From Hyphomicrobiales bacterium (GTDB lineage Bacteria > Pseudomonadota > Alphaproteobacteria > Rhizobiales > OSC116), in contig JABSRZ010000016.1 of NCBI GenBank assembly GCA_013214705.1, positions 1-40,903 on the forward strand: a DNA stretch of 40,903 bases, read 5' to 3'. The translations under genes were made by a program, and so were the position numbers. Shown one piece after another: positions 1 through 40,903 of this stretch; position 1 is the first letter of the stretch, and each line of letters begins with the position of its first letter. Under the pieces are notes generated by a model. That model made no database searches. It was not told where the DNA came from and was given only the letters and a program-made list of their open reading frames with translations.

Positions 1-672
1 AGATCAAGCGAAAATCCTGCTCGGTGGAGAGGGCATTTAGATAAGTTACTTCCAAAACCGAGCAATATTTACAAAGTGAAACATTTTGCTGCACTTCCAT
101 ACGACCAAATAAACGAATTTATGAATGAACTTTCCGATCGAGATGCTAATAGTGCGAGAGCACTCGAACTTCTAATTTTAACTGCAACACGCAGTGGAAA
201 AATTCGCGGTGCGAGGTGGTCAGAAATTAATTTAGGCCAAGCGACATGGACCATCCCCGCAGAACGTATGAAAGCAAGTAAAGAACATATCATTCCGCTT
301 TGCGCAGATGCTGTCTCTATCGTTAAATCATTGCCACGAATGGCTGGAAACGGGCTTTTATTTTCCAATGCAAAATCTGGCAAACCACTTTCAGACGTAG
401 TGTTTAAAAAACTGATGGAAAGAATGGGACATACGGGTTTTACCACGCATGGTTTTAGATCAACATTCAGAGACTGGTCAGCTGAACAAACCTCATTTCC
501 CAGAGAAGTGATCGAATCCGCCCTAGCCCATCAGCTCAAAGACAAAGCAGAAGCTGCTTACTTTCGGAGTAATTTACTCGACAAACGGCGCGAGCTAATG
601 AACGTTTGGGCAAAATATATAAAAACGGTAGAAATATTAGACTCAAGAGTGATCAAACTAAACACAAAATAA
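1..672 (+). CDS. Tyrosine recombinase/integrase, P4 type (5' end outside window)
   Basis: The reading frame is open from base 1, and the residues before the GTG at 76 (NPARWRGHLDKLLPKPS...) are typical integrase interior, so the gene is cut by the window edge and does not start at 76. The catalytic domain is visible: the first Arg in TRSGKIRGARW, the HGFRSTFRDW box (H-x-x-R), ALAHQL, and the nucleophile Tyr in AAYFRSN followed by DKRRELM. Lys replaces the usual Glu in TRSGE. Such enzymes integrate and excise islands at tRNA 3' ends. It heads a small element whose other genes run to 4.7 kb on the same strand. All catalytic residues in view are present, so it may be active. Confidence 0.93.
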   Translation, partial: RSSENPARWRGHLDKLLPKPSNIYKVKHFAALPYDQINEFMNELSDRDANSARALELLILTATRSGKIRGARWSEINLGQATWTIPAERMKASKEHIIPLCADAVSIVKSLPRMAGNGLLFSNAKSGKPLSDVVFKKLMERMGHTGFTTHGFRSTFRDWSAEQTSFPREVIESALAHQLKDKAEAAYFRSNLLDKRRELMNVWAKYIKTVEILDSRVIKLNTK

Positions 673-1010
673 AAACAGCAAATAATCAAACTTTTTATCT
701 GCTTTCTTTTGCTCTAGATTAACCGTTATTTGAACTATGAAGCGCTTTGTGCATTTGATTGGTTTGCTTAATACATTCAATAGTATAAAATATTTACAAC
801 AGAAAATTGTGAGTATATGATAACCATCGCAAAACGATATCCTATAGATTTTTGGGAAGTTATGAACAACGAATGAAAAGCCATCGTCTGCGCAAGATTA
901 TGTTCAATGAAAGCTCAATTTTTCGAGTTTTAAAATATAAACATCGAGCTGTTAGTCACTTACTCACCAAAAATAACGCAATAACCAGTTTATAACCAAA
1001 AAGAAGTTAA
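673..1010. other. AT-rich intergenic region, no gene seen
   Basis: There are 338 bases between the integrase and the next gene. Only very short ORFs occur, none with a recognisable product or good ribosome binding site. The promoter of the downstream gene is probably here, but no convincing -35/-10 pair stood out. Confidence 0.5.
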
Positions 1011-2177
1011 ATGAGAAAAAAATATTTGAGAAATAGATTGGGCGAACCGCTTCCAGAAAATTGTCCTTTATCTGAAGCTCTTGTTTGGCTTATATCTGGG
1101 ACCTTACCTATAAGTTCAGATGACTACAAGTTTACAAAATCTGAAAGTTTTGAAGTACATAGAGTTGACAGTCGCTATAACGAGTACATTATGCCTGGCG
1201 TGTGGGGTAAAGATTTACATATTGACGAGAAATTATTTACTAGATCAAAAACACATATTTTGCTAGCAATCGTTAAAGGAAAAATTAGATTTCGGGGAAG
1301 AGTAGAAAAAATAGTATTGAATACAGACGATGTACAAACTGATAATCCAGAAGAACTAAGCAATGAAGAACGCCAACCAAAGATGAAATGGGATTCATAT
1401 GCGAAGGAACATGAAGCGAAGCTAGATACCAGACAACACTTGGTCGAAATTCCATCCGGCTTATTGAATATTGATAACATAAATTGGAGCCAAAACCTTC
1501 TAGAATCTCCAAGCGATAACGAATCTGGCAAAATCTATTTTACAGACGTTGAGGTTTCCGCTGAAGAACTTTTTGTTCATTTTGTTGATTATGGTCACGA
1601 CCCACAACCACTGAAAAAACCTCAACTTTTGATTCCGGTCAATGAAGCGCTATCTTTAATTGTTACAGGTTCACTCGATTCTGAAAGTCCCAAAAATGAG
1701 TCGAAGTGGTCAAAAGAAACTTCTGCATTGATCCGCCTTTTACGTAACGGGTTTCTCGTTGCAGAGGGGTATGAATATGGATCAAAAAAAGCAATCCAAA
1801 TTGACAAAACAGAATGGGCTGGCGATATAGATATTTCAAAATGCCAGACACAGAACTTTGAACACATTCTTGTTACTGAGTACGATATTAGACTACTATT
1901 TGAAATACCTGAATTTTCACCAGAAACTATTGATGAAGTTAAAAAAACAAAAAAAGGCCGTCCACCAATAGTTGAAAAAGAAGTCTGGCTCGAAGAACTT
2001 TTGCTCCTGTTTAAGTCGGAAAAAGTTTTGCCGACGGATAAACAAGAATCCGTTGCAACGGCTTTGAAAGCTGCTTTAAAGGATAATCAGGAGAAGAATA
2101 TATCCGTTGAAACGATCCGAAGAGATTGGATTGGACCGCTTTATAAAAAATTAGAAAACTCTAATGGGGGAAAGTAA
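1011..2177 (+). CDS. Hypothetical protein of the integrative element
   Basis: Protein of 388 residues that I do not recognise. It has no signal peptide or membrane segment and is acidic and Lys-rich, so probably cytoplasmic. The N-terminus (LPENCPLSEALVWLISGTLP) and a mid-protein stretch (LIPVNEALSLIVTGSL) look like two copies of a similar 'EAL-x-x-I-x-(S/T)G' element, suggesting an internal duplication. The C-terminal 75 residues (from GRPPIVEKEVWLEELLLLF to ETIRRDWIGPLYKKLE) are helical and charged and could be a DNA-binding end. The ATG at 1011 has a weak AAGAAG ribosome site. Its place between integrase and excisionase-like gene suggests an element-specific role; function unknown. Confidence 0.7.
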   Translation: MRKKYLRNRLGEPLPENCPLSEALVWLISGTLPISSDDYKFTKSESFEVHRVDSRYNEYIMPGVWGKDLHIDEKLFTRSKTHILLAIVKGKIRFRGRVEKIVLNTDDVQTDNPEELSNEERQPKMKWDSYAKEHEAKLDTRQHLVEIPSGLLNIDNINWSQNLLESPSDNESGKIYFTDVEVSAEELFVHFVDYGHDPQPLKKPQLLIPVNEALSLIVTGSLDSESPKNESKWSKETSALIRLLRNGFLVAEGYEYGSKKAIQIDKTEWAGDIDISKCQTQNFEHILVTEYDIRLLFEIPEFSPETIDEVKKTKKGRPPIVEKEVWLEELLLLFKSEKVLPTDKQESVATALKAALKDNQEKNISVETIRRDWIGPLYKKLENSNGGK

Positions 2178-2300
2178 TTTTCATAATTACCCCCATTTTG
2201 AACAGTATTACCCCCTTAATCCCCAGAGACTTATTCAACATAATCGTAAATAGTAACCTTCATTAACCGCTTGTGCTCAAGCGTACATATGGAGAGATTT

Positions 2301-2501
2301 ATGACCAGACAACAAAGTCCGCTTTTGCTATCGTTGAACGATGCAGCAAGAAGTATTGGTGTTTGTCGTGCTACTTTTTACAATTTATTAAACCAAGGGT
2401 TGATAAAGAGCGTAAAAATTGGCACCCGACGCCTTATTGTCCAAGATAGCTTATTTGATTACGTCGAAAGACTCCAAGACGCAAGTTCTGATCGGGCGTA
2501 G
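2301..2501 (+). CDS. AlpA/excisionase-like helix-turn-helix protein
   Basis: Small 66-residue protein with a MerR/AlpA-type winged helix: SLNDAARSIGVCRATFYNLLNQG followed by KIGTRRLIVQDSLFDYV, the usual 'helix-turn-helix, wing, D/E-S-L-x-x-(Y/W)' layout of the HTH_17 excisionase family. I chose the ATG at 2301 because GGAGAG lies seven bases upstream; an in-frame start at 2271 has no such site. Such proteins regulate or assist excision in P4-like satellites and islands, and its position after an integrase fits that. Target unknown. Confidence 0.82.
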   Translation: MTRQQSPLLLSLNDAARSIGVCRATFYNLLNQGLIKSVKIGTRRLIVQDSLFDYVERLQDASSDRA

Positions 2502-2987
2502 TTTGATGTCCAATCACAAGCGTCCATTTATAACAAATATTTGCCCTAGCAAGTTCACTGGCAATTGGAACCTTTTTGACATTTATAAATCCCCAGTTCG
2601 AAGCGCGATCAAATCGGGCCTTGTCTTTGTTACATCCAATAGTTCCTTTCCGATTTGTGGTTCTGCAATATTTTGGTCAGACCATAAACGAGATCTGACC
2701 AAAAATTCAAATGTCAGTCACAAGAATTCTAGTGACTTATTTTGCTGCCAACACACAGACATAAAATCATCAGAAATGTTAGTGCTTCCATCAGTCATAG
2801 ATGCGCATGAACACGTCTCAAACATCACAAAGGTGTTTGTATGACCTGGCCATAATGCAACACCCAAAAAAATGCGGAATATATGAATAGTAGACGGATA
2901 CCTCAAGGGTATTTGCGAGTTTTTAAGTGCTGTTTTTACGGCATAGATTTTTTGGTGCCAAAATTTGGCAATTTAAGGATAGATGAG
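2502..2987. other. Intergenic region between excisionase-like and replication genes
   Basis: This 486-base stretch holds no gene I can support. A plus-strand ORF through 2419-2844 has no ribosome site, overlaps the excisionase-like gene and has non-coding-like composition; a 62-codon minus-strand ORF is equally unsupported. Two inverted repeats are present: a strong one at 2671-2704 (entered separately) and a weak one, AGTCAC/GTGACT, at 2716-2737. The region may hold regulatory sites or an origin for the replication protein that follows. Confidence 0.5.
2671..2704. repeat. Perfect 11-bp inverted repeat
   Basis: TTTTGGTCAGA (2671-2681) and its exact reverse complement TCTGACCAAAA (2694-2704) are separated by 12 bases. 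The U-rich/A-rich outer ends would allow a hairpin terminator in either direction, or it could be an operator or origin site for the element's own proteins. Confidence 0.7.
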
Positions 2988-3785
2988 ATGAGTATTAAGT
3001 ACTTGAATTGGGCGTTTTCTTTGCTCGATTTTAAACCAATTCAAAAAGTGATATTGTTATCGCTTGCTGATAATAGCGACGATGATGGAGTTAGCTTCCC
3101 ATCAATAGGTCTAATATGCGCCAAAACTGGCATAAAGAGCCGTACGACAGTAATCAAACATATCAAATCCATGTGCCATATTGGCTTGATAAGCATTGCC
3201 GAACGCAGTCGTAAAGATGGTTCACAATCATCCAATGAATATAAATTAAATATTGAATTTGAAGGTGGGTTTACCCCCTGTTCAATAAATGAACAGAGGT
3301 GTTCAGCAAATGAAAAGTCTGATGTAACAGATGAACAGGGGACTGTGCAGCAGAGTGAATGGGGGAGTGTACAGCAGATTGAACAGCTAGGTGTACAGCT
3401 AAATGAACACCAAGAACCATCACTAGAACCACCATATAAACCATCATATGAACCACCACTGCAAAAAACCAAGAAATCCAGGTTTGTACCCCCAACGATT
3501 AGCGAATGTGAAACTTTCTTTTTTAACGAGAAGAATATTACCGATCAAACCATGCCAAGTATGTTTTGGAACTATTACCAATCAAACGGCTGGATGGTAG
3601 GACGTTCCAAAATGAAAGATTGGCATGCATCTGCCAATGGGTGGATTGGTAGGCAAAAGAAATATGGGCATAGCAACCAAAGCCAACTTCAGAAACCAAA
3701 ACCGATAATACAACAAATGGCAGATGCACTACGTGCTTCTGAACACACAAATTCAGAAATGATGGGAATCAGCTATGACAAATAA
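2988..3785 (+). CDS. Replication-initiation-type protein (N-terminal winged helix, DnaT/RepO-like C-terminus)
   Basis: Protein of 265 residues. The first ~85 form a HTH_36-type winged helix (QKVILLSLADNSDDDG, SFPSIGLICAKTGIKSRTTVIKHIKSM). A low-complexity linker of degenerate 'VQQxE' repeats and a Pro-rich (L/Y)EPPY stretch follows. The C-terminus has the pattern FWNYYQSNGWMVGRSKMKDW, seen at the end of many phage and plasmid replication proteins that load a helicase. I prefer the ATG at 2988, which has TAAGGA at a proper distance; an upstream start at 2883 lacks one. The next gene overlaps by 11 bases, so the pair is co-translated. Confidence 0.75.
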   Translation: MSIKYLNWAFSLLDFKPIQKVILLSLADNSDDDGVSFPSIGLICAKTGIKSRTTVIKHIKSMCHIGLISIAERSRKDGSQSSNEYKLNIEFEGGFTPCSINEQRCSANEKSDVTDEQGTVQQSEWGSVQQIEQLGVQLNEHQEPSLEPPYKPSYEPPLQKTKKSRFVPPTISECETFFFNEKNITDQTMPSMFWNYYQSNGWMVGRSKMKDWHASANGWIGRQKKYGHSNQSQLQKPKPIIQQMADALRASEHTNSEMMGISYDK

Positions 3786-4665
3786 TTTAATAATCGTTGA
3801 AAAAAATATTCCCAATTGGCTTTCCCGATATGATGGTGGCTGGCAGTGGATAGTAAATATGCCGATTAAAGAAATACCGCCAAAGGCTCAAATTGTCCTG
3901 GCTCTGGAATATTTAACAAACGATCCAAAGTGTGATCAAAAACAAGCTGTGTTGTTATTTGAGCAATTATCAGTTTTGCCAACTGGTGCAAATGATAAGC
4001 GCATGGACAGTTATTTAATTACTGAAATAGTAATCAAAGACTTTATGGATTTTCCGGTTTGGGTTGGCAAAAAAGCAGTTGTTAATTTGCTGCACCAATC
4101 AAGATGGTTACCTGCTCCAGTGGAGATCAGTGATGAGCTAAAGGCTATTTATAGGTCCGTTAGCGAAGCTATATCCTGTCTTGAAAATCTGAAAAAACGT
4201 AGAAACCTGCATGACATAGAAACTGTATCTAGCAACGGATTTAAGTCTGATATTTATGCCAAAAACTCACTAAACCAAACGGTGCGATTAGACTTTAAAG
4301 TCAATCAAAATGTCTTTTATAAAGTCAGGGAAACGAATTTTCGTAGGTCAATTATCGACCTGGACTACAAGAAGTTTAACATCGAAAGCAAAGAGGAAGC
4401 TGAACAGAAAGCAGGCAGGCCAATTGACCCCAAGAAAAATCATTGGCCACAGGTGGATGAGTATTTGGGTGCTAGCGAGATCGCTCAAAGGTGCAAACAT
4501 CTTGGGTTGTCCAATTGGTTTGAATCATTGGCGGATTACGCCGTATGGAGCATGTTACGGTGTGAAGATGGTTACTTAATTGCTGATGTAGATAAAGTTA
4601 TTTGTATGAGCGGTTTCGATAAGCTTATGGACGTATTTGAAGTTGAATATGGTGAGGCTACCTAA
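3775..4665 (+). CDS. Hypothetical protein coupled to the replication gene
   Basis: Protein of 296 residues, not recognised. The start overlaps the end of the replication-type gene by 11 bases. No membrane segment or signal peptide is seen. It is rich in Trp, Asp and Lys, with sections such as NIPNWLSRYDGGWQW near the N-terminus and GASEIAQRCKHLGLSNWFESLADYAVW near the C-terminus. Its position suggests a replication or stability partner of the integrative element. It is the last intact plus-strand gene before the decayed tail at 4678. Confidence 0.65.
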   Translation: MTNNLIIVEKNIPNWLSRYDGGWQWIVNMPIKEIPPKAQIVLALEYLTNDPKCDQKQAVLLFEQLSVLPTGANDKRMDSYLITEIVIKDFMDFPVWVGKKAVVNLLHQSRWLPAPVEISDELKAIYRSVSEAISCLENLKKRRNLHDIETVSSNGFKSDIYAKNSLNQTVRLDFKVNQNVFYKVRETNFRRSIIDLDYKKFNIESKEEAEQKAGRPIDPKKNHWPQVDEYLGASEIAQRCKHLGLSNWFESLADYAVWSMLRCEDGYLIADVDKVICMSGFDKLMDVFEVEYGEAT

Positions 4666-4677
4666 GCTTGGCAATGA

Positions 4678-5007
4678 ACTGAGGCAGAGCGCTTTATTGA
4701 GCTTCTGAACGCAACACTGGAACGACGGGTTTACATACAATCCCAGCCTACTTATTTGGTTTTGTGTTGTTTATTGGAAGAAAAAATATAAGAAAAATCT
4801 GGGGTTACTCTCCTCAATTTGCGTATTGCCAATGGAATTCTTGATGAGATGTAATGAAGGGGGGCGGGGGTAAAACCTTATCGCCCCTTTTTCTCTAGAC
4901 CGTCGGGGTAGTCATCCGCACAGGAAACTGGAAATCAGAAATTAAAAACCCATCGAACAATAAAACTTTAAATTTAGAATGATTAATAGGACTGGATGCA
5001 ATCTGCC
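4678..5007 (+). pseudogene. Decayed gene tail plus 3' flank, copy A of a duplicated locus
   Basis: The frame from 4678 reads EAERFIELLNATLERRVYIQ, QPTYLVLCCLL, then a stop, then KSGVTLLNLRIANGILDEM and a stop at 4854. It aligns residue by residue with a frame at 20479-20651, including E-A-x-x-x-I-E-x-L-N-A-x-x-E-R and KSG-x-x-LL-x-L-x(5)-IL-x-E. The similarity continues into the non-coding flank: GCGGGGGTA, CTAGACCGT, GGGGTAGTCATC, AATCAGAAAT. Differences fall as substitutions and small indels, and this copy has an internal TAA. The protein family is unknown to me. No other gene is seen from here to 5208. Confidence 0.7.
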
Positions 5008-5208
5008 AACGCTTCCGTTTTGCGCTGCGATGAATAAATGTAACTATTAATCTTGAAAGTGGATAGGTTAAGTACCAATCTGCCTATTCATGGAAGTCGT
5101 CGGTTTCTTGGGATTTTTCGAACATCTCCTCAAAACCATATGTCATCCAGAAATACAAATATATTTTATTAAAACTGAGTTTCCTATATGGTTCTTTGGA
5201 AATTAGAC

Positions 5209-6591
5209 TTATCGAGCCAAAAAGCCGCCATCTACTGGAATTGTAGTTGCATTTAGCATTCTGGATTTTTCTGATAGTAGGAACACAATTAAGTTGGCAA
5301 CGTCATTAACTTCGGCAAATTTGCCAAGTGGAATGCGTGACATAATCGGTTCAGATTTTGCTGGGTCGCTCCAAGCCTCTGCTGCCAGTTCGGTCATGGT
5401 TACTATAGGGTTAATGCAATTAACGCGTATGCCATATTGGCCAAGTTCATTTGCCATTACCCGGCTCATGGCATCCATCGCGCCTTTTGAGGCACAATAA
5501 GCGGCGTGGTCGGCAAAGCCAACAAATGACGATATGCTAGAAACATTGACGATAGCACCCGGTTTATTGGCTGCAATCAGAGCCTTGCTAAACTCTTGTG
5601 CTGCAACCATCGCGGCCTTGGTATTGATGGCATAGCCGTTTAATATGGTTTCAACAGCATCACGATGCGGTATGGCCGCCGCTGCGCCATATTTGGTAAC
5701 GCATAATGCAGCCGCAATATTGGCATAGCGAGCGGCTTGTTTGGGGTCGTTGGTTTTTAGTATTTGCGCCAAAAATGCACCAGCGAAGGTATCACCCGCC
5801 GCCGTGCTATCTACTGCTTTCACTTTATGTGGCGCAATGTCATGGCGGCTGCCATCAAATGACAATCTACAGCCATCACCACCCAATTTTAAGGCCACAA
5901 TTTTTGCTCCCAAATCATGGTAAAAACTTACTATTTCATCGGGATCGGTTAGGCCGGTTAGTAAGGTAGCATCATCATAACTTGGCAAGGCAATGTCGAT
6001 ATTTTCCATTGCCTGATGAATGGCTTTTCTTGCCTCGTCTAAAGACCATAATTTTAACCGCAAATTGGTATCGACACTGATCATGGTGCCATTGGCTTTG
6101 GCGTAGTTTATAGCGGCAAACACCGCATCGCGTGCGCAGTGCGATATGGCCAAACTAATGCCAGATATATGTAGTATTTTGGCATTTGCAATATAGTCTA
6201 GCGGCAAATCTTCCGCCGTCATTAGAGCTGCGGCGCTGTGTTTTCTAAAATATGTATATTCATGACCATCTGGCACAGGGTTTACAAAATAAATACCTGT
6301 CGGCGCTTGGTCAGTTAATTTAATGGTCGATGTATCAACATTCTCAGCTTGCCAAAGTTTCATTAACCCTTTGGCAAAAGGGTCATCACCCAAAGCGGTT
6401 ATGTAACCGGTTTTTGCCCCTTGTCGAGAGGCAGCGATGATGGCGTTAGAAGTATCGCCGCCAAAACCTTGTTGGTAAAACTCGCCTGTTTGGCCATTTT
6501 TTGCGATAACATCATCTCGATATACAAATTCGGCTAATGGTTCGCCAATAGCAATTATTTCTGGTGCGATGATATCAGGATGGTTGGTCAT
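5209..6591 (-). CDS. kdgK: 2-keto-3-deoxygluconate kinase fused to a truncated SDR
   Basis: Residues 1 to ~317 are a complete PfkB/ribokinase-family KDG kinase: GGDTSNAIIAASRQGAKTG near 45, SVDTNLR near 172, and the ATP/catalytic DSTAAGDTFAGAF with Asp267. It would phosphorylate 2-keto-3-deoxygluconate to KDPG, the substrate of the aldolase directly upstream. The frame then runs on into ~140 residues of an SDR most like L-xylulose/dicarbonyl reductase (IVNVSSISS, Y365-x-x-x-K369, RIPLGKFAEVNDV, PVDGGF). The SDR part lacks its Rossmann N-terminus (TGxxxGxG), so it probably cannot bind NAD(P). The junction lies near 5631, apparently a deletion that joined two genes in frame. It starts immediately after the aldolase stop. 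Confidence 0.9.
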   Translation of the reverse strand: MTNHPDIIAPEIIAIGEPLAEFVYRDDVIAKNGQTGEFYQQGFGGDTSNAIIAASRQGAKTGYITALGDDPFAKGLMKLWQAENVDTSTIKLTDQAPTGIYFVNPVPDGHEYTYFRKHSAAALMTAEDLPLDYIANAKILHISGISLAISHCARDAVFAAINYAKANGTMISVDTNLRLKLWSLDEARKAIHQAMENIDIALPSYDDATLLTGLTDPDEIVSFYHDLGAKIVALKLGGDGCRLSFDGSRHDIAPHKVKAVDSTAAGDTFAGAFLAQILKTNDPKQAARYANIAAALCVTKYGAAAAIPHRDAVETILNGYAINTKAAMVAAQEFSKALIAANKPGAIVNVSSISSFVGFADHAAYCASKGAMDAMSRVMANELGQYGIRVNCINPIVTMTELAAEAWSDPAKSEPIMSRIPLGKFAEVNDVANLIVFLLSEKSRMLNATTIPVDGGFLAR

Positions 6592-7224
6592 TTAAATACC
6601 CCCGGCTAATATGGCTTTCACTTGGCGGGCTGCATGGCGGATGACCTCATCATCGCCAGCTTGCAAGGCTTGGTCATTGACCAGATTGCCACCCATGCCA
6701 ACGCATAAAGCCCCTGCTTGCAAATATGCCATCATATTATCGGGTGTTACACTGCCGGTTGGCATAAATATAATGTCTGGAAACACGGACAACATGGTTT
6801 TTACAAATGCCGGACCGCCTAAAAGACCAGCCGGAAACAACTTTACCACTGGCACACCACTATTATGAGCGGCTAAAACTTCGGAGGCTGTAGATGTGCC
6901 GGGTAAATAAGGTAAATTACGTTTTTGGCAAGCTTGAGCCATGCCTTCTACAATAGCCGGTGATACGATAAACTCTGCGCCTGCATCGGCCACAGCATTT
7001 AAATCGGCTGTGGTTAATACCGTGCCGGCGCCAACCAAAATACCAGATTTTTGCGATAGATTTTTTATCAAGCTTGCCGCGTCAGGGGTGGTCATGGTTA
7101 GCTCGAAGCAGCTAAAGCCTTCTTCGGCCAGAATGTTGACAGCGCGCTCTGCAGCTTTGGCAGTGCTGGTGCGAATAACCGGCACAACTTTTACATCTCG
7201 TAATTGGCTTATAATATTGGGCAT
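6592..7224 (-). CDS. eda: 2-keto-3-deoxy-6-phosphogluconate aldolase
   Basis: Class I KDPG/KHG aldolase of 210 residues, the usual length. Visible are Glu41 in FELTMTTP, the GAGTVLT phosphate-loop region, the Schiff-base Lys128 in VVKLFPAG, and MPTGSVTPDN (normally TGGV; Ser replaces one Gly). It splits KDPG into pyruvate and glyceraldehyde 3-phosphate in the cytoplasm. The kinase ATG follows its stop with no gap, so the two are one transcript. The 236 bases upstream (7225-7460) hold no gene and separate the pair from the ABC importer genes; they may carry a promoter. An 8-bp inverted repeat, ATATTCCA/TGGAATAT (7292-7299 and 7350-7357), lies there. Confidence 0.92.
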   Translation of the reverse strand: MPNIISQLRDVKVVPVIRTSTAKAAERAVNILAEEGFSCFELTMTTPDAASLIKNLSQKSGILVGAGTVLTTADLNAVADAGAEFIVSPAIVEGMAQACQKRNLPYLPGTSTASEVLAAHNSGVPVVKLFPAGLLGGPAFVKTMLSVFPDIIFMPTGSVTPDNMMAYLQAGALCVGMGGNLVNDQALQAGDDEVIRHAARQVKAILAGGI

Positions 7225-7460
7225 GGATTTCTCACATGGGTTTCTGTAAATTTATATTGGTATGAGGGGCCTTGAATTTTATTCTGTCAAGATATTCCAT
7301 CAATTTGCAAAAAAACGTCCAATTCAAACTCAACAAAAATGTCAGTCAGTGGAATATTTTGATTTAGGAAATATGAAGCCCGGCATCACCAATAATACCA
7401 CGCTTCATCATCTATATATCGGCACTATTAATGCTGAGCCTATTCACTATTAAGACACAG

Positions 7461-8216
7461 TTAAACAGTTTCGTCCATGCCAGTGATAACCCGTTCTACA
7501 GCTTCTACTGTTGAATTTTTCGGATCTATATCATCGACCACCACACTGCCACGCCGCATAACAATAATACGATCTACAACTTGGAAAACATGATGTATAT
7601 TGTGGGCAATAAATATACAAGAATGGCCAGATTTACGAGCACCCCTCACAAAATTCAACACGCCCCTTGTTTCGGCAACACCCAGATTGTTAGTTGGTTC
7701 GTCAAGAATAATCAAATCACTTTCGAAATGCATGGCTCTGGCGATAGCCACCGCCTGACGTTCTCCACCTGATAAAGCCGCAATAGGTGTGGAAGGCGGA
7801 ATGTTTTTACTTATTCCCACTTCGCGCAACAATTCGCTGGCAACTTCATTCATCTTTTCGATATCCATTCGCTTGAATAAGCCTGAGCCAATTTCCGGTT
7901 CTCGCCCCAAAAACAAGTTCCGCGCGATGGAAAGCTCAGTGACCAAAGCCGAGTCTTGATAGATAGTTTCGATACCTGCATTAATGGCATCGGTTGTGCT
8001 GTTCATCTTAATTTCTTTGCCACGAACATAAATCTCGCCACTTGTTACGGGAATCGCACCAGATAAAACTTTAATAAGCGTAGATTTACCAGCACCATTG
8101 TCACCTAAAAGCCCAACAATCTCACTTTCGTTAACCGTGAGATCTACTCCGTTCAACGCTTGCACTTTGCCATAGTATTTCTTAATGTTTTTCATTCGGA
8201 TGAGTTCTTTAGCCAT
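7461..8216 (-). CDS. Sugar ABC importer, ATP-binding protein (single domain, FrcA-like)
   Basis: A 251-residue ATPase with one nucleotide-binding domain, as in fructose-type FrcA importers rather than the duplicated RbsA type. Walker A is GDNGAGKST, Q-loop region ETIYQDSALV, signature LSGGERQ, Walker B LIILDEPT with NNLG, and H-loop IAHN. It powers the permease encoded four bases upstream. It is third in the order binding protein, permease, ATPase. The substrate is probably a monosaccharide or derivative handled by the surrounding oxidoreductases. Confidence 0.92.
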   Translation of the reverse strand: MAKELIRMKNIKKYYGKVQALNGVDLTVNESEIVGLLGDNGAGKSTLIKVLSGAIPVTSGEIYVRGKEIKMNSTTDAINAGIETIYQDSALVTELSIARNLFLGREPEIGSGLFKRMDIEKMNEVASELLREVGISKNIPPSTPIAALSGGERQAVAIARAMHFESDLIILDEPTNNLGVAETRGVLNFVRGARKSGHSCIFIAHNIHHVFQVVDRIIVMRRGSVVVDDIDPKNSTVEAVERVITGMDETV

Positions 8217-8219
8217 CGG

Positions 8220-9206
8220 TCAAGTCCCTGAATTGTGTCGGCGTTCAAGCCAAGAGTGAAGAGCCATCATACCCAATATAATTGAACCGATGAAGATACT
8301 ATAGGCAAGGCCTGGGACACCGACCAGAACGATGCCGTTACGCATGATCCGCAAAATCAACACGCCTAACACGGTGCCGATAATAGTACCGCGACCACCT
8401 GTTAATACTGTACCACCAATAACCACCATAGCGATGACTTCAAGTTCGTAACCTGTGCCACTGTTAGGATTGGCTGCAGAAGTTCTAATTGAGCTAATTA
8501 CCCCGGCTAAAGCTGCCATTGAGGAACACAACATAAATAACCATATTTTGGTTTTGTTTACGTTTACACCTCGCGCACGCGCTGCATTGGCATTACCACC
8601 CGAGGCTTGAATCCAGTTCCCTGCCTTGGATTTGTTTAAAATGAACCACAAAACCAGTGCGGCAAATACAAACCAGAAGAGTGAGGCATAAACTCGGAAA
8701 CTGCCAATATAGAAATCACCTACCAAAAATTCAGTTAACCAATTGCCTTTTGCACCCCATGTCCGCTGCGGAAAACCGCTGGTCATAAATAGTGCAGTTC
8801 CGCGGACCACCAGAAGCATACCAAGCGTAACAAGAAAGGACGGAATTTTTAACAAGGTCACAAACAACCCGTTTACCAGCCCTATCATTGCGCCAATAAA
8901 TATAGCTGTAATAAATGCAAATTCTAAAGGAAGCACTTCGGCGTTGAACAAAGTCCACATTAACACCGGCGTAAAACCGAATACCGAACCGACAGACAAA
9001 TCAAATTCACCCGCGGTCATTAGTAAAGTCATTGCTAACGCGATCAATCCCAGTTCTACGGTGAATGTGAGCGTATTACTTATATTCATCGGCGATAGAA
9101 ACCGTGGGTTGATGGCTGTAAATACGATAATTTCAACAAGCAATAATACTAGCGGGCCGAATTCCGGTCTTGCTAATAAACGTCGAAAAAGTGATTGGTT
9201 TTTCAT
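8220..9206 (-). CDS. Sugar ABC importer, permease (RbsC/FrcC family)
   Basis: Inner-membrane permease of about 328 residues with eight to ten hydrophobic segments. Family signatures are MTAGEFDLSVGSVFGF, GLVNGLFVTLLKIPSFLVTLG and GGTVLTGGRGTIIGTVLG. I place the start at the ATG at 9206 (MKNQSLFRRLL), preceded by AGAGAA; the frame stays open to 9296 but those residues are not permease-like and run through a hairpin. It overlaps no neighbour and is followed closely by the ATPase gene. Confidence 0.9.
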   Translation of the reverse strand: MKNQSLFRRLLARPEFGPLVLLLVEIIVFTAINPRFLSPMNISNTLTFTVELGLIALAMTLLMTAGEFDLSVGSVFGFTPVLMWTLFNAEVLPLEFAFITAIFIGAMIGLVNGLFVTLLKIPSFLVTLGMLLVVRGTALFMTSGFPQRTWGAKGNWLTEFLVGDFYIGSFRVYASLFWFVFAALVLWFILNKSKAGNWIQASGGNANAARARGVNVNKTKIWLFMLCSSMAALAGVISSIRTSAANPNSGTGYELEVIAMVVIGGTVLTGGRGTIIGTVLGVLILRIMRNGIVLVGVPGLAYSIFIGSIILGMMALHSWLERRHNSGT

Positions 9207-9241
9207 AATTTCTCTCAAATAACAGAATGTTGAAAATTCAA

Positions 9242-9323
9242 ACGCCCATATTAGGGCGTCTTCTGTATGGTGGCGATATGAGTAACGAAGAACCATAAGC
9301 GTCTAATTCAGGGACGCTTATGG
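9242..9323 (-). promoter_or_regulatory. Two stem-loops between binding-protein and permease genes
   Basis: A perfect 11-bp inverted repeat, CCATAAGCGTC (9293-9303) and GACGCTTATGG (9313-9323), lies just after the binding-protein stop. A second, ACGCCC (9242-9247) and GGGCGT (9254-9259), lies nearer the permease. Neither is followed by a clean U-run on the minus strand. They look like mRNA-stabilising or attenuating hairpins that let the binding protein be made in excess over the membrane parts. Confidence 0.65.
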
Positions 9324-9332
9324 CTGTCTTTG

Positions 9333-10274
9333 TTATTTGGCAGACAAGATATCATCATACACTTGAGCTGTATCTGGCCCATAAAGCGCACCTGTGGTGA
9401 TATCAAACCCAGGAGGAATGCCTTGTGATGCCATAAGCGCAACTGACAAAGCCATATAGCTGGTTGCAAGTGGGTCAGCCCATTGCGCAGCATTAACGTA
9501 ACCGTTCAAAACTTCTTGTGTTGTGTCGAGCGAGTTACCCCAACCTACAACTGGAATTTCTCCCGGTTCAACTCCGATCTGATTGAACACACGTGCGATA
9601 GAACCCATCACTAAGTCGCCCAAACCAATAATCGCACTAATTTTCTCACGATTAGTCAACAGATAGTCTGACATACGTGTGATAATTTCGCCTTGATCCA
9701 GTGTTGCGTCAGTAACTTCCCATGTAATACCAAGAGGTTCAAATACACTTGCAACGCCTTGCTCTTCTTGCACGCCATAGGTTGCGCCGGGAACTTCAAC
9801 CGGCAACCAGACGAAATCGCCCTTACTTACCAAGTTGTTATCTACAAGATACTGTGCCCATCCAGCACCGTAAGCCTTCAAATCGCCGCCAACATAAGCT
9901 ACAAAGTCAACAGTGGCGTCCGGTGTGTTAAAGTTCACTACAGGAATGCCTGCTTTATTGGCTTCTGCAACCACTTCAACTAAACTTCCAGGGTCGGGAC
10001 TACTTGTGGCAATGCCGTCTGCGCCGGCTGCAATAGCGGCTCTAATAGCTTCTTGTTGCGATGCAACATCACCATTATGGAACGATGTGTTCACTCGATT
10101 GCCTGTGGCATCAGCCCACTTATTAGCACCTTCCAGATAATATGTCCAAACTGGATCTGCAGGCGAACCATGTGAAACCCAATAGAAAGTTTCTGCAGCA
10201 ACTTGCGACACCATCATCGCAGCGCCAGCTAATACGCCAATACCAAGCGCGCGGACGGTAGATTTGTTCTTCAT
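9333..10274 (-). CDS. Sugar ABC importer, periplasmic binding protein (Peripl_BP_4 type)
   Basis: About 313 residues. The ATG at 10274 begins a clear signal peptide (MKNKSTVRALGIGVLAGAAM, hydrophobic core, VSQVAA with cleavage near residue 27); the frame extends upstream, but that part is not signal-like and a GGGAG site precedes 10274. The mature part has the ribose/galactose-binding pattern: VWTYYLEGANKWADATG, NGDVASQQEAIRAAIAAGADGI, IPVVNFNTPDA, and TGALYGPDTAQVYDDI at the end. It delivers the sugar to the permease encoded downstream. Substrate unknown. Confidence 0.9.
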   Translation of the reverse strand: MKNKSTVRALGIGVLAGAAMMVSQVAAETFYWVSHGSPADPVWTYYLEGANKWADATGNRVNTSFHNGDVASQQEAIRAAIAAGADGIATSSPDPGSLVEVVAEANKAGIPVVNFNTPDATVDFVAYVGGDLKAYGAGWAQYLVDNNLVSKGDFVWLPVEVPGATYGVQEEQGVASVFEPLGITWEVTDATLDQGEIITRMSDYLLTNREKISAIIGLGDLVMGSIARVFNQIGVEPGEIPVVGWGNSLDTTQEVLNGYVNAAQWADPLATSYMALSVALMASQGIPPGFDITTGALYGPDTAQVYDDILSAK

Positions 10275-10480
10275 TTTACTTGCTCCCTGTTTTAGACTCC
10301 CACATATGTGGAAAGCTATATATTTTAATCTCGAAAACGAACCCTCATGAATCGTTTCTAACGTCAGCCTAGCATCAAGTTGATGGTGTTTCTGATTTAC
10401 AACCATCATATCACATCATATACAGGGTGTTAAAAGCCAATATTTTAATAAGGCAACGTTTGCTCCAAAAATAAAACACT
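10275..10480 (-). promoter_or_regulatory. Leader/promoter region of the importer genes with palindromes
   Basis: The 206 bases upstream of the binding-protein gene include the perfect palindrome CCACATATGTGG (10300-10311), 25 bases before the start codon, and an inverted pair TGATGGT (10381-10387) and ACCATCA (10402-10408). These could be operators for a regulator, perhaps the cluster's LacI protein, giving the importer its own promoter separate from the upstream enzyme operon. No direct proof. Confidence 0.45.
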
Positions 10481-11581
10481 TCAGATAGCTACGGAAACGC
10501 CTTCTTCGGCTGACCGGAGTGCGGCAAAGCATAGCTCCAAACTAGAGAGGTTTCGCGCCGCATCGTTTAAGGGCGTACGCTCCTCTTCAATCGCACAAAG
10601 CAGTTCTGCCATAGTGCCATGAAACCCATCTTTAAACCAATTTCCCTTTAAATCTGGAATGGATTCGCCTCGTTGCGTTGTCAATTTCACCTGTTGATTA
10701 TCTAAATCCGACCCAATACTTTCTAGACTACCCTCACTGCCGGCAATAAATGTCGAATCCCGAGCACCAATAACAGTTCCGCCGTCAAATATCAACGAAG
10801 CTTGCCCAGCTTCTAACTCAATAACAACTTGCGCAAACAAAGGCGGTTTAGCCGTCTGATCAACAGAACGGGCAAATCTGGCATATACGCTTTTAGCCCG
10901 ACAGCCAGTAATACTGAGTATGAAGTCAAACCAATGAACACCAAAATCAGATAGAATAAGGTCATTAATATCGTCAAAAGGCGTGCCCGCAATCCAGTTG
11001 TGGTTCCAGTGAATATCACAATGCACACTGTTTACATTTCCGATCAGACCCGCCCGCACCGCTTCTCGCATATAAGACATGTGAGGTGCCCAACGACCAT
11101 TTTGATTAACAGCCAATTTGACACCTTTGGCATTCGCCAAATCAACTAATCTACGTCCAACTTCTATGTCTAACACAAACGGTTTTTGTGACAAAACATG
11201 GCGTCCAGCATTTAAAGCACGCTCGATCAGACTGACCCGTTCAGCCGGATGGGTTGCTATATCCAACACTTCTATACTTTCATCAGCCAGCACCTCTTCA
11301 AAATTTGTGGTGACTTTAGCATCGGGATAGAATTCAGCAGCACGTTGCTCGGCTCTTTCAAGGGTTCGATTGCAGATAACGGCTACGTCATAGCCAGCGG
11401 CTTTATAGGCAGATAAATGTGAACGAGTGATTCCACCAGCACCGATCAGGCCTATTTTGGGGCGGTAATTTACGGGGTTTTTAGGGCGATAAGGAAGTCT
11501 TGGTGCATCTATTTTTTTCGCTTTTGCCGCAGAAAGACTATAATCTAGGTCAGATACAGTTTCAGTGTTTTTTTCTGTCAT
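10481..11581 (-). CDS. Gfo/Idh/MocA-family oxidoreductase (A)
   Basis: NAD(P)-dependent oxidoreductase of 366 residues. After a ~40-residue N-terminal extension comes the Rossmann motif KIGLIGAGGITRSHLSAY, then LSQKPF (the EKP motif with Gln for Glu), and the substrate-side LSDFGVHWFDFI with the D-x-G-x-H catalytic pattern. Such enzymes oxidise or reduce sugars, inositols or glycosides at a ring hydroxyl. Its ATG overlaps the stop of the preceding oxidoreductase (ATGA), so both are co-translated and may act on successive steps or as partners. Confidence 0.88.
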   Translation of the reverse strand: MTEKNTETVSDLDYSLSAAKAKKIDAPRLPYRPKNPVNYRPKIGLIGAGGITRSHLSAYKAAGYDVAVICNRTLERAEQRAAEFYPDAKVTTNFEEVLADESIEVLDIATHPAERVSLIERALNAGRHVLSQKPFVLDIEVGRRLVDLANAKGVKLAVNQNGRWAPHMSYMREAVRAGLIGNVNSVHCDIHWNHNWIAGTPFDDINDLILSDFGVHWFDFILSITGCRAKSVYARFARSVDQTAKPPLFAQVVIELEAGQASLIFDGGTVIGARDSTFIAGSEGSLESIGSDLDNQQVKLTTQRGESIPDLKGNWFKDGFHGTMAELLCAIEEERTPLNDAARNLSSLELCFAALRSAEEGVSVAI

Positions 11582-12642
11582 TTCAATAGTTCCACAGTGC
11601 GTTTTTCTTTTGCCGAAAATATGGCTGTGTCAACTATTTGTTGTCCAATGCGGCAAAGTTTTGGGTCGAGCGGTCCAGTAATAGGCGTTCCGGTTTCAAG
11701 GCAGTGCAACACATAGGCCACAGGGTCGGCAGCATTAGCAGCAAGCGTATCGATAGGAATTTCATAAGCCTCAGGCTGCGATCTTGTTTGAACTGTGACA
11801 TGATCTTCAAAATCGTAACTACTCATAGCCCCATCGGTACCAACCACCACAAAACCACATTTTGGTAATGGCTGGGTATTCCATGGGTCAGTGAATGTTC
11901 CCCAGCGTGTTTCAAATTTAGATAAACCATGTTTATAACGCGCCACGGTTATTGAATGTTCATCTACCCTTAAATTGGGGTCGCCACCTAATGTTGTGGT
12001 TATTTCAATAGGCGCAAGACCATTTTGATACCAAGTGCCCAAGGTAGCACCATAACCCAGATAATCCAAAAGGCTTCCACCGCCTGCTTCAGAGCTGTAC
12101 CACCATGAATTTTGTTTTTCTTGTGATGTTGGGATGTTTTCTTTCTTATCTGCTAGGTGGTAAAGTGGGCCACGGTTACCATCATAAAAGTGAATTTCTA
12201 CAACTTCACCTATTAAACCTTCATTCAGTAATCGTTTAACAGTCACGTGAGGTGGATACCAAGCCAAAGGCCAGTTAATCGCCAATATTTTGTTTTTTGT
12301 GGATTGTATCATGCGGTCTGCGTCAGCCAAATTTGCCGCAAAGGGTTTTTCCACCAATATGGCACAGTCATATTTAGCCACACGCTCAACGTAATCTGCA
12401 TGATCTTTAGGGGCGGGGCAAACAATCACCAAGTCAGGTTTTGTTTGTAACATGCACTCGTCAAGATCGCTGAATACCGATGTGTTAGGAATGTTAAAGT
12501 TAGAGATTACCGCTTCCATACGCGTCGGGTCGGCGTCACAAATTCCAACAATTTCGGCATTCGTATGCTCATGCACCATACGAAGCAAGTCCCCCATATG
12601 CATATGATCGAAATTAATACCAACTACTTTCCATTTGGTCAT
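11578..12642 (-). CDS. Gfo/Idh/MocA-family oxidoreductase (B), atypical nucleotide-binding loop
   Basis: Protein of 354 residues. The Rossmann start is VVGINFDHMHMGDLL, so the G-x-G-x-x-G loop is replaced by a His-rich variant, while the strand-end Asp (GICDAD) and VEKPFA with catalytic Lys are normal. The second domain has GGGSLLDYLGYGATLGTWY, with Tyr where many members have His. The substitutions suggest a distinct subfamily rather than decay, because the rest is intact. It overlaps the next gene by four bases and follows the binding-protein-like gene at 12665 by 22 bases. Substrate unknown. Confidence 0.85.
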   Translation of the reverse strand: MTKWKVVGINFDHMHMGDLLRMVHEHTNAEIVGICDADPTRMEAVISNFNIPNTSVFSDLDECMLQTKPDLVIVCPAPKDHADYVERVAKYDCAILVEKPFAANLADADRMIQSTKNKILAINWPLAWYPPHVTVKRLLNEGLIGEVVEIHFYDGNRGPLYHLADKKENIPTSQEKQNSWWYSSEAGGGSLLDYLGYGATLGTWYQNGLAPIEITTTLGGDPNLRVDEHSITVARYKHGLSKFETRWGTFTDPWNTQPLPKCGFVVVGTDGAMSSYDFEDHVTVQTRSQPEAYEIPIDTLAANAADPVAYVLHCLETGTPITGPLDPKLCRIGQQIVDTAIFSAKEKRTVELLK

Positions 12643-12664
12643 GTGGTTTCCCCTTTTATGTAAT

Positions 12665-13789
12665 TCAATCTACCGAAGTGGTTTCCTTAGGCAAATAATT
12701 CTTATAAATAATATTTAATTTATCAACAATTTTTTTTGGTGAAATACCATCTGCCAATGCAGTTCGCAGAAAATCGGATGCCTCAGTTTGAAAAGCGATG
12801 TAACGATTAAAACGCGGACGAATGATGCCATTCTGCATGGTTTTTAATGTGTTTTTATAAAACCCATTGGACGTTTGGTTCACGTCATAATTTTTCCAAG
12901 CTTCCATGCCAGAAGGTTGCCCAGCGTGCTTCGTTATAAATTCTAATTGGGTATTGGAAGCAAGTAACCATTGAAAATGATCAAGCAATTCTGTGTTTGG
13001 TTGGCATTTTTGCGAAAGAGCCAAACCCGTGCCACCAATGACCGAACCATGCAAACCGCCGCTCTGCCATTGAGGAGCATCCACAAAATTAACTGCGCGG
13101 GATGCGGCCCTTTGTGCATAATTTACATACCCGAAAATTAATGGACAAAGGTCTATTCCCTCACTCTGTTTTATGCATTCTAACATTGAGATTGGATTTA
13201 AATGTTCTGACCCTGAGGGTCGGTGAGCATACAAATCGACCATCAAGTCAAATATAACTTCTGTACAGGCACCAAATAATGTTTCCGCTCCCAATTCATT
13301 GCCCAAAGCTGAGTTGATAGAAAGCGCTGTCAATATGGCGTGCGGCCCTTGCAGAGAAAGTGAGACTCTTCCCGTTTTCCGAGACACTTCACGAACTTCA
13401 TCCCAAGTTGAAGGGGGGCTGTCTACCCGTTCAGACTGATAGGCCATTACCTGTGTGGCTGCATCCAATGGCAATGCCCACAAATGGCCATTCATCCGAT
13501 AACTTTCAAAACTATTGCCGATGGATCGATTTTTCCATTTTTCGACAATATTTGAATCAAACAATTTATCTAACGGCTGAATGCATTTGTTTGCCAACGC
13601 TTCACCCAAATGAGGGTGATCTATAACCACGACATCATAACGTGCAAATAAACCATCAATTGATGCCGTTTCAAAGCCAGAGAGCGGTTGGCGATCCCAT
13701 TTAATTAAATTTTGAGTGTCTTCCGCCGCGGCTTCAAGGGCTTGAAAACCGCGAGGGTGATCCCATGTTAGACCCAAATATTGAGCCAT
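12665..13789 (-). CDS. Solute-binding-protein-like protein without signal peptide
   Basis: Protein of 374 residues resembling family 1 (MalE-like) extracellular solute-binding proteins: LWALPLDAATQVMAYQ, PPSTWDEV, a GGTGLALS stretch and QLEFITKHAGQPSGMEAW, typical of the C-lobe. Yet the N-terminus MAQYLGLTWDHPRGFQALEA goes straight into the first strand with no signal sequence, and a good AGGAG site fixes the ATG at 13789. It should therefore stay in the cytoplasm. It sits inside an enzyme operon, two bases after the CoA-transferase, while the cluster's importer has its own binding protein. It may be an intracellular ligand sensor, carrier or enzyme partner; function unknown. Confidence 0.75.
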   Translation of the reverse strand: MAQYLGLTWDHPRGFQALEAAAEDTQNLIKWDRQPLSGFETASIDGLFARYDVVVIDHPHLGEALANKCIQPLDKLFDSNIVEKWKNRSIGNSFESYRMNGHLWALPLDAATQVMAYQSERVDSPPSTWDEVREVSRKTGRVSLSLQGPHAILTALSINSALGNELGAETLFGACTEVIFDLMVDLYAHRPSGSEHLNPISMLECIKQSEGIDLCPLIFGYVNYAQRAASRAVNFVDAPQWQSGGLHGSVIGGTGLALSQKCQPNTELLDHFQWLLASNTQLEFITKHAGQPSGMEAWKNYDVNQTSNGFYKNTLKTMQNGIIRPRFNRYIAFQTEASDFLRTALADGISPKKIVDKLNIIYKNYLPKETTSVD

Positions 13790-13791
13790 TT

Positions 13792-14982
13792 CTAATCTCC
13801 TGCTAAAATTGCACCTTCAGCAATAAGGCCTTCAATTTGGGCTTCATCAAAGCCAGCGTCTAATAACAACTCGCGCGTATGTTGCCCAGTAAGCGGTGCA
13901 CCCATTTTAATTTCACTAGGAGTTTTGGAAAAACGGATCGGGAAACCGGGTGATGTCACTTTGCCTTCGGTCGGATGCTCATACTCAACCATCGTACCGT
14001 TATGCTTTATTTGTTCATCTTCCAAAAGTTCGGCATAACCATAAACCGGCCCTGCCCATATCCCATTTTCTTCAAAAATTCTTAGCCATTCAGCAGATGG
14101 TTTTTTAAGCAGATGCTTGCTGGTTGTAGAAAATATCAGATCTCGTTGCGTCCAGCCGTCTATTTCCTCCTCCATGTCCGCAAATATCGGCTCATCAAAT
14201 ATTTTACCCAATAATTTTAGTTGCGGCGTGGCCAGAATAATATAGCCATCTTCGGTTTTGAAACTGCCATAAGGGGCACGTATATACGAGTGTGCGTGAG
14301 GTTCAGCACTGCGTGTTTGTGGTTTTTTACCTTTTGCAAATACTGTTAATTCCTGCATCTGTATCGCGGTAATCGCGTCCAACATATTAATTTCGACTTT
14401 TTGGCCTTCACCGGTTCTTTCGCGGTGTAAAAGTGCCAAAACCACACCCTCAAACGCAGTATATGCAGTAATCGCGTCTACTAGAAACTGGCCGGCAGGC
14501 AGTGGCGCTTCACCTTCGCGACCTGCAGACAACATTGCGCCAGACATTCCTTGCAACAACAAGTCTTGCCCAGGTCGGTCTTTATAAGGGCCTGTTTCAC
14601 CATAACCCGACATGGATACATAAATTATCTTTGGGTTAATTGCGGCTAGCGTTTCATAATCAACACCAAGCCGCTTTGCGACACCAGGGCGATAATTTTG
14701 CAAAAACACATCCGCTGTTTTCACCAACTCGTACAAAGCTTGGCGACCTTTGTCATTTTTTAAATTGACCGCTAATGACCTTTTGTTACGGTTAAGCGAT
14801 AAAAATGAAACGTTAATTTGGTTGCCCTTAGCGCCACCTGCCGAAACATGGCGTTGCCATTCGCCAGTGATTGGTTCCACTTTAACGACATCTGCTCCTA
14901 AATCGCCAAGTCGTTGAGCCGCGAAAGGCCCAGCCATGGCAATAGAGCAGTCGAGAACTCGGTAGTCTTGTAAAATATTCAT
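13792..14982 (-). CDS. Class III CoA-transferase (CaiB/BaiF family)
   Basis: Protein of 396 residues, normal length for the family. Seen are LDCSIAMAGPFAAQRLGDLGADVVKVE at the start, NLKNDKGRQALYELVKTADVFLQNYRPG, SGYGETGPYKDRPGQD with the acylatable Asp140, and EINMLDA. It would move CoA from a donor acyl-CoA to a carboxylic acid. Between a DUF4432 sugar-epimerase-like gene and an enoyl-CoA hydratase two genes up, it implies that a sugar-derived acid becomes an acyl-CoA. Its start overlaps the upstream stop (ATGA). Confidence 0.92.
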   Translation of the reverse strand: MNILQDYRVLDCSIAMAGPFAAQRLGDLGADVVKVEPITGEWQRHVSAGGAKGNQINVSFLSLNRNKRSLAVNLKNDKGRQALYELVKTADVFLQNYRPGVAKRLGVDYETLAAINPKIIYVSMSGYGETGPYKDRPGQDLLLQGMSGAMLSAGREGEAPLPAGQFLVDAITAYTAFEGVVLALLHRERTGEGQKVEINMLDAITAIQMQELTVFAKGKKPQTRSAEPHAHSYIRAPYGSFKTEDGYIILATPQLKLLGKIFDEPIFADMEEEIDGWTQRDLIFSTTSKHLLKKPSAEWLRIFEENGIWAGPVYGYAELLEDEQIKHNGTMVEYEHPTEGKVTSPGFPIRFSKTPSEIKMGAPLTGQHTRELLLDAGFDEAQIEGLIAEGAILAGD

Positions 14983-16157
14983 TTGGTTTGCCTTATTGAA
15001 ATATGGTTTCCTGAAGGGGTTGGGAAGTCCTCAACAGGTTGTTTATGGGTGTTGGTTATTCGGTTTTCAGCATCGGATATTGCCACTGAGTCAGCTAGAA
15101 TTCTAAACACGCTTTGGTATTCACGCGTGTCACCGTGCTCTAACATAATGATTTCATCATTTTCGCGTGCGTATGCTGCACCCAATACATGGTTTGTCGA
15201 TGGTTCAATTCCCAATGCGTATTGTCCAGCCTGAAAATTCTGCCACTCAAACATGCAGGGGAATTGGTCTTTTTTGGTGATCACTTCAAATCCCAATCCG
15301 ATGCGGTCATTAACAATCGCGATCGACTGCTCGCCTTGTTCATTTGCGGCCAGTTCGTGTTGCCAAACCTGTTCGTAAAATTTACCCTGCGGCGCAACCA
15401 TGCTTCGATAACCTGTTGATTGATCTTTGTAGTTGCCAGCATGCCCCGCCCACACAACGTCCTTAATTGGCGCGATATAACGCGCGCCATCGTCCAAAAC
15501 CGGGTACCCAATGTTAATATGATAACAATACATATGTGGGGTTAGATAAAAGCCGCGGTTGGTCACTACGTCGTTAATGCGTATGTCATTACTGCCCATA
15601 TCAATTTCGATACGACGGCGCAACTCAAGATTTTCACCAAATACTGTGCCTTGGCGAATAATTCCCTCGGCCCAATATGTACAAGTGTCCCCATCCCAAT
15701 TCTCACCGTATCCAACCAATTGCGCCGGAATGGAGCTTACCCGCCCGTGAATTGAATTACTTACATTTTTGCGTGGTTCGTAATTGAAATGATCGGCAGG
15801 AGCTTGGTCCATAAAAAGTATGTGGTCAAGACCACAAGTGACCATGAGACCTGAGAAAGAGCGAAGCCAACCTAAACCGCCTTCTCCTTCGGGTTCGTGC
15901 AGTCCTGGATGGCGAAAACCTGAAGGGCTGTGCCAACCAATAGATTTACCCTGAAATTCACAGTCTGCTATATCAAAAGCTCGGTCTATCAAAACCGTAA
16001 ACCTTAAACCTGTTCCGCTACGAAATTCTAACAATCGAATTCCGCGTTCCAACCCATCACTCAAAGTCATTAGGCGCACACCACCAAATTGACCCGTGCC
16101 GCCCGAACGCTCCGCCAAATCGCGTCGTGACATAGATTTTCCATAAAGTTCGGGCAT
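14979..16157 (-). CDS. DUF4432 / aldose-1-epimerase-like protein
   Basis: Protein of 392 residues with the galactose-mutarotase-like beta-sandwich pattern: GLRFTVLIDRAFDIADCEFQG, SIHGRVSSIPAQ, HMYCYHINIGYPVLDDGARY and LGIEPSTNHVLG. Members of this DUF4432 branch sit in sugar-catabolic operons and are thought to isomerise or epimerise sugars or sugar acids, but biochemical assignments are few. There is no signal peptide. The start at 16157 follows an AGGAA site; the end overlaps the CoA-transferase start by four bases. Confidence 0.85.
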   Translation of the reverse strand: MPELYGKSMSRRDLAERSGGTGQFGGVRLMTLSDGLERGIRLLEFRSGTGLRFTVLIDRAFDIADCEFQGKSIGWHSPSGFRHPGLHEPEGEGGLGWLRSFSGLMVTCGLDHILFMDQAPADHFNYEPRKNVSNSIHGRVSSIPAQLVGYGENWDGDTCTYWAEGIIRQGTVFGENLELRRRIEIDMGSNDIRINDVVTNRGFYLTPHMYCYHINIGYPVLDDGARYIAPIKDVVWAGHAGNYKDQSTGYRSMVAPQGKFYEQVWQHELAANEQGEQSIAIVNDRIGLGFEVITKKDQFPCMFEWQNFQAGQYALGIEPSTNHVLGAAYARENDEIIMLEHGDTREYQSVFRILADSVAISDAENRITNTHKQPVEDFPTPSGNHISIRQTK

Positions 16158-16165
16158 AATTATTC

Positions 16166-16954
16166 CTATTTTCTTTTAAAAATCGGGTTGCGTTTTTCTT
16201 TGAATGCCGCGCGCCCCTCTACTGCGTCTGCCGTACCAAAGCATATCGCTTGCAGGTCTAGCTCATATTGAGTTGCATATTTGGCTGGTATATTCGCACT
16301 TGCATCTAAATTCAATTTCACCATTTCCGCAGCGATTGGTGCTCGTGAAGCAATGGTGTTCGCAAGTTCCTTCGCACGGTTTAGGAGTTGGTCAGCCGGT
16401 AATACCTCACTAATCAAGCCCCAATTTAGCGCTTGATCTGCATCGATAGGGTCGCCGGTCAACAACATTTTGGCGGCGTTTGAGCTGCCAGCAGAAAGCT
16501 GGAGCATTTGCGACATACCACCTCCGCCAATCCAACCTAGTTTAATTTCTGGGGCGCCCAGCATTGCGTTTTGTGCAGCCAAACGAATATCGCAAGACAA
16601 TGCCATTTCTAACCCACCACCCAAAGCGTACCCGTTAATGGCAGCGATAACCGGCTTGCGTATTTGCCGTACAGAAAGGCAATAATCTTCGCGATTGCGA
16701 AATGACCACGCATCCTGAAATTCATCCAATTGTTTAATATCCGTACCCGCACAAAATGCGCGCTCACCTTCACCAATGAGTACGACACAACGGATATCAT
16801 CGTTACTGTTGCACTCAGCGGCAGCCACTTCCAACTCACGTGCCATCTCTCTTGAAATGGCATTTAAATTGCGCGGTCGGTTTAATAGAATCGTTGCAAT
16901 CTGACCTTCTTTAGTGAATTCAATTTTTCCAAAATTTGGTTGCTCTTTGCTCAT
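16166..16954 (-). CDS. Enoyl-CoA hydratase/isomerase (crotonase family)
   Basis: Protein of 262 residues. The CoA/oxyanion-hole segments AFCAGTDIK and NGYALGGGLEMAL are present, and both acid/base Glu of true hydratases are kept: Glu116 in GGGLEMALSCD and Glu136 in GAPEIKLGWIGGGG. It should therefore add or remove water across a C2-C3 double bond of an acyl-CoA. Together with the CoA-transferase in the same operon it points to an acyl-CoA stage in this sugar route. Its ATG overlaps the upstream SDR stop (ATGA). Confidence 0.92.
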   Translation of the reverse strand: MSKEQPNFGKIEFTKEGQIATILLNRPRNLNAISREMARELEVAAAECNSNDDIRCVVLIGEGERAFCAGTDIKQLDEFQDAWSFRNREDYCLSVRQIRKPVIAAINGYALGGGLEMALSCDIRLAAQNAMLGAPEIKLGWIGGGGMSQMLQLSAGSSNAAKMLLTGDPIDADQALNWGLISEVLPADQLLNRAKELANTIASRAPIAAEMVKLNLDASANIPAKYATQYELDLQAICFGTADAVEGRAAFKEKRNPIFKRK

Positions 16955-17685
16955 GATGTTACCCAGCCTCCGTCAACTCGAATATTCTGACCGGTTATAA
17001 ACCCGGCCTGTTCACTGCCTAAAAACAATACTAAATTTGCAAAATCTTCTGGCGTCCCACGACGCTTTAGCGCCTGCTGGTCCAGAACAAACTGGCTGTA
17101 TGCTTCCGGATCAGTATGGATTTTTTCGGCATCTGTTTTAAATGCGCCGGGCGCAACGGCATTTACCGTAATGCCATATGGACCCAGATCGCGCGCCATT
17201 GTACGGGTAATGCCTATTAATGCACCTTTACTGGCCACATAGGCAGACAATTCTTCAAAAGCCAAATCGAATTGTATGCTTGAAATATTAATCACTCTGC
17301 CAAAATGTTTTGTTTTCATTCCTTCCGCACAACATTTCGTTAAAATTGCCGGCGCAATAATATTGACTTTAAGAACTCGCTCTAATTCCTGATGTTCAAG
17401 ACCAGTAACTCTTGCTTTTGGGTAAATGGCTGCATTGTTAATCAATGTATCAATCGGTCCGTTGGCGGCGATTTCGGCATTAACAACCGATTCCAATTCA
17501 GTGAAATCTTCGAGGTCTACCATAATAATCCGTGCCTTCGGCGCACCAGGAATGCCTCCATCTGGCTCACTTCGAACTAACGCGATTACTTCAGCGCCTG
17601 CGCGTTCTAACATTTTTGCCAACGGCGCGCCCAACCCGCCAGCCGCTCCCGTTAACAATACGCGTCTGTTATTATAATTATGCAT
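16951..17685 (-). CDS. Short-chain dehydrogenase/reductase, first gene of cluster 1 operon
   Basis: Classical SDR of 244 residues: cofactor loop TGAAGGLG, NNAAIYP, ISSIQF with catalytic Ser, Y-x-x-x-K in AYVASKGA, PGAFKT and the C-terminal ITGQNIRVDGGW. It probably oxidises a sugar or polyol hydroxyl with NAD(P). It is the promoter-proximal gene of the operon that runs to 10481, with a CAGGAAT ribosome site, divergent from the LacI-type regulator. Confidence 0.9.
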   Translation of the reverse strand: MHNYNNRRVLLTGAAGGLGAPLAKMLERAGAEVIALVRSEPDGGIPGAPKARIIMVDLEDFTELESVVNAEIAANGPIDTLINNAAIYPKARVTGLEHQELERVLKVNIIAPAILTKCCAEGMKTKHFGRVINISSIQFDLAFEELSAYVASKGALIGITRTMARDLGPYGITVNAVAPGAFKTDAEKIHTDPEAYSQFVLDQQALKRRGTPEDFANLVLFLGSEQAGFITGQNIRVDGGWVTS

Positions 17686-17778
17686 GCTTTATTCCTGATT
17701 GATTACAAATCTATTGAACAATTCATAGCGATCAATTACAATCAGCAATAACATCAGATCACATCAGGATGGCAAATT
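17686..17778. promoter_or_regulatory. Divergent promoter/operator region of cluster 1
   Basis: Ninety-three bases separate the operon start from the regulator start. They contain inverted arms CTGATTG (17695-17701) and CAATCAG (17739-17745), an ATTG-AA-CAAT palindrome between them, and two direct ACATCAG-like copies near the regulator start. A LacI-type protein probably binds here and controls both directions. The exact operator cannot be fixed from one site. Confidence 0.5.
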
Positions 17779-18801
17779 ATGAAAGTTACGATTTCCGATA
17801 TTGCAGAAGCTGCAAATGTTTCGAGCGCAACAGTCGACAGGGTGCTAAATAACCGAGTTGGTGTAAGCGCGGTAAATCGGCAACGTGTTTTGAATGCTGC
17901 GCGGTCTGTAGGATATCTACCAGAAGAAGATGGTGTGGCCATGCCATCAAAACCTGCAGAACTCGAGTTCTTTATCCCCGTTGGAACCAATATGTTTCTA
18001 GAGGATTTAGCGAACGCGATCGAAGAGTTTGCTTCGAGGTTACCGTTAGTATCTAGTTGCATAGTCCATAGAATCAGCGATTTTTCGCCTAAAAGCCTGT
18101 TTGAAACTGTGGAAAATTTACAACTTGGTACAAGTGGTGTTGGCGTTATAGCTCTGGATCACCCTCGAAACCGAGAATTATTGCGCAATTTGGTTGAAGT
18201 TGGCCTACGAGTGGTCACTATTGCTTCAGACATACCCTCAGTTTCTCGGGCAAATTTTATAGGAATAGACAATCGAATTGCTGGCCGAACTGCGGCTTTA
18301 CTGATGGGCAGATTGATAAATCCCGTTCATAGTCATGTGGCTGTGTTTCTTGGGTCAAACTCTTACCGAGGCCATGAAGAACGCGAAGCTGGATTTCGAG
18401 CAGTATTAACTAAGGACTATTCAGATTTGACGCTCTTGGGATCGATAGAAATCAAAGATAGTAGCCAAACAGGATATTTGAAGGCCAGAGAACTTCTTGA
18501 ATCCAACCCAAAAATTGGTGGGATATATTGTATCGGTGGCGGGCGTAGTGGTGTCGTCCGTGCCGTTGATGAAGTGAACCCAAAAATTAGACCCGTGTTA
18601 ATTTGCCATGACCTTACTAATGATTCGCGCAATCAACTATTAGATGGAAAAATAGATATATTGATTGACCAAAACGCCCAACTAATGGCCGAACAATCTG
18701 TAATTAACTTGCTGGGAACCCTTGCGACAACCGCGCCATATCTTACGCACAAATTGATCGAACCACGCATTATTTTTCGAGAAAACATCCCTATGCGTTA
18801 A
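17779..18801 (+). CDS. LacI-family transcriptional regulator (cluster 1)
   Basis: Protein of 340 residues: N-terminal LacI helix-turn-helix TISDIAEAANVSSATVDRVLNN with hinge helix region VNRQRVLNAARSVGYLP, then a periplasmic-binding-protein-like sensor domain (GVIALDHPRN, ANFIGIDNRIAGRTAALLMG, GIYCIGGGRSG). TVDRVL in place of TVSRVL occurs in the subgroup near sugar ABC operons. It lies divergent to the operon it presumably controls, with an AGGA site before the ATG. The effector is likely the imported sugar or an early intermediate. Confidence 0.92.
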   Translation: MKVTISDIAEAANVSSATVDRVLNNRVGVSAVNRQRVLNAARSVGYLPEEDGVAMPSKPAELEFFIPVGTNMFLEDLANAIEEFASRLPLVSSCIVHRISDFSPKSLFETVENLQLGTSGVGVIALDHPRNRELLRNLVEVGLRVVTIASDIPSVSRANFIGIDNRIAGRTAALLMGRLINPVHSHVAVFLGSNSYRGHEEREAGFRAVLTKDYSDLTLLGSIEIKDSSQTGYLKARELLESNPKIGGIYCIGGGRSGVVRAVDEVNPKIRPVLICHDLTNDSRNQLLDGKIDILIDQNAQLMAEQSVINLLGTLATTAPYLTHKLIEPRIIFRENIPMR

Positions 18802-19018
18802 CCCAAACAACCTAGCAAACTATATTAATTGTCGAATTTTGCTTAAACTTCACGCCCTGTAATCTAGGTTTGAATGTAGTTTTCCAAATTGCAACCCATC
18901 AGTTCTCATGGTATCTGTGATGGTTGAACAATTAGTGTTTGGTGCCATCATTCCAACTTACCTTCGTTTGAATATTAGATGCCGCACTACGGATCTGTTT
19001 TATGTTTTGGAGTAATTT

Positions 19019-19670
19019 TTAGACAGACTGGTTCGTTACAAATTCTGCCCATTCGCTCGTCAGTAGACGGCGCTTGTCTAAGACGTCTGAGCGTTGATAG
19101 GCTCGTTCTGTTGAAGTGCCCACGGCATTCCCAAAGCAGATTCTTTCACCCCGTAGGGAATGTCAGTTTGTTCTTCAACCTACGTTCGAAAGGAAGCCCT
19201 GAAGCCTTGTGGGCGTTCCACATAGCCTGCTCTATGCATAAACTTTGCCATAGTTGCATCGGATAATGGTTTGCCGAGAGGAGATGATTATATATAATCT
19301 CCAATACTTATTGATATAGCCGTTTTCAATATTGTATTGCATTCTGCGGTGAGTGGTATTCTGTGAATACGATTTGTTTTGGTCCGTTCAACTGGAATGG
19401 TCCAAACCCCATTTTCAAGTTCAGACATTTTTGCGAATCGAATTTCACCTGATCTGGCGGCAGTGAGTATGAGCATTAGTAACGCAAGTCTAGTTGTGGT
19501 TTTATCTTCACAAAGCCCATTTTACGACGGCGGCGATTAACGGTTAACCGCAATATCCATTTCCCGGATGAACGGCTATTCTTGCATAGCCACAATCCCT
19601 GACCGTCACAGTGTTTTCCTGCTTCTAAAACCTCGGCTTTCAACTGTTATAAAATGTGGTTGCGCTCCAT
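19019..19670 (-). pseudogene. Tyrosine integrase remnant
   Basis: Pieces of a P4-type integrase can be followed through several frames. From a well-preceded ATG at 19670: MERNHIL, stop, QLKAEVLEAGKHCDGQGLWL, then a basic NRRRRKMGF (arm-binding DUF4102-like domain); a deletion; LILTAARSGEIRF with VWTIPVERTKTNRIHRIPLT; another gap; GKPLSDATMAKFMHRAGY, GFRASFRT; and the end ERAYQRSDVLDKRRLLTSEW to a stop at 19019. The core between the two domains and the HGFR region is broken by frameshifts and a deletion, so it is inactive. Confidence 0.85.
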
Positions 19671-20040
19671 AATAGCCCCCTTAATAGACCACCTTTTAAG
19701 CTGTGATTGTATATTCTGCAATGTTCAGCTATGTGAGGAGATGGGTTTTATCTTGTTTAATTTCAAATGGTATGTTCATGCATAAGAAACTATGTTCAAC
19801 CCAAATTACTCCTTTCCGGTGCACTAAATATATCAATGAGATATGAAATTACTATTTTTTCCTTCGTCTTGGTGTTTTAGCCTAGCTACCACATAGCTAC
19901 CAATTGACTTTTTATAGGTATGTCGCTTAGAAAACCTGGCGCTGTGCCTAATTTTTCACTCAGTTACTTCTTATGATGCTAACTCTGGCCTTGGACTGGG
20001 AATACTAAATCTTAAATAAAGGATCAAAGCCAAGACTATA
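19671..20040. other. Non-coding region upstream of the integrase remnant
   Basis: No gene is seen. Apart from the tandem motif at 19883-19904 there is only AT-rich sequence with stops in all frames. It lies between the integrase remnant and the IS21-type end, where an attachment site and arm sites of the lost element would be expected. Confidence 0.5.
19883..19904. repeat. Tandem TAGCTACCA motif, possible integrase arm sites
   Basis: TAGCTACCACA (19883-19893) is followed directly by TAGCTACCAAT (19894-19904), an 11-bp period. On the other strand this reads TGGTAGCTA twice. A similar pair (TTTGTGGGTAGA, 12-bp period) lies at 40719-40742 near the tRNA-like end. Short tandem sites upstream of an integrase gene are typical arm-type binding sites. 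Confidence 0.45.
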
Positions 20041-20466
20041 TGTCAATGAGTATTTAAAATTGACCCACCATTGCCGTTTAAAAGTGACCCACCTACATCG
20101 AAGAATAAGGCCAACTGACGAGCGGCTCCTCAAAAGCAAGACATACAGGCCGCAACTCTGCATGTTCAGCTTTAAATATAGTATCAATCGTTTGGTCCTT
20201 CTGGACTGGATGAGTTCTACAGCCTAACTCAATGCATTTTAAATGCAGCCACTCATTTAGGTTCTGCATATTGTCAAACTTCAGCTTTGGCGTAAACAAC
20301 CACTTGCGAATGTGCTGAACTTGGCTCACAACTCGACCCTTCTCCCAGCCTGAGGAAGGTGTACAGGCAACGGGTTCAATCACGTAATGGTTCATCCGGG
20401 CCATAAAGCGCGGATGGAATATTCTATCCTTTGAACGGCGAACATAGGTCACCATCGTTTTAGGAT
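20041..20466 (-). mobile_element. IS21-family remnant: istA fragment joined to the right terminal region
   Basis: On the minus strand a frame reads PKTMVTYVRRSKDRIFHPRF, MARMNHYVIEPVACTPSSGW, EKGRVVSQVQHIRKWLFTPK and NEWLHLKC, characteristic of the C-terminal half of IstA (DDE transposase). The frame stops at 20093 where IstA should continue. Past it come repeated GGGTCA-type units (GTGGGTCACTTTTAAACGG, TGGTGGGTCAATTTTAAAT) and a TGT end at 20041, like the multiple terminal repeats of IS21 elements. The istA 5' half, the rest of its 3' end and all of istB are missing, so it is an internally deleted relic. Confidence 0.75.
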
Positions 20467-20478
20467 TGGCGATAATCA

Positions 20479-20806
20479 GAGGCGAGAAGCTTGATTGAGC
20501 GGCTGAATGCAGAACAGGAACGCGGGTTGGCATACACTGCCAGCCTGTTTATTTTATTTTGGGTTGCTTAACGGCCGAAATGACAGCAGTAAAATCTGGT
20601 GCAGCTCTCCTCTATTTACAAGTTGTTAGTAGAATTTTGCATGAAATATGATGAAGGGGGGGGCGGGGGTAGAACCTTTTAGGGCCTCACCAGCTAGACC
20701 GTTGGGGTAGTCATCTGCATATGAAAACTGAAAATCAGAAATCAAAAACCCCATTTAAACAATAATAAAACAAACTAGGAATCACTATAATGATTGAATG
20801 TAATCC
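20479..20806 (+). pseudogene. Decayed gene tail plus 3' flank, copy B of a duplicated locus
   Basis: Reads EARSLIERLNAEQERGLAY, then after a frameshift QPVYFILGCLTAEMTAVKSG, AALLYLQVVSRILHEI and a stop at 20651. It matches copy A (4678-5007) in protein and in the following non-coding bases, up to TGATTGAATGTAATCC. The IS21 relic abuts its upstream edge, so the 5' part of the gene was probably lost with that insertion. Family not recognised. Confidence 0.7.
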
Positions 20807-21044
20807 TTCGAATATTCGAATCTTACAAACTTGGTATTTGCCTAATGGTATTTTTTCCATAATAAAAATTTTTAAGAAATTCATTAGTTCAAAAGGCCGT
20901 TCTAAAAAAAATTCAAATATGTTCAGAACATTGGTCAACTATTATTCAAAATACCAGAACTCATACGTAAAACACAACGAAGCGGTAATTGAAGAATATA
21001 TTGAATTCACTCATGAAATGACCTCCTCTTTTATGAACATTTAG
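20790..21044 (+). CDS. Small hypothetical protein, doubtful
   Basis: An 84-codon ORF (MIECNPSNIRILQTW... to ...FTHEMTSSFMNI) rich in Lys, Asn and Ile. There is no recognisable domain and the ribosome site (TAGGAATCACTATA) is only moderate. It begins inside the 3' flank of copy B, and the corresponding position of copy A carries no matching ORF. It may be real, a fragment of a larger broken gene, or chance. Confidence 0.3.
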   Translation: MIECNPSNIRILQTWYLPNGIFSIIKIFKKFISSKGRSKKNSNMFRTLVNYYSKYQNSYVKHNEAVIEEYIEFTHEMTSSFMNI

Positions 21045-21210
21045 TCAAATGAATATAAGGGCCAATATTCCCACTCTGAATGCACAGAATATTAACCCAG
21101 CTATTGTTTAGCCAGGTATATGTAATATGATTATTACAAATTAAATAAAATATAATATAAATAAAGTATTAATTTCTTGAAAAAAAGTACAATTAGGCAA
21201 TAATGTGTAA

Positions 21211-21490
21211 AGGTTAAAGAGTCGCATAAATAGGTTTGATGAAATTCTATCCGCAAATGAAAACATATTAGATGCTGCAGAAATACTAGAACAAGCAGAA
21301 AGTAATTTAGAGCTGCAGATGATGCAGATTAGAAAATGATGCAAATGGATCTGTAATCGATGCCTTTGAAGAACTTATTGATTTCATAGATAGAGCTGAT
21401 AACACATCGGTCGAAAACTTAAAAATAGTCATTTCGATCAGAAATTTAATCATAGTCTCCCGTCAATTGGTTATTGTTGTGTGCAAATAA
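21211..21490 (+). pseudogene. Broken small gene upstream of the helicase
   Basis: Two frames together give one continuous charged helical protein: RINRFDEILSANENILDAAE, ILEQAESNL in the first, then after a shift near 21310-21335, NGSVIDAFEELIDFIDRADN, TSVENLKIVISIRNLIIV to a stop at 21490. The codon pattern changes frame without losing protein-like composition, which suggests a frameshifted gene. Family unknown. The 250 bases to the helicase start hold nothing else I can support. Confidence 0.4.
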
Positions 21491-21740
21491 ACATCAGACT
21501 AATTGCAGTTGGTTTTTGGTTGGCTTCGCAGCATTCTTGAATACAGCAAAAATATGGTAAAATTATATGAAGAAGGTAAAACGGTTAGAAATTACTTATT
21601 TAAATTATTAGGTTAACCTAGTAAGCCACGAAAAAAAACGCTATCTTCCTCAAAATTTATTTTATAAAATATGTTCTAATTTTAGCTCACTATCAGCAAA
21701 TAACGATTGAATCATCTCGCAAAATAAAAGGTGCCCAGAA

Positions 21741-24700
21741 TTGTCAAATTTAGGCGAAAAAAATCCCGAAAAATCTGCAATCGAACGACTACTATTAGAT
21801 GCAAGAGAAAAACTAGTTGAAACGGGAACTCGAAACAGACTGGTGCATGTAAATCGAATAAACTCAAGGGCAAATGCGCTAAATATCATAAACGAGCGAT
21901 CAGATGATATCTTTAGTATTCTGAAGTCAAATGGTAGAAAGATGAAGTTTCTTGCGACTGGCACTGACCCCAAGAAATCTAACGACGACGAACCTGATCT
22001 TACAATTGTTGAAATCGACTCAGATGAACCTTTTGACAAAGCACGGTATACGGATAATAAGCTAGAAACAAAACTGGGACCGAACGGACTACAGAAACGT
22101 TTATTACAACTTTTTCTTAACGCAAATACAGCTAAAGAAGAACAGGGAATAAATATTCTATACCTTGTTTTAGGTTTTTTAAATTGGCGCGAATCTAAAG
22201 ATTCAAGCATTGAACGAGAATCTCCTATCATTCTAGTACCTGTTGAATTAACTCGGAATACTAAGACTTCTAGCTATGATATTAAAGTGCTAGACGATGA
22301 TATTGTAACCAACCTGCCTCTAAAACGAAGGCTTGCAGAAGACTTTGGTATAGAACTCCCAGAAATCAGTGATAATTTGGATGATTGGACTCCCAGTCAG
22401 TATTTTGAACAAATATCTGAAGTCATTGAATCCCATCCAGACTGGTCAATAGATGCAGATGGAATGCAATTAGGCTTTTTTAGTTTTGCAAAACTTTTAA
22501 TGCTCCGTGACCTTGACCCAATTAATTGGCCAGATGGTGAGCTTGCTAAATCTGGTTTAATTGAAAAACTTCTTAAGACGGGGTTTCCAGAAGAAAATGA
22601 TTATTTTGATGAAAAAACACCCCTAGATGAAATTTTAACACCTAACGATATTATTCAAGTTACAGATGCTGACGCATCCCAAACAAAGGTAATCGAAGAA
22701 GTTCGAGCTGGACGAAATCTAGTGGTACAGGGTCCACCAGGTACCGGAAAATCACAAACAATCACAAACATAATTGCAGCTGCAGTGCATGATGGAAAAA
22801 GTGTTTTATTCGTTGCTGAGAAAATGGCTGCCTTAACCGTGGTGCATAGTCGGCTAAAAAAAGTTGGGCTTGAGAATATCTGCCTTGAACTCCATTCAAA
22901 GGCAGCAAATAAGAAGCAAGTGCATAATCGATTAAAAGAAACGCTTTTAGCAGGCCGTTCTATTCCAGACTTACCAACCGAACCAGAAGAACTATTACTT
23001 CATCGAAATAAGTTAAATACAATTGATTCATTACTTCATGCGCCAATTTTGGATACAGGCGAGACACCATTTTCCGTTATTTCCCAAATGGTCAAGTTAA
23101 AAGGACAGAATGTTCCCGCTCCAACATTAGTTTCCGAGGTTCTCACCAAAATTACCAAAAATCAACATGAAACAATCGAAGCGTGTTTAGATGATTACGA
23201 AGAACTTAGCACAGGTACTGGTCCAAGAATGGATCACCCTTTTTATGGCGCCCAAAATCTAAGTCTTCAGCCAACAGAAATAGAACGAATTTCGACAAAT
23301 GCAGAGCTTGTTTTAAAACAAATTCGCTTACTTATCACAACTGTCAGCGAATTCGAGCCCTTTTTTGGAATGAAAATTGATTCAATATCTAAGGTAAAAA
23401 TATTTGTAGATTTATTAAATCTACTTTCCAAAGCACCAGAAAAATCAGGCCAATTTATTAGCAATTCTATCATGCCAAACGAGCAATTGATTCTTGCTTT
23501 ACATAGCGCAATCAAATGGCAAGAAACAGTCGATAATAATAACACTTTTATTGAATTTGCTTGGACAATTCCTGTAGATCATTTGAGACGTGAATTGGTT
23601 AAAGGCGGTAATTCGTTCTTCGCACGTGTCGGATCGGGATATCGGGGAGCATCAAATGAGCTCGCTTCTTTATTAGCTATTAAATTACCAAAAAAGGCTA
23701 AGGATCGCCTTGAAATATTGGATAATTTAATATCTGCTCAAATTATTTACAAAAACTATGCCGAATTAGAACAGCTGCTTCAAAAAACACTTGGGGTTCA
23801 TTGGTTGGGCTTGAAAACCCAATTTACCCACATATACAAATCTATTGCTTGGCAAGAAGACATCGAAGCATTTGGCTGGAAACTGCCTTTAGAAATCTTG
23901 CAGGTGTTTGCAACAGACCCACAAGAAGCCCAATCAATTGCAAATAAAATTACAAACAATTTAGAACCAGTGATAAAAGGTATTGAAAAAGTTGAAAGTC
24001 AATTCGAATTAGAACCAATCGCTGCGTATAACGCTAAAGATTTTCATTACGCTTCTATGGACACTTTAGAAAAAGTATTTAGTGGTTTTTCTGCAAAATC
24101 TGAACTTTACAGTGAGTGGGTTCAACTATCATTAAAAATTTCCGAAATAAATAGTTTTGGTCTACCTGAGCTTATGACTAGAATTAGTGATAGTTCACAA
24201 ACAGTAAGCCAAGTCAAAAATGAACTCCGCTACGCACGGGCCGATGCTATTTGGAATTTGGCAAGACAGCTAGAAGTCGAAATTGAAAAAATTGGCTATC
24301 TTCCTCGACATAAAATTGTAGAAAAATTTCAACACGGCGAACATAATCGAATACTAGATGTGCGCAATCTTATAAAAGCTACTCATCTGAAACAATTACC
24401 AAACGGGGCCTTTGGTGAAATGGCTGTAATTCGTGGACAATTAGGTAAAAAATCTCGCCACATGTCCCTCCGAAAACTCATGACTCAGGCTGGGTCAATG
24501 ATGCAGAAGATTAAGCCCGTGTTCTTAATGAGCCCAATGTCAATTGCACAATATTTACCTCCTGGTAAACTTCGATTTGACATACTCGTTATTGACGAAG
24601 CAAGCCAAGTACGACCAGAAGATGCACTAGGAGCTATTGCGCGTTGCGATCAAATTGTAATTGTGGGCGACCCCGAACAACTTCCACCTACCGGTTTCTT

Positions 24701-26486
24701 TGCTCGCATGACCGGAGATATTGAAGAAGATGATGAACTAGATGAAGTACTTGATGGTGCCACCCGTGCAACTGAAATGGAGTCAATCCTCACATTATGT
24801 AGCGCTAGAAATTTGCCATTGCGTATGTTGGAGTGGCATTATCGATCTAGAGACCCATCTTTAATCGAAATTTCCAATCGTGAATTTTATAGAAATGAAC
24901 TTATTCTCCCGCCTTCGCCCTTGCAAAATGATAATAACTTTGGCTTGAAATTTACAAGAGTAAATGGCGTGTATTCCAACAAATCAAGGGGGCGCGGAAC
25001 ACCTGGCACCAACAAAATAGAAGCGGAAGCAGTTGTAGCCGAAATTTCACGTCACGCAAGAGAAAGCCCCGAGCTTTCGCTTGGCGTTGTTGCTTTTTCA
25101 ATGACACAGCGAAATATGATAACACAAATTATTGAAACGGAACGCCGATCAAATACCGAGTTAGAGAAATTCCTGCGTAGTGGCTACGCTGAAGACGTTT
25201 TTGTCAAAAATATTGAAAATGTTCAAGGTGACGAACGCGATGTAATTTTAATCAGTGTTGGCTATGGGCCAAATGAACCAAACGGCCGTCTATCTTCGAT
25301 GAATTTCGGCCCTGTGAACCAAGAAGGTGGCGCCCGTCGACTAAACGTATTGTTTAGTAGAGCACGTATTCGTTGCGAAGTTTTTGCATCATTTGAGCCT
25401 GGAGACATCGATTTATCAAAGTCACAGAAAGAAGGCACCAGAATATTTAAACGTTATCTCGAATTTGCTAAAAGCGGAAACTTAGATCAAGCAATTCCAT
25501 CAGGCGGATTAGCAGATTCACCGTTTGAGGAAGACGTTGCTGATGAAATTAGGAAATTGAATTACTCAGTTGATTATCAAATTGGCAGTGCTGGTTTCTT
25601 AATTGATTTGGGCGTAAAACATCCCGACCATGCTGGCCAATACATGTTGGCTGTTGAGTGCGATGGGGCCACTTATCATAGTGCCCTTTGGGCAAGGGAG
25701 CGAGACCGCTTACGGCAAAATATTCTTGAGGGACTTGGTTGGAAATTTCATAGAATTTGGAGTACCGATTGGTTTTATCGTCGCAACCAAGAGATTGACC
25801 GCTTGCGTGTAGCCCTTCACGAAGCTGCGGTCGAGGGACGTAATGGAATTAAAATCGAAGGAACTAACAAGGATTCTATTACAATTTCAGAAGCGGATGA
25901 AAGCTTAGAAGAAAACATTACAATTGAGGTGCCAGAAACACCAAGAATCGAAGCTGAACCATATCTCATTGCTAAAGTAAATGCCACTGGGTCTTCAGAA
26001 CCTCATTTGGCGCATAGAATCCTTCTTTTAAAAATTGTACGTAAGATTATTGAAATCGAAGGACCTGTTCATCAAGACGAAGTTTCTCGCCGTTTAGCAA
26101 GCGCTTTTGGGAAAGAAAAGGCAGGTCGCCGAATTAACGAAATTACACTAAATACGCTAAAGTCCACGACAAGATTCTCGCAAGATATTGCTGAAGAAAA
26201 CATGATCATTTGCGATGGCCAATTCTGGTTGACTAAAGGTCAAAAACAAAATCCTCCCATTAGAAATCGAACTGGGCAGAGCACATCTATACAAAAAGCC
26301 GAAAACATCCCACCGATTGAAATTGATGCTGCAATTAGCAAAATACAAGAATCTAGTGGCTTCGTTTATCCAGATGAATTAACAAAAGCCGTTGCAACGC
26401 TCTTTGGATTTGATCGAGTTGGTCCGGGACTGAAGGTTGTTATTTCTAGAAGAATTGATATAGGTAATTCGCTTTCCAAATTTTAA
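21741..26486 (+). CDS. DUF4011 / SF1 helicase / PD-(D/E)xK nuclease / DUF3320 protein
   Basis: Giant protein of 1581 residues. Order: DUF4011-like N-terminus (REKLVETGTRNRLVHVNR); SF1 helicase with Walker A GPPGTGKS at 331-338; a long helical insert; Walker B FDILVIDEASQ near 950, GDPEQLPP, VQGDERDVILISVGYG and RRLNVLFSRAR; a C-terminal nuclease of the MTES_1575 type near 1255-1370 (LIDLGV, LAVECDG, RDRLRQNILEGLGW); and two DUF3320-like winged segments (GPVHQDEVSRRLA, YPDELTKAVATLFGF). Such proteins occur in defence islands and are thought to degrade invading DNA. The start is TTG at 21741 with AAAAGG upstream; no ATG lies between it and the stop at 21708. It looks intact and stands alone among mobile debris. 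Confidence 0.9.
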   Translation: MSNLGEKNPEKSAIERLLLDAREKLVETGTRNRLVHVNRINSRANALNIINERSDDIFSILKSNGRKMKFLATGTDPKKSNDDEPDLTIVEIDSDEPFDKARYTDNKLETKLGPNGLQKRLLQLFLNANTAKEEQGINILYLVLGFLNWRESKDSSIERESPIILVPVELTRNTKTSSYDIKVLDDDIVTNLPLKRRLAEDFGIELPEISDNLDDWTPSQYFEQISEVIESHPDWSIDADGMQLGFFSFAKLLMLRDLDPINWPDGELAKSGLIEKLLKTGFPEENDYFDEKTPLDEILTPNDIIQVTDADASQTKVIEEVRAGRNLVVQGPPGTGKSQTITNIIAAAVHDGKSVLFVAEKMAALTVVHSRLKKVGLENICLELHSKAANKKQVHNRLKETLLAGRSIPDLPTEPEELLLHRNKLNTIDSLLHAPILDTGETPFSVISQMVKLKGQNVPAPTLVSEVLTKITKNQHETIEACLDDYEELSTGTGPRMDHPFYGAQNLSLQPTEIERISTNAELVLKQIRLLITTVSEFEPFFGMKIDSISKVKIFVDLLNLLSKAPEKSGQFISNSIMPNEQLILALHSAIKWQETVDNNNTFIEFAWTIPVDHLRRELVKGGNSFFARVGSGYRGASNELASLLAIKLPKKAKDRLEILDNLISAQIIYKNYAELEQLLQKTLGVHWLGLKTQFTHIYKSIAWQEDIEAFGWKLPLEILQVFATDPQEAQSIANKITNNLEPVIKGIEKVESQFELEPIAAYNAKDFHYASMDTLEKVFSGFSAKSELYSEWVQLSLKISEINSFGLPELMTRISDSSQTVSQVKNELRYARADAIWNLARQLEVEIEKIGYLPRHKIVEKFQHGEHNRILDVRNLIKATHLKQLPNGAFGEMAVIRGQLGKKSRHMSLRKLMTQAGSMMQKIKPVFLMSPMSIAQYLPPGKLRFDILVIDEASQVRPEDALGAIARCDQIVIVGDPEQLPPTGFFARMTGDIEEDDELDEVLDGATRATEMESILTLCSARNLPLRMLEWHYRSRDPSLIEISNREFYRNELILPPSPLQNDNNFGLKFTRVNGVYSNKSRGRGTPGTNKIEAEAVVAEISRHARESPELSLGVVAFSMTQRNMITQIIETERRSNTELEKFLRSGYAEDVFVKNIENVQGDERDVILISVGYGPNEPNGRLSSMNFGPVNQEGGARRLNVLFSRARIRCEVFASFEPGDIDLSKSQKEGTRIFKRYLEFAKSGNLDQAIPSGGLADSPFEEDVADEIRKLNYSVDYQIGSAGFLIDLGVKHPDHAGQYMLAVECDGATYHSALWARERDRLRQNILEGLGWKFHRIWSTDWFYRRNQEIDRLRVALHEAAVEGRNGIKIEGTNKDSITISEADESLEENITIEVPETPRIEAEPYLIAKVNATGSSEPHLAHRILLLKIVRKIIEIEGPVHQDEVSRRLASAFGKEKAGRRINEITLNTLKSTTRFSQDIAEENMIICDGQFWLTKGQKQNPPIRNRTGQSTSIQKAENIPPIEIDAAISKIQESSGFVYPDELTKAVATLFGFDRVGPGLKVVISRRIDIGNSLSKF

Positions 26487-26785
26487 GCTAGTGTATTTTA
26501 ACCCGCAAATATAGACTCGTTGACAACTAACAGGAAACGGTCCGGATCTGGCGGAGTTCTAGGTGCAAAATACATTAGCTCAGTCTCATTGGTTTGGTTG
26601 TGTCCAATTTTATCAGATAATTCCATATCATATAAACCGATAACTGGTATTCGTTCTAAAACAGGTTCCGTACAAAGGAAAGCTGATGGGGCGGCTCTGC
26701 TTTCCCCTATCGACCTAGGCTACAAGAAGCCTATTGCCCCGATCAAACGTCCATATCAGTTCATCAATTTCTAGCTGCTGGGTCA
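26487..26785. other. Convergent intergenic region with nested hairpins
   Basis: About 300 bases between the helicase and the converging SDR gene. An 84-codon TTG-start ORF on the plus strand has no supported product. TAGGCT (26716-26721) and AGCCTA (26728-26733) form a hairpin nested within a longer GATGGGGC/GCCCCGATC pairing. It may act as a bidirectional terminator, although U-runs are poor. Confidence 0.4.
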
Positions 26786-27532
26786 TCAGATTGTTATACC
26801 GCCATCAATGCAAATCGCTTGGCCATTGACAAATGCGCCATCGTCAGATGCTAAAAATGCACACAGGCCTGCAATCTCTTCGGGTTGCCCGAAACGCCCC
26901 GCTGGTTGGCGATCAATAAAATATTGAACCGCTTCGTCACGGCTATCCATTGTTTTTGCCAGTTCGTCAATCCGACCTTGTAGGCTTGGGCTATCAACTG
27001 TGCCTGGGCAGACAGAATTGCAGCGAATTTTTTCACCTATATAATCTGCGGCCACAGCTTTGGTTAGACCCAAAACCCCGCCCTTGGTAGCGCCATAAGC
27101 GGCGCGTTTGGCAAAGCCCTTAATCGAACTGGCGACTGAGCCAATGGTGATGATGCTGCCGCCATGGTTTTTCATTTTAGGAATGGCAGCGCCCAAAACA
27201 AAATAGGCACTGTCTAAGGTGATCGAGCAGGATTTACGCCATTCTTTTAGGCTACATTCTTCGATATTGCCGTGATGCACATAGCCGACGGCATGAACCA
27301 AAATATCAATCTGTTCAAATTGGTTAAAATAGCTTTTGACGGCCGCATCATCGGTGGCATCCAGAACACTCGTTTCAGCGCCATTTAAACTGCTCAAAAC
27401 CTTGCCGTTTAGGTCTGATGCATAGACATTTGCACCCTCGGCCATCAATCGCTCAGCCACTGCGCGGCCAATGCCTTGCGCGGCGGCGGTAACAATAGCA
27501 GTTTTACCTTTAAGTCTTTGGGTTAAATCCAT
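26786..27532 (-). CDS. SDR, 2-keto-3-deoxy-L-fuconate (or -rhamnonate) 4-dehydrogenase-like
   Basis: SDR of 248 residues: TAAAQGIGRAVAERL cofactor loop, LVHAVGYVHHG, ITIGSVASS, AAYGATKGG (Tyr/Lys), and the tell-tale NSVCPGTVDSPSLQGRI and RQPAGRFGQPEEIA. That last block is shared with the dehydrogenases that oxidise 2-keto-3-deoxyfuconate to 2,4-diketo-3-deoxyfuconate. The FAH-type hydrolase for that product is encoded just upstream. I prefer the second ATG (27532), since AGGAG sits six bases before it but touches the first ATG (27538). Confidence 0.85.
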   Translation of the reverse strand: MDLTQRLKGKTAIVTAAAQGIGRAVAERLMAEGANVYASDLNGKVLSSLNGAETSVLDATDDAAVKSYFNQFEQIDILVHAVGYVHHGNIEECSLKEWRKSCSITLDSAYFVLGAAIPKMKNHGGSIITIGSVASSIKGFAKRAAYGATKGGVLGLTKAVAADYIGEKIRCNSVCPGTVDSPSLQGRIDELAKTMDSRDEAVQYFIDRQPAGRFGQPEEIAGLCAFLASDDGAFVNGQAICIDGGITI

Positions 27533-27541
27533 TTTCATCTC

Positions 27542-28384
27542 CTAAAGCGGCACAACGGTCTGGCCTTGATGGCCCAAACCTGAAATGCCCAAAGTTATTT
27601 TATCGCCGATATTCAAGAATTTTGGTGGCTTCATGCCCACGCCAACACCCGGGGGTGTGCCGGTGCAAATTAGGTCACCCGGCTCTAACCGCATAAATTC
27701 AGAAAGATAGCTGACAATGGTCGCCACATCAAAAATCATTTTATCGGTATTTCCGGTTTGCATCCGCTCGCCATTTACGTCCAACCACATCGATAATGCA
27801 ACTCCGTCATCAACCTCGTCACCGGTAACAATCCAAGGCCCGGTGGGGCAGAAATTTGGAAATCCTTTGCCTTTGGCCCATTGGCCACTGCGCTCTAATT
27901 GCCACGCACGTTCAGATACGTCATTAACCAAAGTGTAACCCAATACATGGTCCAAAGCCTCTTGTTTGGATATGTTTAAGGCTTGCTTGCCAATGACAAT
28001 GCCCAGTTCAACTTCCCAGTCTAGCTTGGTCATTTTTGGCGAATAAAGCAGCGGGTCAAACGGCGCGCAATAAGTGCCAGATGATTTGTTGAACAGGATC
28101 GGCTCATCCGGAATATCCATACCCGCCTCGGCCGCATGATCGGAATAATTCAGGCCAATGCAATAAATATTACGCGGTTGCGCCATTGGGGCGGCAATAC
28201 GCACCCCATCCATGGCAACTGCTGGCAAATCGTTCAGATTCAAACCAGACAAGCGATCTACAAGGCCGGTAATGGTTTCGGGGGTAAAATCCGCCACGAT
28301 GCTAGACACATCCCGCGCGATGTTGTCATCACCCAATATGCAGGGTATTTCGGCACCTTCAGCGCCAAGTCTTAATAATTTCAC
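27542..28384 (-). CDS. Fumarylacetoacetate-hydrolase-family protein, likely 2,4-diketo-3-deoxy-sugar-acid hydrolase
   Basis: Protein of 280 residues starting at GTG (28384), which has GGAGA eight bases upstream and overlaps the enolase-fragment stop (GTGA); the frame stays open further upstream but that is not FAH-like. Core motifs: NYSDHAAEAG, EPILFNKSSGTY, the metal-binding DWEVELGIVIG, GYTLVNDVSER, KGFPNFCPTGPW and GDLICTGTPPGVG. The family cleaves C-C bonds of diketo acids. Beside the keto-deoxy-acid dehydrogenase it most likely splits a 2,4-diketo-3,6-dideoxyhexonate into pyruvate and lactate. Confidence 0.88.
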   Translation of the reverse strand: MKLLRLGAEGAEIPCILGDDNIARDVSSIVADFTPETITGLVDRLSGLNLNDLPAVAMDGVRIAAPMAQPRNIYCIGLNYSDHAAEAGMDIPDEPILFNKSSGTYCAPFDPLLYSPKMTKLDWEVELGIVIGKQALNISKQEALDHVLGYTLVNDVSERAWQLERSGQWAKGKGFPNFCPTGPWIVTGDEVDDGVALSMWLDVNGERMQTGNTDKMIFDVATIVSYLSEFMRLEPGDLICTGTPPGVGVGMKPPKFLNIGDKITLGISGLGHQGQTVVPL

Positions 28385-28767
28385 AAAGTCTCTCCGTAAG
28401 TTTTCTTGCCCCACCAGGTTTTGGTCAGTGGCGCCCCGCCGACAAATGCCGATTTTCCTAATACATCTTGAATGCGCAAACATTCATTCCATTTCGCCAT
28501 GCGTTCCGAGCGGGTGAATGAGCCTACTTTTAACTGGCCACCACCCAGACCTGTCGCCAAATGGCTGATGGTCACATCTTCTGTTTCACCAGAACGCGCC
28601 GATACCACGCTGCCAAACCCGGCTTTTTCTGCCGCTATAAATGCATCGATTGATTCTGTTATCGTGCCAGCTTGATTGACTTTGATAAGCACCGCATTGC
28701 GATCACCCTTAACAGCGACATTTTCTACCAACGTCTGGTTGGTCACCAGATAATCATCGCAATTAAT
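28381..28767 (-). pseudogene. Enolase C-terminal fragment
   Basis: The frame reads DDYLVTNQTLVENVAVKG, AVLIKVNQAGTITESIDAF, SARSGETEDVTISHLATG and GGGQLKVGSFTRSERMAKWN, a clear match to the last third of phosphopyruvate hydratase, including the catalytic-Lys region KVNQ and SGETED. About 300 N-terminal residues are missing; a TAG sits at 28768-28770 and unrelated DNA follows. A GTG at 28746 could start a 121-residue product. It is still coupled (GTGA) to the FAH gene, so it was once a full member of this operon. Confidence 0.85.
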
Positions 28768-28846
28768 CTACATCCGTTCGTCAAACCGCACCATTAACCT
28801 GCCTAAACATGGGTTCAAAAGAAGACATATTCGGACTTTTAACAAA

Positions 28847-29713
28847 TTACAGCGGGTTATCACCCTTCCACCAGATTTCGAAAGGGTTGGAACGCAGAAT
28901 ACCCTCGATGGTTTCTGAGCTTACCCGCGGTAATTTTGTGCCTTCTAACATGTTGTTGATATTGCGCAAACCTGCGACGCTCTCATCTACTTTAGCAAAA
29001 GGGAAATCGGTGCCAAAGAATATTTTATCAGTAATCTTATATTCCTGCGCCAAGATCAGCATGTTGTAATATTGCCAAGGGCGATAAAACAGCGCAGATT
29101 GATCTAGCCAGACATTAGGTTGTTTGCGGGCAACCACGATGGCTTCTTCATACCAAGGGTGGCCCATATGTGCCAACACCATGGTGAGTTCAGGATATTT
29201 CAGGGCAACGGGTTCAACATGGATCGCTCGGCCCATATCCACCGGAGCCTGACGTGCAAAAGTAGTGCCCATATGCATTGTCAGAGGGATATTTTTGCGT
29301 TGCAAATATTCATATACTGGTTCAAGTCGGGGGTCTGATAGGGCGACGCCGTTATAGATGGGGCCGAATTTGACGCCCTTTAAGCCTAGATCCTCGATTG
29401 CATGATGTAACAGATCCATATAATCGGCACGGCGCGGGTCAACATAGGCAAAGCCGACAAATTTGTCTGGGTATTTGGCGACCGCCATCGCGGTGATCTC
29501 GTCATTGCCTTCAATTCCAACGGAATCACCGTAGCGCAGCGAAAAGATGATCGCCTTTTGCACATCTGTCATGGCTTGATATAGGGTATCTGCATCGGCT
29601 TTTTCCACTACATCGCCAGCGCGCACCCGTGCGAGTTGGGTCTTGTAGAGCGGCAGAATATGCTCGTCGTTCCAGATATTGACATGGCAGTCGCAAAAGG
29701 CGGTGGTCGTCAT
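28847..29713 (-). CDS. Amidohydrolase_2-family hydrolase, possible sugar lactonase
   Basis: Protein of 288 residues with the TIM-barrel metal-dependent pattern: FCDCHVNIW at the N-terminus (second His of the usual HxH is Asn), GFAYVDPRR, LGLKGVKFGPIYNG, PLTMHMGTTF, MVLAHMGHPW and FFGTDFPF with the late Asp. Lactonases of L-fucose and L-rhamnose pathways belong here, so the cluster suggests opening of the sugar-1,5- or 1,4-lactone. A strong GAAGGAG site precedes the ATG. Decarboxylases of the same family are an alternative. Confidence 0.82.
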   Translation of the reverse strand: MTTTAFCDCHVNIWNDEHILPLYKTQLARVRAGDVVEKADADTLYQAMTDVQKAIIFSLRYGDSVGIEGNDEITAMAVAKYPDKFVGFAYVDPRRADYMDLLHHAIEDLGLKGVKFGPIYNGVALSDPRLEPVYEYLQRKNIPLTMHMGTTFARQAPVDMGRAIHVEPVALKYPELTMVLAHMGHPWYEEAIVVARKQPNVWLDQSALFYRPWQYYNMLILAQEYKITDKIFFGTDFPFAKVDESVAGLRNINNMLEGTKLPRVSSETIEGILRSNPFEIWWKGDNPL

Positions 29714-29731
29714 GGTTGATACTCCTTCAAT

Positions 29732-30499
29732 TCAATTGGTTTCTTCGATCTTGTGCATGGACATCAAGAAATTTATCAGTTCGTCATAGGTCATGGAGGA
29801 TGTCGGTTTGTCTAAAACAATCTCGCCTCGGTCAAGCACAAGCAATCGATCGCAGACCTCATACACGTGTTGGATATTATGCTCGATATAGATGCAGGAT
29901 CGCCCGCCCGTTTTGATCGAGCGTATGAAGTCAAGAACCTTTCTAACTTCTTTCAGCGCTAGAGCGACTGTGGGTTCGTCGAGTACGATCAGGTCGCTGT
30001 CAAAATACATTGCGCGGCCGATGGCTACGCCCTGGCGTTCACCGCCAGACAAGCTACTAACAGGTGTGTCATAATCAATACCAACACCGCGAAACCCGAT
30101 AGTTGTCCGCATGATCTGGTCGGCAATTCGTTTTTCTTCTTTAACATCGATAAAGCCGAATCTGTTGGTGATCGGCCGTCCTACAAAAAAATTTCGCCAC
30201 AATGGTTGCTTCTCACCAAGCGAGCTATCTTGATATACGGTTTCGATTTTCAATTTATGCGCTTCTTTGACCGAATAATTGGCCGCGTCAATCTTTTTGC
30301 CATGGATATATAGCGTGCCACTGGTGGGTTGCTCCACGCCAGTTAACACTTTGATTAGGGTGGATTTGCCTGCGCCGTTATCACCGATCAAGCCGACAAT
30401 CTCGTTGTTGCCAATCTCGATACTAACGTTTTTCAGGCTTTCAACCTTACCGTAAAATTTTGAGACATTCTCAAGCCGGACAATGGGTGTAGAGGGCAT
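29732..30499 (-). CDS. Sugar ABC importer, ATP-binding protein (cluster 2)
   Basis: Single-domain ATPase of 255 residues: Walker A GDNGAGKST, ETVYQDSSLGEKQPLWRNFF around the Q-loop, signature LSGGERQ, Walker B LIVLDEPT, H-loop IEHN. It is a paralogue of the ATPase at 7461, with the same overall layout but clearly diverged. It is last in the order permease, binding protein, ATPase, which differs from cluster 1. It ends 18 bases before the amidohydrolase start. Confidence 0.92.
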   Translation of the reverse strand: MPSTPIVRLENVSKFYGKVESLKNVSIEIGNNEIVGLIGDNGAGKSTLIKVLTGVEQPTSGTLYIHGKKIDAANYSVKEAHKLKIETVYQDSSLGEKQPLWRNFFVGRPITNRFGFIDVKEEKRIADQIMRTTIGFRGVGIDYDTPVSSLSGGERQGVAIGRAMYFDSDLIVLDEPTVALALKEVRKVLDFIRSIKTGGRSCIYIEHNIQHVYEVCDRLLVLDRGEIVLDKPTSSMTYDELINFLMSMHKIEETN

Positions 30500-30572
30500 C
30501 TGAGGGTTCCGTTGTTATTTTGTAAAGGGCTTCGCATAAATGTTATTCGGAGCCGCGAATTTTATTTTTTGA

Positions 30573-30599
30573 GCGGGGCGGGCGCATGGCCTGCCCCGC
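30573..30599 (-). promoter_or_regulatory. Intercistronic stem-loop after the binding-protein gene
   Basis: GCGGGGC (30573-30579) pairs with GCCCCGC (30593-30599) around a 13-base loop, between the binding-protein stop and the ATPase start. No U-run follows it on the minus strand, so mRNA protection or partial attenuation is more likely than full termination. It matches the placement of the cluster 1 hairpins. Confidence 0.6.
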
Positions 30600-30606
30600 A
30601 AAAAGT

Positions 30607-31593
30607 TTAGCGTACGCCGACTGCAATCAATGCTTCGAGCGCTTCAACGTTATTTATGTTCATTGAACCACCGCCTGTGTTTACAGACAAGCCGCCCAGA
30701 CCATATTTCACTTCAAGCACAGCAGCTAAGACTGGTAAGAAACCTTGAAGATATGGTTGTTGGTCAAGCACTTCGGTAATGTAGCCGTCTTTAACACCTT
30801 GAATGGCACCCGGTGAGATATCAAAGCCAGAAGTGATCACTTCGCCCGGGGCTTTGCCCGCAGCTTTAAGAACTTTGTCTAATATCGCGGTAATACCACC
30901 GTGACCAGGAACAATTATGGCTTTCGTATTTGGGTTGCTTTCAAGATAAGCTACCAAAACCGGAATTGACAAAGAAGGGTCAGCAACCGCTTCATTTGAC
31001 CATTGCAATGAATCAAATGGTATGCCGCTTTCTGTCAAAACATCAACACTTCCTTGTGCTACATTGGCGCCAGGCGCACCTTCGATGAAAGCACCATATA
31101 CTAGAACATTGGAACTTGCGTCCAGTCCGCCTGTAGCGATGGTCATGCTAGCTAGGTTTCTACCTGCACCGTAGTTATCAAGACCGAAATAACTCAACCC
31201 AGTACCCGGTAAGTTGTTATTGTTAACAATAACAACAACACCTTCAGATTTTGCATCAGCAATAAAAGAAAGCATTGCATCTGTGCCCGGATGACCCATA
31301 ACAACGATGGCATCAGGCAAAGCTGCTAGTGCTTCTTTGGCTTGCTTTTGCATAGTTTGGGCATTCCAGCCAGAATGCTGCTCAAAAAGATCTACATTAA
31401 GGACACGTGCTGCATCGCGTGCACCCAATTCACGGGCAAGCGTTGCGGCGTCGCCGGGGTTACCACCCATTTGGAAATAGACCCGCAAGCCACTGTCGAT
31501 AGCTTCTGCTCCTTCAGCCGCGGCCGTCAGCGGACTTGCTATCATAGCGGCGGCTAATGCCACGCCCGATAGGCTCTTGAATATGTTTCTCAT
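30607..31593 (-). CDS. Sugar ABC importer, periplasmic binding protein (cluster 2)
   Basis: Protein of 328 residues with a signal peptide (MRNIFKSLSGVALAAAMIAS, cleavage near AAA-E at 26). The mature part is of Peripl_BP_4 type: ALAALPDAIVVMGHPGTDAM, VVIVNNNNLPG, NTKAIIVPGHGGITAILDKV and ITEVLDQQPYLQGFLPV. The conserved DQQP-Y-QG segment is typical of sugar binders. It feeds the permease encoded directly upstream. The substrate is probably the deoxy or methylated sugar broken down by the same cluster. Confidence 0.9.
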   Translation of the reverse strand: MRNIFKSLSGVALAAAMIASPLTAAAEGAEAIDSGLRVYFQMGGNPGDAATLARELGARDAARVLNVDLFEQHSGWNAQTMQKQAKEALAALPDAIVVMGHPGTDAMLSFIADAKSEGVVVIVNNNNLPGTGLSYFGLDNYGAGRNLASMTIATGGLDASSNVLVYGAFIEGAPGANVAQGSVDVLTESGIPFDSLQWSNEAVADPSLSIPVLVAYLESNPNTKAIIVPGHGGITAILDKVLKAAGKAPGEVITSGFDISPGAIQGVKDGYITEVLDQQPYLQGFLPVLAAVLEVKYGLGGLSVNTGGGSMNINNVEALEALIAVGVR

Positions 31594-31659
31594 TTACTTC
31601 TCCCTTTTTTGGTTTTTACAGGTTAGATATCCCGCAACCCAGACCGGATTACGGGGGTA

Positions 31660-32688
31660 TTATCGCTTCATTCTTAAGCGTATAGATTTGATTAAAGGAA
31701 CCTTGTCAGGATCTTCGATCGCGTTATTCATGACCACTGACAGGATAAAGACAACGCCGATGAAAAAGCGGGTCCAGAATCCCTGAATACCACTTGCCAC
31801 CAGACCAGCCTCGATTATCGCTACGATAAGCGCTGCGAACACAGTGCCGACCACCTTGCCAGAACCGCCGAATATCGAGGTTCCGCCAATGAAAACAGCC
31901 GCAATCACTGTCAGCAAATAACCTTGCCCCTGCGAGCTGAAATAGACGTTGGTTTCGACCGTTAGGAACACACCAGCAAGCGCCGAAAGCGCGCCCATCA
32001 GGGTAAATAGTTTGATCCGTTCGCGTGCAACTGGGATGCCGACAACCTTGGCAACTTTTTCGCTATCACCAATGAACAGGATGTTTTCTCCAAACGGGTG
32101 ACGGTTCAAAAGTAACCAGATAAAGGCCGAGATAGCCAACGCCCAGATCATCTGAGCTGGAAAATAACCCCCGATCCGCCCGACCATAATTGTGTGAAAA
32201 AATGTTGCTTGAATGGTGGGGATAGCAATTGATATGCCGTTTGAAATAATCGTCACCAGCCCGCCCCACAGGAACATCATGGCAAGGGAAGCGATCATCG
32301 AGGGTATACCAAGCTTGGTGATTATCCACCCGTTGATAAACCCCATCAATGTGCCTACCATAACGGCTGCGAAAAGAGCAATCCAGGTAAATTCATATTG
32401 CTGAAAAAGCATACTGAAGATGTAGCTACCAAAGGCAACGGTTGCGGGGAATGAAAGGTCCATTTCGCCGGCCGAAGCGACAAGTGTCAGGCCAAGTGCG
32501 ATGATAAGCGCCGGCGGCACCGAGGCCATAAAGCTCATATAAATACGATAACCGGTAAAGGCACGCGGCGCAGTGAACATGAACAAAAGAATAAGGATGA
32601 TGAAAACCAGAGCGGTACCAGCGCCCTCGATGCTGAACAATTTGACAAGCAGACTGGTTTTTTCTGAATTTGATTTTTTCGCGGTCAC
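31660..32688 (-). CDS. Sugar ABC importer, permease (cluster 2)
   Basis: Membrane protein of 342 residues, BPD_transp_2 family, with about nine hydrophobic segments. Signatures: TLVASAGEMDLSFPATVAFG, GFINGWIITKLGIPSMIASL, FIGGTSIFGGSGKVVGTVFA. It starts at GTG (32688), sharing one base with the TAG of the RraA-like gene and preceded by GGAG, so it is translationally coupled to that gene. The dehydratase, RraA-like and transport genes thus form one operon. Confidence 0.9.
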   Translation of the reverse strand: MTAKKSNSEKTSLLVKLFSIEGAGTALVFIILILLFMFTAPRAFTGYRIYMSFMASVPPALIIALGLTLVASAGEMDLSFPATVAFGSYIFSMLFQQYEFTWIALFAAVMVGTLMGFINGWIITKLGIPSMIASLAMMFLWGGLVTIISNGISIAIPTIQATFFHTIMVGRIGGYFPAQMIWALAISAFIWLLLNRHPFGENILFIGDSEKVAKVVGIPVARERIKLFTLMGALSALAGVFLTVETNVYFSSQGQGYLLTVIAAVFIGGTSIFGGSGKVVGTVFAALIVAIIEAGLVASGIQGFWTRFFIGVVFILSVVMNNAIEDPDKVPLIKSIRLRMKR

Positions 32689-33374
32689 TATAACACTCCG
32701 TATTTGGCGTAAACATCACGCAGATAGCCACCCGCACGCAATTCCTTGATGGACCGATTTTCATCGTCAATCTTTTCGAAGGCTTTTTCTAACACCTTGG
32801 CTTCATGTTGTTGTGGGATGACGACCAGCCCGTCGGCATCGCCTATCACCAGATCGCCGGGACAGACCCGCACGCCAGCGCAGATCACCGGCACATCAAT
32901 GGTCATGATCTGGCCACGCCCTTTTGAATCAAGCGGGGCAATTCCACCGGCAAAAACCGGAAGCTTTAGGCGTCGTATTTCTTTGATATCGCGTACAAAA
33001 CCATCTGTCACGCAGCCGCTAGCTCCGCGAGATTTGGTAGCCGTTGATAGCAAACCTCCCCAAGGGGCAATCCGCTTAGACCCGCCGCAAGCAAAAACAG
33101 CCACTTCACCGGGGCAAAGATCATCGATAAGTTTGATTTCTAACTCGTAAGGGTTTTCACCTTCGGTAACGTAAGGAACCTCCATATATACGCCTGTGCG
33201 GGCACGGGCGCACAACATTAAATCATCATCAAGCGGGCGTATTGTTGGTTCCATGACCTGATTGGCGATGCCGAATTCATCAAGCGCATCCGAGACAACG
33301 GCGGCGAAAAGTAGCTCCCATCGCTCTGGCAAGGCAGGCAGTTTTGTTTGTTGTGGGTTGTGTGCAATATTCAT
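32688..33374 (-). CDS. RraA-like / HMG-aldolase-family protein
   Basis: Protein of 228 residues from the ATG at 33374, which has AAGG upstream; the open frame beyond it overlaps the dehydratase and is not RraA-like. Features: VVSDALDEFGIAN at the N-terminus, WGGLLSTATKSRGASGCVTDG, FVRDIKEI with the metal-side R-D pair, and GDLVIGDADGLVVIPQ. RraA-fold proteins include class II pyruvate aldolases, oxaloacetate decarboxylases and RNase E inhibitors. In a sugar-acid operon an aldolase or decarboxylase role is likelier, perhaps an alternative cleavage of the 2-keto-3-deoxy acid. Confidence 0.8.
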   Translation of the reverse strand: MNIAHNPQQTKLPALPERWELLFAAVVSDALDEFGIANQVMEPTIRPLDDDLMLCARARTGVYMEVPYVTEGENPYELEIKLIDDLCPGEVAVFACGGSKRIAPWGGLLSTATKSRGASGCVTDGFVRDIKEIRRLKLPVFAGGIAPLDSKGRGQIMTIDVPVICAGVRVCPGDLVIGDADGLVVIPQQHEAKVLEKAFEKIDDENRSIKELRAGGYLRDVYAKYGVL

Positions 33375-33387
33375 GGATAAACCTTGG

Positions 33388-35124
33388 TTAGAAAGAAACT
33401 TTAGAGGGTGGTGTGCCGGATTTACCGACCAAAAAGTCGAAATCAGCGCCTTTGTCGGCCTGCTGCACATGTTCGGTATAAAGCAGTCCATAGCCACGGG
33501 AATGGGCGGGTTGAGGCGGAATAAAAGCTGTCCGGCGCTTAGCCAGCTCTGCTTCATCCACTTCTAGCTCGAGTCGCTGCGCATCGGTGTCTATGGTGAT
33601 AAAATCACCATTTTGAACCAAGGCTAGTGGCCCACCGATGGCAGATTCAGGCGCCACATGCAAAACCACTGTGCCAAAGGCAGTGCCGCTCATGCGGGCA
33701 TCGGAAATGCGCACCAGATCGGTTACGCCTTGCTTAAGCAGTTTTGCCGGAAGCGCCATACTGCCAACTTCTGGCATGCCAGGATATCCCTGCGGGCCAG
33801 AATTTTTCAACACTAGAATACTGTTTTTATCTACATCAAGATCGGGGTGGTCGATGCGCTCACGCAAATCAGCAGCGCTTTCAAATACAACGGCTTTGCC
33901 GCGATGCTTCATCAGTTCTGGGCTGGCAGCTGAGGGTTTGATGATGGCTCCATCTGGAGCAAGGTTACCGCGCAAAACGATAATTCCGCCCTGCTCGGTC
34001 AACGGATTATCGCGGGGGCGAATGACTTCGTCATCATACCCAACTGCATCAGAAATGCGCTCGCCAATTGTACCGCCTTCAATGGCAGTTGCATTCAGAT
34101 CAAGCATTTCAGAAATTCGCTCCATCACCACAGGCAACCCGCCAGCTTCAAAGAAATCTTCCATCAAGAAGCGACCGGAAGGTTTGAGATCAACAATACA
34201 GGGGACATCGCGCCCCAGTTCATGCCAATCATCAAGCGAAAATTCTATGCCAAGCCGACCAGCCAAGGCCAGCAAATGCAAAACAGCATTGGTAGAACCG
34301 CCGATGGCGCCGTTGACCTTAACTGCATTCTCAAATGCACCACGGGTCAGGATTTGTGACAGATCCACCCCTTGCTGCACCAATTCAACAATTCTCGAGC
34401 CAGACATTTCCGCTAACACCGCGCGGCGGCTATCAGGAGCTGGAATAGAGCCGTTCATTGGCAATGCTACGCCCATAGCCTCGGCTATTAAAGCCATGGT
34501 GGAGGCCGTGCCCATGGTCATACAAGTTCCAGCAGAACGTGACATGGCAGCCTCTGCCTCGCCTAAATCTTTTTTGCTTAATTTGCCGGTTCGATATTCG
34601 TCATCAAGCCGAAAAACATCAGTGCCAGACCCTAGTTGGCGGCCTCGAAATTTGCCGTTAAGCATAGGGCCACTAGATACCAGAATAGTCGGCAGGTCGC
34701 ACGAAGCCGCGCCCATCAACAGCGCAGGCGTGGTTTTGTCACAACCAGCCAGCAGCACAACACCATCAATCGGGTTGGCGCGTAAGGTCTCCTCGACATC
34801 CATCGACAATAGATTGCGAAACATCATGGTGGTGGGGCGCATAAACGGCTCACCCAGACTGGTAACCGGAAATTCTAACGGGAAACCTCCGGCCATTAGC
34901 ACGCCACGTTTTACATGCTCAGCAAGTTCGCGAAGGTTGCGGTTGCAATTGGTCAGTTCAGACCATGTGTTGCAAATACCAATTACCGGACGTCCATCAA
35001 GCAAACGTTCAGAGAAGCCCTGGCTGCGCATCCAACTGCGAGGGACAAAACCATGCTTACCATCAATGCCGAACCATTCTGCACTGCGGAGTTTACGCTT
35101 TGAATTTGGTTTTTCTGAATTCAT
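33388..35124 (-). CDS. IlvD/Edd-family sugar-acid dehydratase (L-arabinonate dehydratase type)
   Basis: Protein of 578 residues, the length of pentonate dehydratases. Three cluster-ligand Cys are in place (Cys60 in NCNRN after GICNTWSELT, Cys128 in LLAGCDKTTPA, Cys201 in AGTCMTMGTAST), plus Lys129 next to Cys128. Further motifs: NGAIGGSTNAVLHL and GPQGYPGMPEVG, RISDARMSGTAFG. It turns an aldonate into a 2-keto-3-deoxy acid. The ATG at 35124 follows GGAGG and AAGGA; the frame continues upstream through the palindromic operator, which is non-coding. It is the first gene of the cluster 2 minus-strand operon. Confidence 0.92.
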   Translation of the reverse strand: MNSEKPNSKRKLRSAEWFGIDGKHGFVPRSWMRSQGFSERLLDGRPVIGICNTWSELTNCNRNLRELAEHVKRGVLMAGGFPLEFPVTSLGEPFMRPTTMMFRNLLSMDVEETLRANPIDGVVLLAGCDKTTPALLMGAASCDLPTILVSSGPMLNGKFRGRQLGSGTDVFRLDDEYRTGKLSKKDLGEAEAAMSRSAGTCMTMGTASTMALIAEAMGVALPMNGSIPAPDSRRAVLAEMSGSRIVELVQQGVDLSQILTRGAFENAVKVNGAIGGSTNAVLHLLALAGRLGIEFSLDDWHELGRDVPCIVDLKPSGRFLMEDFFEAGGLPVVMERISEMLDLNATAIEGGTIGERISDAVGYDDEVIRPRDNPLTEQGGIIVLRGNLAPDGAIIKPSAASPELMKHRGKAVVFESAADLRERIDHPDLDVDKNSILVLKNSGPQGYPGMPEVGSMALPAKLLKQGVTDLVRISDARMSGTAFGTVVLHVAPESAIGGPLALVQNGDFITIDTDAQRLELEVDEAELAKRRTAFIPPQPAHSRGYGLLYTEHVQQADKGADFDFLVGKSGTPPSKVSF

Positions 35125-35144
35125 TTCCTTCGTGACCTCCGGTG

Positions 35145-35192
35145 TAATAATTACATTTAACGTAACATGTATAACGTTAAATGTAATTATTA
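35145..35192. promoter_or_regulatory. 48-bp palindrome, probable LacI-type double operator
   Basis: Arms TAATAATTACATTTAACGT (35145-35163) and its exact reverse complement (35174-35192) flank the near-palindromic centre AACATGTATA. Each half contains a TTAACG/CGTTAA with the central CG usual in LacI-family sites. It sits 21 bases upstream of the dehydratase start and downstream of the regulator gene, so it should control the minus-strand catabolic operon. Confidence 0.8.
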
Positions 35193-35228
35193 GCAAGAGC
35201 TAATTATTTGCAAATGTGAGTTTGAAGT

Positions 35229-36284
35229 TTAAGTCGTGGCACCGATGTTGAAATGAACCGGTAAAACAATGTCCCGCTCGGGAAACTGGCCAGATGAAAG
35301 CCGAGCCAACATAGCCTCGCCCGCCCGCTCACCAAGTTGATAGGCCGAGGAGAGCACCGTGGTTAGCTGCGGGCGAAGATAACGATGCGCCTCAAAGCCA
35401 TTAAAACCGACTATACGCACATCCTCAGGAACGCTATAACCGCGATCCGAAAGAAGCAGCATAGCGGCCAGCGCTATCTGGTCGTTGCCGCAGAAAATAG
35501 CTTCTGGAAGGGCGTTACTATCAAGGTAGTCCCCAAATGAATCCTTTACATCACTATAAGATTCATTCCCGGCTTTCACTATATTCAATTCCACTTTGGA
35601 GCCAGACTGTGCAATAGATTCCTGCAGGCCTTGGATTCTTTCCTCGATGGCTGGCCAGGTTTGCCCCGGCCGTAAAACCAGAATATTTTTGACCCCACGA
35701 GCAAGAAAGTGATCGCCAATTAACCGGCCACCTGCCCGGTCATCCTGCCTGACGGTGCAAACATCTTCATATTTATCAGGGGCCTCCTGCTGAAATAACA
35801 CAAGTGGTTGATCAAGAGACCGCAACTGTTCGACCACCATTTTCCGATCGTGGCAATCGCCTGAAATCATGGCACAAAAACCGCCAACCTCAAAACTTCG
35901 CATAATCATGGAGTTAGCTAGGTCGCTTGCCCGCATGCCTTGGACCGTCATAGTATAGTCGGCACTGTTAAGCACATTGGCCAAGCCCGCCACAACTTGA
36001 GCGGTGAAAAAATCGACTAGAAACGATGGGGAATCATCAATCACTATCATACCTACAGACCGCTGATGGGCTCCGCGCAAATTGCGTGCAGCAGACTGGC
36101 GGCGATAGTTGAGGCGCACGATCTCGCGCTCTACCCGCAGTTTGGTTTTTGAACTGACAAATTGAAGCCGGTTATTCAGCACGTTGGATACAGTCATGGG
36201 TGACACTTTTGCTTCTCGAGCCACATCCTTGATAGTTGGGCGTCTAGCAGGTGGCTTAGATCCAGATTTAATTTCTTCGACCAT
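35229..36284 (-). CDS. LacI-family transcriptional regulator (cluster 2)
   Basis: Protein of 351 residues with a short basic N-terminal lead, then the LacI helix-turn-helix TIKDVAREAKVSPMTVSNVLNN, hinge region, and sensor domain (VGMIVIDDSPSFL, QDDRAGGRLIGDHFLARG, EAIFCGNDQIALAAMLLL, VGFNGFEAHRYLRPQLTTV). It lies between the palindrome before the dehydratase operon and a related site before its own start, so autoregulation and control of both arms of cluster 2 are likely. It is not closely similar to the cluster 1 regulator. Confidence 0.92.
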   Translation of the reverse strand: MVEEIKSGSKPPARRPTIKDVAREAKVSPMTVSNVLNNRLQFVSSKTKLRVEREIVRLNYRRQSAARNLRGAHQRSVGMIVIDDSPSFLVDFFTAQVVAGLANVLNSADYTMTVQGMRASDLANSMIMRSFEVGGFCAMISGDCHDRKMVVEQLRSLDQPLVLFQQEAPDKYEDVCTVRQDDRAGGRLIGDHFLARGVKNILVLRPGQTWPAIEERIQGLQESIAQSGSKVELNIVKAGNESYSDVKDSFGDYLDSNALPEAIFCGNDQIALAAMLLLSDRGYSVPEDVRIVGFNGFEAHRYLRPQLTTVLSSAYQLGERAGEAMLARLSSGQFPERDIVLPVHFNIGATT

Positions 36285-36321
36285 ATTGTGTCTCCCATAA
36301 ATATCCTATATGTATATATAT

Positions 36322-36340
36322 CGTTAAATGTAAATTAACG
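36322..36340. promoter_or_regulatory. Second LacI-type operator in the divergent promoter
   Basis: CGTTAA-ATGTAAA-TTAACG, an inverted repeat sharing the CGTTAAATGTAA half-site with the 48-bp palindrome. It lies between the regulator start (36284) and the SDR start (36358). An outer ATCCTAT (36303-36309) and ATAGGAT (36347-36353) pair surrounds it. It probably governs both divergent promoters. Confidence 0.7.
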
Positions 36341-36357
36341 CAACGCATAGGATTTTC

Positions 36358-37119
36358 ATGTCTAACAACTTTGCAAACTATCCCAGCCTAAAGGCTAAAT
36401 CTGTTTTCATCACCGGCGGTGCGGGCGGCATTGGCGCAAGCCTAGTAGCAAATTTTGCGGCTCAAGGTGCGCGGGTGGGTTTTGTGGATATCGACGATAA
36501 AAGCGCCAATGAATTGCGCGCCACAATTGATGTAGATGTGCATTACGCGCACTGCAACCTTTTGGATATTGATGCGCTAAAACAAACAATTGCCGATTTT
36601 GAAGCTTGCAATGATGGCCATATAGACGTGCTGATTAATAACGCTGGCAACGACGCCCGACACAGCGTGGCAGAAGTGGACCCCGCTTATTGGGACGATC
36701 GCATGAACCAAAATCTGCGTCATAAATTCTTTGCTGCGCAGGCGGTGTATAAGGGTATGGCGCGGGCTGGCGGTGGCTCTATCATCAATCTGGGGTCTAC
36801 GGTTGTGGCGATGTCTGCTGGCAATATGCCAGCCTATGTAACCGCCAAAGCTGCGGTATACGGGATGACGCGCGCTTTAGCTCGGGATTTTGGTCAAGAT
36901 CGCATAAGGGTGAATTGCATTGTACCCGGTTGGATTATGACAGAACGGCAAAAAGAATTATGGTTTTCCGACACTTCAGCAGCAGAAATTTCGAAAAACC
37001 AATGTTTGCCCGACACCTTGCACCCGGAAGACATTGCTTGCATGGCGTTGTTTCTGGCCGCAGACGATAGCCGCCACTGCACCGCTCAAAACTTTGTGGT
37101 TGACGGCGGCTGGACATGA
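36358..37119 (+). CDS. SDR sugar dehydrogenase (D-xylose/L-arabinose/fucose 1-dehydrogenase type)
   Basis: SDR of 253 residues close in pattern to Caulobacter XylB-type sugar dehydrogenases: YPSLKAKSVFITGGAGGIGA, NNAGNDARHSVAEV, the NLRHKFFAAQAVYKGM block, INLGSTVV, AYVTAKAAVYGMTRALARDF and QNFVVDGGW. It would oxidise the free sugar at C1 to a lactone with NAD(P), the first step of a non-phosphorylating pathway. TAGGAT precedes the ATG. It opens the plus-strand operon divergent from the regulator. Confidence 0.88.
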   Translation: MSNNFANYPSLKAKSVFITGGAGGIGASLVANFAAQGARVGFVDIDDKSANELRATIDVDVHYAHCNLLDIDALKQTIADFEACNDGHIDVLINNAGNDARHSVAEVDPAYWDDRMNQNLRHKFFAAQAVYKGMARAGGGSIINLGSTVVAMSAGNMPAYVTAKAAVYGMTRALARDFGQDRIRVNCIVPGWIMTERQKELWFSDTSAAEISKNQCLPDTLHPEDIACMALFLAADDSRHCTAQNFVVDGGWT

Positions 37120-37173
37120 GGTCAATAGCTGCCCCGCGCAACCCAACCCTATCAAACCATGGAGATTGATTAC

Positions 37174-38244
37174 ATGCCATCTCGCGACTATAACTTGCTT
37201 GGTCCAGACGCCCAAAACGCTGTTACCAACGGTCTCGTTACGGAGAATTGGTACAAAACACCCATTCCACGCCAGCAAATAAAGGCTCTGATGCGACGTT
37301 CAGACCAACCTGCTCTGCGCGATACGGCAATTTTATTTACATTAATGATCGGCTTTGCTGTGGGAGCTATCGCCGTTGGCCAGTCGTGGTGGGCGTTACC
37401 CCTTTGGCTGGCATATGGTGTGTTCTACGGCTCAGCGATGGACTCGCGATGGCATGAATGCGGGCATGGCACTGCCTTTAAAACACGTTGGATGAACCAA
37501 ACTCTCTATCAGATTGCCTGCTTTTGTTTGATCCGCGATCCACATTGTTGGAAATTCAGTCACGCTCGACATCACTCAGACACTATAATCGTTGGGCGTG
37601 ATCCTGAGATTGCCATTATGCGGCCACCAAACATTCCCGCACTTTTGGTTATTTTCTTTGGCATTTTCGACTTTTTCAATGGGTTCAAACGTATGTTTAC
37701 TCATGCTGCCGGCAACATTCTGCCCGAGGAAGCGGCTTACGTGCCAGAAAATTATCACCCCGCTATCTTTCGCATCGCCCGTATTTGGTCGCTCATTTAT
37801 TTGCTTACATTAATCGTAGCCTTCGTGCTTCAATCATGGGTGCCTGTGTTATTAATAGGGTTGCCGCGCATGTATGGTTGTTGGCATATAGTGTTGTGTG
37901 GTTTGCTTCAGCATGGTGGTTTGGCAGACAATGTGACCGACCATCGGCTAAATAGCCGAACGGTTTATATGAATCCCATAAGCCGCTTTATATATTGGAA
38001 TATGAACTATCATATCGAACACCATATGTTCCCTTTGGTCCCTTATTTTCGTTTGCCAGAACTACACCGCGCGCTTGCGCATGATTTGCCCAGCCCTAGC
38101 CACTCGATTTTTGCGGCCTATAAAGAAATGCTGCCCGCAGTGATGCGTCAAATTAAAAACCCTGAATATCAGATAAATCGGCCTTTGCCTGCCACGGCAA
38201 ATCCTTATCAAAAACATACAAGCCAAACCAAAGCTAAAAATTAG
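37174..38244 (+). CDS. MocD-like fatty-acid-desaturase-family hydroxylase
   Basis: Membrane diiron protein of 356 residues. The three His boxes are complete: H94-ECG-H98, H130-AR-HH (133-134), and H280-IE-HH (283-284) in NYHIEHHMFP. Hydrophobic segments flank them (~50-85, ~155-175, ~205-235). The start at 37174 follows GGAG; an ATG at 37159 overlaps that site. A Rieske ferredoxin gene follows after 19 bases, the same pairing as MocD/MocE in rhizopine (3-O-methyl-scyllo-inosamine) catabolism. The neighbours are sugar enzymes, not lipid genes, so oxidative O-demethylation or hydroxylation of a sugar is more likely than lipid desaturation. Confidence 0.85.
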   Translation: MPSRDYNLLGPDAQNAVTNGLVTENWYKTPIPRQQIKALMRRSDQPALRDTAILFTLMIGFAVGAIAVGQSWWALPLWLAYGVFYGSAMDSRWHECGHGTAFKTRWMNQTLYQIACFCLIRDPHCWKFSHARHHSDTIIVGRDPEIAIMRPPNIPALLVIFFGIFDFFNGFKRMFTHAAGNILPEEAAYVPENYHPAIFRIARIWSLIYLLTLIVAFVLQSWVPVLLIGLPRMYGCWHIVLCGLLQHGGLADNVTDHRLNSRTVYMNPISRFIYWNMNYHIEHHMFPLVPYFRLPELHRALAHDLPSPSHSIFAAYKEMLPAVMRQIKNPEYQINRPLPATANPYQKHTSQTKAKN

Positions 38245-38263
38245 AAAATTAAAGGGAAAACAA

Positions 38264-38575
38264 ATGACAAATTGGATCGACGCTTGTTCAAGCGATGATA
38301 TTGAAGCAGAAGACGTGGTCCGTTTTGACCATGAAAGGCGAACGTTCGCCATTTATCGTAACCATGAAAACCAATATTTTTGCTCAGATGGGTTATGTAC
38401 CCATGAAGAGGTACATCTAGCCGATGGCTTTGTGATGGAAAGCACCATCGAATGCCCCAAACATTCCAGCATTTTTGACTTTAGAACCGGTGTGGTCGAG
38501 ACGCCGCCAGCCTGTGAGAATCTCAAAATCTATGCCACAAAAGTCGAAAACGGCCGGGTGTTTATCGAGGTTTAA
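38264..38575 (+). CDS. Rieske [2Fe-2S] ferredoxin, MocE-like
   Basis: Small soluble protein of 103 residues with both Rieske ligand pairs: Cys45-x-His47 in LCTHEE and Cys64-x-x-His67 in IECPKHSSIFD. It resembles the MocE/NirD/BphF ferredoxin group and should pass electrons to the diiron enzyme encoded just upstream. No ferredoxin reductase (MocF) gene is present in the window, so one must be supplied from elsewhere. Confidence 0.92.
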   Translation: MTNWIDACSSDDIEAEDVVRFDHERRTFAIYRNHENQYFCSDGLCTHEEVHLADGFVMESTIECPKHSSIFDFRTGVVETPPACENLKIYATKVENGRVFIEV

Positions 38576-38642
38576 TTAGTGATACAAGCTTTAACAATTT
38601 AGTTATTTAGCGGTAAATTTTATAACGGAACGTGTTTACACA

Positions 38643-40340
38643 ATGGCGCATAAAAACTTTATCACGGACATAACCAACATTGTTGGTTCAAAAAACATTC
38701 TGACCAAAGCTCATAAAACCAAACGCTATCGCACTGGGTTTCGGTCCGGCGAAGGCGATGCCATTGCGGTTGTGTTTCCAACCTCATTGCTTATGCAATG
38801 GCATGTTTTACAAGCCTGCGTAAAGGCTGACATTGTCTTAATTATGCAAGCTGCCAACACTGGGTTAACCGAGGGCTCAACCCCTAGTGGCAATGAATAT
38901 GGCCGAGAGGTGGTGATATTAAATACCACTCGTATGGATAAAATTCACATAATTAGTGAGGGCAAACAGGTTGTCGCCTTGCCTGGTGCAACGCTTTATA
39001 AGCTAGAGCAGCAGCTAGAAGAATTTGACCGCCTGCCACATTCAGAAATTGGCTCATCTTGCATAGGTGCCTCTATTGTTGGTGGTGTTTGTAACAATAG
39101 CGGTGGCGCGTTAATTCACCGTGGCCCAGCCTATACCGAACTGGCGCTGTTTGCCCAAATTCATGCCGATGGTCGAGTTGATTTGGTCAATCATCTGGGT
39201 ATTAATTTGGGGCAAGATGCCGAAACCATACTTAGAAATTTAGATGATGGCGCGTTTGATAAAAGTGATATTGAACAAACTGATAAATTGGCATCCGACC
39301 AAACTTACCAAGACCGAGTTAGGAATATAACTGAGGATACGCCGTCCAGATTTAATGCCGATAAAGATCATTTATTTGAAACCAGTGGCTGTGCTGGCAA
39401 ATTAGTGGTATTCGCTGTGCGGTTAGACACTTATGAAAAAAACAAACAAGAACAGTTATTTTATATTGGCACAAACAACCCCAATGAACTTACTGACATT
39501 AGAAAACACATATTGAGTGAATTCGACAATTTGCCAATATTGGCTGAATATATGCACAAAGACATTTATGACATTGCCAAAAAATATGGCAAGGATGTGT
39601 TTGTGATTATAAACCTTCTGGGCACTAGCTACCTACCAATGTTTTTTACCTTAAAAGGCAATTTGGATGCTTGGTTTGAAAAACTGGGCTTTTTGCCCAA
39701 ACATTTTGCCGATAAAATGATTCAATTTTTAAGCATGTTTTTACCCAATTTATTGCCCAAAAAAATTGAAAACTATCGGGGAAAATATAATCATTATCTG
39801 ATGATTAAAATGGCCGATAGTGGCATTGCGGAGTTAGATGGTTTTTTAAGCGAATATTTTTCCAAAAATCAACAGAAACAAGGCGAATTTTATATCTGCC
39901 CGCCTAAAGATAGCTCAAAGATTTTGCTACATAGATTTGTGGCGGCGGGTAGCGCAGTGCGTTATCAGGCCGTTTATCATCAACAAGTAGAAGAGGTTAT
40001 TGCCTTAGATGTTGCCCTTAAGCGCAATGAAGAAAATTGGTTTGAGACTTTGCCAAAAGAGATTGAGCAGCAACTGAGCCACAAGCTATATTACGGCCAT
40101 TTTATGTGCCATGTATTTCATCAAGACTATATAGTTAAAAAAGGCGCTGATACGGTAAAAATCAAAACTCAAATGTTAGAGATTTTTAACCAAAAGGGCG
40201 CTGAATATCCCGCCGAACACAATGTTGGGCATGTTTATAAAGCCAAACCAGATCTTGCTAATTTCTATCAACAACTCGACCCAACCAATAGCCTTAACCC
40301 CGGCATTGGAAATGTCAGCAAACTAAAATTCTACAAGTAA
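38643..40340 (+). CDS. dld: Quinone-dependent D-lactate dehydrogenase, FAD-binding
   Basis: Protein of 565 residues, collinear with E. coli Dld: TKRYRTGFRSGEGDAIAVVF, MQAANTGLTEGSTPSGNEYG, HSEIGSSCIGASIVGGVCNN and SGGALIHRGPAYTELALFA in the FAD domain; YNHYLMIKMADSG and AGSAVRYQAVYH, then KLYYGHFMCHVFHQDYIVKK and AEHNVGHVYKA, DPTNSLNPGIG at the C-terminus. It oxidises D-lactate to pyruvate at the inner face of the membrane, feeding the quinone pool. Beside a pathway predicted to release lactate it would complete conversion to pyruvate. It has its own 67-base upstream gap. Confidence 0.95.
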   Translation: MAHKNFITDITNIVGSKNILTKAHKTKRYRTGFRSGEGDAIAVVFPTSLLMQWHVLQACVKADIVLIMQAANTGLTEGSTPSGNEYGREVVILNTTRMDKIHIISEGKQVVALPGATLYKLEQQLEEFDRLPHSEIGSSCIGASIVGGVCNNSGGALIHRGPAYTELALFAQIHADGRVDLVNHLGINLGQDAETILRNLDDGAFDKSDIEQTDKLASDQTYQDRVRNITEDTPSRFNADKDHLFETSGCAGKLVVFAVRLDTYEKNKQEQLFYIGTNNPNELTDIRKHILSEFDNLPILAEYMHKDIYDIAKKYGKDVFVIINLLGTSYLPMFFTLKGNLDAWFEKLGFLPKHFADKMIQFLSMFLPNLLPKKIENYRGKYNHYLMIKMADSGIAELDGFLSEYFSKNQQKQGEFYICPPKDSSKILLHRFVAAGSAVRYQAVYHQQVEEVIALDVALKRNEENWFETLPKEIEQQLSHKLYYGHFMCHVFHQDYIVKKGADTVKIKTQMLEIFNQKGAEYPAEHNVGHVYKAKPDLANFYQQLDPTNSLNPGIGNVSKLKFYK

Positions 40341-40436
40341 ATCCATGAACATTTGAAATTTGAATTCAAAAGCATGTCAATATTTTTGTCGACGATTATA
40401 AAAAAAATACTGCCCCAAGAGTATTTCCTTGTTTCA

Positions 40437-40655
40437 CTCACAACACAAATTGACTTTACTTATCTAAAAATCATTGGTTGGGGTTGGGTGTATTTATCAA
40501 CCATTTTGGATGATTACTCACGCTATATAGTGAGTTGGAAGCTCTGTACAACAAAGAAGAGCCATGATGCTACAGATGCGATTTAACTTGCTTTACAAGC
40601 TTCTGGTTGTGGCAAACCACATGTCAAACAAAAACCACTTCAACAATTAAGATGA
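40437..40655 (+). pseudogene. IS3-family transposase (orfB) fragment
   Basis: Frame reads LTTQIDFTYLKIIGWGWVYL, STILDDYSRYIVSWKLCTTK, DATDAI, a TAA stop at 40584-40586, then in the same frame LALQASGCGKPHVKQK to 40655. This is the start of the rve/DDE core (first Asp in QIDFTYLK, second in LDDYSRYI) of an IS3-type transposase. Both ends are missing and there is a nonsense codon, so it is dead. Confidence 0.85.
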
Positions 40656-40718
40656 ACAAAACTCTAATTCCGTTCAAACACCGAGTAATCCCTAAGCATT
40701 AGAAGTCGAAAAGGTTCA

Positions 40719-40742
40719 TTTGTGGGTAGATTTGTGGGTAGA
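40719..40742. repeat. Tandem 12-bp repeat near the tRNA-like end
   Basis: TTTGTGGGTAGA occurs twice head to tail (40719-40730, 40731-40742), about 40 bases from the CCA end of the tRNA-like sequence. Such short tandem sites beside a tRNA 3' end are likely integrase arm-type sites of an island junction. Confidence 0.6.
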
Positions 40743-40747
40743 TTGTA

Positions 40748-40772
40748 TTTTATTGGTATTTAACCAATAAAA
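40748..40772. terminator. AT-rich hairpin next to the tRNA-like gene
   Basis: Perfect 10-bp inverted repeat TTTTATTGGT (40748-40757) and ACCAATAAAA (40763-40772) with loop ATTTA. On the minus strand it lies 11 bases past the CCA end, where a terminator for the RNA would be expected, and it ends in a T-rich arm. Being AT-only apart from two GC pairs it is weak. Confidence 0.5.
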
Positions 40773-40783
40773 ACAGTGGTATT

Positions 40784-40903
40784 TGGTTGCGGGGGTAGGA
40801 TTTGAACCTACGACTGTAAGAAGTCCCGTTAGGGGCGACCTTCAGGTTATGCTGGAGGCGACCGTGAACACAGGTGTGTTCGCGTAAGCGCCGTATGGAC
40901 GAG
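40784..40903 (-). ncRNA. tRNA-like 3' end (initiator-tRNA-like att remnant or split-tmRNA acceptor piece), cut by window end
   Basis: The minus strand reads a T-arm GTAGG-TTCAAAT-CCTAC and acceptor strand CCCCGCAACCA, identical in pattern to the 3' end of alphaproteobacterial initiator tRNA-Met. CATAACCTGAAGGTCG, matching that tRNA's anticodon-side sequence, lies upstream, but 24 extra bases separate it from the T-arm and no normal anticodon or D-arm follows. Instead there are hairpins (GAACAC-ACCT-GTGTTC; CCTCCAG-CATAAC-CTGAAGG). It could be a rearranged tRNA at an integration site, or the acceptor piece of a permuted tmRNA. I cannot decide between these. Confidence 0.45.

Follow-up and report, generated by a model that had tools for sequence, protein, structure and literature searches.

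The window, by which we mean the whole stretch of DNA analysed, comprises 40,903 nt from a Hyphomicrobiales bacterium (GCA_013214705.1, contig JABSRZ010000016.1, positions 1 to 40,903, forward strand). It contains two divergent arms, the minus arm running from LacI to SDR2 and the plus arm from a XylB-type SDR to Dld, and, elsewhere on the contig, a second operon (operon A).

5209-18801: operon A, with LacI2, SDR, enoyl-CoA hydratase-like, DUF4432, CoA-transferase, two Gfo/Idh/MocA, ABC2, KDPG aldolase and KDG-kinase-like genes
26786..27538, minus: SDR2, predicted 2-keto-3-deoxy-sugar-acid 4-dehydrogenase (8xwk/8y11, E 2e-64)
27542..28384, minus: FAH-family hydrolase, predicted 2,4-diketo-3-deoxy-sugar-acid hydrolase (FAA_hydrolase, E 7.1e-70)
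28381..28746, minus: enolase-like C-terminal remnant (Enolase_C profile positions 187-291 of 296)
28847..29713, minus: Amidohydro_2 protein, predicted lactonase (PF04909, E 1e-35)
29732..30499, minus: ABC ATPase (domain match)
30607..31593, minus: sugar-binding protein (Peripla_BP_4 domain match)
31660..32688, minus: ABC permease (BPD_transp_2 domain match)
32688..33374, minus: RraA-like protein, possible 2-keto-3-deoxy-acid aldolase (PF03737, E 1.6e-33; start at ~33374 read from the sequence, the listed open reading frame extending to 33557)
33388..35196, minus: IlvD/Edd sugar-acid dehydratase (likely start ATG 35124, read from the sequence)
35154..35183, strand undirected: operator-like inverted motif copies before IlvD (motif comparison)
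35229..36284, minus: LacI-family regulator, between both arms (PF00356/PF13377)
36317..36330, plus: operator-like motif TATATCGTTAAATG, between LacI and the XylB-type SDR
36358..37119, plus: XylB-type SDR, predicted aldose 1-dehydrogenase, first step
37159..38244, plus: MocD-like diiron oxygenase of the FA_desaturase family (PF00487, E 1.8e-32)
38264..38575, plus: MocE-family Rieske 2Fe-2S ferredoxin, predicted MocD electron donor (TIGR02377, 153.6 bits; PF00355)
38643..40340, plus: Dld, quinone-linked D-lactate dehydrogenase (PRK11183, 916.9 bits)

Every enzyme named in a preliminary description of this DNA is present, with a family match and an open frame where that description placed it (open reading frame list and family searches); the ABC importer, RraA, the LacI regulator and the enolase remnant also lie in the locus and were missing from that account. 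Homologies are well above chance for FAA_hydrolase, ILVD_EDD_N (E 1.2e-105), FA_desaturase, TIGR02377 and PRK11183. The single enzyme families are common: of the 297 genomes sampled from the order, 238 have an FAH match at E<=1e-60 and 106 an IlvD match at E<=1e-180. What is rare is their combination. The cluster probably yields pyruvate from a 6-deoxy sugar or one like it, a 6-deoxyhexose as substrate being our interpretation rather than an observation.

A predicted sugar-acid pathway with two possible ends

The XylB-type SDR scored 319.1 bits against NF053674 (D-xylose 1-dehydrogenase; cut-off 400), with PDB matches to 7wwx, 4lvu and 9gwu (sulfoquinovose 1-dehydrogenase, E 3.8e-68); the last of these would be in keeping with a sulfoquinovose (sulfo-ED) pathway, but neither a glycosidase nor a sulfo-specific family was found among the window proteins scanned. 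The Amidohydro_2 protein matched no NCBIfam family and had a weak PDB match, 3irs (E 4.2e-16). IlvD/Edd lies above the cut-off of the sugar-acid dehydratase model PRK06131 (897.5 against 539 bits) and reached 831.8 bits with the L-arabinonate dehydratase model (cut-off 882), its PDB matches being 8ej0 and 9evv (L-arabinonate dehydratase). RraA accompanies IlvD and the amidohydrolase without FAH in Chelatococcus and four relatives, and may provide an alternative, aldolase last step, a point against the preliminary interpretation. The sugar-binding protein is 64-65% identical in L145 and L147, and at E<=1e-60 it occurs in one of the 385 genomes of the class sample, that of the source organism.

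Mapped on 8xwk/8y11, SDR2 retains the counterparts of S137, R148, Y151, T183, L189, R192, R214 and Q215, and has Ile in the position of W252. These substrate-binding residues, which include the arginine/threonine signature R148/T183/R192/R214, predict an enzyme of the L-2-keto-3-deoxyfuconate 4-dehydrogenase (KDFDH) type. Such SDRs are reported to prefer the 4(S) configuration; KDFDH was also moderately active on a 4(R) acid, and it accepts D-2-keto-3-deoxypentonate. The best solved relative of the FAH protein is 8gsr, an L-2,4-diketo-3-deoxyrhamnonate hydrolase (E 7.6e-74). The diketo-hydrolase end proposed in the preliminary description is supported by the SDR2 residues and by this relative; for the FAH protein taken singly, the nearest structure agrees, but its score against NF053535, 337.7 bits, is under the curated NCBIfam cut-off of 500. 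That both FAH and the XylB-type SDR fall under curated cut-offs counts against the reading that we favour below.

Dld is of the E. coli type (PDB 1f0x, E 2.7e-234) and lies far above the curated PRK11183 cut-off of 391 bits; the best matches listed among plasmids are enterobacterial Dld proteins, at 58%. Given the 67-base gap that precedes it and the lower GC content of the region (about 0.41 across 38001-40000), Dld may be separate from the operon. As a D-lactate dehydrogenase, it points to a D-configured 6-deoxy sugar.

Assembly of the operon and its shared motif

The same core operon, with the operator-like motif in common, occurs in four relatives at 61-86% identity (LacI, 61-62%; XylB-type SDR, 65-68%; ABC permease, 66-67%; sugar-binding protein, 70-71%; ABC ATPase, 85-86%); these four are the full set of genus g78 genomes sampled. 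Within the 20 kb read, none of the four contains MocDE, FAH, SDR2 or Dld. Because the relatives have the core operon without these genes, they look like additions, in keeping with the earlier suggestion that the MocDE-like pair was inserted into the sugar operon; the LacI-controlled divergent unit as a whole looks like an older operon to which two cassettes were added.

One of these additions has retained a trace of its probable origin. In Paracoccus seriniphilus (L121), Roseibium (L122) and the source genome's own cluster L180, kinase, enolase and FAH genes lie in a row, an intact eno immediately before FAH, and are followed by SDR2; their FAH and SDR2 proteins are 64-69% and 60-70% identical to those of the window. 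Unlike these operons, the window lacks a kinase, and its enolase is reduced to about the final 120 codons, whose stop overlaps the GTG start of FAH. On this comparison of gene order, the enolase remnant is a recombination scar, and FAH–SDR2 is derived from the kinase–enolase–FAH–SDR operon type.

The motif core ATATATCGTTAMAT is present in all five syntenic LacI / XylB-SDR gaps, and TTTAACGTTACATG precedes IlvD in all four relatives. Among the loci examined, exact TTTAACGTTANATG was confined to L165-L168 and L134/L146 (one place, near an RraA gene of G020). At up to two mismatches the window holds nine matches, against 1.83 expected, and six of the nine (overlapping, both strands) fall in the two gaps. 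Since the operator-like motif stands at both promoters, MocDE is probably under the same LacI regulator as the operon.

The MocDE pair and its neighbourhoods

Gaps of 39 and 19 bases join XylB-SDR, MocD and MocE. MocD has the three histidine boxes of a MocDEF-type FA_desaturase protein: H99/H103, H135/H138/H139 and H285/H288/H289, together with H252 and H262, are invariant in all 37 aligned sequences (window and 36 relatives). Presumably they bind iron, as in the FA_desaturase family; comparison of the MocD model with the PDB yielded no clear match to a desaturase. The adjacent ferredoxin exceeds the TIGR02377 cut-off of 136.15 bits. The pairing that the preliminary description likened to rhizopine breakdown is recognizable in the histidine boxes and the adjacent MocE, but not in its surroundings: neither MocF nor rhizopine or inositol genes were found in the window, whose two Gfo/Idh/MocA-family genes belong to another subgroup. 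The source genome encodes a FrmA-like protein (60%), in favour of the reading that we prefer; against that reading, it has no close relative of MocF (best 32%, in an 847-residue frame) or of the PanB-like gene (best 29%).

What do relatives of this pair accompany? We collected 108 neighbourhoods by similarity to the window MocD, many of them rhizobial, so that the counts are not independent. MocE lies <=1.5 kb from MocD in 95 of these loci. A one-carbon gene is present in 59 (PanB-like, 57; PurU, 10; FolD, 5; FrmA, 3), with FrmA and PurU examples exceeding curated cut-offs, and inositol or rhizopine genes in 38. These neighbours support the suggestion that MocDE-family proteins act in O-demethylation. 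Also in favour of our reading, the window MocD groups with relatives outside inositol loci. The window's IlvD, RraA, amidohydrolase and SDR2, at identities of at least 45%, were found in none of the 108; the combination of sugar-acid operon and MocDE pair is absent from the related neighbourhoods examined.

A proposed pathway, its alternatives and known systems

Many glycans and cyclitols of algae, plants and animals are protected against breakdown by methyl groups. Starting from the observed gene content, synteny, signature residues, shared motif and neighbourhood associations, we propose the following model, to which we assign a probability of roughly 0.4 and in which we infer every reaction, the substrate and the action of MocDE. 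The ABC system would import an aldose, which the XylB-type SDR would convert to a lactone; the amidohydrolase would open the lactone, and IlvD/Edd would remove water to give a 2-keto-3-deoxy acid. At the older end RraA would cleave this acid; at the alternative end SDR2 would oxidise C4, and the FAH protein would split the resulting 2,4-diketo acid by hydrolysis, yielding pyruvate and a 2-hydroxy acid. MocE would pass electrons to MocD, which would hydroxylate an O-methyl group on either the sugar or the acid derived from it, and the hydroxylated group would break down to formaldehyde and a free hydroxyl, allowing methylated forms to enter the pathway. That MocDE acts on the operon's own substrate, and that this substrate is methylated, we likewise infer. 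As substrate we favour an O-methylated D-gluco-type sugar, perhaps D-quinovose (6-deoxy-D-glucose), which the 4(S) preference of KDFDH-type SDRs would fit, a soft argument since a 4(R) acid is also accepted to a moderate degree. The preliminary interpretation as a whole is partly supported.

The substrate might instead be a pentose or hexose without methyl groups (D-xylose, L-arabinose, D-glucose), degraded to pyruvate and glycolate or glycerate, with Dld and MocDE as unrelated neighbours. The nearest models, XylB-type SDR and L-arabinonate-type IlvD, the acceptance of a ketodeoxypentonate by KDFDH, and the four syntenic operons that do without MocDE and Dld all favour such a route; we nevertheless consider it unlikely, as the short gaps bind MocDE to XylB-SDR, the hydrolase closest to FAH acts on a 6-deoxy acid, and Dld suits D-lactate. 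MocDE could also serve operon A, its position behind XylB-SDR being incidental. In relatives MocDE is tied to Gfo/Idh genes, whose homologues here lie in that other operon, a point against our own model: the order LacI2 / MocD-MocE-PanB-GFO2-GFO1 is found in L159 and L160 and, without PanB, in L183, with GFO1 and GFO2 57-60% identical to those of the window; DUF4432 and/or ABC2 relatives adjoin MocD in L155, L182, L117 and L116. All 13 genomes with GFO2 have MocD, which overall occurs in 40 of 297 (hypergeometric 7e-13, kinship uncorrected), and in six of the 12 other genomes GFO2 lies within ~11 kb of MocD. The window MocD, however, belongs to a different clade from the GFO-linked MocDs and lies 24 kb from GFO2, behind a gap bearing the operator-like motif of the sugar operon (operon B). 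We consider service to operon A about as unlikely as the unmethylated substrate. Least credible by far is a lipid or alkane desaturase/hydroxylase hitch-hiking in the operon. PF00487 does include lipid desaturases, and three SAR116 MocD relatives have neither MocE nor a marker gene nearby, but the usual proximity of MocE, the frequent inositol and one-carbon neighbours and scores far under the NCBIfam lipid desaturase cut-offs (30.7 against 500) argue against it.

Among known systems, MocDEF was reportedly described by Bahar in 1998 as the ferredoxin oxygenase of rhizopine catabolism. Compared with L118, which from its gene content we take to be a rhizopine-type locus, the window MocD and MocE are 58% and 53% identical and keep the order MocD-MocE; they differ in lying within a sugar-acid operon, without MocF, PanB-like, PurU, MocA/B/C/R or inositol genes alongside. 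The name mocDEF appears in passages of PMC10107442 and PMC5132102. With the non-phosphorylating L-fucose/L-rhamnose diketo-hydrolase pathway (FucA-H, LRA5-6), as outlined in PMC11199699, the window shares a 1-dehydrogenase, a predicted lactonase, a dehydratase, a KDFDH-type SDR and an FAH hydrolase, and RraA occupies the place that an aldolase branch would take. In contrast to that outline, the dehydratase is an arabinonate-type IlvD/Edd and the 1-dehydrogenase of XylB type, and Dld implies D-lactate instead of L-lactate.

The operon clearly illustrates how pathways are assembled from modules, its cut end still visible as the enolase remnant. If MocDE is a second route of sugar O-demethylation, its occurrence in 40 of the 297 genomes of the order, often by folate or formaldehyde genes, offers a large and simple test, and the window shows the MocDE module entering a new pathway. 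A broader claim, which we regard as doubtful, would make MocDE the founding type of a widespread sugar/cyclitol O-demethylase consisting of a membrane diiron enzyme and the Rieske ferredoxin that feeds it, recruited here to a hybrid aldolase/diketo-hydrolase pathway in which one LacI regulon would convert an O-methylated D-6-deoxy sugar (e.g., methylated quinovose) into pyruvate, D-lactate and formaldehyde. One sugar O-demethylation route noted in the literature is the P450 demethylation of 6-O-methyl-D-galactose by marine bacteria (PMC10033563). As there described, it resembles our proposal for MocDE in that a sugar O-methyl group is lost oxidatively with release of formaldehyde, and differs in employing a cytochrome P450 rather than a desaturase-family enzyme with a Rieske ferredoxin.

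Layout and predicted chemistry of the sugar-acid operon

The region from 26786 to 40340 is a real and coherent sugar-acid operon, mosaic in its make-up, to which a MocDE pair has been added, consisting of a MocD-like diiron protein of the FA_desaturase family and a MocE-family Rieske ferredoxin. We consider it likely that the MocDE family performs O-demethylation and plausible that the pair acts on the operon's own sugar; naming methylated quinovose as the substrate is a guess. The operon has two divergent arms flanking a LacI regulator:

26786-40340, minus arm (-), in order: LacI, IlvD/Edd, RraA, permease, binding protein, ATPase, Amidohydro_2, enolase C-terminal remnant, FAH (27542-28384), SDR2 (26786-27538)
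26786-40340, plus arm (+), in order: XylB-type SDR, MocD-like FA_desaturase (37159-38244), MocE-family ferredoxin (38264-38575), Dld

The preliminary description had proposed a route from a 6-deoxy-hexose to pyruvate with an O-demethylating oxygenase pair, and the gene content that it claimed was borne out. Every gene it named is present; the importer, RraA, the regulator and the enolase remnant were missing from its list. Plus-arm genes are separated by 39, 19 and 67 bases, and the GTG start of FAH at 28384 overlaps the stop of the enolase remnant. Promoter-like sites in the window were given no weight, because 25 were observed against 23.8 expected. Both the FAH family (238 of 297 genomes of the order at E<=1e-60) and the IlvD family (106 of 297 at E<=1e-180) are common.

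The solved structures closest to SDR2, a predicted 2-keto-3-deoxy-sugar-acid 4-dehydrogenase, are L-2-keto-3-deoxyfuconate 4-dehydrogenase (KDFDH; 8xwk, 8y11) and human SDR member 6 (2ag5; the BDH2 protein). In its published description, KDFDH binds the substrate carboxylate through Arg148, Arg192 and Arg214, and its type 1 often has Thr183 (PMC11199699). By our mapping, SDR2 retains all four residues, with Ile replacing Trp252. KDFDH is described there as specific for 4(S) acids (derived from L-fuconate, D-xylonate, L-galactonate and D-gluconate), but also as moderately active on the 4(R) acid that L-arabinonate yields (PMC11199699). The FAH protein, a predicted diketo-acid hydrolase, has L-2,4-diketo-3-deoxyrhamnonate hydrolase (8gsr, E 7.6e-74) as its top solved relative and scores 337.7 bits against a curated cut-off of 500. 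IlvD lies above the PRK06131 cut-off and near L-arabinonate dehydratase, Dld is of the E. coli type, and the XylB-type SDR reaches 319.1 bits with the D-xylose 1-dehydrogenase model (cut-off 400) and also matches sulfoquinovose 1-dehydrogenase (9gwu). The 4(S) configuration, D-lactate and a gluco/xylo-type 1-dehydrogenase together make 6-deoxy-D-glucose (quinovose) the simplest substrate, the stereochemical step being one that we infer. RraA would offer an alternative pathway end; in Chelatococcus, RraA (53%), the amidohydrolase (66%) and IlvD (64%) are clustered without FAH.

The MocDE pair and its neighbourhoods

We surveyed 108 MocD neighbourhoods (79 from genome contigs, 9 from plasmids and 20 from further genomes; some species may occur twice), defined as compared loci longer than 4.3 kb with a MocD match above 250 bits, thus leaving out L044 (3,995 bases, one of 80 genome-contig loci) and short loci from the genome search. 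Identity thresholds varied by gene and were chosen by us, the distance limit was 10.5 kb, and some loci stop at contig ends. MocE lay near MocD in 96 neighbourhoods, in 95 of them no more than 1.5 kb away; 65 had a MocF-like reductase, 38 had inositol or rhizopine genes, and 59 had at least one of four one-carbon genes (PanB-like 57, PurU 10, FolD 5, FrmA 3). Examples of PurU and FrmA passed curated cut-offs, and a class III alcohol dehydrogenase lies 6.8 kb from MocD at L156:16240-17358 (TIGR02818, 593.9 bits; cut-off 543.95). The PanB-like protein, a distant paralogue scoring 120.8 bits (cut-off 272), is a candidate formaldehyde- or folate-handling partner. Its gene follows closely behind MocDE at L032-L035, L118-L120 and other loci, sometimes with PurU and FolD. 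An oxygenase adjoining genes for methylene-tetrahydrofolate, formyl-tetrahydrofolate or formaldehyde fits oxidative O-demethylation. The rhizopine mocDEF genes provide an existing genetic model (PMC10107442, PMC5132102); among the matches listed in the open-access literature, none reported a biochemical study of MocD acting as an O-demethylase of sugars.

The combination in the window is rare. No relative of IlvD, RraA, the amidohydrolase or SDR2 at >=45% identity lay within 10.5 kb of MocD in any of the 108 neighbourhoods, and MocD at E<=1e-90 was absent from all five same-genus genomes. Nearest to a second example is a metagenome contig (L058) with IlvD (41%) and FAH (50%) 8-10 kb from MocD. 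Three Phyllobacterium loci (L088, L105, L114) have FAH (51-52%) and an SDR2 relative (42%) at 7.5-10 kb. Single genes occur elsewhere: a partial FAH at the edge of L112 (62% over 42% of its length), an RraA relative in L050 (32%), Dld in L161 (53%, 6.3 kb from MocD) and the XylB-type SDR in three Aminobacter loci (53-54%, 3.7 kb). On viral contigs there were 11 pattern matches, of which none was confirmed.

The tree of MocD proteins places the window's copy as sister to that of Mameliella L036 (support 100/100, long branches), inside a group that also contains L058 and three SAR116 proteins (95/83); by the markers used, none of these proteins comes from an inositol locus. In L036, MocDE is surrounded by a Gfo/Idh gene and two xylose-isomerase-like proteins. 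On the SAR116 contigs L062, L078 and L092, the MocD relative (57-59%) has neither MocE nor another marker gene close by.

Competing readings and the second sugar operon

A lipid desaturase role for MocD is not favored, given that curated lipid models score far below cut-off and that its neighbors are sugar, inositol and one-carbon genes. The structural model is of middling confidence (pLDDT 75.7, pTM 0.78), and its only two Foldseek matches in the PDB at E<=0.001 were chloroplast motor complex chains (8xqw_M, 8xks_K; TM 0.51-0.55), so the fold match was set aside. Rhizopine catabolism proper was rejected, as mocBCR-like, MocF and inositol genes were not found in the window. Two genes often found near MocDE elsewhere lack a close relative in the organism's own genome: the best MocF match is 32%, in an 847-residue frame, and the best PanB-like match 29%; a FrmA-like protein is present at 60%. 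More serious for the O-demethylation of the operon's own sugar is a second linkage group of MocDE, made up in varying combinations of two Gfo/Idh genes, a LacI gene, an ABC system or DUF4432 (L155, L159, L160, L182, L183), since homologues of its genes sit in the other sugar operon of the window:

5209-18801: two Gfo/Idh/MocA proteins (GFO1, GFO2), CoA-transferase III, enoyl-CoA hydratase-like protein, DUF4432, ABC importer, KDPG aldolase, LacI

GFO2 occurs in 13 of 297 genomes, and all 13, the own genome included, have MocD, versus 40 of 297 overall (7e-13, uncorrected for kinship); in 6 of the 12 other GFO2 genomes the two are no more than about 11 kb apart. The window's MocD falls outside the clades carrying genes of this second group, so its pairing with that operon on the contig probably arose separately and may reflect either a function shared across both operons or chance.

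Some further features of the window may be recorded. Relatives of GFO1/GFO2, the CoA-transferase and the hydratase lie mutually within 10 kb in the haloarchaeon Halomontanus rarus (L125). The single open frame at 5209-6591 fuses a KDG-kinase-like PfkB domain (residues 11-309) with the C-terminal ~140 residues of an SDR that lacks its nucleotide-binding half, apparently a further deletion scar. Between the two sugar operons (21741-26486) lies a gene, possibly for defence, encoding a 1581-residue protein with DUF4011, AAA helicase, REase_MTES_1575 and DUF3320 domains. The left end (1-672) holds a phage integrase domain. The right end (40341-40903), which by eye reads like part of a transposase, has stretches in common with further contigs of the same genome; one of them, 77 bases long, recurs exactly at C10:29499. 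Rfam gave no match for the window at gathering score or for 40500-40903 at E<=1, and ARAGORN detected no tRNA in the window or in 5 scanned of 8 right-end copy loci.

Assembly of the operon

Across 297 sampled genomes of the order, four genomes from one genus supply the best relatives of the window's IlvD (76-78%). All four share the window's order XylB-SDR, then divergently LacI-IlvD-RraA-permease-binding protein-ATPase-amidohydrolase, at 61-86% identity, and in the 20 kb read none carries MocDE, FAH, SDR2 or Dld. The sequence TTTAACGTTACATG lies upstream of IlvD in all four, with inverted near-copies at the corresponding place in the window, and ATATATCGTTAMAT is found in the gap between LacI and XylB-SDR in five of five. 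Among the compared loci, exact TTTAACGTTANATG is limited to these four and one place near an RraA gene of another genome (G020; L134/L146). Allowing <=2 mismatches, the operator-like motif has 9 matches in the window against 1.83 expected; six lie within the two gaps (35124-35229 and 36284-36358) and, because matches overlap and occupy both strands, amount to about three sites. With the motif at both gaps, control of the two arms, MocDE among them, probably rests with a single LacI protein.

Dld is lower in GC than the rest, and its best listed plasmid matches are enterobacterial (58%). That the genome's own kinase-enolase-FAH cluster (L180) was recently duplicated is not supported, as the FAH proteins share only 64-65% identity. 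In L121, L122, L126 and L180, genes for an APH-type kinase, an enolase-like protein (passing TIGR01060 in L121), FAH and an SDR form an operon, possibly an uncharacterised sugar-acid route using phosphorylation and an enolase in place of a dehydratase. An FAH-SDR2 pair with no enolase match alongside occurs in Ensifer (L123). L180 is an intact operon of the kinase-enolase-FAH-SDR2 type in the own genome, and the enolase remnant in the window is the cut edge. The window's FAH-SDR2 pair resembles that of the kinase-enolase-FAH operons of Paracoccus seriniphilus, Roseibium and Rhizobium, in which kinase, enolase and FAH genes stand in a row with SDR2 behind them.
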